Part shown: positions 1-64,000 of the stretch, one piece after another
Layout of the letters: each line of letters begins with the position of its first letter
Numbering within the stretch: position 1 is the first letter of the stretch
DNA from: Salvia splendens
Lineage: Eukaryota; Streptophyta; Magnoliopsida; Lamiales; Lamiaceae
Length of the DNA: 64,000 bases
Direction of reading: 5' to 3'
Assembly: GCF_004379255.2 (NCBI RefSeq)
Contig: NC_056049.1
Coordinates: 14,120,063 to 14,184,062 of the forward strand
Notes under the pieces: model-generated
What the model was told of the DNA's origin: nothing
The model's database searches: none
Seen by the model: only the letters and a program-made list of their open reading frames with translations
Translations under genes and position numbers: made by a program

Positions 1-717
1 CCACCCAAACGTAACTACAACGTAGCCCCTCCGAAACAGCCACAACAAGGGGACCGTCAAGCCGGGAAAGTAAGTGAGGGTGCAAGGCATGATGGGAACT
101 AGGAATGGATACAACAAGGGAAGAACAAGACAAAGGTACACCAACAACGGCTTAACCCGAAGGCAAATGCGCACAATGGCCCGAATTGGTCGGGGCCGGA
201 CATCATGGGGGAAATGCAAAATGAAGGGGGCATGGAGCTAGTCATCCACCCCATTGAGGAGGATCATAGCGCTCATCATTGCGCTAAACACACTAGAGAT
301 CCGATTGCTATTCCCTCCTCTTCCGGAGGCGGCCGAGGAGGCTCACCGAAGGGAGCGAATAAGGGAAGGTACCATGCGCCCTCGGCATCGGGTACTCGAG
401 AGAATTCGAAAGACTCTTTCCTCCCTTTTAATCTCGATCGGGCTGAGTCACAAACGGTGGAAAACCACATGAGCACCAATCGGTACTACTCCCTCATGGC
501 TCGGGAAAACTTTGTGGAAAATGAGCTTGAGGACATGGGTGTGTGGGAAGCATACAATCCCCCCAACGGAGTCGATGTTGGAAACGCCCCTAGACCCCCA
601 AATTTGTCAGAGGTTGACGGGGATGAGTTCGAGGATTGCGATACCATTGAGGTGGAGCGGAGGCCGAGCAAAAATGCCGAGGATACCACCATGTCAATCA
701 CGAACCTCCACTGTTAA
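1..717 (+). pseudogene. LINE-1 ORF1, C-terminal fragment with nonsense codon
   Basis: Reading frame 1 is open from base 1 to a TAG at 100-102, then continues in the same frame to TAA at 715-717. The stretch before the stop (PPKRNYNVAPPKQ) lies just downstream of the CCHC knuckle in the other LINE copies. Further on come the family markers WSGPDIMG (about 190-215) and STNRYYSLM (about 474-500), which recur near the C-terminus of every ORF1 in this window. In L1-type LINEs, ORF1 is an RNA-binding protein that forms the ribonucleoprotein. The upstream DUF4283-like part and knuckle lie outside the window. Non-functional because of the internal stop. Confidence 0.85.
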
Positions 718-719
718 CT

Positions 720-2612
720 ATGTCTTTCAATCTCATGTTTTGGAACGTTAGGGGGATTGCGAATGTGCCCACCCAAAACGTTCTAAAAAGATTAATTAAG
801 TCTCATAATATTAATTTTCTTGCATTAATGGAACCACTAACGGCTCCCGACCCGGAGAAGTTCTCCAAGACCTTGGGGCTCGTCTTCCAAGGATCAAATC
901 TGAATGGAAAGATATGGGTGTTTGCTGAAGAAGGCACAAGATTCTGTGCTGAATGCGACACGGATCAAGTTCTTCATGGCCGGGTCGAGTCCCCTCGCCT
1001 TGTGGGACACATTGGCATTTCAGCGGTTTATGCTAAATGCACAAGGGGCGAAAGGATCCATTTGTGGGACAAAATGAGGGAAATTGCATTGGCTACTGAA
1101 GGCTCGCCTTGGATCATTGGGGGAGACTTCAACACCATTCTTTCGACGGGCGATAGAGTTGGTAGTGACACTAACCGACAAGCTGAAATGGTGGACTTTG
1201 CGGAGGCTATTGAAGATTGCAGAGTTCTTGATCCGGGGTTCGATGGCTCGGAATTTACATGGGCCAAGAATGGCCTTTTCGAGAGGCTCGATAGAGTGTT
1301 AGTGAATGAACCTTGGGCACAATGCTTTGAAGTGACTAGAGTAACAAACTTACCTCGGGTTTCATCAGACCATGGCCCCGTGTTGGTCCGGTGCAGAACC
1401 CCACGTACCCACACTGAGGGCAGGCCGTTCCGTTTTCAAAATATGTGGGTTAGGCACGATGGTTTTGCTGATTTGGCGAAGGGTGACTGGAGCCAACCAA
1501 CCGGGGCTGGAGGACTTCTCAATCTTCAGATTAAGCTTGGCCGAGTTAAGAAAACCCTTAAGGAGTGGAATAAGGCTGTCTTCGTGAACATTCACGACAA
1601 CCTTAGGGAAATGGAGGAAAAAATCGCGATGGCCCAAGCAGAATTTGAGGAGAGGCCTTCCCCGGATAACAGGGCAGAAGTTAACCGTAGCATTGCCATG
1701 TATATCCGTCTTCTCAAGATGGAGGAGGACTTCTGGAGACAAAAGGAGACCCTTAGATGGCTTGCGGAGGGCGACAAGAACACCAAATTTTATCAAAGCT
1801 GGGTCAAAAAAAAGAGATTAAGGATGCGCATCCACAAGATCAATGTGGGGGGGGAGAGAACTCACGGAGGAATTGGAGATCAGGAACTCTGTCGTGGATT
1901 TCTTCCAAAACCTCCTTGCCCCGGGACCCCTCTCACTCCTGGAGCCAGATTTGGGCTTGATTCAGCGCCTCTCACCTTCTCCTGAAGTGGAAAGCCCTAC
2001 CGAATCCACCAAGCGCAGAGGAAGTGAAAAAAGCCGTATTTGACATCTCCGGAGATAGCGCCCCTGGACCGGATGGTTTCACAGCCACCTTCTATACGGT
2101 CGGTATTGATGTTGTGGCTGCTATCCAGCAATTTTTCGAGGGAGCCTACCTACCCCGAAGCATCACGGCCACGAGCATCGTACTCTTTCCGAAGAAGCTT
2201 GGCCCAGACTCGTGGAGTGATTATCGCCCCATTAGCTTGTGCAATGTTTCAAACAAGATCATCACCAAAATCCTCACAAGGAGATTATCTCCCCTCCTCC
2301 CTCAGGTTATTGCGCCAAATCAGAGTGGGTTTGTGAAAGGCCGGCTGCTTAATGATAACGTCCTCTTGGCGCAAGAGATGTTCCATGAACTTCCGAGGAG
2401 CGCGCCGACCCCCAATGTTGCGGTCAAGATTGATATGGCTAAAGTTTACGACAGAGTCCAGTGGCCCCTATTGATCAAGGTCATGGACCGAATGGGCTTC
2501 CCCGCCAGAGGGATCTCCATGATTGAGAGGTGTGTGGGCTCATGCTGGTTTTCGGTCTTAATTAATGGAGTTCCATCGGGGTTCTTCAAGTCATCTCGCA
2601 GCCTTAGACAAG
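720..2612 (+). pseudogene. LINE-1 ORF2 (endonuclease-RT), frameshifted and truncated
   Basis: Starts at ATG 720, two bases after the ORF1 stop. The N-terminal AP-like endonuclease shows FWNVRG, MEPLT (the catalytic Glu), GGDFNTIL and SSDHGPV (Ser-Asp-His). The frame shifts at a G-run at about 1847-1855 (frame 3 to 1) and again near 2000 (frame 1 to 2), after which the RT region resumes with GDSAPGPDGF. A small deletion follows: FYTVGIDVV where related copies have five more residues. RT motifs then read NQSGFVKGRLLNDNVLLAQEM and end at RSLRQG (about 2612). The palm YADD motif, zinc-finger and RNase H parts are missing because of the LINE-2 junction. Confidence 0.88.
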
Positions 2613-2868
2613 GATTTTTTTTTTATCAAACACCTTCACGGTGGAGGGTTCGTGGGTCCCTCATCCCTATATATCAACAAAAGGCCATTACTTGATTACA
2701 AGAGGACCAATCTTTCTAAAGCTAGAGTGACAAAAACAATTTACACCACACTCTATTACAAAAACACCACAAGAGTAAATAGGGGTCAATCCGGGGATGG
2801 ACCGACACCCACATACTCTACGGCGTCCGGTACAAAGCAAGATCGGTGACCACTTTCCGTGCCTCGTG
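2613..2868 (-). other. LINE-2 3' UTR and poly(A) tail (as T-run)
   Basis: About 250 bases between the ORF2 stop and the tail. It is closely related to the 3' UTR of LINE-6 (34931-35183) but, apart from the last about 60 bases, unlike those of LINE-3 and LINE-5, so two 3' UTR subfamilies are present. The terminal segment in element sense can form a short CACC/GGTG hairpin directly before the tail. I do not find here the ACTTTTGGG-loop hairpin seen in LINE-3, LINE-5 and the O1E elements. Confidence 0.75.
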
Positions 2869-5800
2869 CTACTCTCGTTCATCATCTCTCACCCGAAGAT
2901 TGGGGACTCCCATTTCGTCCATCCGGATGATGGCTCTAATCCTTCTTGGAACATTTTGTGAGGACATTTGTTGGAAATTATCTTGTTCCACTCCCATTTT
3001 GGCGAGCATATCAGCCGCTTTGTTGCCCTCCCTATGAATGAAGGTGGCCCGGAATATAGACACGTTTGAAGCCATGCAAAAGGGCCATGACGCGGCGAAC
3101 TTGTGCCGGGCCCCAAGTCGTGCCATTGAGCAACTTAATAGCTTGTTCCGCATCTGATTCAATCCATATGGGTAGGTTGAACGCCTTCGCTACCTCCAAC
3201 CCATAGTGTATGGCCATGAGCTCGGCCTCAAGAGCCGATTGAACGATGAGGGGGGTTGCAAATGCTTAAGTAATTTCCCATTGTGGTCCCGAACAAGACC
3301 CCCTCCGCCACCCTTGTTTGTTGCCTCAAAGAACGCCCCATCCGTGTTAAGCTTGATCCATGTGCGTTCCGGGGGGTGCCACTTAACCGGCATAACCAAC
3401 GGTCTCGGCCCCCTTGTCTCGGGGTGATTCGGAGGGCTCATTCCGAGTTTCACTCCCTTCCAATGCTTCGGCTTGATGTGACCATTGGTCATGTTGTTGA
3501 GGATGAACATGTGAACCTGCCAAACAACGTTGTACGGTTTGAACTGAATTTGCTCATGTCGACTCCTATTCCTCTCCGCCCAAAGGAACCACAGAATGAG
3601 GTATGGAATGACTCGACTATGGTGTCTCCTATCAAGCTGTTGGGTCCTAGCGGACCACACTTGCAACCTGTCTTGGATGGTGTCGTTCACCCTAAGAGAT
3701 GGGGCCGAGCCTTCGAACCTACCGTCGAACTCCCTCCAGACACATGCTGCTCCCCACCCTCGGATGAAGAGATGTTGAAGGGACTCGGTGTTAGGCCTCC
3801 GTGGGCAGCATTGGCATTTCGACGCAAGCTCAATCTTCCTCCATTGGAGCTTGGAGTCAACCGGTATCCTGTTTGACAATAATCGCCAACTGAAGATTAC
3901 AATAGATTTTGTAAGGCCAGCCCTCCAAATGTCGTCGAGACCTTGGATTCTCGGCCTTTGCGTACGTATAGTCTCCCAGGTCGTAGTGAGCGAGAACTCC
4001 CCGAGCCGAGAAAGCTTCCATCGAGGGACGTTCGGTTCTCCCGCGACGATTGGGGTATGAAGGATTTGTGTGATAACCTCTTGTGGCATTCCAGCCTGGT
4101 TGTGAAGTTGACGTAACTTAGCCTCATACCAAGTTCCACCCCCAATGTAGTCCGAGACCTTGGCCGATGAGGCACCCCTATCGTCAAGGCAGATCTCGCG
4201 AAGGGGAGATTGACCAAGCCAAATGTCATCCCAAAAGTAGGCATCGCCCTGACCGATCACCCATCTAATGTGCGGATTTGCTTGATTTCTCACTTTCATT
4301 AGCCGCTTCCATGTCGGGCTACTTCTCCCCGAAGGGGAGGCCGCAAGGGGGGAGTTTTTATGACAATACTTGCCCTTCATGTATCTAGCCCAAAGGGAAT
4401 TTTGCTCCCGGAACCTCCACCAAAGTTTGATACTGAAGGCCCGGAGGACTTCTTTGGTCTTACGAATGCCGAGACCCCATTCAGGGGTGGGGAGGCAGAT
4501 CTGATCCCACCCAATCCAATGTGTCTTTTTTCTCTCTGTTGACGATCCCCAGAAAAATCGGGCCATCTGCTGATCCAATTGCTTAAGGGCACCGGATGTT
4601 GGTTCAATGGCCTGGAAAATGTGCAGCGGCACCGCTTCAAGTGTGCTTTGGAGTAGTATAAGCCTACCTCCAAAGGAGAGGTGTCGATGAGCCCACCCCG
4701 AGATTCGTGCAGCAATCTTTTCCTGAAGGAACATAAACATATCTGTACGTTTGACACCACGATAAATAGGAACTCCAAGGTACAAAAATGGGAAAGTACC
4801 TCGTGCGAAGCCTCCTTCATTTTGTATAATGTTGGCGCACCCTTCATGTTGTTCGGCAATGTAGAAGTTGCTTTTTGCCAAGTTAATCTACTGCCCGGAA
4901 ACCCCGGCATATGACTCCAAGCAAGTCCGCAGCCGCCTAAGAGGTCCCTCCTCTGCTTGTGTGAATATCACAATGTCATCGGCGTAGGCGAGGTGGCTTA
5001 TTTCCATGCAGTGGCGAGTAGCTCTAAAAGTCATTTCTTTCTTTCCCAAAATGAGCTTGTCTAATTTTCTTGAGAGGTACTCAGCTGCAATTACGAAAAG
5101 TGTCGGAGATATTGGATCTCCCTGTCTGAGGCCGCGGGTGGACTTAAAGAACCCGGAGGGGGCGCCATTGACCAGCACCGAGAACCAACACGAGCCCACA
5201 CATCTCTCAATCAAAGAGACCCACGGGGCCGGGAAACCCATCCGGTGTAGCACTTTCAAAAGGAAGGGCCATTGTACTCGGTCGTAGGCCTTAGCCATAT
5301 CGATTTTTACCGCGACATTAGGGGCCGGCGCACATCTCGAGAGCTCATGGAACATCTCCTGTGCCAAAAGGACATTATCATTGAGGAGCCGTCCCTTCAA
5401 AAATCCACTCTGGTTTGGTGAGATAACCATAGGGATGAGCGAAGTCATTCTCTTCGACATTATCTTTGTGATAATCTTGTTGACGACGTTGCACAGGCTA
5501 ATGGGGCGGTAGTCGCTCCACGACTCCGACACAAGCTTTTTTGGGATGAGGACAATGCTTGTGGCCGTGACGCTACGTGGGAGGTAGGCACCCCCGAAGA
5601 ATTGGCCTATAGCCGCCACCACGTCCGGCCCAACCGTCGCCCAACAGGCCTAGTAGAACAAGGCCGTGAAACCATCCGGCCCTGGGGCACTGTCCCCGGA
5701 GATGTCAAAAACAGCCTTTTTAACTTCCTCTGCGGATGGAGGGTCGGGGAGAGCAGCCACTTCATCCAAGGGTGGGAGTTGCCAAATCAAGGTCTGGCTC

Positions 5801-7010
5801 GGACAAAGTGAGGGGCCCCAGGGCCAGGAGGTCTTGAAAGAACTCCACCGCCGAACTTCTTAACTCCATTTCGTCCGAGATCTCCCGGCCGCCCACATTG
5901 ATCTTGTGGATGCACATGCGGATCCTTTTTTGTTTGACCCAACTTTGGTAGAATTTAGTATCCCCTAGCCATCTTAGGGTAGCCTTTTGTCGCCAGAAGT
6001 CCTCCTCCATTTTAAGGAGTCGAATGTACTCGGCAATGCATCTATTGAACTCTGTCCTGTTCTCCGGGGTTGGCCTTTCTTCGAAATCGCTTTGGGCCAG
6101 TGCGATTTTCACCTCCATATCCCTGAGGTTGTTATGGATGTTCCCAAAGGTCTCCTTGTTCCACACCTTTAGGATTCTCTTTAGTCGAGCAAGTTTGATT
6201 TGGAAATTGAGGAGGCCTTCGGACTCCGTCGGTTGGCTCCAATCTCCCCAAACAAGGTCCTCAAATCTCTCGTGCCTAACCCACATGTTTTGGAACCTGA
6301 ATGGCCAACCTCCGCTGTTGTTGCTTGTCACTTTGCATCTTACCAACACAGGCCCGTGGTCCGAGGCAATCCGGGGCAGGTTCGTCACCCGAGTAGTTTC
6401 CAAGGTTTTGTGCCCATCGTTCGTTCACAAGGATTCTATCCAATCTTTCAAAAAGGCCATTCTTGGCCCACGTGAACTCCGACCCATCAAATCCCGGGTC
6501 TGGTTTCCTGCAGTCCTCAATGGCCTCCGCAAAGTCCACCATTTCAGCTTGGCAGTTTGTGTCACTCCCTACTCTGTCTCGCGGATGGAGAATGGTATTG
6601 AAGTCCCCTCCAATCATCCAGAGTGTACCCTCCAAAAGTATAGAGCACTCCCTCAATTCATCCCATAAATGAAGTCGTTCGGTCCTCGTGCATTTTGCGT
6701 AAATCGCCGAGACACACAAGTGGCTAGCAAGGCGAGGAGATCCAAAGCGGCCGGATAGGGCCTGATCCGTATCTCTCTCGGCCACGAAGCTGGCCCCTTC
6801 CTCAACAAACACCCAGATCTTCCCATTTCTATTCGAGCCTTGGAAAGCCAACCCCAAAGCCTTTGAGAACTTCTCCGGGTTAGGGCTTGTGAGCGGCTCC
6901 ATTATTGCAAGAAAGTGAATATTATGAGTCTTAATTAATCTTTTAAGAACATTTTGGGTAGGCGCGTTAGCAACTCCCCTAACGTTCCAAAACATAAAAT
7001 TGACAGACAT
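2869..7010 (-). pseudogene. LINE-2 ORF2 (endonuclease-RT-RNase H), multiply broken
   Basis: ATG at 7008-7010. Order in the protein: AP-like endonuclease (FWNVRGVAN, GGDFNTIL, ASDHGPV), RT (SGFLKGRLLNDNVLLAQEM, LRQGDPISP, AYADDIVIF near 4970-4995), a CCxC zinc-finger-like zf-RVT segment (KCQCCPRRPNTESLQHLF) and a C-terminal RNase H (LNTDGA, ESDAEQAIKLLNG, FIHREGNKAADML). Lesions seen: frameshift near 6405, frameshift near 5795, CAG-to-TAG stops at about 5649-5651 and 4888-4890, and frameshifts near 3262 and 3060. The RNase H domain is a known addition to one plant L1 lineage. The sequence is close to LINE-6, so both came from one subfamily. Confidence 0.88.
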
Positions 7011-7012
7011 GA

Positions 7013-8984
7013 TTAATGGGGAAGTATCTTACCTGGTGACCGTGAGAGGTCCCCCTGAAATTCCACCATTCGTAGTCGTTCCTCTCCTAGGCATTCCTCC
7101 TCATGCATGAGCATGGGATCTTCCCCATCGGCAAAAGGGATGGTTCGGGGAATCCCCTCTTTATCTCCATCCCCCTCCAGCACATCATAATCTTCTAAGA
7201 AATCTTCATTCTCCATGAGAGAATAGTATTGGTTGGAGCTTAGGACATTTCGGGCTGCTTGGGACCCTCGGCCCCTTGCCGCTCCCCGTGCGCCCCCTCT
7301 CCAACAAGTGAACGCTCCTCGTCGTGAGGGCGTGTACCCGTTCGTGGCTCCATGGAATTCACCACCACGATGGGTAGAGCTAGCAAGCACTCCGACGGTT
7401 TTATCAAAGGTTTCTCGGCCATAGGAACTCTCACCACCTTCATGGACGCTTGCAACCGGAGCCAGGTCAAAGTTACCATGCACTTCGCCCATGATGTCCG
7501 GCCCTGACCACTCCCTCGGCTCGGAGCCATTAGCCGAGGATCTGGCCTTTGGCTGCCTCTTCGACCCTTTGTTTTTCTTTTGATGTTTCCACTCGTTAGT
7601 GCTAGCCATTTCCTTTGGTTGTTCCGTTTTGTCCCTTCCCCCTTGATTCTCATGGTGTGGCTGTCTCGGTGTTACATTATTGTAGTTCCTCTTCGGGGGA
7701 CGCTCAACATTGCCCGCCGCGTAACACACCTCACTTTTGTGTCTTACATGCCTACATTCCATGCAATATGCCGGGATCTTGTCCCATTTCACTTTTAGCA
7801 CCGTCTCACGTCCACAAATATCTAGAATGAACTCCTCGGGAGGTGGCTTCGTGATGTCAATCTCAATGAAAATGCGAGCAAACGAAAGTCTCGACTTGTT
7901 GGCCGTAGCACGATCCACTTGTATCGGGGTTCCAAGCAATTTACCGATTGCAAAGACGGCGGCGTGATCAAAAAGGTGGATTGGGAGGCCAATGATGTTG
8001 CACCAAACTGCCGCGATCGGGGACTCACAATACGCATCAAAATCCGGGGACCACTTGAAAACCCTCATGGGATGCCGATCAATAAACCACACGGCGTCCC
8101 TTTCGGTCCACTAAGCAATCAGGCATAATCCGCCATATCCTCGAATTGAACAAATATATGCTTAGCATTAATATATTTCCATGTAAAACCTCTATTGAAT
8201 TTGATATTATCTAATGCCTTTTGTATTTGGTATGAAGTGGGTATAGAGTGGGAGAACTTACCCGCAATGGCGTGCCCAATGCTCGAGGCTAGCTTTTGGA
8301 TTTCCGCTCCGGAGAAGTAGATTGCCGGAATGCCATTGGAAGTAGTCGCAAAGCCAATATTGGGGATGTTATCCGGCTCAAACACTTTCGGCCCTTCGAC
8401 GTTCGGTGACATCCGAACCATATCCGCCATGCTCTTGGGTGCGCTTGTGTTCCGCGCACCATCTTCATTTCCTTCGGGTCGGGAGTTTCTCAATGAGGCC
8501 TTGTGCCATGTCGCCCAAGCGTTGCCTAGTGGTTCGGCTCCAACCAAGGCTTGCGGTCCACGGTGCTCGCACATATCGGCCATCGGCGTGTCATCCTTGG
8601 CCGGCCTCCCGTCCGCAACCGAGGCCATGTTCTCGGTCGTCTCGGTAGCCTTGTCGGGGGCAGAGGGCCCTGACGTAGCTCGATGTGGTGTGGCGTCCGG
8701 CTGTGGGGGTTGGCTCGGGAGTGACCGATGGGCCATTTGCTACCGAGGGTGGTTCGGGGGTTGGTCCGGAGGTCCATGGTAGGGCGAGGTTCGGTCCGGC
8801 ATTTTCGGCTAGGTCCGCCGGCCATTTGTCTCCGAGAAGGGGCTGCGCCACCATGGAGTCTAACATCTCCGGCGTGTCAAGGGTGACAAGATGCAAGAGA
8901 AGGTTGGTAGGATTTGGTTGCACATGGCCTCCCAAGTCTAGTGCATCATGTGAGTCACCATTGTGGTAAGAGACCAAACCACTT
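7013..8984 (-). pseudogene. LINE-2 ORF1 (DUF4283-like, CCHC), broken; remainder at 10070-10086
   Basis: TAA at 7013-7015, two bases before the ORF2 ATG. It contains the DUF4283-like core (IGHAIAGKFSHSIPTSYQIQKAL ... WFIDRHPMRVFKWSPDFDAYCESPIAAVWCNIIGLPIHLFD) and a CX2CX4HX4C knuckle (CMECRHVRHKSEVC), then the C-terminal STNQYYSLM-type segment. Breaks: CGA-to-TGA stop at 8119-8121, a one-base deletion near 8095, and a frameshift near 8720. The upstream portion (LHLVTLDTPEMLDSMVAQPLLG) matches the N-terminal motif of the other ORF1 copies. The frame is cut at 8984 by the L7 retrocopy and continues for a few codons at 10070-10086. Confidence 0.85.
8969..8984. repeat. Left target-site duplication of the L7 retrocopy
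   Basis: Sequence agagaccaaaccactt, repeated exactly at 10054-10069. Sixteen bases is typical of L1-type target-primed insertion. The repeat is LINE-2 ORF1 sequence, so LINE-2 was the target. Confidence 0.95.
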
Positions 8985-9129
8985 AGGGTTTAGACAGGAC
9001 TCCCTCTCTTAACTCTCTCGCCGTCGATGCTGGAACGTCTGCCGTAGTTCCTCGAAATCGATTGTTTCTCTTCCAATTATTCTCTCTTCTATTTGCATTA
9101 TCGCTAATTTCGTCGAGTAAAATACAAAA
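8985..9129 (+). promoter_or_regulatory. 5' leader of the L7 retrocopy with telo-box-like motif
   Basis: The first bases after the duplication complete ttagggttt, the reverse complement of the telo-box AAACCCTAA, which is commonly found at promoters and leaders of plant ribosomal protein genes. The remainder is pyrimidine-rich (tctcttcc and similar tracts), as expected for a translational-apparatus mRNA leader. Whether it has any promoter activity here is unknown. Confidence 0.55.
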
Positions 9130-9873
9130 ATGGCGACGGAGGAGGCGGTCCCAGCGGCTCTAAATTACATACCGGAGGTCGTGCTGAAGAAGAGGATGAC
9201 TAATGAACAATGGGCAGTTAGAAGAAAACTCCAGCAGGAAGAGAGGGCTAAGCGTCAGAAAACCGGCAATTTTATCATCAAGAAGCCCGAGCAATTCATC
9301 CGAGAATATCGCGATAAGGAATTGGACCTAGTTCAAATGAAGAGTAGGGGGAAGCGAATCAGATCAGCATCAGTAACACCGGAATCCAATCTTTTGTTTG
9401 TCATTCGCATACGAGGAAAAACTGACATGCATCCAAAAACTCGGAAGATTCCGTATGCTTTGAAATTAAGGAAAATACGGACTGGAGTATTTGTGAAGGC
9501 TAGTGCAGGAATAATGGAAATGTTGGAAAAGGTGGAGCCGTATGTAACTTATGGATATCCCAATGTGAAGAGTGTAAAGGACTTGATCTACAAGAAAGGT
9601 GTAGTAAGAGTCGGCAAGGAGAGGATTCCTTTAACCGATAACAACATTGTGGAACAGGAATTGGGTAAGCATAGCATCATATGCATAGAAGACATAGTGA
9701 ATGAGATTGTTGTTGTTGGTCCCCATTTCAAGTCAGTCACCAGTTTCCTCTGCCCCTTTGTGCTGAACAATCCGGAAAAGGTACTGCAAGGAAAGAAGAA
9801 AAGGTTCGAAGATGGAGGAGATTCTGGAAATAGGAAGGATAAGATAAATGAGTTGATCAGCAAGATTAATTAG
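9130..9873 (+). CDS. RPL7: 60S ribosomal protein L7 (L7-1 type, uL30 family), intronless retrocopy
   Basis: 247 codons, ATG 9130 to TAG 9871-9873. The lysine/arginine-rich N-terminus (LKKRMTNEQWAVRRKLQQEE) is followed by the L30/L7 core: LLFVIRIRGKTDMHPKTRKI (about residues 94-113), YVTYGYPNVKSVKDLIYKKG (about 138-157) and LTDNNIVEQELGKHSIICIEDIVNEI (about 166-191). The C-terminal GGDSGNRKDKINELISKIN is characteristic of the divergent plant L7-1 paralog rather than the canonical L7. In the ribosome L7 is a large-subunit protein; L7-1 resembles assembly-associated variants. Length equals the family length and there is no stop or frameshift, although host LINE-2 is heavily decayed. It may be a young processed pseudogene or a functional retrogene; the sequence alone cannot decide. 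Confidence 0.92.
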   Translation: MATEEAVPAALNYIPEVVLKKRMTNEQWAVRRKLQQEERAKRQKTGNFIIKKPEQFIREYRDKELDLVQMKSRGKRIRSASVTPESNLLFVIRIRGKTDMHPKTRKIPYALKLRKIRTGVFVKASAGIMEMLEKVEPYVTYGYPNVKSVKDLIYKKGVVRVGKERIPLTDNNIVEQELGKHSIICIEDIVNEIVVVGPHFKSVTSFLCPFVLNNPEKVLQGKKKRFEDGGDSGNRKDKINELISKIN

Positions 9874-10053
9874 CATGAGTATTGGTTGTCGGTCTTGAAC
9901 TTGGAAGCTATTTAATTTTAAAATTTTGTTTTTGATCGGGATTAAATCTCATACATTGCCTCTGTTTTAGCAGCTAATGTTTTTGTGTTTAAGTCATATA
10001 TTCTAAATTGAGAATTTGATACCCCATGAGAAAAAAAAAAAAAAAAAAAAAAG

Positions 10054-10069
10054 AGAGACCAAACCACTT
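10054..10069. repeat. Right target-site duplication of the L7 retrocopy
   Basis: Exact second copy of agagaccaaaccactt, directly after the A-tract and one G. LINE-2 ORF1 coding resumes here (element sense: ...FFLESG), confirming the pre-insertion site. Confidence 0.95.
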
Positions 10070-10089
10070 TCCAAAAAAAAAGAGAATAT

Positions 10090-12672
10090 ATGACCGTTTC
10101 CGGTGAAGTCCCCTCCCTCCACAATCCCCAGCCAAGACTTGCTAGGTCACGTGAAGCACAAGCTGCCCCATGTGCTGTCCTTGCCCCAATGGAAAGTGGA
10201 AAAGCAAACCTACCTAATCTGGAGGCTGGGACAAAAGTTGACTTTGAAAGCACTAATCCACCTTTCCTACCTAAGCCATCAGGTACAAAAGCAAACTTGC
10301 CTAAAATGATAGCAAGTACAAAAGCCCCCCTTGAAAGTGCCCCCCCCCCCCCTTTCCCCTCTAACATGGCACGAGTTGCATCGTTTGGATCCCCACCAAG
10401 GAACCCAAAACTAGATGAGATCCTTCATCTTGCAGCGTTGGACTCGGTGGAAACGCTCGATGCAGCGGCGGCGCAGCCTCTCCGTGCCGGAAACCTACCG
10501 ACGGCCAGTCACAAACCACCGGAGTTTCCCCAAAACTCTTCGGGATGCATGCAAAGTGTCACACACACACCTTGGAATGGGAGTGGGGCATCTCTTGAGG
10601 ACTTTCCCCCTCTCGAACGAGGACGAACTAGCAAGATCCGAGCTACGTTTGAGGCCAGCCCGGAACATTATTGTGTGGAGCTCGGCCAGCCGCGACCTAA
10701 GGCGAACCCTAACGCCAACCGAGAAAAGCTTATTATCGAGACAACGAACAAGGCCACGCCTAGTGCCGAGATGGGCGTATTGACAAGAGAAACACCAACA
10801 CCCAACGATACGCCAATGGATGATGCCGAGAAGATCCACACCGAGAATGAAGAGGCCGAGAAGGTCCACACCGAGAAAGGAAAAGCCGAACTGCCGAGAA
10901 TGGAAAAGCCGAGAAGGGTACACAACGACAACGATGGTGCCGAGAAGATCCACACCGAGAATGGAAAAGCCGAACACAACAACCCGAAGAGAAAAGGAAA
11001 TACACTTAAGCCCTCGGCGAATGCCGCAACACAAGGGCCAAATGAAGTTACTCAACATGGGGGGGTAGAAGCTACCCCGGGGACCTCGGCGTGGCCGAAA
11101 TCGATGGCGGACTTGCTTAAGGGTACTCCGTCGGGCTCGGCGAGTAACACGCTACATGGCGGGGGTGAAGGCACCTCAAGCCACCCCGGCCGGCCGAAAA
11201 CGATGGCGGACATGCTTAAAGGCTCGACTGACCCTAACGGCCCTCAAGCCTTTGAGCCGGATAAGCTTCAGAACATTGGATTTGCTTCAGTGTCCGACGG
11301 CATCCCGGCCATCTACTTCTCCGGAGCGGAAACTCAAAAGCTTGCTGAGAGCATGGGACACGCCATTGTGGGTAAGTTCTCTCACTCTATCCCTACCGGA
11401 CTGCAAATCCAAAAGACTCTCGATAATATTAAACTCCGGTGTGGATTCAGTTGGAAGTACATTAATGCTAAACATATTCTCATTCAATGCGAGGACTTGG
11501 CGGACTATGCCCGAATCCTTGGAGGCCCAAGGGGTACGCCCGTATGGCTCATTGACCGTCACCCGATGAGGGTCTTCAAATGGTCCCCGGACTTTGATGC
11601 ATACTGCGAGTCCCCCATTGCGGCAATTTGGTGCAACCTAATTGGCCTCCCCATTCATCTTTTCGACCAATCCGCCTTATTCGCCATCGGCAAGCTTCTC
11701 GGCACTCCAATACAGATTGATCGAGCCACGGCAAACAAGACTCGGCTTTCATTTGCCCGAATTTGCGTCGAGATAGACATCACAAAACCGCCTACCGAAG
11801 AGATAATCCTTGACCTTGGTGGGCGAGAAACAGTGCAGCGGGTCCGATGGGACAAGATACCATCATATTGTCAAGAATGTAAACACGTCGGCCATGCAAG
11901 TGAGGTGTGCTATGCGACGGGCAAGAAGGAACGGCCGCCAAAGAGAAACTACCACAACGGCCCGCCTAAACAGTCACAACCCGAGAGACAAACCGAGAAG
12001 GGGAAGCAAGATACGGGGAAGAATGCCCCCAGCTCCAATGAATGGAAACGTTATGGGAAGAAGCAAGGCAAGGCCGGTGATCGACCAAACAATAACAAAA
12101 CAAATGGGGAGGATATCGGTGGTACTTCCTGGGATGGACCGAACTCGAAAATGCCGGGCTCATGGCCGGACTCTAAAATGCCGGACTCTGCTTTGGGGAG
12201 CGGACCGAGCTCCGGAACTCAAAATGCCGGGCTCAAGGCCGGGACCGAGGTTGGGATGTCCCCACCGAACCGAGGGAACCCATTGCATCCCACCTCCGAA
12301 CCACCATCACCACGTGGGAACATGGACGTGGAGTGGGGCTCCCCTAATGCGAGGCGCTCGGTCTCACCAGCTCGGCGAGGGAATCTGAGAGGAGGCGCGC
12401 GCCATGCCTTGACAAGGGGGCGTGGGTTCTTCTCGGCAAAGAACCACATGAGTACTAACCAATATTACTCTCTCATGGCGAACGGAGAATTTGATGTTGA
12501 GAATTGTGGGGATGCGGACGAAGACCCCATGGAGTTGCACATGGGGGTCGAGAGGTTAGGAGGCAGCAGTTCGGCCGACGATGCCGAGGAGGTTGCCCCG
12601 AACAAAGAGCAATACCGCACTGACTACCAAGGAGGGCCATCAGCCTCTTTGGGTACGCACCCTTCCTGTTAA
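10090..12672 (+). CDS. LINE-3 ORF1: DUF4283-like / CCHC RNA-binding protein
   Basis: 860 codons from ATG 10090. Order: variable N-terminus; motif LDEILHLAALDSVETLDAAAAQPL (about residues 111-134); EDFPPLERGRTSKIRATFE (about 171-189); a charged linker with repeated AEKIHTEN units (about 241-297); two MADLLKG/MADMLKG repeats (about 340 and 378); the DUF4283-like core (MGHAIVGKFSHSIPTGLQIQKTL ... IDRHPMRVFKWSPDFDAYC, about 422-505); a CX2CX4HX4C knuckle (CQECKHVGHASEVC, about 597-610); and a basic, Gly/Pro/Ser-rich C-terminus with STNQYYSLM. It would bind LINE RNA in the cytoplasmic RNP. TAA at 12670-12672 precedes an ORF2 ATG by two bases. The true start may lie upstream and be lost by truncation. 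Confidence 0.85.
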   Translation: MTVSGEVPSLHNPQPRLARSREAQAAPCAVLAPMESGKANLPNLEAGTKVDFESTNPPFLPKPSGTKANLPKMIASTKAPLESAPPPPFPSNMARVASFGSPPRNPKLDEILHLAALDSVETLDAAAAQPLRAGNLPTASHKPPEFPQNSSGCMQSVTHTPWNGSGASLEDFPPLERGRTSKIRATFEASPEHYCVELGQPRPKANPNANREKLIIETTNKATPSAEMGVLTRETPTPNDTPMDDAEKIHTENEEAEKVHTEKGKAELPRMEKPRRVHNDNDGAEKIHTENGKAEHNNPKRKGNTLKPSANAATQGPNEVTQHGGVEATPGTSAWPKSMADLLKGTPSGSASNTLHGGGEGTSSHPGRPKTMADMLKGSTDPNGPQAFEPDKLQNIGFASVSDGIPAIYFSGAETQKLAESMGHAIVGKFSHSIPTGLQIQKTLDNIKLRCGFSWKYINAKHILIQCEDLADYARILGGPRGTPVWLIDRHPMRVFKWSPDFDAYCESPIAAIWCNLIGLPIHLFDQSALFAIGKLLGTPIQIDRATANKTRLSFARICVEIDITKPPTEEIILDLGGRETVQRVRWDKIPSYCQECKHVGHASEVCYATGKKERPPKRNYHNGPPKQSQPERQTEKGKQDTGKNAPSSNEWKRYGKKQGKAGDRPNNNKTNGEDIGGTSWDGPNSKMPGSWPDSKMPDSALGSGPSSGTQNAGLKAGTEVGMSPPNRGNPLHPTSEPPSPRGNMDVEWGSPNARRSVSPARRGNLRGGARHALTRGRGFFSAKNHMSTNQYYSLMANGEFDVENCGDADEDPMELHMGVERLGGSSSADDAEEVAPNKEQYRTDYQGGPSASLGTHPSC
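10810..10990 (+). repeat. Degenerate tandem repeat in LINE-3 ORF1 linker
   Basis: Repeats of a unit encoding A-E-K-[I/V]-H-T-E-[N/K] (ccgagaagatccacaccgag and variants), with a partly degenerated copy encoding RRVHNDND. The corresponding linker in LINE-4 carries an unrelated VSG repeat, so this segment evolves by private repeat expansion. Confidence 0.8.
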
Positions 12673-14016
12673 TGATGTCGTACAATTTCATGTTTTGGAA
12701 CGTGAGGGGGATTGCGAATGCGCCCACTCAAAACGTTCTAAAAAGACTTATTGATTGTCATAATGTTTTATTTCTTGCAATAATGGAACCGCTCACACAC
12801 CCGGACCCGGACCGATTCTCTAAGGCCTTGGGGCTGCCCTTCATTGGTTCGAACACGAACGGGAAGATTTGGATGTTCGCGGAAGAGGGGTCCACTTTTG
12901 ATATTGAGAATGACTCGGAACAAATCCTTCACGGTTACCTCAAGTCCCACCGCCTTGCTAGGCCGGTGGCCATTTCAGCCGTGTACGCCAAATGTACAAG
13001 GGCTGAACGACATCAATTATGGGACAAGATGAGAGAGATTGCCGGGCCTCTCGAGGGAACACCTTGGATCATCGGTGGCGATTTCAACACCATTCTATCA
13101 CACCAAGACAGAGTCGGAAGTGATACTAACCGGCAAGCCGAGATGGTTGATTTTGCGGAGGCAACGGAAGACTGTAGGCTGCTTGATCCTGGTTTTGATG
13201 GAGCGGCATTCACTTGGGCCAAGAATGGCCTCTTTGAAAGGTTGGATAGAGTGCTTGTCAGTGAGGATTGGACTAAGACCTTCGAGGCTACTCGGGTTAC
13301 GAATCTCCCCCGGGTTGCCTCGGACCATGGACCAATTCTTGTCAGGTGCACGAAGATGAACACATCCGCTGGAGCCAAGGCATTCAGGTTCCAGAACATG
13401 TGGATCCGACATGAAGGATTCATGGCCGTAGTGCAAAAAGCATGGGAGGAACCCACGGGGGCGGGTGGAATCCTAAACATTCAAATCAAGCAGGCCAGAG
13501 TTAAAAAGGCCCTTAAGGAGTGGAACAAAGAGGTCTTTGGGAACATCCATGCTAATCTAAAGGAAAAGGAGGAAGAAATTGCTCTGGCCCAATCTAGTTT
13601 CGAGGCAAGGCCGACTCCGGAGCACAGGACAGCGATCAACAAACACATTGCCGAGTACATCCTTTTGCTGAGAATGGAAGAAGATTTTTGGCGACAGAAG
13701 GCAGCTTTGAGGTGGCTTGCCGAGGGAGACAAAAATACCCGGTTCTATCAAAGCTGGGTGAAACAAAAGAGGGTCCGTCTCCGCATCCATTCAATTCGTG
13801 TCAATGGGCAGGAGCTCACCGAGGAAGCCGAGATTAAAAAGTCCGCAGTGGAGTTCTTCCAACAACTCCTTGCCCCCAACAATCCGACACTTGAAGACCC
13901 AGACCTCGACCTAATCCAGCAGGTCCACTCAGCCGAGCAGTTCGTTGACATCGCAGATGCTCCAAGTGCGGACGAGGTCAGGAGTGCCGTCTTTTGCATT
14001 TCCGGAGATAGTGCAC
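12672..14016 (+). pseudogene. LINE-3 ORF2, 5' part (endonuclease and linker), cut by Gyp-A
   Basis: Two candidate starts, ATG 12672 (overlapping the ORF1 TAA) and ATG 12675 (two bases after it, matching the spacing in other copies). The AP-like endonuclease shows FWNVRGIAN, AIMEPLT, AVYAKC, GGDFNTIL (Asp and Asn) and ASDHGPI (Ser-Asp-His), covering about residues 1-225. A helical linker follows (RMEEDFWRQKAALRWLAEGDKNTRFYQSWVKQKR) leading to the start of RT at SGDSA. The frame is interrupted at 14016 by the gypsy LTR. The codon phase is restored when the element and one duplication copy are ignored, with the frame resuming at 19369. Nick-and-prime retrotransposition function is inferred from the family. 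Confidence 0.93.
14012..14016. repeat. Left 5-bp target duplication of Gyp-A (tgcac)
   Basis: tgcac directly precedes the left LTR and recurs at 19364-19368 directly after the right LTR. The interrupted LINE-3 codons join in phase across it. Confidence 0.95.
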
Positions 14017-14416
14017 TGGTGCGGAATTGGGGTTGCCGGAGCTGAGAACGGCGACCGGAATCACACCAATACAGATAGAACTCGTCGGAGGTGAAGAGGG
14101 AATGGGAGAAGAAGAGTATTGCATTAATTTCTGAATGAATTACAAATTGAAGAAGCTACAGATTATAAAGCTATGAGCTAGCTAACTACTTGAATTGGCA
14201 GTTATAACTAACTCGTTCCTAACTAATCTTCATGCCACGTGTCAATCTTCTCTCAGCTTCCCTCGAGTGTACACGTGTCATTTCAGCTCGTCTTCGGCAG
14301 CTCGTCTTCGGCAGCTCGTCTTCGTCTTTTACGTGTCATTTCAGCTCGTCTTCGGCAGCTCGTCTTCGGCAGCTCGTCTTCGGCTTTTATTCTACTAATC
14401 TCATTTCCATGCATCA
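14017..14416 (-). repeat. Gyp-A 3' LTR
   Basis: 400 bp beginning tggtgcggaattgg and ending atgcatca on the plus strand. Contains three ACGTGTC motifs (two within CACGTG) and two runs of a cagctcgtcttcgg unit. Essentially identical to 18964-19363. Confidence 0.96.
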
Positions 14417-14418
14417 AA

Positions 14419-14430
14419 TCTCCCCCCCTT
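14419..14430 (-). other. Gyp-A polypurine tract
   Basis: In element sense AAGGGGGGGAGA lies just before the 3' LTR, where plus-strand DNA priming would start. It is 16 bases from the end of the pol frame. Confidence 0.88.
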
Positions 14431-14445
14431 CAATTAACCTTGTCC

Positions 14446-17400
14446 TCAAGGTTGAAAATGAGGGAATTTCTCCTGAATATCATGCAAAAACTCCCAAGTT
14501 GCGTCTTCGGGAAAGGAATTGGCCCAATGAATTAGCACTTGCGTAGCTGGATGATTTCCCCTCTTAACCAAGCGACGATCCAAGATTCTGACAGGTTCCA
14601 AAAAAGTCGAGTTTCCAATGACCGGTAAGGTGCCATGTAGTTGAGAAAGTGGTCCAGCCTTCTTCTTTAACTGAGAGACATGAAATACCGGGTGAATTCG
14701 AGCATCCGGTGGTAGAGCAAGTTTATATGCCACCTCGCCGAACTTGTCTATCACCTTGAAAGGACCAAAGTAGCGTGGACTAAGTTTGTGAAATTGTCTA
14801 TCACGGAGAGTATTTTGTCTGTAAGGTTGGAGTTTCAAATAAACCCAATCACCAAGAACAAACTTGCGGTCCGAACGATGCTTGTCATGTTGTTGCTTCA
14901 TCCTGTGTTGCGCTCGTCCCAAATGAAATTTTAAAACATCCATCATAGCTTCTCTAGCGACCAGGCTTTCATCTACATCATGCACAGTCGAATCCCCCTT
15001 AAAGTAAGGAATATGCAACGGGGGAGGGTATCCATAAAGAGCTTCAAAAGGTGTTGTACCAATAGCCGTGTGGAAGGAAGTGTTGTACCAAAATTCTGCA
15101 AGACTAAGCCATTTGCTCCAAGTCGTAGGCTGATCTCCACACATACAACGAAGGTAAGTCTCCAAGCAACGGTTGACAACTTCGGTCTGACCATCGGATT
15201 GAGGATGGTAGGCAGTCGACATGTGAAGTTCCACGCCTTGTAACTTGAAGAAATCGGACCAGAATTTGCTCAGAAAAATCTTGTCTCGATCACTGATTAG
15301 TATAACTGGGAGACCATGGAGTTTGAACACATAATCCAAGAAAGCTTGAGCAACTGTGAGGGCTGAATAAGGATGAGTAAGCGGCATGAAGTGTGCATAT
15401 TTAGTTAACCGATCCACCACTACTAATATAGTAGATTTCCCCTGTGACAGTGGGAGTCCCTCAATAAAATCAAGACTTACTTGCGACCAAGCTGCTTCGG
15501 GAATGGGTATAGGTTGAAGTAACCCTGGTGATGCACTATTGTCATACTTAAAGCGTTGACAAATATCACATTCTCTGATAAAATTCCGGATCTGCTTCTC
15601 CATGTTAGCCCAATAGAATAAAGAGGATAATCGTTTATAGGTGGCAAGAACACCTGAGTGACCTCCAGAGCTTGAGTTATGAAATAACTGAATGATTTTC
15701 AAGCGCAAAGCTTCATCTTTTCCCACTACTAAACGGCCTTTTCTTCTTAATTGATTTCCCAGCCATGAAAATTTAGAAGTGGACTTAGGATTCTGTTTGA
15801 GCTCAGTGATGACTGATTGTAGATCTGGATCAGACTCCCAAGAAGCTTGAATTAAGGGATAGATATCAGTAGCCACAGTGGTGATAGCCATACAAAAAAT
15901 TTCAGATGAGTGTACTCTAGATAAGGCATCAGCAACCTTATTCTCTACCCCCTTCTTGTAAGTGATTTCAAAATCGAAAGCCATCAATTTAGAGAGCCAA
16001 TTTAGTTGCCCCGGAGTGGAGAGTTTCTGTTTTAACAAATGACTCAGTGTCTTATGATCCGTTCTAACTTCAAAAGGCATGTGGCTCAAATAATGGCTCC
16101 AATGTGTCACAGCAAAAACAATCGCCAATAGTTCTTTATCATATACTGAAAGTCCTCTGTTTTTGGGAGATAAAGCCTTGCTAATGAAAGCAATAGGATG
16201 GTTATTCTGCATTAGAACAGCTCCAATGCCGTAGCTGCAAGCATCAGTCTCCACTACAAAAGGTGAAGAAAAGTCAGGTAATGCCAAAACAGGTGGAGAA
16301 ATCATAGCCTTTTTTAGATTCAAGAAAGCCTCCTCAGCTGTAGAATCCCAATGGAAAGCATCCTTTCGGAGTAGATCAGTAAGTGGTTTACAAATAACTC
16401 CATAATTTTTAACAAATTTTCTGTAATATCCTGTTAGACCAAGGAAGCCTCGCAATTGTGAAATATCAGAGGGAATAGGCCAAGTTTGCATCGCCTGCAC
16501 TTTCTTAGGGTCTGTAGAAACCCCAGCTTCTGATATGATGTGTCCCAAGTATTCAATCTGCCTCTTAGCAAATTCACATTTGCTAGCTTTAGCAAAGAGA
16601 GAATTTTCATGGAGCTTCTGAAAGACCTTCTCAAGATGGATCAAATGGGAGTCAATATCCTTGCTATACACCAATATATCATCAAAGAAAACGAGCACAA
16701 ATTTCCTTAAGAACGGCCTGAAAATGTCATTCATTAGACTTTGAAATGTAGCAGGAGCATTTGTGAGTCCAAAAGGCATAACAGCAAATTCATAGTGTCC
16801 ATCATGAGTTTTAAAAGCTGTTTTAGGTATATCTTGTGCTTCCATTCTAATTTGGTGATAGCCGGCCCGCAGATCTATCTTAGAAAAGAGTGTTGCACCC
16901 CTCAGTTCCTCTAAAAGTTCATCAATAAGAGGGATGGGGTATTTGTCCTTGATAGTAAGTTTATTCAATCGCCTATAATCCACACACATTCTCCAAGTTC
17001 CATCTTTCTTTTTAACAAGCACCACTGGTGAAGAAAAGGGACTTGAACTTGGTTGGATGAAGCCTTGATGCAGTAAGTCAGCCACCTGCTTCTCAATTAT
17101 ATTTTTCTGTAAGGCTGAATGTCTGTAAGGTCTGGAATGGACTGGTGTAGCTCCAGGTATTAGAGAGATTCGATGGTTATGCGATCTCAGAGGAGGTAAG
17201 GTGGTAGGTTCAGCAAATACTGACTGATGAGTCTCCAGAAATTGCTGAATAGAGTCAGAATGGTTAAGTTGGTCTTCCATATTCCCTTGCACCGTAAACA
17301 ACTCAGGGGAATCTGCACCATTTATCTGAATACAGTAAAGCTTGACCCCTTCATTGTAGCTAAGAATTTTGTTCATTTCTTTCTCAGATGCAGCCTGGAC

Positions 17401-18930
17401 CACCTGCTCATTATTACCTCCCCTCAGTACATGTCTTCTGCCGTTAAGTGTGAAGTCCATAGTCAGATTTTTGAAATTCCATTGGATATCACCAAGAGTT
17501 TCCAACCATTGAACACCCAAAACCATGTCACAGCTACCCAAAGGTAAGAGGAGCACATCAGTGATAAAGGTAGTGCTTCTCAATGACCATTTTAAACTTT
17601 TACACATTGCCTTACATTCCAATTTATTTCCATCGGCAACATCCACAAACACCGGGTTCACTGCAGTGAGGAATAAGCCGAGCTTCTTAGCCGTTTGTAA
17701 ATCAAGAAAATTATGAGTACTCCCCGAATCAATTAGAATATGGAGAGGTCTTCTACCAATTCTGCCCGTGACACGCATAGTTCTGAAACCTCTAGCAGAT
17801 GAACCATTAATAGCATGAATAGAGATCAAAGGATTCTCCTCATCTCCTAAATCTTCATTAATTTCATCAGATTCAAGTTCACCCGACAGCATGCCATCGT
17901 CTATCTCAAGCAAGTAGAGTTGCTTCCTAGCACACCTATGACCTCTTTCAAATTTCTCATCACAACCATAACACAAGCCTCTAGCTCTCTTATCTGCCAT
18001 TTCTTCTTCAGTTAAGAGTCGTCTAGATTTAAAAGCAGGTGTAATAGGAGTAGGTAATAACGGAGCAGAGTTATATGCTTGTGAAGTTTTAGCATCAAGA
18101 GTGTTAAACCGTTTACTAGGCTGATTACTACCATCTTTAAACGGTGTAGCCATATCTTGTAACCGAGCCAAAGCATAAGCATGCACAAGTGTTTGAGGCA
18201 TGAACATTCTAACCGCTTTTTGCACATAAGGTTTCAAGCCATTGATGAAGTGACTCACAGCATAGGTTTCAGAAATAGACACACGACCTAAGAGTAATTC
18301 AAAGCGGTCATGATAGTCAGAGAAAGAACCTGTTTGCTTCAGAGCAAGCAGCTCAGTCATAGGATCGCCGAGGAGTTGATCACCAAATCGTCCTTCCATT
18401 GCTTGTAGAAACATAGGCCACGGGGTAGCCATGGCGTGATCCTGATATCGTGACCAATTTTGAAACCATTGCAGTGCTCGGCCTTCAAAATTGATGACAG
18501 CTAAGCGAACTTTCGCTTCTTCCGGAGTAAGATCTACGGTGAAGAAGTGGTCGCACCTCATGATCCAGCCGGCCAGATCATCACCCGAGAAAATAGGGAA
18601 ACCGACCTTCGATTGTCGAGTAGCGAAGTAAGGTTGGCGTTGAGGTCCAATTCCTCCAAATTGATTGTGAGGAATACCTCCAGCAGGTTGATTTCCATGC
18701 GGATTCGGTATGAATCGGTTGAGAACCTCCGTATGTTGAAGTTGCAGAGCGAGAATAGCCTCACGTAGTTCCCTCACATCTGAATCACGAGCTTTATCCG
18801 CATTATCGCGGATTGAATCTTTCTCCTCACGTCGGCGGTCAGATTCGGAGACTTTCGCCGAGAAGTCGGCCAGCGCAGTCGCGATAATATCCTCTACGCG
18901 ACGCATGTCGCCGGAGCGCGTTTCCACCAT
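14446..18930 (-). CDS. Gyp-A gag-pol polyprotein (gag, PR, RT, RNase H, IN, chromodomain-like tail)
   Basis: 1494 codons from ATG 18928-18930 (MVETRSGDM), the first ATG after the primer site. The frame is also open upstream to an ATG at 19069-19071 inside the 5' LTR, which would add 47 residues. Domains: gag with a knuckle CYGCDEKFERGHRC (about residues 318-331); aspartic protease DSGSTHNF (about 400); RT from YRRLNKLTIKDKYPI (about 650) with FFDDILVYS (about 753); RNase H ETDACSYGIGAVL (about 896); integrase HHCC ending CDICQRF (about 1090-1125), SLDFIEGLP, SDRDKIFLSKFW and [12 protein letters not shown] (about 1150-1255); and a C-terminal ATWEFLHDI chromodomain-like segment. All expected catalytic residues are seen and there is no stop or frameshift. 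The fused gag-pol frame is normal for this group. Confidence 0.96.
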   Translation of the reverse strand: MVETRSGDMRRVEDIIATALADFSAKVSESDRRREEKDSIRDNADKARDSDVRELREAILALQLQHTEVLNRFIPNPHGNQPAGGIPHNQFGGIGPQRQPYFATRQSKVGFPIFSGDDLAGWIMRCDHFFTVDLTPEEAKVRLAVINFEGRALQWFQNWSRYQDHAMATPWPMFLQAMEGRFGDQLLGDPMTELLALKQTGSFSDYHDRFELLLGRVSISETYAVSHFINGLKPYVQKAVRMFMPQTLVHAYALARLQDMATPFKDGSNQPSKRFNTLDAKTSQAYNSAPLLPTPITPAFKSRRLLTEEEMADKRARGLCYGCDEKFERGHRCARKQLYLLEIDDGMLSGELESDEINEDLGDEENPLISIHAINGSSARGFRTMRVTGRIGRRPLHILIDSGSTHNFLDLQTAKKLGLFLTAVNPVFVDVADGNKLECKAMCKSLKWSLRSTTFITDVLLLPLGSCDMVLGVQWLETLGDIQWNFKNLTMDFTLNGRRHVLRGGNNEQVVQAASEKEMNKILSYNEGVKLYCIQINGADSPELFTVQGNMEDQLNHSDSIQQFLETHQSVFAEPTTLPPLRSHNHRISLIPGATPVHSRPYRHSALQKNIIEKQVADLLHQGFIQPSSSPFSSPVVLVKKKDGTWRMCVDYRRLNKLTIKDKYPIPLIDELLEELRGATLFSKIDLRAGYHQIRMEAQDIPKTAFKTHDGHYEFAVMPFGLTNAPATFQSLMNDIFRPFLRKFVLVFFDDILVYSKDIDSHLIHLEKVFQKLHENSLFAKASKCEFAKRQIEYLGHIISEAGVSTDPKKVQAMQTWPIPSDISQLRGFLGLTGYYRKFVKNYGVICKPLTDLLRKDAFHWDSTAEEAFLNLKKAMISPPVLALPDFSSPFVVETDACSYGIGAVLMQNNHPIAFISKALSPKNRGLSVYDKELLAIVFAVTHWSHYLSHMPFEVRTDHKTLSHLLKQKLSTPGQLNWLSKLMAFDFEITYKKGVENKVADALSRVHSSEIFCMAITTVATDIYPLIQASWESDPDLQSVITELKQNPKSTSKFSWLGNQLRRKGRLVVGKDEALRLKIIQLFHNSSSGGHSGVLATYKRLSSLFYWANMEKQIRNFIRECDICQRFKYDNSASPGLLQPIPIPEAAWSQVSLDFIEGLPLSQGKSTILVVVDRLTKYAHFMPLTHPYSALTVAQAFLDYVFKLHGLPVILISDRDKIFLSKFWSDFFKLQGVELHMSTAYHPQSDGQTEVVNRCLETYLRCMCGDQPTTWSKWLSLAEFWYNTSFHTAIGTTPFEALYGYPPPLHIPYFKGDSTVHDVDESLVAREAMMDVLKFHLGRAQHRMKQQHDKHRSDRKFVLGDWVYLKLQPYRQNTLRDRQFHKLSPRYFGPFKVIDKFGEVAYKLALPPDARIHPVFHVSQLKKKAGPLSQLHGTLPVIGNSTFLEPVRILDRRLVKRGNHPATQVLIHWANSFPEDATWEFLHDIQEKFPHFQP

Positions 18931-18949
18931 GACAGGCGAAGGATCGTTA

Positions 18950-18961
18950 CCACTGATACCA
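18950..18961 (-). other. Gyp-A primer binding site (tRNA-iMet)
   Basis: In element sense TGGTATCAGTGG starts two bases after the 5' LTR. The first nine bases match the complement of the initiator Met-tRNA 3' end. If the LTR-internal ATG is used, this site lies inside the coding frame. Confidence 0.9.
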
Positions 18962-18963
18962 CT

Positions 18964-19363
18964 TGGTGCGGAATTGGGGTTGCCGGAGCTGAGAACGGCG
19001 ACCGGAATCACACCAATACAGATAGAACTCGTCGGAGGTGAAGAGGGAATGGGAGAAGAAGAGTATTGCATTAATTTCTGAATGAATTACAAATTGAAGA
19101 AGCTACAGATTATAAAGCTATGAGCTAGCTAACTACTTGAATTGGCAGTTATAACTAACTCGTTCCTAACTAATCTTCATGCCACGTGTCAATCTTCTCT
19201 CAGCTTCCCTCGAGTGTACACGTGTCATTTCAGCTCGTCTTCGGCAGCTCGTCTTCGGCAGCTCGTCTTCGTCTTTTACGTGTCATTTCAGCTCGTCTTC
19301 GGCAGCTCGTCTTCGGCAGCTCGTCTTCGGCTTTTATTCTACTAATCTCATTTCAATGCATCA
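18964..19363 (-). repeat. Gyp-A 5' LTR
   Basis: 400 bp, tggtgcgg ... atgcatca on the plus strand, identical to the left LTR except one base. In element sense the U3 holds repeated gccgaagacgagct units and three GACACGT motifs, followed by TTATAA-like AT-rich sequence, then the R/U5 region containing the upstream ATG at 19069-19071. Confidence 0.96.
19183..19285 (-). promoter_or_regulatory. G-box/ABRE-like cluster in Gyp-A U3
   Basis: CACGTG cores at 19183-19188 and 19219-19224, and ACGTGTC at about 19278-19284, all upstream of the presumed transcription start in element sense. ACGTGTC/GACACGT is the classical abscisic-acid response core and CACGTG the G-box. The motifs are interleaved with the 14-base cagctcgtcttcgg repeats. 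The regulatory meaning is inference from motif identity alone. Confidence 0.5.
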
Positions 19364-19368
19364 TGCAC
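19364..19368. repeat. Right 5-bp target duplication of Gyp-A (tgcac)
   Basis: Second copy of tgcac directly after the LTR terminal CA. LINE-3 coding resumes immediately as PGPDGFSATFYQACW. Confidence 0.95.
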
Positions 19369-22184
19369 CCGGACCTGATGGCTTCTCGGCCACCTTCTAT
19401 CAAGCCTGCTGGTCCATTGTGGGGCCGGAGGTAGTGGAAGCAATCAGACAGTTCTTCAGAGGGGCCTTCCTGCCAAGGAGCATCACGGCCACAAGCATTG
19501 TCCTTATCCCAAAGAAGGCATCGCCGGAGTCATGGACCGACTACCGACCCATCAGTCTCTGCAATGTTTTAAACAAGATCATTACCAAGGTACTCACTTC
19601 TCGACTCTCTCCTTTCCTCCCACAGGTCATCTCCCCAAACCAAAGTGGTTTTGTCAAAGGTCGGCTCCTTAACGACAACGCACTTCTGGCTCAAGAAATG
19701 TTCCATGAGCTTGCTAGATGCTCCCCAGCGCCTAATGTGGCAGTAAAGATTGACATGGCTAAAGCCTATGATAGGGTCCAATGGCCCTTCCTCTTCAAAG
19801 TTTTACGCCGTATGGGATTCCCGGATTCATGGATTTCACTTATGGAGAGGTGTATTGGGTATTGCTGGTTCTCGGTCCTTGTTAACGGGGCACCCGCGGG
19901 CTTCTTTAGATCAACTCGTGGACTTCGGCAAGGAGATCCGATCTCCCCCGCTCTGTTCGTGATCGCTGCGGAATACCTGTCCCGAGCATTAGATAAGCTC
20001 ATCCTCGGCCAAAAGGACATGACGTACAAAGCCTCCCGGAGATGCATGGAGATCAGCCATCTAGCCTATGCGGACGACATTATCATCTTCACCCAAGCGG
20101 CGGCAAATCCTATGCGCCGGCTAAGAGCTTGTCTTGAAAAGTATGAAAGAGTCTCCGGCCAACAAGTCAGCCTTGCTAAGAGTAATTTCTATATTGCCGA
20201 GGCCCATGAGCATTGGGCAAACTCGATCCAGGCGGAAGGGGGCTTCACTAGAGGGGTTTTCCCTTTCCTCTACCTCGGAGTACCAATCTATCGTGGTGTC
20301 AAACGCACGGACATGTTCCTCTTTCTACGAGAAAAGATTGCAAGAAGGATCTCAGGATGGGCACACCGTCACCTATCCTTTGGAGGAAGGCTTACGTTGA
20401 TTAAGAGCACCCTTGAAGCGATCCCCTTACACATCTTCCAAGCCGTCGAGCCCACGGCCGGTACCCTTAAGCAACTTGATCAACAAATGGCCCGATTCTT
20501 TTGGGGGTCTACGAATGAGAAGAAGCGGACCCATTGGATTGGTTGGGAACAAATGTGTCGGCCCACTGATGAAGGAGGCCTTGGGATCCGGAAAACTATG
20601 GAGGTCCTCCGCGCCTTCAATATCAAACTTTGGTGGCGCTTTCGGGAGCAAAACTCCCTTTGGGCAAGATACATGATGGCAAAATATTGCACCAACTCCA
20701 CACCGCTCACCTTGAGACTGCCGAGCAGGAGTAGCCCTACGTGGAGAAGGCTCTCAAGAGCATGGCCCCTCGCACAACCGCACATGAGATGGCTAGTGGG
20801 ACAAGGGGACATCTACTTCTGGGATGACATTTGGCTTGGCAATAGCCCTCTGAGGGAATTTAGTCTTGATGATAGGGGAAGACCAACCACCCGGGTTTCG
20901 GCGTTCATTACTAATGGGGGTTGGGATGTGCCCAAGCTTCAGCTTCTTCACAATCAGGCCGGCCTCCCTCAGCATGTTATCGATGGCATCATTAATACAC
21001 CGATCCTCCATGATGAACAGGATATCCTGAGGTGGAACCTCTCTAAACATGGGGAATTCACGGTGGCTTCGACATGGGACACACTTCGAGGGCGAAACCC
21101 GATCATCCAAGGTTTGGGGGACGTTTGGAAGGCAGGCCTCACCAACTCAATAGCCATCTTTATCTGGAGGCTTCTCTCCAATCGGGTGCCGGTTGACACG
21201 AAGCTTCAGTGGCGGGAGATTGAGCTAGCCTCTAAGTGCCAATGCTGCCCCCACCGACCGAATACCGAGTCCCTCCAACACCTCTTCATCCAGGGACATG
21301 GAGCTCGCAGAGTATGGAGCGAGTTTGACGGTTGGTTCACAGGCCCGTTCCCCCGCATCCATATCAATGATACAATCCCTACGAGAATCGAAGTGTGGGC
21401 GCGAAGGTACCAACAGCCGAACAAGAAACATCTTAGCCGAGCCACTCCATACCTCATTCTGTGGTTTATCTGGTCGGAGAGAAACAGGAGTCGCCACCAA
21501 GGCACACAGTTTAAACCACAAAACGTGGTATGGCAGGTCCACATGTTCATTCGGAATGCTATGTCCAATGGAAGCTTGAAGCCGAAACATTGGAAGGGAG
21601 TTAAACTTGGAATCAACATTCCTCAAGCGGCGGCAATCAGGGCGCTACCCCTAGCCATGGCAATCAAATGGAACCCCCCGGACCAGCCGTGGATAAAGCT
21701 CAACACAGATGGCTCCTACAATGAAGCGAACGGTAGAACAGGGGCTGGAGGGATTATTCGAGACCACTTGGGTAAGATGCTCGTCGCCTTCAGCACACCC
21801 CTAGAAGCACACTCGGCGTTAGAGGCGGAGCTGTTGGCCATGCTCCACGGGCTAAATATAGCCAAAGAACTCGCCCTACCAATCTGGATTGAGTCCGATG
21901 CAGAGCAAGCAATCAAATTGGTCAATGGGACAGGATGGGGCCCGGCACTCGCCCGGCAAGCGGTGGCGCAACTAACCCTTCATAAACGCCAACTCAAATT
22001 CCGAGCCACCTTCATACACAGGGAGGGGAACAAAGCGGCGGATTTCCTTGCGAAATTGGGGCTAGACCAAGACAGTGGTCTACGAATGCACTACAACTCA
22101 GCACCGAGAGAACTGTTGGACTTGGTTAGATTGGACGAGATGGGAGTGTCGCACATCCGATACCTTGACGGGAACGGGCATTAA
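19369..22184 (+). pseudogene. LINE-3 ORF2, 3' part (RT, zf-RVT, RNase H)
   Basis: Continuation of the 12672 frame after Gyp-A, open to TAA at 22182-22184; the full protein would be about 1386 residues. RT motifs: NQSGFVKGRLLNDNALLAQEM, VKIDMAKAYDRVQWPF, RGLRQGDPISPALF and AYADDIIIF (about 20063-20090). The zf-RVT-like segment reads SKCQCCPHRPNTESLQHLF (about 21233-21290). The C-terminal RNase H shows LNTDGSYNEA, ALEAELLAML, ESDAEQAIKLVNG and HREGNKAADFLAK (about 21690-22060). No stop or frameshift is present, so the only break in this ORF2 is the gypsy insertion. RNase H at the end of ORF2 is a known feature of one plant L1 lineage. Confidence 0.94.
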
Positions 22185-22432
22185 AGCTGATAATGAGACG
22201 ATGGGAGACAATAGTGACTAGCTTTTTGGTTAATTGTATTTTGGAAAAGAGTATGATGAGGTCCGAACCTTGTGGGATTGGACCGCATACTACTCTTGAT
22301 TTGTTACGGCACACCACTTTTGGGTGTGGCCACGCCTTGTAATTACCGCCTTTGGAATTATAGGGATGAGGGACCCACGAACCCTCCACCGTAGAGGTGT
22401 TTGATAAAAAAAAAAAAAAAAAAAAAAAAAAA
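22185..22432 (+). other. LINE-3 3' UTR and poly(A) tail
   Basis: About 220 bases after the ORF2 stop, then 27 A residues (22406-22432). Holds the ACTTTTG-loop hairpin (22310-22328) and, just before the tail, aaccctccaccgtagaggtg, which can form a CACC/GGTG stem. The last about 60 bases are shared with LINE-2, -5 and -6. The order hairpin, aattac, ggg-cc, aaccctccacc, ggtg, tail also matches the O1E elements. Confidence 0.85.
22310..22328 (+). promoter_or_regulatory. 3' UTR hairpin with ACTTTTG loop (LINE-3)
   Basis: CACACC (22310-22315), loop ACTTTTG (22316-22322), GGTGTG (22323-22328): a perfect 6-bp stem, about 80 bases before the tail. LINE-5 has CACATC/GGTGTG with the same loop (one G-U pair), and the O1E elements carry the same loop core on entirely different stems. 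It is a candidate recognition structure for the LINE RT. Confidence 0.65.
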
Positions 22433-23048
22433 GGTTCTATGCGTGAATTGCTTGTGCGTGAAGCTCATGGTGGTGGTTTAATGGGGCATTTTGGAGTCCA
22501 TAAGACAATGAATGTTTTGCATGAACATTTTGTTTTGGCCTAAAATGCGTGTGGATGTTGAAAGAATTTGTAAAAGATGCATAACTTGCATGCAAGCCAA
22601 GTCTAAATCACACCCACATGGTTTGTACAAACCGTTACCAATTCCTAGTGCAAGGGAGGATATTTCAATGGACTTTGTCATTGTTTTGCCAAGAACAAAA
22701 AGAGGTAGAGATTCAGTTTTTGTGGTTGTTGATAGGTTTTCAAAAATGGCACATTTTATTCCATGTCACAAAACTGATGATGCATCTCATATTGCTGATT
22801 TGTTCTTTAAAGAAATTGTCCGTTTGCATGGTGTTCCTAGATCAATTGTGAGTGAACGAGATGCTTAATTTGTGAGTCATTTTTGGCGTGTGTTGTGGAA
22901 TAAGTTGGGAACTAAACTCTTGTTTTCTACTACTTGTCATCCACACACTGATGGACAAACTGAAGTAGTTAATAGGACTTTGTCTCAATGACTACGAACT
23001 TTAGTTAAAAAGAACTTGAAAAGTTGGGAGGAATGCTTACCTTTTGCT
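22433..23048 (+). pseudogene. Gyp-B5: integrase fragment of a Gyp-B element
   Basis: About 616 bases closely matching 49198-49815 of the complete Gyp-B1. It encodes part of the integrase: the HHCC zinc region ([32 protein letters not shown]), the first catalytic Asp (SMDFV) and the region up to [14 protein letters not shown]. Frame-breaking differences are an extra T near 22533, a stop in place of Lys after SERDA near 22865 and a TGA near 22989. Both ends are abrupt: LINE-3's tail on the left and LINE-4 ORF1 on the right (junction after cttttgctg). No LTR is attached. Confidence 0.88.
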
Positions 23049-25711
23049 GGCTCCACCCGGGATTGAGGTCGCTACCGTCACCTATGATGAAGGGGATGAG
23101 AGAATCGCCATTGTTCTAGACTCTCGCGACAATGCCGGCGAGATTACATCTCCCGTTCAAATTTCCGGCGAAGTCCATGACGCCGGCGATGGCCAGCCGA
23201 CCGTTGAAGCAAGTGATGACCCAGCCTGGTACGCCACCCCAACCCCCCTTGCTAGCTCACGTGATGCACAATACCCCATGGTGGAAGGAGTAGTCAACTT
23301 GCCAAATATGGATAAAGGTACAAAATCCCTTTTGAAAAGCTCCTTTGTCCCTTACCACCCTTGTGGAGGGGTCACATGTGCTGCAAATAGATCCTTGGGA
23401 GACACGATAGTCAACAATCCCGATTTGGCAAAAGAAACAAATTCTCTTTTGGAAAGCCACATAATTCCTTACCAACTTGATGAGTCACATGGTGCTTTGG
23501 TTGATGGGTCCGAAATGGATGGGAAAAAGGACAACATTCTACACCTTGCCTCCATGGACATGGCGGAAATGCTAGACAATATGGCGGCACAACCTCTTAT
23601 TGCCCCCAACAAATCGGAGATTGAACACCCATCGGTCGAGCCAACTTCTCTACGGCTGACGGCCAACGAACCACCGGAGCCAATGATTTTGGAATCCTCG
23701 ACACCATCCTATGAGGACTTCCCTCCTCTTGAGAGGGGGGAGAATTCGTAGACTCCGGGACTCTTTTGAAACTGGCCGGCCCCAGCCCGGAAAGGTAGGA
23801 AGTTGGTCGAAGTCTAAATCGGGTGACCATCCAACCCGTGTCATCATGGGATGTGTATCGGGTGTTTCGGGTGTCTCGGGAGTCTCGGGCACGTCGGGTG
23901 TATCGGGTGCCGCGGAAATGGGAGGTGTATCGGGTGTTTCGGGTATCTTTGGAGTCTCGGGCATGGTGGGTGTATCGGGTGTCTCGGGAGTCTCGGGCAC
24001 GACGGCTGTATCGGGTGCCGCGGAAATGGAGGGTGTCTCGGGCACGTCGGGCGTATCGGGTGGAGCGGTAATGGAGGGTGTCTCAGGCGTCTCGGGAGCT
24101 CCATGCGCATCGGTTGTTAAGGAGCCAAACAAAACGGGATATGTCCCGGAGAAGTCACAAGTTAACCTCGGCCAACCAAGCAGGGACTATGCGGCCAAAA
24201 CAGGAGGATTGCCGAACAAAACCATGAATGGCCCGAACCTGGCTGGTTGTGGCGCGATCAACCCGAAGCATAACCAAAGTCCAAAAACCATGGCAGACAT
24301 GCTCCGGGGAACACCAAATACCGACGGGCCACAAGTCTTTGTTCCCGAGACCATCCCCAACATTGGCTTTGCATCCACCTCGAACGGCATCCCGTCTATC
24401 AATTTCTTCGGTGCCGAAATTCAAAAGTTGGCAACCAACCTCGAACATGCAATCGTTGGTAAGTTTTCACATTCTATCCCATCTTCTCTTCAAATCCAAA
24501 AAGCTCTTGATCATATCAAGTTTTGTCGAGGATTCTCATGGAAGTATACTAACGCAAAGCATATTCTTGTTCAATTTGAGGATATTGCTGATTATGCAGG
24601 GCTTCTAAGCGGGCCTAAGGGCACCCCGGTTTGGTTTATCGATAGACATCCCATGAGGGTCTTCAAACGGTCTCTGGATTTTGACGCCTATTGTGAATCT
24701 CCCATTGCGGCTATTTGGTGTAATCTAATTGGTCTCCCGATACATCTATTTGACCAAGCGGCCCTATTTGCTATCGGGAAGCTCCTCGGCACTTTGATTC
24801 AAGTGGATCGAGCTACGGCCAACAAGGCCCGGTTATCCTTTGCACGCCTGTGTATTGAGATTGATATTACCAAGCCGCCTCCCGAAGAAATTATCTTGGA
24901 TATTTGCGGACGAGAATTGGTGCAACAAGTGAAGTGGGACAAAATCCCATCTTATTGCCATGAATGTAAGCATGTAGGCCATAAGGGTGAGGTGTGCTAT
25001 GCTGCCGGGAAAGGGGTGCGACCACCGAGACGGAACTATAATGTGGGAGCACCCAAACAATCGCAACACGGACAGCAAGCCACGAAAGGAAAGCAAGGAC
25101 AAGTGAACTAAAACAGTAGCAACAAGGATGGGAACCAACAAGGAAACACCGATGGAGATCTTAGCATAGTGGTGGCCGAACCAAACGTGCCTAGTGTAGA
25201 TGATCACGATTGGCGAGGGCCGGACATTATGGGCAACTTTCATGGGACTCACGCTCATGGCGCGGGCCCTACCTCCAAGGCCGCGATGGGGAGTGGTGGC
25301 TTGGACCATTCTCATCCGTGTTCTCCGCTTACCAGACATGGCTCGAGGGATGATTGCTTTCCCCTAGACCCGAAAGGAAATTTTGTGGAGAAGAGGGGTG
25401 ATTTCACGTCGAGACGAGGAGGGATGCGAGGCTCGGGGCGACATCATGCGACTACGGGCCGAGTTGCCCAAAAGGACCGAACCCTTCTTAGCACCAACCA
25501 ATACTACTCGCTAATGGCTAGCGAAGAATTCATGGGAGAAGAGTTTGAGAGTGCCGCCCTTGCGGATACTCTCATGATTGAGGGAGGCGAAGGTGCAACG
25601 GATCATCCCCGGGGTTCCAAGGGCGAACGCAAGCACGCTCCCAAGAGTGATCAAAAGAATGCATTCCATGGAGGCCCTTCATGCCTACCGGGTATGAACT
25701 CCCATTGTTAA
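23049..25711 (+). pseudogene. LINE-4 ORF1 with VSG repeat; one frameshift, one nonsense
   Basis: Coding starts at the left junction without a visible ATG (PPGIEVATVTYDEGDERIAIVLD) and includes LHLASMDMAEMLDNMAAQPL and EDFPPLERG. An extra G in the G-run at about 23738-23743 shifts the frame. The next segment carries an unusual (V-S-G)n repeat (about 23842-24110), then MADMLRG, the DUF4283-like core (LEHAIVGKFSHSIPSSLQIQKAL ... FIDRHPMRVFKRSLDFDAYC) and knuckle CHECKHVGHKGEVC (about 24957-25000). TAA at 25109-25111 breaks the frame in place; the C-terminus (WRGPDIMG, STNQYYSLM) continues to TAA 25709-25711. It would be an RNA-binding LINE protein if intact. Confidence 0.87.
23842..24110 (+). 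repeat. Minisatellite encoding (V-S-G)n in LINE-4 ORF1
   Basis: About 270 bases of 9-base units close to gtgtctcgg / gtgtatcgg with longer-period interruptions (gcgg-aaatgga blocks encoding AAEM). In frame it encodes runs such as GVSGVSGVSGTSGVSG. It is absent at the equivalent place in LINE-2, LINE-3 and LINE-8. Confidence 0.9.
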
Positions 25712-25713
25712 TT

Positions 25714-27950
25714 ATGTCATGCAATTTGTTGTTTTGGAATGCTAGGGGAATCGCCAACGCGATGACCCAAAACGTTCTTAAAAGATTAATACATGCTCAC
25801 TTGATTCATTTTCTTGCAATAATGGAACCACTTACATCGCCCAACCCGGAGAGATTCTCGAAGGCCTTGGGGATGGTCTTCAAAGGTTCGAATAATAATG
25901 GAAAGATCTGGGTTTTTGTGGAGGAAGGGGCTGATTTTGAGATTAAGGATGATTCGGATCAGGTCCTACATGGTTCCTTCTCATCCCCTCGCCTGGCTAA
26001 CCGCATAGCCCTATCGGCGGTCTATGCTAAATGCTCTAGGGCAGAAAGATACCCACTTTGGGAGAAAATGAAGGACATTGCTCAACTCGAGGAAGGAACC
26101 CCTTGGCTGATTGGGGGCGACTTTAACACTATTTTGGCGTCTCGGGAAAGGGTCGGTAGTAGCACAAATCGGCAGGCCGAGATGATTAACTTTGCGGATA
26201 CCATCGACGACTGTAAACTCCTGGATCCGGGCTTTGATGGAGCCGAGTTTACTTGCGCCTAGAACGGCTTATTTGAGAGATTGGATAGAGCACTTTTGAG
26301 CGAAGCATGTGCGGGAGTTTTTGAGACCACTAGGGTGACGAACCTGCCCCAAGTTGCCTCGGATCATGGGCCGGTCCTCGTCAAATGCATTCTCTCGAGC
26401 ACAAACCATGGAGGTAAAGCGTTCAGGTTCCAAAATATGTGGATAAGGCATGAAGGTTTTTTGGATGTTGTCCGGCAAGATTGGACAAGCCCAACAAAGG
26501 CCGGGGGTCTCCTCAACTTACAAATCAAGCTGGCTAGAGTTAAGAAAGCCCTTAAGCGATGGAATAAAGAGGAGTTTGGGAATATCCAAGCTAATATTAA
26601 GCTAATGGAAGAGGACATTGCCGCGGCCCAAAAGGCGTTTGAAGAAAGGCCGACGCCGGACAATAGGACGTTGATCAACAAACTCATTGCGAATTATATC
26701 CTCCTTCTCAAAATGGAAGAGGACTTTTGGAGGCAAAAGGCGACCCTCCGATGGCTTGCGGGGGGAGACAAAAACACAAGGTTCTACCAAAGTTGGGTAA
26801 AACAGAAAAGAATCTGAATGCGGATCCATAAAATTAACGCCCATGGCCGAGAGCTTACTGAAGAAAATGAGATCAAGAATTCGGCGGTCGAATTTTATCG
26901 GAACCTCCTAGTGCCCGATCCAATGGAGTTAGCGGAACTCGATCTTGGGATTATCCGACCTCTCCCACCTTCGGCATGTATGGAAGGCTTGACCACTCCA
27001 CCCGACGCAGATGAGGTTAAGCTAGTCGTCTTTGATATGTCAGGAAACAGCACGCCAGAGCCCGATGGATTCACGGCGACCTTTTACCAAGCTTGCTGGG
27101 GGTGCGTAGGGCCGGATGTGGTTGAGGCGATTAGACAATTCTTCCATGGGGCCTTCCTCCCTAGGAGTATCACTGCCACTAGTATTGTCCTCATCCCCAA
27201 AAAGGACTTACCGAAGGCATGGGGAGACTACAGGCCCATTTGCCTTTGCAACGTGATCAATAAAATCATCACTAAGATCCTAATGAAGAGACTCACTCCG
27301 CTCCTCCCGGAGGTCATCTCCTCGAACCAAAGTGGCTTTGTTAAGGGTCGTCTCTTAAATGACAATGTCCTCCTTGCACAGGAAATGTTTCATGAATTGT
27401 CAAGGTGCACCCCGTCTCCCAATGTTGCGATCAAGATTGACATAGTAAAAGCATATGATCGTGTACAATGGCCCTTCCTCCTTAGGATTCTTCGATGCAT
27501 GGGCTTCTCGGAAACGTGGGTCTCCATGATAAATAGGTGCATTGGATCATGCTGGTTCTCAGTTTTAATTAATGGTGCACCGGCGGGTTTCTTCAAATCC
27601 ACCAGGGGCCTCAGGCAGGGCGACCCCATCTCCCCGGCCCTCTTCGTTATTGCTGCGGAATACCTATCTAGGGCCCTTGATAAAGCTATCCTGGGCCACA
27701 AAGACATGGTCTATAAAGCCTCCCGCCGATGCATGGAGATAAGTCACCTTGCCTATGCGGATGATATAATCGTTTTCACTCAAGCAGCCGCGGGGTCCCT
27801 ACGAAAACTTAGAAGTTGTCTCGATGATTATGCGGGGGTCTCGGGGCAGATGATCAACCTCTCCAAGAGTAGCTACTACAATTTCGAGGAGCATGGAGGT
27901 TGGGCAAATTTAATTCAAGCAGAAGGAGGCTTCACCCGAGGTACCTTCCC
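25714..27950 (+). pseudogene. LINE-4 ORF2 (endonuclease-RT), two nonsense codons, 3'-truncated
   Basis: ATG 25714, two bases after the ORF1 stop. Endonuclease motifs LFWNARGIAN, AIMEPLT, GGDFNTIL and ASDHGPVL are present. An in-frame TAG at 26260-26262 replaces the Lys of the usual WAKNGL, and a CGA-to-TGA stop is at 26815-26817; the frame is otherwise continuous. RT motifs: NQSGFVKGRLLNDNVLLAQEM, IDIVKAYDRVQWPF (Val for Met), LRQGDPISPALF and AYADDIIVF (about 27750-27780). Ends at about 27950 within GGFTRGTFP. APEPDGF replaces APGPDGF. Inactive. Confidence 0.88.
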
Positions 27951-28042
27951 CCCCTTTTTTTTTTAATCAAACACCTTCATGGTGGAGGGTTCGTGGGTCC
28001 CTCATCCCTGCATTTCAAAAGACGTTGCAAACAAAGCGTGGC

Positions 28043-28061
28043 CACACCCAAAAGTGATGTG
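28043..28061 (-). promoter_or_regulatory. 3' UTR hairpin with ACTTTTG loop (LINE-5)
   Basis: In element sense CACATC-ACTTTTG-GGTGTG, a 6-bp stem with one U-G pair, same loop and similar distance from the tail as in LINE-3. The surrounding 3' UTR (27966-28188) holds nothing else that I recognise. Confidence 0.6.
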
Positions 28062-31000
28062 CCAAAACAAATTTAGGAGTAGAGTGCGGTCCGAAGCAAT
28101 AAGCCCGGACCTCATTATACTCCCTTACAAAAACAAAATACAGTTAATCCATGATCAAAGCCGATACCCTCCTATCCTCCAATTCAGACTATTCTTCATC
28201 CTCATGTTGGACCCGAATGTTCGGAACTCCCATTGCTTCCATCCTAGTAATCGCATTGAGGTGTCTCGGCATCGTGTGGGCACTCATTCGGTAGTAGTTG
28301 TGACACCCTAATTCCATTTTAGCTAGTAGATCTCCGGCCCTATTCCCTTCCCGATGAATGAAAGTGGCGCGCACGTCTTGATGGCGCTTGAGGAGTGAGA
28401 TTTGCGCCAAAACCCGGCTGGTGTGTGCCGGACCCCATCTTGTACCATTAAGGAGCTGGACCGCTTGTTGTGCATCCGATTCAATCCAGATAGGTCGATT
28501 GAATTCTAAGGCAAGGATCAGACCGAGATGAACGGCATGAAGCTCCGCCTCCAGGGCTGAGTGAGCCTCCAGCGGGGAAGCGAACGCTGCAAGCACTTTT
28601 CCGGTATGATCTCGGATGATACCACCTCCCCCGGCTTTATCCGAAGCTTCCACATACGCACCATCGGTGTTAAGCTTGATCCAGGGGTCATCCGGCGGGT
28701 GCCATTTAATGGCCACCGCTAGCGGCCTATGGCTCCGTGATCCATCATTGCTTGGGATGGTGATTTTGAGGCGAACTCCCTTCCAATGCTTCCTCTTGTA
28801 TATCCCGTTAGCCATATTATTTCTGACGAAGACTTGCACTTGCCAAACAACATTAAATGGCTTAAATTGTACCGACTGGTGGCGACTTCTATTCCGTTCT
28901 GCCCAAATGAACCAAAATATGAGATACGGCAAGGCCCGGCTTAAGTGTTTCCTACCCGGTTGGCGAGCTCTCTTTGCCCAGACTTCAAGCCGATCCGGTA
29001 TAGTGTCATTGATCCGTAGAGGTGATGAAGAGCCCTCAAACCATGCATCAAATTCCCTCCATATCCCGCGAGCCCCGTCCCCTTGAATGAAAAGATGTTG
29101 GAGAGATTCGATCCTTGGTCTATGTGGGCAGCATTGACATTTGGATGCCGATTCCATTCGTCTCCATTGTAGCTTTGTATCCACTGGGATGCGGTTGGAG
29201 AGTAGTCGCCATATAAAGATAGCAATAGATGATGTGAGCCCCGCTCTCCATATGTCATTCAGGCCCTGAACAATCGGCCTTTGGCTTCTCAAGGTCTCCC
29301 ATGTAGATGCTAGTGAAAATTCTCCATTAGGTGATAACTTCCATCTTGGCACGTCCGGCCCGTCCGAGATGATTGGTGTATCAAGAATCCTCTGGACTAA
29401 ATGTTGTGGTAGGCCCGCTTGTGCTTGAAGGATCCGTAACTTAGTCTCATCCCATGCACCATCCGTAATATAATCCGCCACGCGCTCAAGAGGATCTCTC
29501 CTATCATCAAGGCTGAGATCTCTTAAGGGAACCTCTCCGAGCCATAAGTCGTCCCAGAAAAGCATCTTACCTTCTCCCACCACCCATCGAATGTGCGGTT
29601 GAGTCTGGGCCCGAGCCTTTAAAATTCTCTTCCAGGTAGGGCTGCCCCTCCCCATGGCTTTAGCTGTGAGTGGAGAAGCCTTATGGCAATATTTAGTCAT
29701 CATGTACGTAGCCCAAAGGCAGTTTTGTTCCCTAAACCGCCACCACAACTTGATATTAAAAGCACGTAAGACTTTTTTGATCTTCCGAATGCCCAAGCCT
29801 CCTTCAGCCGTGGGTAGGCAGACCTGGTCCCAACAAATCCAGTGCGTCCTTTTCTTCTCATTAGTTGACCCCCAAAAGAATCTAGCAATCTGCTGATCCA
29901 ATTCCTTGAGGGACCACCCGTAGGCTCGATAGCTTGAAAAATGTGTAGAGGGATCGCTTCTAGTGTGCTTTTAATCAGAGTGAGTCTCCCCCCAAATGAG
30001 AGGTGCCGATGGGCCCACCCAGAGATCCTAGCCGAGAATTTCTCCCGGATGAACAAGAACATACTCGTGCGCTTAACCCCCCGGTAAATAGGGACTCCAA
30101 GGTAAAGGAAGGGAAACGTACCTCGAGAGAAACCTCCTTCGCTTTGTATTGTGTTTGTCCACCCTTCATGGGCCTCGGCAACATAGAAGTTGCACTTACG
30201 GAGGTTGATTTGCTGACCAGACACCTCAGCATAGTGATCCAGACAGCCACGAAGCCTTCGAAGGGGGTTCACGGCCGCTTGCGTGAAGATAATGATGTCA
30301 TCCGCATAGGCGAGGTGGCTGATCTCCATACTTCCCCGGGTTGCTTTGAATGTCATCTCTTTTTTCCCAAGGATGAGTTTATCAAGTAGTCTCGAGAGAT
30401 AGTCCGCTGCAAGAACGAAGAGGGCGGGGGAGATGGGATCCCCTTGCCTTAGTCCACGGGTGGATTTGAAGAAGCCTGTCGGCGCCCCATTGATAAGAAT
30501 CGAAAACCAACAGGATCCAATGCACCTTTCAATGAGCGTCACCCATTGCTCGGGGAAGCCCATGTGCTTAATGACTTTAAGGAGGAACGGCCATTGGACT
30601 CGATCATAGGCCTTAGCCATATCAATCTTAATTGCAACGTTAGGGGCCGGGGAGCTTCGTTGGAGCTCATGGAACATCTCTTGTGCAAGTAGCACATTAT
30701 CATTGAGAAGCCTTCCTTTGACAAACCCCCTTTGATTCGGAGCGACAACACAAGGGAGAAGTGGGGCAAGTCGCTTCGTGAGGACTTTAATAATCACCTT
30801 ATTGATCACATTGCACAAGCTAATTGGTCGGTAGTCTCCCCAAGTCTCAGGTATAGGCTTCTTGGGGATGAGAACTATGCTCGTGGCCGTGAAGCTTCGA
30901 TGGAGGAAGGCCCCACCAAAAAATTGCCTAACCGCATCCACCACATCTGGTCCCACATTGCCCCAACAAACTTGGAAGAATAATGCCTAGAATCCATCCG

Positions 31001-32128
31001 GGCCCGGAGCACTATTGGCCGAGATGTCAAATACCGCTCGTTTCACCTCATCCGCATCCGGAGGCTTTGGGAGGTCCGTGAGAAGTTCCGAGGAGGGGAG
31101 TCGTTGTAGGATACTAAGGTCCGGATCCACGAGTTCCAGACAGCTCGGGGCTAGGAGGTTCTGAAAGAACTCAACCGCGGACTCTTTGATGGCCTTGTCA
31201 TCAGTGAGTTCACACCCATTAACGTTGATCTTGTGGATGCGTAGCCGGATCTTCTTCTGCTTCACCAAGCTTTGGTAGAACCTAGTATTTTTATCCCCTT
31301 CTTCTAGCCAACGGAGGGCCGCCTTCTGCCGCCAAAAATCTTCCTCCATTTTAAGAAGAAGTATGTACTCCGCAATCTGTCTGTTGACCTCCGTTCTATT
31401 CCGGGCCGAGGGGTCACCTTCGAACTCCGCTTGTGCCTCTGCAATGCTTTCTTCACAGGTTTTTAAGTTGGAGTGAATATTCCCAAAAATCTCTTTGTTC
31501 CACCTTTTAAGCGTACTCTTGATCCTTTCTAACTTGATCTTCAAATTGAAGATGCCCTCGGCCTCCGTGGGAACCATCCAATCTTCTTTCACCAAGTCAC
31601 CGAAACCCTCATGCTGGACCCACATGTTTTGGAACCTGAACGCTTTCCCGCTCGTAAAGATGTTAGTCAGCCTGCATCTAACAAGGAGAGGCCCGTGATC
31701 AGACGCGATGCGTGGGAGGTTAGTGACTCTTATTGCCTCAAACGTTTGGGCTGTCGTCTCGCTAATCAACACCCTGTCCAACCTTTCCATAAGGCCATTC
31801 TTTGCCCAAGTGAACTCTGATCCATCGTAGCCCGGGTCCATAAGACCACAGCCCTCAATGGCTTCGGTAAAATCAACCATTTCCGCTTGACGGTTTGTAT
31901 CGCTCCCCGTCCTGTCTTGAGAGGAGAGGATCTTGTTGAAGTCCCCTCCTATAAACCACGGCTTCCCATCCGAGAGTTGTGTGATATCCCTTAACTTTTC
32001 CCATAGGACAGGTCGCTCCCCTCTCGTGCATTTAGCATACACGACCGAGAGCATAATAGGAGTTGGGATCCAAGGGCAAGTGAGTTAGTGAGAGAAGCTC
32101 TCCCCTCTCTCTAGAATTCGCCCCTCTT

Positions 32129-32160
32129 CCTCCCTCCCCTTGGAGGGAGGTGATATGTAA
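32129..32160 (+). promoter_or_regulatory. O1E-1 leader hairpin followed by a start-stop uORF
   Basis: CCTCCCTCC (32129-32137), loop cctt, GGAGGGAGG (32142-32150): a 9-bp perfect stem. It is followed by ATG TAA (32155-32160), a minimal upstream ORF, 15 bases before the main ATG. O1E-2 has a different 7-bp stem and a 4-codon uORF at the same place. Confidence 0.55.
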
Positions 32161-32175
32161 GCTTTAGACACGACT

Positions 32176-34350
32176 ATGGTGAAGGCCGGCGGAGAACCGG
32201 CGGTTGAGGCTGCTACGGTTTCATCTCTCACGTTCGAATCACCCCGCTCGCCGGAACGGAGTCTCCCTTTCATCCCACGGCCAAAGACGAAGAGGGCCGG
32301 GACTCCTTTCCCCGAGAGAGGCCGACGTGATCTGAAACGCGTAGGCCTTGAGACAATTTCGGGGGTTAGTCGAATCAAGAAGAAAATGATCTTCGAAATG
32401 GCCGGAGAGCTACTCGATCGGGAAAATGATGAGGGGACGGCGTCGCCGGAAGGAGAGCAGCCTCCCGGTGGGTATATGATGAGCACGTTTGCTCAAATGG
32501 CGAAACCGGGCCCCTTCGAACCAGCTACGGGCCACTTACTCCTTCTCGACCATGAGCGGTTTTTTGCTGCCGGAATCTCGGACGACGACCTAGTGGACCC
32601 ACCAGCCAAATCCAGTTTCCGGGAGGTAGATGAGCCGACGAAAGAGTCGACATCAAATATGGAAGATAAGAAGAAGAAGATTGCAATGGAAATGCTCAAC
32701 TCCGAGGAGGTGGCCGGAATTTCGCCGGCGCCGGCGAGCCGGAGTGAGCTGGACCACCACCCAACCGGTGCAAGTACAATACATCACATGGGTCCTAGGC
32801 TTGAAGATGGGTTGGCATGTGATGTGTTGGAATCATGTGACTTGCAAAAAGAGGTAGAAACAAAGACCACTTTGCATGGGGAAGGAGGTGTTGCTCCAAA
32901 TGGGGAAAATGACAATTTATACTCACAAGCAATACCATGTGCTACTTACCTCCACCTTGAGGCTGATGCACGCATGGAAGACCGTGCCCCCGTGGCACAA
33001 CCGCCGGAGCCGTCGCCGGAAAAGCTGGCACCGACGGAATCTTCGCCGGAAACGCTGGCACCGCCGGCGAATGTGTGGAAGGCGGCAACGAATCATTCCA
33101 ACCGCGGGGGGATCGGGGCCGTGGAGGGTTCATCGGCTCCAAATCGAAAGTCCGAGCCAATCCCCTTGGACGACGGCAAGACCAAGCCTTTGGGTACAGC
33201 CGGCTCTTTTGAAGGTACGCCATCGCTCTCCTTTTCCGATTTTGAAACGGATTTTCTCTCGGAGAAGCTAGGGCTAGCTATTGTCGGGAAGTTCTCCTAT
33301 TCACTCCCGTCCACAACCCAAATTCAAAAAAGTCTTAGTGGCATGGGGCTAGTTGGAGCATTCACATGGAAATACTTGAATGCTAAGCATATTTTACTCC
33401 AATTTCAAGAGGTGACCGATTATGCTAAGGTGCTAAATGGCCCTAATGGGAGTCCGAATTGGTATGTTGATTGCCATCCGATGAGGGTGTTCAAGTGGGC
33501 GCCGGATTTTGACACGTTCTTTGAGTCGCCAATTGTTGCCGTGTGGTGCAACATAATTGGTATACCGGCTCATCTCTATGAGGAATCGGCCCTCTTGGCA
33601 ATCGGTAAGCTCCTTGGCAAGCCACTACAAGCCAATCATGCCACAATTCATCAAAGCCGACTCTCCTTCGCAAGGATTTGCGTAGAGATTGACATCTCTA
33701 CTCCCCCGACGGATGAGATCATCCTTAATATCAGAGGCAAAGACTCGAGGTACAAAGTGGCATGGGACCGTATTCCATTATTTTGTGATAATTGTAAACA
33801 TGTTGGGCATGAGAAAGGGGATTGCCATGCAGCGGGAAGGAAGTCTCGGGGTAGAGACAAGGGTCGCCGAGCATCATACAAGGAGAACCTTCCAAGCCAT
33901 GCCGCCAAGATCATCCACCGTGAGTGGCGCCCAAAGGCGAATGGCACTCCATCGTCCATTGGACAGTTGGAGAAGTCCAAAGATTGTAACAACCACGCGG
34001 AGCACATCGAGGGTACATTGGGTGCGGGATCATCGAAGTCAAGAGTGGCTAGTAGGAGTCACCCAAATGTGGATGAGGATGGCTTCCAATTGGTGTCGAG
34101 GAGGAGGAAAGGAAAAGTGCATGAGGGCGATATGCACACCAAGGCTCCACACGTGGATGATTGGCATTTGAAGGAGAATGTTGTTACGGTGACATTTGGG
34201 AGTGTCTCATCGGGTGCGAATGATGCGAGCTTTCGCTCCATGAGTGTAGCATGTGGGCGCCCCAACCGGGAGATCGAGGGCCACATCGAGGACCTTGATC
34301 CAGGAGAGCATGTGCCTAGCGGAGGTATCCCTATTGCGGGCCTTAGCTAG
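32176..34350 (+). CDS. O1E-1 ORF1-like protein (DUF4283-like, CCHC knuckle)
   Basis: 724 codons, ATG 32176 to TAG 34348-34350. The N-terminal third is low-complexity and variable (Ala/Pro/Ser-rich, repeated PEPSPEKLAPTESSPE). The DUF4283-like core spans about residues 355-500 (LGLAIVGKFSYSLPSTTQIQKSL, YVDCHPMRVFKWAPDFDTFFESPIVAVWCNIIG) and continues ICVEIDISTPPTDEIILNI. The knuckle is CDNCKHVGHEKGDC (about 537-550). The C-terminus is peculiar to the O1E group: DEDGFQLVSRRRKGKVHEGD and LKENVVTVTFGSV, ending MSVACGRPNREIEGHIEDLDP. It lacks the STNQYYSLM segment of LINE ORF1. Likely an RNA-binding protein. The frame is fully open while the host LINE is broken. A retrocopied host DUF4283 gene is an alternative origin. 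Confidence 0.85.
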   Translation: MVKAGGEPAVEAATVSSLTFESPRSPERSLPFIPRPKTKRAGTPFPERGRRDLKRVGLETISGVSRIKKKMIFEMAGELLDRENDEGTASPEGEQPPGGYMMSTFAQMAKPGPFEPATGHLLLLDHERFFAAGISDDDLVDPPAKSSFREVDEPTKESTSNMEDKKKKIAMEMLNSEEVAGISPAPASRSELDHHPTGASTIHHMGPRLEDGLACDVLESCDLQKEVETKTTLHGEGGVAPNGENDNLYSQAIPCATYLHLEADARMEDRAPVAQPPEPSPEKLAPTESSPETLAPPANVWKAATNHSNRGGIGAVEGSSAPNRKSEPIPLDDGKTKPLGTAGSFEGTPSLSFSDFETDFLSEKLGLAIVGKFSYSLPSTTQIQKSLSGMGLVGAFTWKYLNAKHILLQFQEVTDYAKVLNGPNGSPNWYVDCHPMRVFKWAPDFDTFFESPIVAVWCNIIGIPAHLYEESALLAIGKLLGKPLQANHATIHQSRLSFARICVEIDISTPPTDEIILNIRGKDSRYKVAWDRIPLFCDNCKHVGHEKGDCHAAGRKSRGRDKGRRASYKENLPSHAAKIIHREWRPKANGTPSSIGQLEKSKDCNNHAEHIEGTLGAGSSKSRVASRSHPNVDEDGFQLVSRRRKGKVHEGDMHTKAPHVDDWHLKENVVTVTFGSVSSGANDASFRSMSVACGRPNREIEGHIEDLDPGEHVPSGGIPIAGLS

Positions 34351-34476
34351 GTGATGGATTGAAGTGTTGGGGATACAAAGGTTGTATCAAATGGTAATTG
34401 GATTTTGAGAGTATATAGATGACCACCTCTAGTTGTTAGGGAGGCCCTCGTTGTACTCTAATTTGTCATGCCTTGG

Positions 34477-34501
34477 CGAGTCGTCACTTTTGGGCGACTC
34501 G
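34477..34501 (+). promoter_or_regulatory. O1E-1 3' UTR hairpin (CGAGTCG / CGACTCG)
   Basis: Seven-base stem CGAGTCG/CGACTCG around loop TCACTTTTGGG, about 86 bases before the tail. Relative to O1E-2 two base pairs are exchanged in a compensatory way (C-G for T-A, and T-A for C-G), and O1E-4 has the intermediate T-G pair. This supports a real RNA structure. Confidence 0.75.
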
Positions 34502-34587
34502 GTGTATGTTTGTTTGTAATCAATGATTTTTGTAATGCACAGGTGTGGGTCCGCCTCAACCCTCCGCCCTTTGGGGTGTGTTGAAAG

Positions 34588-34625
<38 letters not shown>

Positions 34626-34888
34626 CCCATGTAGCAGCTGTTCCGAGTCATCCACCACATCAAAATCCATCCCCTCTTTCACAAAGATCCAAATTTTCCC
34701 ATTGATGTTCGAGCCCTTGTAGGACAACCCCAACATCTTTGAAAACTTGTCCGGATTGGGGGGAATAAACGGTTCCATTATTGCAAGAAAACAAATATTA
34801 TGAGAACTAATTAGTCTTTTTAGGACGTTTTGGGTTGACGCATTTGCGATCCCCCTAACGTTCCAAAACAAAAGATTTAATGACATGA

Positions 34889-34930
34889 TTAACTAGAGGA
34901 GTTCGTACCCGTTGGGATTGACGTCCCCCC
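34889..34930 (-). pseudogene. LINE-5 ORF1, last codons only
   Basis: In element sense the sequence encodes GGTSIPTGTNSSS and a TAA at 34889-34891, two bases before the ORF2 ATG, matching the end of other ORF1 copies (GGPSCLPGMNSHC in LINE-4). Everything upstream is lost at the LINE-6 junction. Confidence 0.75.
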
Positions 34931-37900
34931 TTTTTTTTTAATCAAACACCTTCATGGTGGAGGGTTCGTGGGTCCCTCATCCCTATATATCAACAAAATC
35001 TATTACTTGATTACAAGAGGGCCAATCTTTCTAAAGCTAGAGTGACAAAAACAAATTACATCACACCCTATTACAAAAACACCACAAGAGTAAGTAGGGG
35101 TCAATCCGGGGATGGACCGACACCCACATACTCTACGGCATCCGGTACAATTCAAGATCAGTAACCACATTGCTTGCCTCGTGCTACTCTCGTTCATCAT
35201 CTCTCACCCGAAGATTGGGGACTCCCATTTCGTCCATCCGGATGATGGCTCTAATCCTTCTTGGAACATTTTGTGGGGACATTTGTTGGAAATTATCTTG
35301 TTCCACTCCAATTTTGGCGAGCGAATCAGCCGCTTTGTTGCCCTCCCTATGAATGAAGGTGGCCCGGAAAAGATGTCCACGTTTGAAGCCATGCAAAAGG
35401 GCCATGACGCGGCGAACTTGTGCCGGGCCCCAATTCGTGCCATTGAGCAACTTAATAGCTTGTTCCGCATCTGATTCAATCCATATGGGTAGATTGAACG
35501 CCTTCTCTACCTCCAAACCATAGTGTATGGCCATGAGCTCGGCCTCAAGAGCCGATTGAACCACGAGGGGGGTTGCAAATGCTGCAAGTAATTTCCCATT
35601 GTGGTCCCGAACAAGACCCCCTCTGCCACCCTTGTTTGTTGCCTCAAAAAACGCCCCATCCGTGTTAAGCTTGATCCATGTGCGTTCCGGGGGGTGCCAC
35701 TTAACCGGCATAACTAACGGTCTCGGCCCCCTTGTCTCGGGGTGATTCGGAGGGCTCATTCCGAGTTTCACTCCCTTCCAATGCTTCGGCTTGATGTGAC
35801 CATTGGTCATGTTGTTGTGGATGAACATGTGAACCTGCCAAACAACGTTGTACGGTTTGAACTGAATTTGCTCATGTCGACTCCTATTCCTCTCCGCCCA
35901 AAGGAACCACAGAATGAGGTATGGCATGACTCGACTAAGGTGTCTCCTATCATGTTGTTGGGTCCTAGCGGACCACACTTGCAACCTGTCCGGGATGGTG
36001 TCGTTCACCCTAAGAGATGGGGCCGAGCCTTCGAACCAGCCGTCGAACTCCCTCCAGACACATGCTGCTCCCCACCCTCGGATGAAGAGATGTTGAAGGG
36101 ACTCGGTGTTAGGCCTCCGTGGGCAGCATTGGCACTTCGGCGCAAGCTCAATCTTCCTCCATTGGAGCTTGGAGTCAACCGGTATCCTGTTTGACAATAA
36201 TCGCCAATTGAAGATCGCAATAGATTTTGTTAGGCCAGCCCTCCAAATGTCGTGAAGACCTTGAATTCTTGGCCTTTGCGTACGGATAGTCTCCCAGGTC
36301 GTAGTGAGCGAGAACTCCCCGAGCCGAGAAAGCTTCCATCGAGGAACGTCCGGTTCTCCCGCGACGATTGGGGTATGGAGGATTTGTGTGATAACCTCTT
36401 GTGGCATTCCAGCCTGGTTGTGAAGTTGACGTAACTTAGCCTCATCCCAATTTCCACCCCGAATGTAGTCCGAGACCTTGGCCGATGAGGCGCCCCTATC
36501 GTCAAGGCAGATCTCGCGAATGGGAGATTCACCAAGCCAAATGTCATCCCAAAAATAGGCAACGCCCTGACCGATCACCCATCTAATGTGCGGATTTGCT
36601 TGATTTCTCACTTTCATTAGCCGCTTCCATGTCGGGCTACTTCTCCCCGAAGGGGAGGTCGCAAGGGGGGAGTTTTTATGACAATACTTGGCCTTCATGA
36701 ATTTAGCCCAAAGTGAATTTTGCTCCCGGAACCTCCACCAAAGTTTATTACTGAAGGCCCGGAGGACTTCTTTGGTCTTGCGAATGCCGAGACCCCCTTC
36801 AAGGGTGGGAAGGCAGATCTGATCCCACCCAATCCAATGTGTCTTTTTTCTCTCTGTTGACGATCCCCAGAAGAATCAGGCCATCTGCTGATCCAATTGC
36901 TTAAGGGCCCCGGATGTTGGTTCAATGGCCTGGAAAATGTGCAGCGGCACCGCTTCAAGTGTGCTTTGGAGAAGTGTAAGCCTACCTCCAAAGGAGAGGT
37001 GTCGATAAGCCCACCCCGAGATTCGTGCAGCAATCTTTTCCCGAAGGGACATAAACATATCTGTACGTTTGACACCACGATAAATAGGAACTCCAAGGTA
37101 CAAAAAAGAGAAAGTACCTCGTGCGAAGCCTCCTTCATTTTGAATAATGTTGGCGCACCCTTCATGCTGTTCGGCAATATAGAAATTGCTTTTTGCCAAG
37201 TTAATCTGCTGCCCGGAAACCCCGGCATATGTCTCCAGGCAAGTCCGCAGTCGCCTAAGAGGTCCCTCCGCTGCTTGTGTGAATATCACAATGTCATCGG
37301 CGTAGGCGAGGTGGCTTATTTCCATGCAGTGGCGGGTAGCTCTAAAAGTCATCTCTTTCTTTCCCAAAATGAGCTTGTCTAATTTCCTCGAGAGGTACTC
37401 AGCCGCAATTACGAAAAGTGTCGGAGATATTGGATCTCCCTGTCTGAGGCCGCGGGTGGACTTAAAGAACCCGGAGGGGGCGCCATTGACCAGCACCGAG
37501 AACCAACACGAGCCCACACATCTCTCAATCAAAGAGACCCACGGGGCCGGGAAACCCATCCGATGTAGCACTTTCAAAAGGAAGGGCCATTGTACTCGGT
37601 CGTAGGCCTTGGCCATATCGATCTTAACCGCGACGTTAGGGGCCGGCGCACATCTCGAGAGCTCATGGAACATCTCCTGTGCCAAAAGGACATTATCATT
37701 GAGGAGCCGTCCCTTCAAAAATCCACTCTGATTTGGTGAGATAACCATAGGGATGAGCGAAGTCATTCTCTTCGACATTATCTTTGTGATAATCTTGTTG
37801 ACGACGTTGCACAGGCTAATGGGGCGGTAGTCGCTCCACGACTCCGACACAAGCTTTTTTGGAATGAGGACAATGTTTGTGGCCGTGACGCTACGTGGGA

Positions 37901-39061
37901 GGTAGGCACCCCCGAAGAATTGGCCGATAGCCGCCACCACGTCCGGTCCAACCGTCGCCCAACAAGCCTGGTAGAACAAGGCCGTGAAACCATCCGGCCC
38001 TGGGGCACTGTCCCCGTGGATATCAAAAACAGCATTTTTAACTTCCTCTGCGGATGGTGTCTCGGGTAGTGCAGCCACTTCATCCAAGGGTGGGAGTTGA
38101 TCGATAAAATCAAGATCTGGCTCGGACAAAGCGAGAGGCCCCGGGGCCAGTAGGTCTTGGAAGAACTCCACCGCCGAACTTCTTATCTCCATTTCGTCCG
38201 ATATCTCCCGGCCACCCACATTGATCTTGTGGATGCGCGTGCGGATCCTTTTTTGCTTGACCCAACTTTGGTAGAATTTAGTGTTCTTGTCGCCCTCCCC
38301 TAGCCATCTTAGAGTAGCCTTTTGACGCCAGAAGTCCTCCTCCATTTTAAGGAGTCGAATGTACTCGGCGATGCATCTATTGATCTCTGTCCTGTTCTCC
38401 GGGGTTGGCCTTTCTTCGAAATCGCTTTGGGCCATTACGAATTTTCACCTCCATATCCCTGAGGTTGAGATGGATGTTCCCAAAGGTCTCCTTGTTCCAT
38501 ACCTTTAGGGTCCTCTTAAGCCGTGCAAGTTTGATTTGGAAATTGAGGAGGCCTCCGGATTCCGTCGGTTGCATCCAATCTCCCCGAACGAGATCCTTAA
38601 AACCCTCGTGTCTAATCCACATGTTTTGGAACCTGAATGGCCTACCCCCGCTGTTATTGCTTGTCACTTTGCATCTTACCAACACAGGCCCGTGGTCCGA
38701 GGCAATCCGGGGCAGGTTCGTCACCCGAGTAGTTTCCAAAGTTTGTGCCCATCGTTCGTTCACAAGGATTCTATCCAATCTTTCAAAAAGGCCATTCTTG
38801 GCCCACGTGAACTCCGACCCATCATAGCCCGGGTCTAGTATCCTGCAATCCTCAATGGCCTCCGCAAAGTCCACCATTTCAGCTTGGCGGTTTGTGTCAC
38901 TTCCTACTCTGTCTCGCGGGTGGAGAATGGTGTTGAAGTCCCCTCCGATCATCCATGGTGTGCCCTCCAAGAGTATAGAGCACTCCCTCAATTCATCCCA
39001 TAAATGAAGCCGTTCGGTTCTCGTACATTTTGCATAGACAGCCGAGACACACAATTGACTA
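34931..39061 (-). mobile_element. LINE-6: 5'-truncated L1-type LINE (-)
   Basis: Tail as T-run 34931-34939, 3' UTR to 35183, ORF2 from 35184 to the truncated 5' end at about 39061 inside the endonuclease. The 3' UTR and coding sequence are very close to LINE-2. The 5' end abuts Gyp-B3 RT sequence, whereas the 3' flank is LINE-5, so the flanks do not match one interrupted host. Confidence 0.88.
35184..39061 (-). pseudogene. LINE-6 ORF2, truncated endonuclease-RT-RNase H with two lesions
   Basis: Lacks about the first 100 residues; begins in the endonuclease at LCVSAVYAKCTRTERLHLW and keeps GGDFNTIL and ASDHGPVL. A frameshift lies near 38440 (VKI/RNGP where related copies read VKIALAQSDF). A CGA-to-TGA stop at 36876-36878 follows QLDQQMA. 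RT (GFLKGRLLNDNVLLAQEM, LRQGDPISPTLF, AYADDIVIF near 37285-37312), zf-RVT (KCQCCPRRPNTESLQHLF) and RNase H (LNTDGAFFEA, ESDAEQAIKLLNG, HREGNKAADSLAK) run to the stop at 35184. Better preserved than its close relative LINE-2. Confidence 0.9.
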
Positions 39062-41576
39062 GCATACAATGCAAAATGAACACTTCTTGAGATTAGCATA
39101 CAATGATTCTTTTCTTAAGGTGTCCAAAATAGCATGCACATGGTTAAGATGTTCATCCACATTTTTGCTATAGACAAGAATATCATCAAAATAAACAACC
39201 ACAAATTTTCCAATGAATTTTCTCAAAACATGGTGCATCAATCTCATGAAAGTGCTTGGTGCATTAGTTAAACCAAAAGGCATGACTAACCACTCATATA
39301 GACCAAATTTTGTTTTAAAGGCTGTTTTCCATTCATCTCCTTCTCTAATGCGAATTTGATGATAACCACTTTTCAAATCGATCTTACTAAACACAACAGA
39401 TCCATGCAATTCATCAAGCATATCATCTAGCCTAGGAATAGGATAGCGATACTTTACAGTGATTTTGTTGATTGCTCGACAGTCGGTGCACATCCTCCAT
39501 GATCCATCTTTCTTAGAAACAACAATTACCGGCACAGCACATGGACTCATGCTCTCACGGATTTTTCCTTTCTCCAACAACTCTTGCACTTGCCTTTGAA
39601 TTTCCTTAGTCTCTTCGGGATTGGCCCTATAGGCTGGTTGGTTTGGTAGAACTGCACCGGGAACAAAGTCAATTTGATGTTCAATACCTCTTAATGGAGG
39701 TAATCCACTTGGTTCATCCTCGGGAAAGACATCCTCGAATTCTTGTAAAAGAGACACAAAAGTACTAGACAAAGAAGTGGTTAATTCGTTAGTGGTAAAC
39801 AAAGACTCTTTGTATACTAAGATGAAAACACTCTTTTCTTTAACTATTGCACTCTTTATTTCTTTTGCTCTCACATAGAAATTCTTTTTTTCTTTTCCCT
39901 CATTCTTACTTTTCTCTCGACTCTTTTCACTCGACTCTTTTTCAATGCCCTCGCTTTTTTTTTCTCTCAACCTCACGAGCTCTCCTTGCTTGAGATAATT
40001 TCTGTTGATCTTCTTGAACTTGTTGAGGTGTCAAAGAGACAAGCATGATAGACTTGTTGTTGTGATTGAAGGTGTAGTGGTTGTGAAATCCATCATAAGT
40101 CACTCTACGATCAAACTGCCATGGCCTCCCCAAAAGAATGTGACTAGCATGCATTGGCACAACATCACAAAGAACATCATCTTTATAATTGCCAATTGAA
40201 AACGAAATTAGAACTCGCTTAGTCACTCGAATTTCTCCACATTCATTAAGCCATTGTAGCTTGTACGGATTAGGATGTTTTTCCATTGTTAAGCTCAACT
40301 TTTCCACCATTTCAGAACTTGCAACATTTGCACAACTACCACCATCAATAATCATTTTGCAAAGTTTACCTTGGACCAAACACCTTGTGTGGAAGATGTT
40401 CTCCCTTTATTGATCATCATTTCTGTTTTGCATGTTTAGAGCCCTTCGAACGACCAAAAGTTCTCCATGTTCTGGTCCAATCTCCTCCAATTGTTTATCC
40501 TCCTCCTCATCATCATCATCTTCACGTTCACTTTCAGATTCTATCTCTCCATTTGGCTTCAAAATCATCACCCTTTTGTTTGGACATTGAGATGCAATGT
40601 GTCCAACACCTTGACAACGAAAACATTTGATATCTCTATTTCGAGTAGAAGTAGAAGTAGAAATACCTTTACCCTTCTCAAATTCTTTGGACTTGGATGT
40701 CGACGCTTCATTTTGGGGTTTAGAACCTGCCCCAAAATTGGATTTGGATGAAGTCCACTCTTTTGTCCTTAAAGAATGAAAACTTGTTGAAAAATTCTTT
40801 TGGATTGTTCCCTTCTTCTTCAATTGTCCCTCCACCTTCATGGCCATATGAACCATGTCCTCCAACTCCACATAGTGTTGAAGCTCTACAATGTTTGCAA
40901 TCTCCCTATTCAGCCCACATAAGAATCGAGCCATAGTTGCTTCTCTATCTTCTTCAACATTTGCCCTAATCATGGCAATCTCCATGTCTTTGTAGTACTC
41001 ATCAACAGATTCAGTACCTTGTTTCATAGATTGTAATTTTTGATACAATTCACGAAAATAATGAGAAGGTACAAATCTCTTACGCATTATGCTTTTCATT
41101 TCTTCCCAAGTCGAAACCGGTCTTCCTCCATATCGCCTTGTACTAGTTGTCAATTGATCCCACCAAACTATAGCATAGTCAGCGAATTCTATAGCAGCAA
41201 GTCTAACCTTTTTCTCCTCGGAATAGTTGTGACATTCAAAGATGAGATCCACCTTTCTCTCCCACTCCAAATAAGCTTCGGGGTCACTCCTTCCTTGGAA
41301 TGTTGGGATCTTCAGTTTGATGCTTCTCAAATCACCATCCACTTCATTTGTGCGCCCTCTTCTACCGTTTCCACGTCTATCATTTCGATGCCTATATGAA
41401 GCATCATCTTCTCCTCCACTCTCTTCCTCCTCGTTAATATTTTCATTTGTTGCCTGAACGTCTAGCCTCTCCAACCGCCCTGAAACACTTTCCAGAATCC
41501 GTGCAAACCTTGCAAATTGTTGTTGCATGGCTTTCAACGTAGGATCAACTGGAATATGATCGTCAGTAGAATCCAT
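39062..41576 (-). pseudogene. Gyp-B3 gag and partial pol, nonsense plus frame change
   Basis: ATG at 41574-41576 (MDSTDDHIPVDPTL). Gag core FQGRSDPEAYLEWERKVDLIFEC and the knuckle CFRCQGVGHIASQC (about 40593-40634). A CAA-to-TAA stop at 40405-40407 follows QNRNDD. The frame then continues through the protease (IIDGGSCANVASSEM, about 40300-40350) to an A-run (about 39956-39965), after which pol is in the +1 frame (EGIEKESSEKSREK). RT begins [24 protein letters not shown] and includes [10 protein letters not shown] (about 39160-39190) before the break. The frame change at the A-run is shared with Gyp-B2. Confidence 0.88.
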
Positions 41577-42097
41577 CCTCACAGTTCACTCGTGTATCAC
41601 ACAAAAAAATAAACCTCACAAAACACTCGTGTATATCACTCGTTGGCTTTTCCCTCCCCTCAAATAACCTCACCTCTCAAGCCTTTTACCACTCTTTCTC
41701 TTTTGCAAAGAAAACACAAGTATAAAACAAATCAAGAACAAACAAGAACAAATAGCAATCAACCAACTTTAGCCCTTGAATGAAGGATGAAAGGAAATGG
41801 TCGAGAAAATGATGTGAAAAATGTATTTGGGTTTTTTTTCTGGTTTTTTTTGTTTGCTTCTTTTTGTAAAGCAAAAAAAAGATAATGGATAAAAGAAGGT
41901 AAAGATGTTTACTATATGTACTTTTTTTTTTTTGGCTCCTTTTTTTTTTCTTTTTTTTGCAACAACTAGATAAAATGAAGATAAAGTTGTGCTAGCCTTT
42001 CTCACTTTTTTTTTCGATTTTTTTTTTTTTGAAACTAAGATATGAATGTAAGGTAAAGCTAAGAATAGATCAATACCAGATGGCTCGTGATACCAAA
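41577..42097 (-). other. Gyp-B3 leader with low-complexity tracts and primer site
   Basis: Untranslated leader between LTR and gag. The plus strand shows many T-runs (about 41826-41850, 41920-41965, 42008-42030). The primer site in element sense is TGGTATCACGAGCCA (42081-42095), complementary to initiator Met-tRNA except for one extra C. No gene is seen. Confidence 0.8.
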
Positions 42098-42868
42098 TGA
42101 TATGGATTGGGATAGGACGAAGGACCCGTTGGATATATTAATCCAAGAACCCCACGTATAAGGTTTGGCAGCGGACTCCCTTGATTGATAATCTGGTTTG
42201 ATCCACTTCCAGAGCTTGGAAAACCTCGACCCGTTGGCTATATGATCAGCCAAGAACCTCGGTATGGGTGAACGCCACAAGAACTTGCTCAAAGTATCTT
42301 GATAAGTTCCAAACAAGTGAAAAAACTCTACAAAGAGAATTCAACTCACAAGACAAAGTCTATTTTCGTATTTGATCAATGGTCCCTCAAATGACATGCT
42401 TACAAGCCTATTTATAGGCTAGAATGGACTCTTGAAAGTCTCATATCATTAGTACAACTTAAGACCTTTAGAATGACTCATAATAAGTGAAAAGTAACTC
42501 CTAAACTATTGGTGTGACTTTAGGACATCTAAAGTCACTTATTTAACTCAAAAAGTAACTTAAAAATGACTCTTCATTTTGGTTGCTCCAACTTGGACGA
42601 AAATGCATCATGTATCTTCAATTTGGGCCTCCAAAATGTGATATATAGTGACTCAAAACTTCATGCATTGGGCTGCCCACTAACTTGAATAATATTCACC
42701 ATTTGGCCCAATGTAGATTGGTCTTGGAATTGGGCTTTTATTTCATCAACTAAAAGCATCATGGACTCTTTTATCTTCTTAGCTCTAGCTCTTGTAATTG
42801 GTCCACTTTGAATGAACAATGGATCCATCTTCTTGTCCTTGTAGATAAGCTTGGGTGTAGCTCCATCA
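42098..42868 (-). repeat. Gyp-B3 5' LTR
   Basis: About 771 bp, in element sense TGATGGAGCTACACC ... CCATATCA. The U3 start encodes the tail of pol (as in the other Gyp-B LTRs). TATA-like tataaata occurs within the palindrome agcctataaataggct (about 42407-42422). Confidence 0.9.
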
Positions 42869-43190
42869 CTAGCCTATAAATAGGCTTGTAAGCATGTCAT
42901 TTGAGACACCATTGATCAAATACGAAATAGACTTTGTCTTGTGAGTTGAATTCTCTTTGTAGAGGTTTTCACTTGTTTGGAACTTATCAAGATACTTTGA
43001 GCAAGTTCTTGTGGCGTTCAACCATACCGAGGTTCTTGGCTGATCATATAGCCATCGGGTCGAGGTTTTCTAAGCTCTGGAAGTGGATCAAACCAGATTA
43101 TCAATCAAGGGAGTCCGCTGCCAAACCTTATACGTGGGGTTTTTGGATCAATATATCCAACGGGTCCTTCGTCGTATCCCAATCTATATC
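42869..43190 (+). repeat. Gyp-B4: partial LTR (+), facing the Gyp-B3 LTR
   Basis: About 320 bases from agcctataaataggct to the LTR terminus atatca, in plus orientation. It forms an inverted repeat with 42098-42425 and abuts O1E-4. It begins at the TATA palindrome, so the inversion may have arisen by strand switching at that palindrome. Confidence 0.85.
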
Positions 43191-43524
43191 ACCGGGCACT
43201 GGCTCAATGAGTGTAGAATGTGGGCCCCCCGAGCGGGAGATGGAAGGATTTTCGTTGAGGACCTTGACCCAGGAGGATGCGTCCCTTGTGGAGGTATTCC
43301 TATCGCGGGACTTAGTTAGGAGATCGACTCATGATTTTGTTGATGCACAGGCTGCATCATAGTAATTGTAATAGGTGCCCTAAGAGTATATATCCCACTC
43401 TAGTTGTTAGAGAGGCCCTCGTTGTACTCTAATTGGTTGTGACGAGTCGTCACTTTTGGACGGCTCGGTGTTTATGGTTGTTGTTTCAATTGCCCCTTTT
43501 TTAATTCACAGGTGTGGGTCCGCA
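43191..43524 (+). mobile_element. O1E-4: 3' fragment of an ORF1-only element
   Basis: Begins with the last codons of the ORF1-like frame (SMSVECGPPEREMEGF ... IAGLS, stop TAG at about 43317-43319) and the conserved 3' UTR (gggcactggctcaatgagtg ... ggccctcgttgtactctaattgg ... caggtgtgggtccgc). Both the upstream ORF and the final hairpin and tail are missing. Internal C-terminal codons differ in frame from the other copies by small changes. It represents a third variant of the family. Confidence 0.82.
43443..43467 (+). promoter_or_regulatory. O1E-4 3' UTR hairpin (CGAGTCG / CGGCTCG)
   Basis: Stem with one U-G pair at the position that is T-A in O1E-1 and C-G in O1E-2/3, loop TCACTTTTGGA. It is the intermediate expected between the two compensated states. 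Confidence 0.65.
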
Positions 43525-44418
43525 AAATGAACACTTCGATTATAAGCAAATTCAGCAAAAGGTAAGCATTCCTCCCAACTTTTCAAGTTCTTTTTAACTA
43601 AAGTTCATAGTAATTGAGACAAAGTCCTATTAACTACTTCAGTTTGTCCATCAGTTTGTGGATGACAAGTAGTAGAAAACCAGAGTTTAGTTCCTAACTT
43701 ATTCCACAACACTCGCCAAAAATGACTCACAAATTTAGCATCTCGATCACTCACAATTGATCTAGGAACACCATGCAAACGGACAATTTCTTTAAAGAAC
43801 AAATCAGCGATATGAGATGCATCATCAGTTTTGTGACATGGAATAAAATGTGCCATTTTTGAAAACCTATCAACAACCACAAAAACTGAATCTCTACCTC
43901 TTATTGTTCTTGGCAAACCAACAACAAAGTCCATTGAAATATCCTCCCAAGGTGCACTAGGAATTGGTAACGGTTTGTACAAACCATGTGGGTGTGATTT
44001 AGACTTGGCTTGCACGCAAGTTATGCATCTTTTACAAATTCTTTCAACATCCACACGCATTTTAGGCCAAAAGAAATGTTCATGCAAAACATCCATTGTC
44101 TTATGGACTCCAAAATGCCCCATTAAACCACCACCATGAGCTTCACGCACAAGCAATTCACGCATAGAACCTTTAGGAATGCCAAGTTTATTTTCTCTAA
44201 ACAAATAGCCATCATGCTTATAGAACTTGTCAAATGCAGCATGCTCACAAGCTAAATAGATAGAAGAAAAGTCCGGGTCATTATCATACATTTCTTTAAT
44301 CAACTCAAAACCAAGCAACTTAGAACTCAAATTAGTGATCAAAATGTACCTCCGAGACAATGCATCAGCCACAATGTTTTCTTTTCCCTTTTTGTATTTG
44401 ATTACATAGGGAAATGAT
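43525..44418 (-). pseudogene. Gyp-B2 pol, downstream part (RNase H end, integrase)
   Basis: Element sense runs from 44418 ([26 protein letters not shown]) through the integrase HHCC zinc region ([17 protein letters not shown] ... [11 protein letters not shown]), [29 protein letters not shown] and [23 protein letters not shown]-to-TGA stop occurs at 43605-43607. The sequence then continues to about 43525 ([19 protein letters not shown]), where it meets O1E-4. Its upstream part lies at 56371-60748, on the other side of Gyp-B1. Confidence 0.92.
44414..44418. repeat. Left 5-bp target duplication of Gyp-B1 (atgat)
   Basis: atgat precedes the 5' LTR and recurs at 56371-56375. The Gyp-B2 codons on the two sides (WVEF-ES and SFPYVIKY) are contiguous in the uninterrupted Gyp-B1 protein. 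Confidence 0.92.
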
Positions 44419-45187
44419 TGATGGAGGTACACCCAAGCTGATCAACAAGGACAAGAAGATGGATCCATTAATCATTCACAGTGGACCAATTACAAGAGCT
44501 AGAGCTAAGAAGATAAAGGAGTCCATGATGCTTTTAGTTGATGAAATAAAAGCCCAATTCCAAGACCATTCAACATTGGGCCAAATGGTGAATATTATTC
44601 AAGTTAGTGGGCAGCCCAATGCATGAAGTTTTGAGTCAATATATATCACATTTTGGAGGCCCAAATTGAAGATAAATGATGCATTTTCGTCCAAGTTGGA
44701 GCAGCAAAAATGAAGAGTCATTTTTAAGTTACTTTTTGAGTTAAATAAGTGACTTTAGATGTCCTAAAGTCACACCAATAGTTAGGAGTTACTTTTCACT
44801 TATTATGAGTCATTCTAAAGGTCTTAAGTTGTACTAATGATATGAGACTTTCAAGAGTCCATTCTAGCCTATAAATAGGCTTGTAAGCATGTCATTTGAG
44901 GACACCATTGATCAAATACGAAAATAGACTTTGTCTTGTGAGTTGAATTCTCTTTGTAGAGTTTTTCACTTGTTTGGAACTTATCAAGATACTTTGAGCA
45001 AGTTCTTGTGGCGTTCAACCATACGAGGTTCTTGGCTGATCATATAGCCAACGGGTCGAGGTTTTACAAGCTCTGGAAGTGGATCAAACCAGATTATCAA
45101 TCAAGGGAGTCCGCTGCCAAACCTTATACGTGGGGTTCTTGGATCAATATATCCAACGGGTCCTTCGTCCTATCCCAATCCATATCA
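44419..45187 (+). repeat. Gyp-B1 5' LTR
   Basis: 769 bp, TGATGGAGGTACACC ... CCATATCA. The first about 210 bases encode the same residues as the pol C-terminus ([12 protein letters not shown] ... VSGQPNA). Contains the TATA palindrome and a repeated aaagtcac/gtgacttt segment (about 44750-44775). Confidence 0.93.
44870..44877 (+). promoter_or_regulatory. TATA box in Gyp-B1 5' LTR
   Basis: tataaata within the palindrome agcctataaataggct, present in all LTR copies of the family; it marks the probable U3 promoter, about 310 bases before the LTR end. Confidence 0.7.
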
Positions 45188-45618
45188 TTTGGTATCACGA
45201 GCCAACTGGTATTGATCTATCCATAGCTTTATCTTACATTGTTTATCTTTCATATCCTTGAAAAAAAAATCCAAAAAAAAAAAAATAAAAAAAAAATCCG
45301 AAAAAAAATCCGAAAAAAAATTCGAAAAAAAAAATCCAAAAAAAAAATCCGAAAAAAAAACGCCAATACATATTTCACCTCATATTTTCTTGACCATTTC
45401 CTTTCATCCTTCATTCAAGGGCTGAAGTTTGGTTGGTCGTTATTAGTTCTTGTTTTGTTTTTGATTTGTTTTTTTACTTGTGTTATCTTTGCAAAAGAGA
45501 AAGAGTGGTAAAAGGCTTGAGTGGTGAGGTTATTTCAGGGGAGGTAAAAGCCAACGAGTGATATACACGAGTGTTTTGTGAGGTTTAATTTTGTGTGATA
45601 CACGAGTGAACTGTGAGG
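45188..45618 (+). other. Gyp-B1 primer site and A-rich leader
   Basis: Primer site TGGTATCACGAGCCA at 45190-45204 (tRNA-iMet complement with an inserted C; Gyp-B2 has the exact form). A low-complexity block at about 45258-45362 repeats A-runs separated by tccg or tcc. The remainder up to the gag ATG (45619) has no gene. Confidence 0.85.
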
Positions 45619-47157
45619 ATGGATTCTACTGACGATCATATTCCAGTTGATCCTACGTTGAAAGCCATGCAACAACAATTTGCAAGGTTTGCACGGATTC
45701 TGGAAAGTGTTTCAGGGCGGTTGGAGAGGCTAGAAGTTCAGGCAACAAATGAAAATAATAACGAGGAGGAAGAGAGTGGAGGAGAAGATGATGCTTCATA
45801 TAGGCATCGAAATGAGAGACGTGGAAACGGTAGAAGAGGGCGTACAAATGAAGTGGATGGTGATTTGAGAAGCATCAAACTGAAGATCCCAACATTCCAA
45901 GGAAGGAGTGACCCCGAAGCTTATTTGGAGTGGGAGAGAAAGGTGGATCTCATCTTTGAATGTCACAACTATTCCGAGGAGAAAAAGGTTAGACTTGCTG
46001 CTATTGAATTCACTGACTATGCTATAGTTTGGTGGGATCAATTGACAACCAGTACAAGGCGATACGGAGGAAGACCAGTTTCGACTTGGGAAGAAATGAA
46101 AAGCATAATGCGTAAGAGATTTGTACCTTCTCATTATTTTCGTGAATTGTATCAAAAATTACAATCTATGAAACAAGGTACTAAATCTGTTGATGAGTAC
46201 TACAAAGACATGGAGATTGCCATGATTAGGGCAAATGTTGAAGAAGATACAGAAGCAACTATGGCTCGATTCTTATGTGGGCTGAATAGGGAGATTGCAA
46301 ACATTGTGGAGCTTCAACACTATGTGGAGTTGGAGGACATGGTTCATATGGCCATGAAGGTGGAGGGACAATTGAAGAAGAAGGGAACAATCCAAAAGAA
46401 TTTTTCAACAAGTTCTCATTCTTCAAGGACAAAAGAGTGGACTTCAACCAAACCCAATTTTGGGGCAGGTTCTAAACCCCAAAATGAGGCGTCGACATCC
46501 AAGTCCAAAGAATTTGAGAAGGGTAAAGGTATTTCTACTTCTACTTCTACTCGAAATAGAGATATCAAATGTTTTCGTTGTCAAGGTGTTGGACACATTG
46601 CATCTCAATGTCTAAACAAAAGGGTGATGATTTTGAAGCCAAATGGAGAGATAGAATCTGAAAGTGAACGTGAAGATGATGATGAGGAGGATGAGGATAA
46701 ACAATTGGAGGAGATTGAACCAGAACATGGAGAACTTTTGGTGGTTCGAAGGGCTCTAAACATGCAAAACAGAAACGATGATCAGCAAAGGGAGAACATC
46801 TTCCACACAAGGTGTTTGGTCCAAGGTAAACTTTGCATAATGATTATTGATGGTGGTAGTTGTGCAAACGTTGCAAGTTCTGAAATGGTGGAAAAGTTGA
46901 GCTTAACAACGGAAAAACATCCTAATCCGTACAAGCTACAATGGCTTAATGAATGTGGAGAAATTCGAGTGACTAAGCGAGTTCTAATTTCGTTTTCAAT
47001 TGGCAATTATAAAGATGATGTTCTTTGCGATGTTGTGCCAATGCATGCTAGTCACATTCTTTTGGGGAGGCCATGGCAGTTTGATCGTAGAGTGACTTAT
47101 GATGGATCCACTACACCTTCAAGCACAACAACAAGTCTATTATGCTTGTGTCTTTAA
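45619..47157 (+). pseudogene. Gyp-B1 gag-protease frame, 3' frameshift
   Basis: ATG 45619 (MDSTDDHIPVDPTLKAMQQQF). Gag core FQGRSDPEAYLEWERKVDLIFEC; knuckle CFRCQGVGHIASQC (about residues 316-329); acidic linker; protease with IIDGGSCANVASSEM, where Asp-Gly-Gly-Ser stands for the usual Asp-Ser/Thr-Gly. Near 47105-47130 small deletions relative to Gyp-B2 shift the frame, giving a spurious end at 47157. The original frame resumes from 47142 (LVSLTPQQVQEDQQKLSQ). Confidence 0.9.
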
Positions 47158-47489
47158 CACCTCAACAAGTTCAAGAGGACCAACAGAAATTGTCACAAGC
47201 AAGGAGAGCTCGTGAGGTTGAGAGGAAAAGAAGTGAGAGCATTGAAAAAGAGTCGAGTGAAAAAAAGAGTCGAGAGAAAAGTAAGAATGAGAGGAAAAAA
47301 GGTGAGGGCATTGAAAAAGAGTCAAGTGAAAAGAGTCCGAATGAAAAAAAGAACTTTTATGTGGGAGCAAGAGAAATAAAGAGTGCAATAGTTGAAAAAA
47401 AGAGTGTTTTCATCTTAGTGTACAAACAGTCTTTGTTTACCACTAACGAATTAACCACTTCTTTTTTTTTTTTTTTTAAAAAAAATTAA
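47142..47489 (+). pseudogene. Gyp-B1 protease-RT linker, terminated inside the SINE
   Basis: Lys/Glu/Ser-rich linker (EKESSEKKSREKSKNE, repeated) followed by KSVFILVYKQSLFTTNELTT. The frame enters the SINE tail (poly-Phe from the T-run) and stops at 47487-47489. In this copy the linker is in one frame across the A-rich segment where Gyp-B2 and -B3 shift. Confidence 0.82.
47448..47463. repeat. Left target duplication of the SINE
   Basis: gaattaaccacttctt, repeated exactly at 47649-47664. It is Gyp-B pol coding sequence. Confidence 0.93.
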
Positions 47490-47648
47490 CTTCATATATT
47501 TATATCATATATATGAAGGAGGAAATTACAAATCAACTCCTATAAACAAGGAGGAAAGACAAATTACGCCACCCAGGGTTCGAACTCGAGACCTCCAGGA
47601 TGGACGCGGTATCCAGCACCCTTTACCGCTAGGCCAAGGGGCTTGGAT
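47464..47648 (-). mobile_element. tRNA-derived SINE inserted in Gyp-B1 pol
   Basis: About 185 bases in minus orientation, bounded by a 16-bp target duplication. In element sense it starts atccaagccccttggcctag. It has a box A (TGGCCTAGCGGTAAAGG, complement of about 47620-47635) and a box B (AGTTCGAACCCTG, complement of 47575-47587) at tRNA-like spacing. An unrelated AT-rich body with gatataaatatatg follows, then an A-run tail seen as T-run 47462-47477. Internal RNA polymerase III promoter and LINE-dependent spread are family knowledge. Insert plus duplication is 201 bases, so the pol frame phase is kept, but internal stops break it. Confidence 0.9.
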
Positions 47649-47664
47649 GAATTAACCACTTCTT
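47649..47664. repeat. Right target duplication of the SINE
   Basis: Exact copy of gaattaaccacttctt; pol coding ([10 protein letters not shown]) resumes here. Confidence 0.93.
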
Positions 47665-50287
47665 TGCCAAGTGCTTTTGTGTCTCTTTTACAGGAATTCG
47701 AAGATGTTTTTCCCGTGGAAGAATCAAGTGGATTACCGCCATTAAGAGGTATTGAACACCAAATTGACCTTATTCCCGGGGCAGTTCTACCAAATCGACC
47801 AGCCTATAGAGCCAATCCCGAAGAGACTAAGGAAATTCAAAGGCAAGTGCAAGAGTTGTTGGACAATGGAAAAATCCGTGAGAGCATGAGTCCATGTGCT
47901 GTTCCGGTAATTGTTGTTTCTAAGAAAGATGGATCATGGAGGATGTGCATCGACTGCCGAGCAATCAACAAAATCACGGTAAAGTATCGCTATCCTATTC
48001 CTAGGCTAGATGATATGCTTGATGAATTGCATGGTTCTGTTGTGTTTAGTAAGATCGATTTGAAAAGTGGTTATCATCAAATTCGAATTAGAGAAGGAGA
48101 CGAATGGAAAACAGCCTTTAAAACAAAATTTGGTCTATATGAGTGGTTAGTAATGCCTTTTGGTTTAACTAATGCACCAAGTACTTTCATGAGGTTGATG
48201 CACCATGTTTTGAGAAAATTCATTGGAAAATTTGTGGTTGTTTATTTTGATGATATTCTTGTCTATAGCAAAAATGTGAATGAGCATCATAACCATGTGC
48301 GTGCAGTTTTGGATACCTTACGAAAAGAATCATTGTATGCAAATCTCAAAAAGTGTTCTTTTTGCATGGATAAAGTTGTTTTTCTGGGTTTTGTTATAAG
48401 TGCTAATGGGATTGAAATGGAAAAAGAGAAGGTGAAAGCTATTTTAGAATGGCCAATTCCTCAAAATGTAGCACAAGTTAGAAGTTTTCATGGTCTTGCT
48501 AGTTTTTATAGGAGGTTTGTCAAGGATTTTAGTACAATTGCTGCACCTTTGAATGAAATTGTGAAAAAGGATGTTTGTTTTTATTGGGGAGAAAAACAAG
48601 AACATGCTTTTAATCTCCTTAAAGAAAAACTTACAACTGCACCAATTCTTTCTTTGCCTAACTTTGATAACATGTTTGAGCTTGAATGTGATGCATCTGG
48701 GGTAGGCATAGGAGCTGTTTTGTTGCAGGATAGGAAGCCAATCGCGTACTTTAGCGAAAAGTTGAAAGGAGCTCAATTGAACTATCCAACGTATGACAAG
48801 GAGTTATATGCTTTGGTTAGAGCTTTGGAAACATGGCAGCATTACTTGTGGCCTAGAGAGTTTGTAATTCACACGGATCATGAATCTCTCAAGTACTTGA
48901 AAGGTCAAGGTAAGCTTAGCAAGAGACATGTTAAGTGGGTGGAATTCATTGAATCATTTCCCTATGTAATCAAATACAAAAAGGGAAAAGAAAATATTGT
49001 GGCTGATGCATTATCTCGGAGGTACATTTTGATCACTACTTTGAGTTCTAAGTTGCTTGGTTTTGAGTTGATTAAGGAAATGTATGATAATGACCCGGAC
49101 TTTTCTTCTATCTATTTAGCTTGTGAGCATGCTGCATTTGACAAGTTCTATAGGCATGATGGCTATTTGTTTAGAGAAAACAAATTATGCATTCCTAAAG
49201 GTTCTATGCGTGAATTGCTTGTGCGTGAAGCTCATGGTGGTGGTTTAATGGGTCATTTTGGAGTCCATAAGACAATGAATGTTTTGCTTGAACATTTCTT
49301 TTGGCCTAAAATGCGTGTGGATGTTGAAAGAATTTGTAAAAGATGCATAACTTGCATGCAAGCCAAGTCTAAATCACACCCACATGGTTTGTACAAACCG
49401 TTACCAATTCCTAGTGCACCTTGGGAGGATATTTCAATGGACTTTGTTGTTGGTTTGCCAAGAACAAAAAGAGGTAGAGATTCAGTTTTTGTGGTTGTTG
49501 ATAGGTTTTCAAAAATGGCACATTTTATTCCATGTCACAAAATTGATGATGCATCTCATATCGCTGATTTGTTCTTTAAAGAAATTGTCCGTTTGCATGG
49601 TGTTCCTAGATCAATTGTGAGTGATCGAGATGCTAAATTTGTGAGTCATTTTTGGCGAGTGTTGTGGAATAAGTTGGGAACTAAACTCTTGTTTTCTACT
49701 ACTTGTCATCCACAAACTGATGGACAAACTGAAGTAGTTAATAGGACTTTGTCTCAATTACTACGTACTTTAGTTAAAAAGAACTTGAAAAGTTGGGAGG
49801 AATGCTTACCTTTTGCTGAGTTTGCTTATAATCGAAGTGTCCATTCTGCTACTAACTTTTCCCCATTTGAAGTTGTGTATGGTTTCAATCCATTGAGTCC
49901 ACTAGATTTGATTCCAATACCTATTGAAGATCGTGCAAGTCTTGATGGAAAAGCTAAGGCTGAAATGGTGAAAAGATTGCATGAAAGGGTAAGACTCAAC
50001 ATTGAAAAGAGGACAGAACAATATGCAAAGCAAGCCAACAAGGGTCGGAAACAAGTCATCTTTGAGCCGGGAGATTGGGTTTGGTTGCATATGAGAAAGG
50101 AGAGATTTCCTTCGAAAAGAAAGTCCAAGTTGCAGCCAAGAGGAGATGGACCATTCCAAGTGATTGGAAAAGTCAATGATAATGCTTACAAACTTGACTT
50201 ACCTGGTGAGTTTAATGTAAGTGCTACTTTCAATGTTTCTGATTTATCTCCTTATGTTGGTGAATTAGATTCGAGGACGAATCCTCT

Positions 50288-50302
50288 TGAAGAAGAAGGG
50301 AA
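50288..50302 (+). other. Gyp-B1 polypurine tract
   Basis: tgaagaagaagggaa directly before the 3' LTR start (tgatggagg at 50303). It lies inside the pol frame, encoding EEEGN. Confidence 0.85.
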
Positions 50303-50496
50303 TGATGGAGGTACACCCAAGCTGATCAACAAGGACAAGAAGATGGATCCATTAATCATTCAAAGTGGACCAATTACAAGAGCTAGAGCTAAGAAGATAA
50401 AGGAGTCCATGATGCTTTTAGTTGATGAAATAAAAGCCCAATTCCAAGACCATTCAACTTTGGGCCAAATGGTGAATATTATTCAAGTTAGTGGGC

Positions 50497-50514
50497 AGCC
50501 CAATGCATGAAGTT
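50497..50514. repeat. Left target duplication of O1E-2
   Basis: agcccaatgcatgaagtt, repeated at 53164-53181 directly after the A-tail. Seventeen or eighteen bases, since the first A may be part of the tail. The sequence after the right copy (ttgagtcaat) continues the interrupted LTR exactly. Confidence 0.95.
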
Positions 50515-50602
50515 GAGTACTTGAAAAGTCAAGTGAGAGAAGCTCCCACATCTCTCTAGAAAGTCTTGCCCCAACCATCTCACGTCCAACGCCGACGGTC
50601 TC

Positions 50603-50640
50603 CCTCACCTTTGGGTGAGGTGGATATGCCGCCGGCCTAA
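50603..50640 (+). promoter_or_regulatory. O1E-2 leader hairpin and 4-codon uORF
   Basis: CCTCACC (50603-50609), loop tttg, GGTGAGG (50614-50620), followed by ATG CCG CCG GCC TAA (50626-50640) and the main ATG at 50649. O1E-3 has the same hairpin with ATG CGG CCG GCC TAA. O1E-1 has a different, longer stem and ATG TAA. Confidence 0.55.
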
Positions 50641-50648
50641 CGTTGGTC

Positions 50649-52898
50649 ATGGTCCAGCCCGGAAGGGACTCACCGGGGAAGGAGGTCAAGGGCACGAGTC
50701 CCTCTCCCTCGCCAAAATGGGTTTTCCGACCAACTAATGCGAAACGGAATATGAAAAAGTCAGCCACTCCCCACCCCATTAAAAACGGTGGTAATACAAA
50801 ACGCAGCGCTTGTGTGCCATTGACGGAGACCGGAAGGGTGAGGAAGAAGATTGTCTTTGAGTTCGATGAGCTTATTGCCGGAACAAAGGGTGGAGGTAGC
50901 GCCATTGCCGGAAAAGACGGTTGGAGCTCCCTGCCCGGGGAGAGAGAGAAGGGCCGATGGAAGAGAAAGGCACGACCTGGCCCTTTTGAAGCCAGCACCG
51001 GAGCGTTTGAGGTGGTGCCGGGAGTTCTCCCATTACTCGCGGGGGAGCTCCGTTTCTCCATGGGACAAAAGGACGGCTCGGCCAGGCACCAGCCGGAAGT
51101 CGTGACCGGAACTCGGCTGGAGGGTGCATTACCGGAGGTGAATGAGGCCGTTGCACAAGGGGTACTCCGGTCAACGCGCGTGGAGGCGGCTGCGAGTGCA
51201 GCTGTCTTGGACGAGGACACATCCTCGGAAAGGTATGGTGCCAACATGCTTTTTGACCCACCCACTCTTGCTGCACCATTTCCGGAAAAGGATAGGCATG
51301 TACTAGCTAGTGAGACATGTGACTCCCTTATGGGTCAAAGCCTCTTGCAATTCAAATCTGGTGATGGTACAAATTTCAAGGCCGAGGATAACAATGGAGG
51401 GGGTGAGGCCGGGCTCAACGGGAAGCCGTCGGCGCCGGATAACCCGTCGGACCCGCCGGACAAGCTGCTGGACCAGGACAGGGACCAGCCGGAAATCCTA
51501 CCCAAGCACTCGGCGTCTGAGGTAGGCATCGACGTGGCCTCCCCCGTTGGGAGTCCGCCGACGTTGGGTCACTCGCTGGAATTCATCACGGACAAGGCCG
51601 CTCAAGCCGAGACCCAACCTGTTGAGCCAGATCTAGATGAAAAGCCCGCGAACACGGGTGCCGGGCTGGATAGTGGAGGACCACCGAAATCCGACGCGGT
51701 GAACCTTGATGCTGATCACGACACGGAGATGGGGACATTCGGATGGTGTGAAGGGATCCCTTCGCTTACATTCTCAAACGAGGAAACAAAGTGCTTGGTG
51801 GACAAGGTAGGGCACGCCATTATCGGAAAGTTCTCCCACACCCTCCCAACACCACAACAAATCCAAAAATCCCTTTCCAACATCAACTTCGTCGATGGAT
51901 TCAAATGGAAGTTCGTTACTGCCAAGCACATCCTAATCCAATTCCGTGATGTACGAGATTACGGCCGGATGCTCAATGGTCCCAATGGAGCGCCGGTTTG
52001 GTTTGTCGAGCATCACCCAATGCGGGTGTTCAAATGGACTCCGGAGTTCGACACATTTTTTGAGACACCTATTGCCGCCGTTTGGTGTAAGGTGGTGGGA
52101 CTCCCGATTCATCTCTATGACCAAGTAGCCCTCATTGCGATTGGCAAGTTGTTGGGGAAGCCAATCCAAGTGGACCATGCAACCTTCAACCAAACCCGAC
52201 TCACCTTTGCCCGGATGTGTATTGAGATTGATATCTCGACGCCTCCACCGGTGGAGATCATTCTCAACATCCTAGGCAAAGACACTAGGTACAAGGTGGT
52301 ATGGGATCGGATTCCCCTATTTTGTGCGGAATGTAAGCATGTTGGGCACGTCAAGGAAACATGCCTTATCCTAGGGAGGAGAAAGGAACAGGCCACCACG
52401 GATCCCACCCGACCACCACAACCCCGCCGACCCCACTCTGCGTCAAATCCCATCCGCCGGGAATGGAGGCTGAAAACTAACGTGCATGGCACCCACAACC
52501 CGGAGCCGGGCCAAGGGTCTATGCCAAAGGGGGAGACCGAGCCGGGGACACACAAAGAGAAGAGCGGTGCGGAAGCGGCTCCTAGCTTGAAAGCAACACC
52601 GAGGGTGCAAGCCCAGATAGATGACGATGGTTTCCAAGTGGTGTCTAGGAAGAAGAAAGGAAAGGTCCACGAGGGTGACGGGTACATCAGAGCTCTCCAC
52701 AATGATAAATTGCATCTTAAGGAGAACGTAGCAACGGTTACTTTTAGGGCCGACGACTCGGGTGCAAATGAGCCGGGCATTGGCTCAATGAGTGTATCAT
52801 GTGGGTTCCTAAGCCGGGAAATGGAGGGCTTCATCGAGGACCTCGATCCGGGAGGGGTTGTCCCATGTGGGGGCACCCCTATCGCGGGCCTCAACTAG
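50649..52898 (+). CDS. O1E-2 ORF1-like protein (DUF4283-like, CCHC knuckle)
   Basis: 749 codons from ATG 50649 (MVQPGRDSPGKEVKGTSPSP) to TAG 52896-52898. Basic N-terminus with KTERN-like Lys/Arg patches; variable Pro/Asp-rich middle (SAPDNPSDPPDKLLDQDRDQ); DUF4283-like core at about residues 385-560 (VGHAIIGKFSHTLPTPQQIQKSL, FVEHHPMRVFKWTPEFDTFFETPIAAVWCKVVG, ARMCIEIDISTPPPVEIILNI); knuckle CAECKHVGHVKETC (about 560-573); C-terminal DDDGFQVVSRKKKGKVHEGD, LKENVATVTFRADDSG and the end motif IAGLN. The core is roughly 60% identical by eye to O1E-1, yet both frames are fully open. Role inferred: RNA binding in a retroposon RNP. Confidence 0.88.
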   Translation: MVQPGRDSPGKEVKGTSPSPSPKWVFRPTNAKRNMKKSATPHPIKNGGNTKRSACVPLTETGRVRKKIVFEFDELIAGTKGGGSAIAGKDGWSSLPGEREKGRWKRKARPGPFEASTGAFEVVPGVLPLLAGELRFSMGQKDGSARHQPEVVTGTRLEGALPEVNEAVAQGVLRSTRVEAAASAAVLDEDTSSERYGANMLFDPPTLAAPFPEKDRHVLASETCDSLMGQSLLQFKSGDGTNFKAEDNNGGGEAGLNGKPSAPDNPSDPPDKLLDQDRDQPEILPKHSASEVGIDVASPVGSPPTLGHSLEFITDKAAQAETQPVEPDLDEKPANTGAGLDSGGPPKSDAVNLDADHDTEMGTFGWCEGIPSLTFSNEETKCLVDKVGHAIIGKFSHTLPTPQQIQKSLSNINFVDGFKWKFVTAKHILIQFRDVRDYGRMLNGPNGAPVWFVEHHPMRVFKWTPEFDTFFETPIAAVWCKVVGLPIHLYDQVALIAIGKLLGKPIQVDHATFNQTRLTFARMCIEIDISTPPPVEIILNILGKDTRYKVVWDRIPLFCAECKHVGHVKETCLILGRRKEQATTDPTRPPQPRRPHSASNPIRREWRLKTNVHGTHNPEPGQGSMPKGETEPGTHKEKSGAEAAPSLKATPRVQAQIDDDGFQVVSRKKKGKVHEGDGYIRALHNDKLHLKENVATVTFRADDSGANEPGIGSMSVSCGFLSREMEGFIEDLDPGGVVPCGGTPIAGLN

Positions 52899-53024
52899 GT
52901 GACGGACTTAAGTTTTTGACGATGCGATGGCTGCATCATTATAATTGTAATAGGGATGCTAAGAGTATTTAGATGACCACCCTAGTTTATTGGGAGGCCC
53001 TCGTTGTACTCTAATTGGTCGTGG

Positions 53025-53049
53025 TGAGCCGTCACTTTTGGGCGGCTCA
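53025..53049 (+). promoter_or_regulatory. O1E-2 3' UTR hairpin (TGAGCCG / CGGCTCA)
   Basis: Seven-bp perfect stem around loop TCACTTTTGGG, about 84 bases before the tail. Further on, aaccctccaccctcggggtg forms a CACCC/GGGTG stem immediately before the A-tail, as in LINE-3. Confidence 0.75.
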
Positions 53050-53132
53050 ATGGTTGTTTGTTTTGGCTGCAATTACTGTTGGTAATGCACAGGTGTGGGT
53101 CCGCCTTAACCCTCCACCCTCGGGGTGCTTAA

Positions 53133-53163
<31 letters not shown>

Positions 53164-53165
<2 letters not shown>

Positions 53166-53181
53166 CCCAATGCATGAAGTT
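53164..53181. repeat. Right target duplication of O1E-2
   Basis: agcccaatgcatgaagtt, exact copy of 50497-50514. Confidence 0.95.
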
Positions 53182-53406
53182 TTGAGTCAATATATATCAC
53201 ATTTTGGAGGCCCAAATTGAAGATAAATGATGCATTTTCGTCCAAGTTGGAGCAGCAAAAATGAAGAGTCATTTTTAAGTTACTTTTTGAGTTAAATAAG
53301 TGACTTTTTTTTTTTTTTTTTTTTAAAGCACCCCGAGGGTGGAGGGTTAAGGCGGACCCACACCTGTGCATTACCAACAGCAATTGCAGCCAAAACAAAC
53401 AACCAT

Positions 53407-53431
53407 TGAGCCGCCCAAAAGTGACGGCTCA
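53407..53431 (-). promoter_or_regulatory. O1E-3 3' UTR hairpin (TGAGCCG / CGGCTCA)
   Basis: Same stem and loop as O1E-2, in minus orientation, about 83 bases from the tail. Confidence 0.72.
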
Positions 53432-53557
53432 CCGCGACCAATTAGAGTACAACGAGGGCCTCCCAATAAACTAGGGTGGTCATCTAAATACTCTTAGCAT
53501 CCCTATTACAATTATAATGATGCAGCCATCGCATCGTCAAAAACTTAAGTCCGTCAC

Positions 53558-55807
53558 CTAGTTGAGGCCCGCGATAGGGGTGCCCCCACATGGGACAACC
53601 CCTCCCGGATCGAGGTCCTCGATGAAGCCCTCCATTTCCCGGCTTAGGAACCCACATGATACACTCATTGAGCCAATGCCCGGCTCATTTGCACCCGAGT
53701 CGTCGGCCCCAAAAGTAACCGTTGCTACGTTCTCCTTAAGGTGCAACTTATCATTGTGGAGAGCTCTGATGTACCTATCACCCTCGTGGACCTTTCCTTT
53801 CTTCTTCCTAGACACCACTTGGAAACCATCGTCATCTGCCTGGACTTGCACCCTCGGTGTTGCTTTCAAGCTAGGAGCCGCTTCCGCACCGCTCTTCTCT
53901 TTGTGTGTCCCCGGCTCGGTCTCCCCCTTTGGCATAGACCCTTGGCCCGGATCCGGGTTGTGGGTGCCATGCACGTTAGTTTTCAGCCTCCATTCCCGGC
54001 GGATGGGATTTGACGCAGAGTGGGGTCGGCGGGGTTGTGGTGGTCGGGTGGGATCCGTGGTGGCCTGCTCCTTTCTCCTCCCTAGGATAAGGCATGTTTC
54101 CTTGACGTGCCCAACATGCTTACATTCCGCACAAAATAGGGGAATCCGATCCCATACCACCTTGTACCTAGTGTCTTTGCCTAGGATGTTGAGAATGATC
54201 TCCACCGGTGGAGGCGTCGAGATATCAATCTCAATACACATCCGAGCAAAGGTGAGTCGGGTTTGGTTGAAGGTCGCATGGTCCACTTGGATTGGCTTCC
54301 CCAACAACTTGCCAATCGCAATGAGGGCTACTTGGTCATAGAGATGGATCGGGAGTCCCACCACCTTACACCAAACGGCGGCAATAGGTGTCTCAAAAAA
54401 TGTGTCGAACTCCGGAGTCCATTTGAACACCCGCATTGGGTGATGCTCGACAAACCAAACCGGCGCTCCATTGGGACCATTGAGCATCCGGCCGTAATCT
54501 CGTACATCACGGAATTGGATTAGGATGTGCTTGGCGTTAACGAACTTCCATTTGAATCCATCGACGAAGTTGATGTTGGAAAGGGATTTTTGGATTTGTT
54601 GTGGTGTTGGAAGGGTGTGGGAGAACTTTCCGATAATGGCGTGCCCTACCTTGTCCACCAAGCACTTTGTTTCCTCGTTTGAGAATGTAAGCGAAGGGAT
54701 CCCTTCACACCATCCGAATGTCCCCATCTCCGTGTCGTGATCAGCATCAAGGTTCACCGCGTCAGATTTCGGTGGTCCTCCACTATCCAGCCCGGCACCC
54801 GTGTTCGCGGGCTTTTCATCTAGATCTGGCTCAACAGGTTGGGTCTCGGCTTGAGCGGCCTTGTCCGTGATGAATTCCAGCGAGTGACCCAACGTCGGCG
54901 GACTCCCAACGGTGGAGGCCACGTCGATGCCTACCTCAGACGCCGAGTGCTTGGGTAGGATTTCCGGCTGGTCCCTATCCTGGTCCAGCAGCTCGTCCGG
55001 CGGGTCCGACGGGTTATCCGGCGCCGACGGCGTCCCGTTGAGCCCGGCCTCACCCCCTCCATTGTTATCCTCGGCCTTGAAATTTGTACCATCACCAGAT
55101 TTGAATTGCAAGAGGCTTTGACCCATAAGGGAGTCACATGTCTCACTAGCTAGTACATGCCTATCCTTTTCCGGAAATGGTGCAGCAAGAGTGGGTGGGT
55201 CAAAAAGCATGTTGGCACCATTCCTTTCCGAGGATGTGTCCTCGTCCAAGACAGCTGCACTTGCAGCCGCCTCCACGCGCGTTGACCGGAGTACCCCTTG
55301 TGCAACGGCCTCATTCACCTCCGGTAATGCACCATCCAGCCGAGTTCCGGTCACGACTTCCGGCTGGTGCCTGGCCGAGCCGTCCTTTTTTCCCATGGAG
55401 AAACGGAGCTCCCCCGCGAGTAATGGGAGAACTCCCGGCACCACCTCAAACGCTCCGGTGCTGGCTTCAAAAGGGCCAGGTCGTGCCTTTCTCTTCCACC
55501 GGCCCTTCTCTCTCTCCCCGGGGAGGGAGCTCCAACCGTCTTTTCCGGCAAAGGCGCTACCTCCACCATTAGTTCCGGCAATAAGCTCATCGAACTCAAA
55601 GACAATCTTCTTCCTCACCCTTCCGGTCTCCGTCAATGGCACACAAGCGCTGCGTTTTGTATTACCACCGTTTTTAATGGGGTGGGGAGTGGCTGACTTT
55701 TTCATATTCCGTTTCGCATTAGTTGGTCGGAAAACCCATTTCGGCGCGGGAGAGGGACTCGTGCCCTTGACCTCCTTCCCCGGTGAGTCCCTTCCGGGCT
55801 GGACCAT
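53558..55807 (-). CDS. O1E-3 ORF1-like protein (DUF4283-like, CCHC knuckle)
   Basis: 749 codons from ATG 55805-55807 to TAG at 53558-53560, same domain order as O1E-2: basic N-terminus, variable middle, DUF4283-like core (VGHAIIGKFSHTLPTPQQIQ), knuckle CAECKHVGHVKETC, C-terminal VSRKKKGKVHEGD and IAGLN. Differences from O1E-2 include GTNGGGSAFAG for GTKGGGSAIAG, FVNAKH for FVTAKH and QADDDG for QIDDDG. Most differences that I can read change the amino acid, so no purifying selection is visible between these two very young copies. No stop or frameshift. Confidence 0.88.
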   Translation of the reverse strand: MVQPGRDSPGKEVKGTSPSPAPKWVFRPTNAKRNMKKSATPHPIKNGGNTKRSACVPLTETGRVRKKIVFEFDELIAGTNGGGSAFAGKDGWSSLPGEREKGRWKRKARPGPFEASTGAFEVVPGVLPLLAGELRFSMGKKDGSARHQPEVVTGTRLDGALPEVNEAVAQGVLRSTRVEAAASAAVLDEDTSSERNGANMLFDPPTLAAPFPEKDRHVLASETCDSLMGQSLLQFKSGDGTNFKAEDNNGGGEAGLNGTPSAPDNPSDPPDELLDQDRDQPEILPKHSASEVGIDVASTVGSPPTLGHSLEFITDKAAQAETQPVEPDLDEKPANTGAGLDSGGPPKSDAVNLDADHDTEMGTFGWCEGIPSLTFSNEETKCLVDKVGHAIIGKFSHTLPTPQQIQKSLSNINFVDGFKWKFVNAKHILIQFRDVRDYGRMLNGPNGAPVWFVEHHPMRVFKWTPEFDTFFETPIAAVWCKVVGLPIHLYDQVALIAIGKLLGKPIQVDHATFNQTRLTFARMCIEIDISTPPPVEIILNILGKDTRYKVVWDRIPLFCAECKHVGHVKETCLILGRRKEQATTDPTRPPQPRRPHSASNPIRREWRLKTNVHGTHNPDPGQGSMPKGETEPGTHKEKSGAEAAPSLKATPRVQVQADDDGFQVVSRKKKGKVHEGDRYIRALHNDKLHLKENVATVTFGADDSGANEPGIGSMSVSCGFLSREMEGFIEDLDPGGVVPCGGTPIAGLN

Positions 55808-56370
55808 GACCGACGTTAGGCCGGCCGCATATCCACCTCACCCAAAGGTGAGGGAGACCGTCGGCGTTGGACGTGAGATGGTTGGGGCAAGACTTTCTAG
55901 AGAGATGTGGGAGCTTCTCTCACTCTCCCTTCCCCCTTCAAACTCCTAAAGTCACACCAATAGTTAGGAGTTACTTTTCACTTATTATGAGTCATTCTAA
56001 AGGTCTTAAGTTGTACTAATGATATGAGACTTTCAAGAGTCCATTCTAGCCTATAAATAGGCTTGTAAGCATGTCATTTGAGGACACCATTGATCAAATA
56101 CGAAAATAGACTTTGTCTTGTGAGTTGAATTCTCTTTGTAGAGTTTTTCACTTGTTTGGAACTTATCAAGATACTTTGAGCAAGTTCTTGTGGCGTTCAA
56201 CCATACCGAGGTTCTTGGCTGATCATATAGCCAACGGGTCGAGGTTTTACAAGCTCTGGAAGTGGATCAAACCAGATTATCAATCAAGGGAGTCCGCTGC
56301 CAAACCTTATACGTGGGGTTCTTGGATCAATATATCCAACGGGTCCTTCGTCCTATCCCAATCCATATCA

Positions 56371-56375
56371 ATGAT
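56371..56375. repeat. Right 5-bp target duplication of Gyp-B1 (atgat)
   Basis: atgat directly after the 3' LTR; Gyp-B2 pol (minus) continues from here as WVEFNES in element sense. Confidence 0.92.
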
Positions 56376-57867
56376 TCATTGAATTCCACCCACTTAACAT
56401 GTCTCTTGCTAAGCTTACCTTGACCTTTCAAGTACTTGAGAGATTCATGATCCGTATGAATTACAAACTCTCTAGGCCACAAGTAATGCTGCCATGTTTC
56501 CAAAGCTCTAACCAACGCATATAACTCCTTGTCATACGTTGGATAGTTCAATTGAGCTCCTTTCAACTTTTCGCTAAAGTAAGCGATTGGCTTTCCATCC
56601 TGCAACAAAACAGCTCTGATGCCTACTCCAGATGCATCACATTCAAGCTCAAACATGTTATCAAAGTTAGGCAAAGAAAGAATTGGTGCAGTTGTAAGTT
56701 TTTCTTTAAGGAGATTAAAAGCATGCTCTTGTTTTTCTCCCCAATAAAACAAACATCATTTTTCACAATTTCATTCAAAGGTGCAGCAATTGTACTAAAA
56801 TCCTTGACAAACCTCCTATAAAAACTTGCAAGACCATGAAAACTTCTAACTTGTGCTACATTTTGAGGAATTGGCCATTCTAAAATAGCTTTCACCTTCT
56901 CCTTTTCCATTTCAATCCCATTAGCACTTATAACAAAACCAAGAAAAACAACTTTATCCATGCAAAATGAACACTTCTTGAGATTAGCATACAATGATTC
57001 TTTTCTTAAGGTGTCCAAAATAGCATGCACATGGTTAAGATGTTCATTCACATTTTTGCTATAGACAAGAATATCATCAAAATAAACAACCACAAATTTT
57101 CCAATGAATTTTCTCAAAACATGGTGCATCAATCTCATGAAAGTGCTTGGTGCATTAGTTAAACCAAAAGGCATGACTAACCACTCATATAGACCAAATT
57201 TTGTTTTAAAGGCTGTTTTCCATTCATCTCCTTCTCTAATGCGAATTTGATGATAACCACTTTTCAAATCGATCTTACTAAACACAACAGATCCATGCAA
57301 TTCATCAAGCATATCATCTAGCCTAGGAATAGGATAGCGATACTTTACAGTGATTTTGTTGATTGCTCGACTGTCGGTGCACATCCTCCATGATCCATCT
57401 TTCTTAGAAACAACAATTACCGGCACAGCACATGGACTCATGCTCTCACGGATTTTTCCTTTCTCCAACAACTCTTGCACTTGCCTTTGAATTTCCTTAG
57501 TCTCTTCGGGATTGGCCCTATAGGCTGGTTGGTTTGGTAGAACTGCACCGGGAACAAAGTCAATTTGATGTTCAATACCTCTTAATGGAGGTAATCCACT
57601 TGGTTCATCCTCGGGAAAGACATCCTCGAATTCTTGTAAAAGAGACACAAAAGTACTAGACAAAGAAGTGGTTAATTCGTTAGTGGTAAACAAAGACTCT
57701 TTGTACACTAAGATGAAAACACTCTTTTCTTTAACTATTGCACTCTTTATTTCTTTTGCTCTCACATAGAAATTCTTTTTTTCTTTTCCCTCATTCTTAC
57801 TTTTCTCTCGACTCTTTTCACTCGACTCTTTTTCAATGCCCTCACTTGTTTTTTCTCTCAACCTCAC
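56371..57867 (-). pseudogene. Gyp-B2 pol, upstream part (RT, RNase H), frameshifted
   Basis: From EGIEKESSEKSREK through [56 protein letters not shown] and [10 protein letters not shown] (about 57050-57085). A one-base T deletion near 56747 shifts the frame in VCFYWGEK; RNase H ([39 protein letters not shown]) follows in the next frame. One residue, IDSRAINK in place of the CRAINK of the related copies, also differs. Confidence 0.9.
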
Positions 57868-59461
57868 GAGCTCTCCTTGCTTGAGATAATTTCTGTTGAT
57901 CTTCTTGAACTTGTTGAGGTGTCAAAGAGACAAGCATGATAGACTTGTTGTTGTGATTGAAGGTGTAGGGGTTGTGAAATCCATCATAAGTCACTCTACG
58001 ATCAAACTGCCATGGCCTCCCCAAAAGAATGTGACTAGCATGCATTGGCACAACATCACAAAGAACATCATCTTTATAATTGCCAATTGAAAACGAAATT
58101 AGAACTCGCTTAGTCACTCGAATTTCTCCACATTCATTAAGCCATTGTAGCTTGTACGGATTAGGATGTTTTTCCGTTGTTAAGCTCAACTTTTCCACCA
58201 TTTCAGAACTTGCAACATTTGCACAACTACCACCATCAATAATCATTATGCAAAGTTTACCTTGGACCAAACACCTTGTGTGGAAGATGTTCTCCCTTTG
58301 TTGATCATCATTTCTGTTTTGCATGTTTAGAGCCCTTCGAACGACCAAAAGTTCTCCATGTTCTGGTCCAATCTCCTCCAATTGTTTATCCTCCTCCTCA
58401 TCATCATCATCTTCACGTTCACTTTCAGATTCTATCTCTCCATTTGGCTTCAAAATCATCACCCTTTGGTTTGGACATTGAGATGCAATGTGTCCAACAC
58501 CTTGACAATGAAAACATTTGATATCTCTATTTCGAGTAGAAGTAGAAGTAGAAATACCTTTACCCTTCTCAAATTCTTTGGACTTGGATGTCGACGCTTC
58601 ATTTTGGGGTTTAGAACCTGCCCCAAAATTGGATTTGGATGAAGTCCACTCTTTTGTCCTTGAAGAATGAAAACTTGTTGTAAAATTCTTTTGGATACCC
58701 TTCTTCTTCAATTGTCCCTCCACCTTCATGGGCATATGAACCATGTCCTCCAACTCCACATAGTGTTGAAGCTCTACAATGTTTGCAATCTCCCTATTCA
58801 GCCCACATAAGAATCGAGCCATAGTTGCTTCTCTATCTTCTTCAACATATGCCCTAATCATGGCAATCTCCATGTCTTTGTAGTACTCATCAACAGATTT
58901 AGTACCTTGTTTCATAGATTGTAATTTTTGATACAATTCACGAAAATAATGAGAAGGTACAAATCTCTTACGCATTATGCTTTTCATTTCTTCCCAAGTC
59001 GAAACCGGTCTTCCTCCATATCGCCTTGTACTAGTTGTCAATTGATCCCACCAAACTATAGCATAGTCAGCGAATTCAATAGCAGCAAGTCTAACCTTTT
59101 TCTCCTCGGAATAGTTGTGACATAAGATGAGATCCACCTTTCTCTCCCACTCCAAATAAGCTTCTGGGTCACTCCTTCCTTGGAATGTTGGGATCTTCAG
59201 TTTGATGCTTCTCAAATCACCATCCACTTCATTTGTACGCCCTCTTCTACCGTTTCCACGTCTGTCATTTCGATGCCTATATGAAGCATCATCTTCTCCT
59301 CCACTCTCTTCCTCCTCGTTATTATTTTCATTTGTTGCCTGAACTTCTAGCCTCTCCAACCGCCCTGAAACACTTTCCAGAATCCGTGCAAACCTTGCAA
59401 ATTGTTGTTGCATGGCTTTCAACGTAGGATCAACTGGAATATGATCGTCAGTAGAATCCAT
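57842..59461 (-). pseudogene. Gyp-B2 gag-protease frame
   Basis: ATG 59459-59461 (MDSTDDHIPVDPTL). The gag core has a small in-frame loss (VDLILCHNY for VDLIFECHNY). The knuckle is CFHCQGVGHIASQC (about 58485-58526). Protease IIDGGSCANVASSEM. The frame is open through RRVTYDGFHN and LVSLTPQQVQEDQQ to VERKNK and a TGA at 57842. Pol overlaps it in the +1 frame starting at the A-rich segment (about 57850-57865), the same place as in Gyp-B3. Whether this is a shared lesion or a frame arrangement of the parent cannot be told from two copies. Confidence 0.88.
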
Positions 59462-59978
59462 CCTCACAGTTCACTCGTGTATCACATAAAAAAATAAACC
59501 TTACAAAACACTCGTGTATATCACTCGTTGGCTTTTACCTCCCCTCAAATAACCTCACCTCTCAAGCCTTTAACCACTCTTTCACTTTTGCAAAGAAAAC
59601 ACAAGTATAAAACAAATCAAGAACAAACAAGAACAAATAGCAATCAACCAACTTTAGCCCTTGAATGAAGGATGAAAGGAAATGGTCGAGAAAATGATGT
59701 GAAAAATGTATTTGGGTTTTTTTTCTGGTTTTTTTATTTGCTTCTTTTTGTAAAGCAAAAAAAGATAAATGATAAAAGAAGGTAAAGATGTTTACTATAT
59801 GTACTTTTTTTTTGGCCCCTTTTTTTTTTTTTTTTCTTTTTTGCAACAACTAGATAAAATGAAGATAAAGTTGTGCTAGCCTTTCTCACTTTTTTTTTTC
59901 GATTTTTTTTTTGAAACTAAGATATGAATGTAAGGTAAAGCTAAGAATAGATCAATACCAGATGGCTCTGATACCAAA
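59462..59978 (-). other. Gyp-B2 leader and primer site
   Basis: Untranslated leader with T-runs on the plus strand (about 59716-59745, 59807-59840, 59890-59915). The primer site in element sense is TGGTATCAGAGCCA (59963-59976), a perfect 14-base match to the initiator Met-tRNA complement. No gene is seen. Confidence 0.85.
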
Positions 59979-60748
59979 TGATATGGATTGGGATAGGACG
60001 AAGGACCCGTTGGATATATTGATCCAAGAACCCCACGTATAAGGTTTGGCAACGGACTCCCTTGATTGATAATCTGGTTTGATCCACTTCCAAAGCTAGG
60101 AAAACCTCGACCCTTGGCTATATGATCAGCCAAGAACCTCGGTATGGTTGAACGCCACAAGAACTTGCTCAAAGTATCTTGATAAGTTCCAAACAAGTCA
60201 AAAACTCTACAAAGAGTATTCAACTCACAAGACAAAGTCTATTTTCATATTTGATCAATGGTGTCCTCAAATGACATGCTTACGAGCCTATTTATAGGCT
60301 AGAATGGACTCTTGAAAGTCTCATATCATTAGTACAACTTAAGACCTTTAGAATGACTCATAATAAGTGAAAAGTAACTCCTAAACTATTGGTGTGACTT
60401 TAGGACATCTAAAGTCACTTATTTAACTCAAAAAGTAACTTAAAAATGACTCTTCATTTTGGTTGCTCCAACTTGGACGAAAATGCATCATGTATCTTCA
60501 ATTTGGGCCTCCAAAATGTGATATATAGTGACTCAAAACTTCATGCATTGGGCTGCCCACTAACTTGAATAATATTCACCATTTGGCCCAATGTAGATTG
60601 GTCTTGGAATTGGGCTTTTACTTCATCAACTAAAAGGATCATGGACTCCTTTATCTTCTTAGCTCTAGCTCTTGTAATTGGTCCACTTTGAATGAACAAT
60701 GGATCCATCTTCTTGTCCTTGTAGATCAGCTTGGGTGTAGCTCCATCA
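59979..60748 (-). repeat. Gyp-B2 5' LTR
   Basis: 770 bp, element sense TGATGGAGCTACACC ... CCATATCA, with the U3-encoded pol tail ([13 protein letters not shown]) and the TATA palindrome (about 60286-60301). More similar to the Gyp-B3 LTR than to the Gyp-B1 LTR (GAGCTAC versus GAGGTAC near the start). Confidence 0.92.
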
Positions 60749-60767
60749 GCTTTTGAAAAAAAAAACA

Positions 60768-61935
60768 CATTCTCATTCAATGCGAGGAATTGATGAATTA
60801 TGCTAGGCTCCTTAGTGGCCCGAAGGGCACGCCGGTGTGGCTCATTGATCGGCATCCAATGAGGGTTTTCAAATGGTGTTCGGAGTTCGATGCTTATTGT
60901 GCGTCCCCGATTGCAGCGATATGGTGTAACTTAGTTGGCCTCCCGATCCATTTATTTGATCACTCAGCCCTCTTCGCCATCGGCAAGCTCCTAGGGACGC
61001 CAATTCAAGTGGACTGAGCCACCGCGAACAAAGCAAGGCTTTCCTTTGCGCGCATTTGCGTCGAGATTGACATCATGAAACCACCCCTCGAAGAAATCAT
61101 ACTCGTTATTTGTGGAAGAGAAACGGTTCAACAAGTGCGGTGGAACAAAATTCCAGCCTATTGTCGGGAGTGTAAGCATGTCGGACACTCGAGTAATGTT
61201 TGCTATGCTGTGGGGAAGACCGAAAGGCCACCGAAGAGAAATTACAACAATGTAACCCCTCAAAAAGCAACTCAAGACGGAAACGGCCCAACCGAAAAGC
61301 AAGTCAATTTTGAGGCCAAGCCAAACGACAACAATGAGTGGAGACGGCAAGGAAAAAACAAAGGAAAGGGAACACCCCCGAAAGTTAGGCCGAATGGGGA
61401 AAAAAGGGGGGAACCGGTTTGGGAGGGCCCGGACATCGTGGGGGACCTTCACGAAGATGACGGGCTTGGAAAAGGCCAACTTAGCACTAGTTCGGTTCGA
61501 GGTGAGGAAGCCGCCACTAAATTTTCAATGGGGCCGAGCCGATCCAGATCGAAAGATGAGGTATCAATGGATGTGCCGTGGGAAAATGGAGACACAACTC
61601 GTCGGTTGGCTTCGAGCTCCCGAGGAGGGTCACGAGGGGGATCGAGAGGGAGATGGCGATATCCCACATCAAACCATGGAAGGAGTGGAGACGAGTGGAT
61701 GGGCAATGTTATGAGCACAAACAAGTATTACTCGCTCATAGGCAATGGGGAATTTGATGTCGAAGGTTGTGGCGAGATGGATGCGGTGGAAATGGATATC
61801 CAAACCGTTGGTGCACAACCCAAGGACATCCCGTTACAAATTGATGTCGGCACGCACATGTGGGAGGATGACCATCAGATCGTCATATTCCAAGGAGGGC
61901 CTTCAATCCTTCCGGGTACGCCCCTTCCTTGTTAA
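60768..61935 (+). pseudogene. LINE-7 ORF1, 5'-truncated with CGA-to-TGA stop
   Basis: Begins HILIQCEELMNYARLLSGPKGTPVWLIDRHPMRVFKW. TGA at 61015-61017 stands where the other copies have the Arg of RATANK. The frame continues ARLSFARICVEIDIMKPPLEEIIL, knuckle CRECKHVGHSSNVC (about 61163-61204), WEGPDIVG, STNKYYSLI and GGPSILPGTPLPC to TAA 61933-61935. RNA-binding LINE protein if intact. Confidence 0.85.
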
Positions 61936-61937
61936 TC

Positions 61938-62799
61938 ATATCTTACAACCTCATGTTTTGGAACGCTAGGGGAGTCGCTAATGCGCCGACCCAAAACGTC
62001 CTAAAAAGACTAACTAAGTGTTATAATGTCATGTTTCTTGCTATAATGGAGCCACTTACTAATCCCGACCCGGATCGGTACTCTAAGGCGCTGGGATTAA
62101 AATTCAAAGGATCAAATATGTCCAAGGAGGGAGCCAACTTCATCATTGAGGAGGATTTGGACCAAGTCCTACATGGAAGGCTAACTTCGCAACGCATGGC
62201 GAACTATATTTCCATCTCGGTGGTATATGCTAAATGCAATAGATTGGAGCGACATCCCCTGTGGGATAAATTGAGGGAGATATCAACCCGGATGGAAGGA
62301 ACACCGTGGCTGATTGGAGGGGATTTTAATACGATCCTTGCACACGAAGACAGGGTTGGTAGTGAAACCAATCGGCAAGCAGAGATGATTGATTTTGCCG
62401 AAGCCATTGAAGACTGTAGGCTTCTGGACCCAGGGTTTGATGGTGCGGAATTCACTCGGGCTAAAAATGGCCTCTTTGAAAGGTTGGACAGGGTGCTTGT
62501 CAATGAGGCATGGACAAATGCGTTCGAGGCAACGAGGGTGACTAATCTCCCAAGGGTATCCTCGGATCATGGTCCGATACTTGCGAGGTGTACGATGCCG
62601 AGGCCGCCCTCGAGGGGTAGTGCCTTCCGGTTCCAAAATATGTGGGTCTGGCACGACGGGGCGAGTGGGCTCTTAAATCTCCAAACTAAGCTTGCTAGGA
62701 GCAAAAAGCCCTTAAGGCTTGGAACAAGGAGGTTTTTGGCAACATTCACGCCAATCTCCAAGCAATGGAGGAAGGGATCAATGAGCCACACCGGCGTGT
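61938..62799 (+). pseudogene. LINE-7 ORF2, endonuclease fragment without ATG
   Basis: The expected start codon is ATA (61938-61940); a TTG-initiated frame is open from 61929. Motifs LMFWNARGVAN, AIMEPLT, GGDFNTIL and SSDHGPIL. Two deletions: about nine codons after KGSNM (the NGKIWVF region) and about 15 codons after WVWHDG. A frameshift near 62700 follows LARSKK. The sequence leaves the LINE pattern after LQAMEE (about 62775). No RT. Confidence 0.85.
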
Positions 62800-64000
62800 T
62801 TACATTCCCCCACAGTAGGACGGGATCTTATCCCACTTCACTTGTTGCACCGAAGTACGCCCACATATATCCATAATGATCTCGTCGGGTGGCGGCTTTG
62901 TGATGTCGATCTCGATGCACAACCTCGCGAAGAAGAGTCTTGACTTGTTGGCCGTTGCTCTATCTACTTGGATCGGTGTACCAAGAAGTTTCCCAATGGC
63001 ATAGAGGGCCGATTGATCATAAAGGTGGATCTGAAGTCCTACTAGGTTGCACCATATCGCCACAATTGGAGACTCACAATATGCATCAAAGTCCGGTGAC
63101 CATTTGAAAACTCTCATTGGGTGCCGGTCAATGAACCATACCGGAGTACCTTTAGGGCCACTAAGGAGCCGAGCATAATCCGCCATATCCTCGAATTGCA
63201 CAAGAATGTGTTTGGCGTTAATATATTCCCAAGTGTAACCTCGGCTAAATTTAATATTGTCTAGGGCCTTTTGGATTTGATAGGAAGTCGGAATTGAATG
63301 CGAGAACTTACCGACAATGGCGTGGCCGAGGGATGTAGCCAATTTTTGGATTTTCGCTCCGGAGAAGTAGATGGATGGGACTCCATTGGACGTGGAAGCA
63401 AAGCCAATATTTTGGATGTTCTCCGGAACGAAGACTTGCGGGCCTTCACTAGACGACGTCTCCAGCACCATATCGGCCATGGATTTTGGCTTGTCGGTGT
63501 TCCTCTCGGCCGGCTCGGAATCACATCCTAGGGGGTTACTCGTCGGGTGACCATTCTGTCCGACCCCAACGTGTGCTTCTCTTCGCGGTCCTCTAATCGG
63601 GTCCCCCTCGTCCATTGTTTCGTCGGGTGGTCGCGATGTCCCCACCTCCTTCTCGGTCCGCTTCGCATTCGCCGAGTGCATGGCCGAGGCCGTGATTAAC
63701 TTGGTCCTCGGCCACGCCGGCCCATCTATCACCGTGCCGGGTTCGAACGTAGCTCAGATTTTTTGGGTCCTTCCCCTTTCGAGAGGTGGGAAATCTTCAA
63801 AGGATGGACCATTCTCAAGGCGAGGCATGTGTGGGACAAAATATTTGCCTCTCAAAGCTGAGTAGGGGGTGGCCTTCGTCGCGTGGTTCGCTACCGGAGA
63901 ATGTCCGGCAAGGAGGGGCTGCGCCGCTGCCTCATCAAGTGTCTCCGCCGAAGCCAAATCAATGATATGGAGAACATCACTCTTTTTTGGCTCCATTGGC
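62800..64000 (-). mobile_element. LINE-8: ORF1 portion of an L1-type LINE (-), running off the right edge
   Basis: Element sense enters from beyond 64000 with the ORF1 N-terminal motif (VLHIIDLASAETLDEAAAQPL) and ends at the CCHC knuckle, where it meets LINE-7 head-on without any tail. The junction (about 62776-62820) also contains a short antisense match to the TPVWLID coding segment of ORF1, so it is a rearrangement rather than an ordinary insertion end. Confidence 0.8.
62800..64000 (-). pseudogene. LINE-8 ORF1, N-terminal and DUF4283-like part with a nonsense codon
   Basis: Frame: MEPKKSDVLHIIDLASAETLDEAAAQPLL (from about 63996), FEDFPPLERGRTQKI, then a CGA-to-TGA stop at 63754-63756 in place of the Arg of KIRATFE. 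It continues in the same frame through KSMADMVLE, LGHAIVGKFSHSIPTSYQIQKAL, FIDRHPMRVFKWSPDFDAYC and LCIEIDITKPPPDEIIMDI to KIPSYC, where one extra G disrupts the knuckle (CGGM and stop, about 62800-62825). The linker between RATFE and KSMADM is short and lacks the repeats seen in LINE-3 and LINE-4. Confidence 0.83.

Follow-up and report, generated by a model that had tools for sequence, protein, structure and literature searches.

The mammalian HAL1 (half-L1) elements are non-autonomous L1 derivatives that encode ORF1p alone (PMC5753468). Among plants, Celine and Celine-like centromeric LINEs of the L1-CS subclade, described from poplar, tea, and ash, have an ORF1 with DUF4283, poly(A) tails, target-site duplications of 10-30 bp, and centromeric enrichment, and are often inserted in Gypsy elements, CRM included; which component of the LINE lies behind centromere targeting is left open in the available text of that paper (PMC11288735). 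In plant SINE/LINE pairs, a non-autonomous element and its L1 partner have in common a 3'-end sequence with a hairpin (PMC3747384). For Salvia splendens, Hi-C-based work describes LINE1-dominated pericentromeres of 0.3-1.2 Mb, each delimited by 93-573 LINE1 copies, and LINE1 density was used in defining the centromeres; neither ORF1-only elements nor separate LINE1 families are mentioned in the available text (PMC8408255). In the open-access literature, as represented mostly by titles and the beginnings of abstracts, we found no plant LINE family described as ORF1-only.

An initial annotation of the window, a stretch of 64,000 nucleotides of S. splendens contig NC_056049.1, proposed that a set of units designated O1E is a plant counterpart of HAL1. 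The comparison holds, as one of strategy: O1E has an ORF1 and neither endonuclease nor reverse transcriptase (RT), and its ORF1 core and termini are related to those of L1 elements, as L1 descent implies. Unlike HAL1, O1E carries the plant ORF1 with DUF4283 and a zinc knuckle, Pfam giving no mammalian-type L1 ORF1, and it comprises four or more lineages that have a C-terminus of their own, with scored copies clustered at one spot per chromosome. Because both the type of ORF1 and the host kingdom differ, the likeness to HAL1 is one of convergence, not of descent. Celine likewise has a DUF4283 ORF1, but also an ORF2, which was not found in O1E; the Celine-like candidate in S. splendens is L1A, a two-ORF L1 family. 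Set beside the SINE/LINE pairs, O1E differs in being no SINE but an element of 2.6 kb that codes for protein, and its tails vary more in structure than L1 tails do. The LINE1-dominated pericentromeres concern the same species and the same repeat class.

It is highly probable, in our judgment, that O1E is an L1-clade non-autonomous retrotransposon family of S. splendens, with ORF1p as its sole product, putatively mobilized by L1A at centromere-like spots. This reading draws on observations of anatomy, copy structure, target duplications, selection, likeness of termini, and clustering of scored matches. If it is true, O1E represents a half-L1 strategy that arose in plants independently of the mammalian one and has been kept under selection in several lineages, and it bears on why an element without enzymes should keep an ORF1.

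O1E units in the window

The O1E-2 element (50532..53163, forward strand) opens with the family start (AGTGAGAGAAGC) and closes with its poly(A) tail. It is inserted in a Ty3 element whose pol frame (47886..50510, forward strand) we take to be CRM-like. The left copy of its target-site duplication, AGCCCAATGCATGAAGTT (50497..50514, forward strand), falls within the end of that frame, and the right copy, AGCCCAATGCATGAAGTT (53164..53181, forward strand), has a first A that is ambiguous with the tail, in agreement with the 17-18 bp duplication initially reported. O1E-2 had been assigned to 50515-53163; the end is upheld but the start is not, since the family begins at 50532 and the 17 nt that separate the left target duplication from that point (50515..50531, forward strand) are private to this copy. 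On the same strand follow a 5' leader (50532..50648), whose first ~34 nt form a hairpin and are similar to the start of two-ORF L1A, an ORF1 of 749 aa (50649..52898) made up of an N-terminal region, DUF4283, the knuckle, and an O1E-specific C-terminus, and a 3' UTR (52899..53134) whose tail ends GGGTCC..AACCCTCCACC..GTG. This 3' UTR can be aligned to the 3' UTRs of the window's ORF2-bearing LINEs.

O1E-3 (53305..55944), with an open ORF1 frame of 749 aa (53558..55807), is a full-length unit as annotated, but its orientation is that of the minus strand, its insertion site is a Ty3 LTR, and no target duplication accompanies it; relative to uninterrupted copies of the Ty3 LTR in the window, ~6 bp of target (AGATGT) is missing. 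It is 98.6% identical to O1E-2 across 2,620 bp. O1E-1 (32087..34622, forward strand), of a second lineage, has an open ORF1 frame of 724 aa (32176..34350, forward strand) and is inserted antisense in a LINE ORF2, where no clear target duplication was seen. The O1E fragment originally placed at 43191-43524 was found at 43192..43523 on the forward strand, and consists of the end of ORF1 plus 3' UTR, with neither element end.

The three units are ORF1-only, as claimed, with a common leader, an open DUF4283 frame, a knuckle of the form CX2CX4HX4C (translated as CAECKHVGHVKETC / CDNCKHVGHEKGDC), a 3' UTR, and poly(A), and the frame lengths of 724, 749, and 749 codons given for O1E-1, O1E-2, and O1E-3 are correct. 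Pfam finds DUF4283 alone in these frames (E 4.6e-22, 2.7e-22, and 8.2e-23, respectively), with no endonuclease or RT. The domain covers residues 401-525 of O1E-2 ORF1, and modeling predicts, with moderate confidence, an RRM-like fold. Identity between O1E-1 and O1E-2 is 59.5% over residues 380-600, which matches the ~40% core difference of O1E-1 from the other two units noted at the outset.

Copies, lineages, and selection

In genome searches, 40 of 1254 first-look candidates were scored for O1E-2 and 40 of 1497 for O1E-1; near-full-length copies form the majority in both sets (32 of 40 and 25 of 40, the window's own copies counted), and none of the copies examined has an ORF2, though ORF2-bearing O1E copies may occur among the other candidates. 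Pairwise identity among 32 full-length copies compared is 97.8-99.9%, so the units are not products of chance. For the O1E-2 lineage, 25 of the 33 copies that have a poly(A) run (the other 6 of 39 lacked one and were dropped) show a target duplication of at least 10 nt adjoining the tail, one of the 25 (L033) being doubtful and a few copies being segmental duplicates, while a control that paired flanks of different copies gave 6 duplications in 1056. For the O1E-1 lineage, the figures are 8 of 12 tailed copies and 2 of 132 control pairings. O1E target duplications measure 11-22 bp. The exact 749-codon frame is kept in 20 of 39 copies and the 724-codon frame in 7 of 12; with so many frames broken, copies may rely on ORF1p made by another copy. 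Like HAL1-type elements, O1E is present in many copies that have defined ends, poly(A), and target duplications, and its sequences indicate a family of recent activity.

A private ORF1 C-terminus and tail are common to four O1E lineages, and no member examined has an ORF2. This C-terminus cannot be aligned to that of L1A-type ORF1, and its only relative in the protein collection was one S. splendens copy with O1E-2 as query, none with O1E-1. The ORF1 core shows 52-56% identity to L1A. O1E sequences separate from L1-type ORF1s with a split support of 0.994, from which a single origin follows on the assumption that the root is placed among L1s.

By a simple Nei-Gojobori count, in which dS values above 1 are near saturation, dN/dS is 0.26-0.34 for seven between-lineage pairs at dS 0.53-1.64, and 0.20 in the ORF1 core. 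The comparison of the O1E-1 and O1E-2 lineages that the initial annotation had envisaged is among the results that give ~0.3, a value that suggests ORF1 is in use; part of this signal could stem from a two-ORF ancestor. When 20 recent intact copies are compared with one another, dN/dS reaches 0.52 over the whole frame and 0.93 over codons 1-200, so constraint on the N-terminal region is weak. A minor observation concerns dS in the last 80 codons, which is 0.86 vs. 1.66-2.25 in other parts for O1E-1 compared with O1E-2, and 0.17 vs. 0.62 elsewhere for O1E-1 compared with L059. The effect is barely visible in L058 (0.71 vs. 0.80), and RNA-level constraint in this region is for that reason a hint at most.

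Kinship with L1A and origin of O1E

L1A is represented in the window by a 5'-truncated copy (10090..22432, forward strand) that ends with a 3' UTR and poly(A). It contains a DUF4283 ORF1 (10090 to 12672) and an ORF2 with endonuclease and RT, split by a Ty3 element (12672-14016 and 19364-22184), all on the forward strand. The 38 scored L1A matches are 99-100% identical, which indicates recent activity. Over 34 nt, the L1A leader has 29, 26, and 26 positions in common with the three O1E starts in the window, and 22 with the next best place. The 3' UTRs and tails of L1A and O1E are related, not identical, so that another LINE could be the ORF2 donor. Of seven L1 tails tested, five adopt one common pair of predicted hairpins, and a sixth does so in part; for O1E no single consensus 3'-end hairpin was found, its tails as wholes mostly folding otherwise, with the terminal stem alone possible in most. 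The predicted foldings are supportive, not proof.

The initial annotation had held that the O1E leader and 3' UTR, if routinely found flanking an ORF2, would mark the units as deleted LINEs. Related ends do flank an ORF2 in L1A, which goes partway toward that condition and from which descent of O1E from such a LINE follows, but no such place was seen for O1E's own 3' UTR: in 266 kb, made up of the window and fetched loci, most of them fetched for matching O1E, 57 of 58 O1E-type 3' UTRs come after the O1E ORF1 C-terminus, none comes after ORF2, and one is cut by the end of its locus. In the window alone, the count is four of four. A tblastn search for ORF2 remnants in O1E gave a best match of E 1.9. 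Upstream of 21 L1-type 3' UTR matches, ORF2 is present in 13 and neither feature in 5, while in 2 the locus end is too near. The O1E C-terminus lies upstream of 2 of the 21, in one of them together with ORF2, and in both cases an O1E copy lies within the L1 3' end or a short way upstream of it. These results are best read, as first proposed, as those of a non-autonomous family that has retained an ORF1 of its own.

Relatedness of the leader and 3' tail to those of L1A is also what would be seen if each O1E unit had arisen separately by internal deletion from an ordinary two-ORF LINE. That origin is nonetheless most improbable, given copies uniform in structure, a C-terminus that precedes the O1E-type 3' UTR almost without exception, fails to align to L1A-type ORF1, and is common to four ORF2-less lineages, and the well-supported split from L1-type ORF1s. 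Uniform copies, private C-terminus, four lineages, and split together point to one old O1E origin, and the sequence comparisons support an old, diversified family rather than scattered LINE deletions. Scarcely any credence attaches to the view that a LINE ORF1 gave rise to a host gene and that the units are its processed pseudogenes. That view is in keeping with the poly(A) tails and target duplications, and NCBI gene models do give hypothetical proteins from such copies, but eight of nine S. splendens models abandon the frame at one shared point (CLVDK), apparently an artefact of gene prediction, both O1E termini are L1-like, and purifying selection between four lineages is unexpected for pseudogenes. 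No intron-bearing parent gene was seen in non-exhaustive protein searches, which gave the frame-departing models and L1-type relatives. It is very unlikely, too, that ORF1 is a passenger, its frame open from youth alone while the ORF1p of L1A does the work; the near-identity of full-length copies, the nearly neutral first 200 codons among recent copies, and RNA ends like those of L1A would suit such an arrangement, but the low between-lineage dN/dS, lowest in the core, and the frames intact in three of three window units and in many of the copies examined in both lineages argue against it.

For O1E as a non-autonomous family, the following history and cycle may be proposed. An ancestral L1 probably lost ORF2 and retained the leader hairpin, the tail of the 3' UTR, and an ORF1 with an RRM-like DUF4283 and zinc knuckle; its descendants would then have split into four or more lineages, all ORF1-only. 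O1E would be transcribed into polyadenylated RNA and this RNA coated by its own, putatively RNA-binding, ORF1p. The ORF2p of L1A, the proposed donor family, would recognize the related 3' tail plus poly(A) and insert O1E by target-primed reverse transcription, which would leave the target duplications described above. Insertion would fall almost wholly within a single narrow spot on each chromosome, shared with L1A, centromeric chromatin, with a presumed CENH3 association, being the likely target.

Clustering at one spot per chromosome

Scored O1E matches of both lineages and scored L1A matches occur at one narrow spot per chromosome. All 18 scored O1E-2 matches and 28 of 30 scored O1E-1 matches lie within 1 Mb of an L1A match, and 2 of the 30 O1E-1 matches lie outside the spots. 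Judging from this positional clustering, the shared spots are most likely the centromeres. The clustering of an ORF1-only element with L1A at single spots is new and could not have shown up in the initial annotation, and their sharing of the same narrow spots makes it possible to ask directly which part of a LINE is responsible for centromere targeting. We regard as unlikely a stronger proposal, that O1E and L1A constitute a split system in which O1E, conserved across several lineages, contributes a specialized ORF1p, with a C-terminus absent from L1A ORF1, that shapes or directs centromeric insertion, L1A gives ORF2p, and the two jointly build and renew the centromeres of S. splendens.

Repeats commonly accumulate in gene-poor, recombination-poor DNA, and passive survival there, rather than targeting, might produce the clustering; this explanation, compatible with our main reading of O1E, would gain from the segmental duplicates among the copies, but we consider it unlikely, as O1E copies are young and their target duplications mostly distinct. 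It also sits poorly with the behavior of a chromodomain Ty3 element from the same window (~14017-19363, target duplication TGCAC; polyprotein 14446..19071, minus strand), used as a dispersed control, which has near-identical copies too and yet is scattered along the chromosomes, with 4 of 29 matches within 1 Mb of an L1A match. The CRM-like Ty3 falls at the same spots as O1E, less strictly, with 22 of 28 matches within that distance.

Anatomy and copies of O1E

The three units of the ORF1-only, LINE-like family O1E and a fragment of it (43192..43523) lie where the initial annotation had placed them. O1E-1 (32087..34622) and O1E-2 (50532..53163) are on the plus strand and O1E-3 (53305-55944) is on the minus strand, where it interrupts a Ty3 LTR. 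Their frames are open, as claimed, at 724, 749 and 749 codons by translation, with DUF4283 as the sole Pfam domain and neither endonuclease (EN) nor reverse transcriptase (RT). With moderate confidence, the DUF4283 of plant LINE ORF1 proteins (here the core at 51705-52478) may be assigned an RRM-like fold. O1E-2, hosted by a Ty3 pol frame (47886..50510) that we take to be CRM-like from its sequence character, is 98.6% identical in DNA to O1E-3 over 2,620 bp; O1E-1 matches these two at about 70% in the core and 76% in the frame end and 3' UTR.

The 806 Mb S. splendens assembly (807 Mb and 22 pseudochromosomes in the available text of PMC8408255) was searched with both main lineages, the best 40 candidates being scored from 1254 first-look candidates for O1E-2 and 1497 for O1E-1, figures that are not copy numbers. 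Near full length were 32 of the 40 O1E-2 matches (query start at most 36, end at least 2600; 98-100% identity; both window copies counted) and 25 of the 40 O1E-1 matches (start at most 46, end at least 2496; 93-100% identity; window copy counted); these are the best-scoring matches and uninformative on the frequency of 5' truncation. Nearest-neighbour identity among 32 full-length copies is 99.2-99.9%. Predicted S. splendens proteins made up nine of twelve protein matches to O1E-2, and the public gene set carries O1E copies as hypothetical proteins (SASPL_* models P0001-P0009). Eight of these nine models depart from the O1E frame at one common point, CLVDK; this is probably artefactual and due to repeat masking.

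The open-access literature searched yielded no description of a plant ORF1-only LINE family. Mammalian HAL1, as far as the available accounts describe it, works alike, but convergently.

Constraint on the frame and marks of insertion

The initial annotation had the family keeping its own protein, and dN/dS across lineages agrees, at 0.26-0.34 in all seven between-lineage pairs. O1E-1 against O1E-2 gives 0.34 (dN 0.54, dS 1.60; core 0.20), and two further lineages, represented by loci L059 and L058, give 0.33 at dS 0.53 and 0.32 at dS 0.79 against O1E-1. Comparison of 20 copies whose 749-codon frame is intact gives a mean of 0.52, with 0.24 in the core and 0.93 in the first 200 codons. The frame, and the core of DUF4283 and knuckle above all, appears to have been in use over a long time.

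The target duplication reported for O1E-2 is present, 18 nt long with its first A ambiguous with the tail. Comparison with uninterrupted LTR copies in the window shows that the O1E-3 insertion duplicated no target sequence and cost the Ty3 LTR about 6 bp; O1E-1 sits within a LINE ORF2, where a clear duplication was not found. We examined 39 O1E-2-lineage copies (two from the window plus 37 of the other 38 scored matches) and dropped six that had no poly(A) run. Duplications of at least 10 nt abutting the poly(A) occur in 25 of the remaining 33, L033 being doubtful, against 6 of 1056 in a control with flanks from different copies, and in 8 of 12 O1E-1-lineage copies (the window copy and 11 others), against 2 of 132. 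Flanks are shared in pairs such as L017/L018 and L047/L049, each of which represents duplicates of one insertion. L017 (C2:22.17 Mb) and L018 (C2:22.15 Mb) lie about 24 kb from each other and do not differ in their 5' flanks; they are a segmental duplication inside an O1E cluster.

Celine, in the available text of PMC11288735, has DUF4283 and an insertion style in common with O1E, which differs in being without ORF2. The likeness is partial at the duplication's first base other than A: O1E has G in 19 of 29 cases, C in 7 and T in 3, and G or T is the reported preference of Celine. The gap between the 5' duplication and the family start reaches about 45 nt and measures 25 nt in several copies. 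These nucleotides vary from copy to copy (window 50515-50531; 5' flanks of L009-L057), having only short ends such as CGAACT or ATTATCTT in common, and could derive from upstream transcription starts or template switching.

Deleted LINEs or a family of its own

Were the units deleted LINEs, as the initial annotation had considered, their leader and 3' UTR should routinely flank an ORF2. All four O1E-type 3' UTRs in the window follow an O1E ORF1 C-terminus. In 266 kb (the window and largely non-redundant loci, a biased sample, most loci having been fetched for an O1E match), 57 of 58 do so and one is cut off; none of the 58 follows an ORF2. The more distant lineages L059 and L058/L060 have broken frames but a C-terminus and tail of the O1E kind, and in the sequence retrieved no ORF2 separates C-terminus from tail. 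On this sample the O1E units are very unlikely to be LINEs deleted one by one. A tree of ORF1 cores separates, with support 0.994, O1E (both main lineages and one L058-type copy, but not L059) from L1-type ORF1s (those of S. splendens, one of S. divinorum and two further proteins). As this tree has no root, a single origin of O1E assumes one among the L1s.

Related ends, not those of O1E itself, do flank ORF2. The four ORF2-bearing window LINEs whose 3' ends were compared have 3' UTRs alignable with that of O1E, reading GGGACC...AACCCTCCACC...GGTG where O1E has GGGTCC...AACCCTCCRCC...GTG. Leader matches in the loci examined number 43; O1E frames lie downstream of 41 of them, the exceptions being those of L016 and L045. 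That of L016 was traced to L061 (G000 C6:22570300-22576300), a copy of the two-ORF family L1A, which starts with AGTGAGAGAAGCTCCTCCTTCTCTCTAAAATTC and continues with an ORF1 97.6% identical to that of the window L1A copy (10090..22432, plus strand; 5'-truncated and split by Ty3), then with an EN and RT frame that stays open as far as the sequence retrieved. This sequence stops before the 3' end of the copy, so L1A leader and tail were observed in different copies. Compared with the window, the L061 leader finds the three O1E starts as its best sites (29, 26 and 26 of 34; next 22), and all five full leader words folded form a short hairpin, a sixth being too short to fold. All 38 scored L1A matches are 99-100% identical, and by sequence L1A looks recently active. 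Sharing a genome with O1E and having related ends, such a family would be the natural candidate ORF2 donor. L061, with its long open frames, directly adjoins an O1E insertion.

Chromosomal location

Of the 22 largest contigs, 18 carry scored O1E matches, which lie in one narrow stretch per contig; the exceptions are two O1E-1 matches, located on C5 and C7. On contigs carrying both lineages, all 25 O1E-1 matches lie less than 1 Mb from an O1E-2 match (random expectation 1.6). Within the same distance of an L1A match are 18 of 18 O1E-2, 28 of 30 O1E-1, 22 of 28 CRM-like Ty3 and 4 of 29 chromodomain Ty3 matches, counts that omit those on small scaffolds (10, 5, 4 and 1 of 40, in the same order) and on large contigs with no L1A match (12, 5, 8 and 10). 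The available text of PMC8408255 describes Hi-C-defined, LINE1-enriched pericentromeres of 0.3-1.2 Mb each; the clusters of O1E and L1A are therefore taken as probable centromeric spots, although LINE1 density itself helped to draw the published regions. This habitat is probably common to O1E and Celine, as far as the available text on Celine goes. The chromodomain Ty3 of the window (14017-19363) sits in L1A, flanked by the target duplication TGCAC, and, unlike its window neighbours, has near-identical copies dispersed over the chromosomes.
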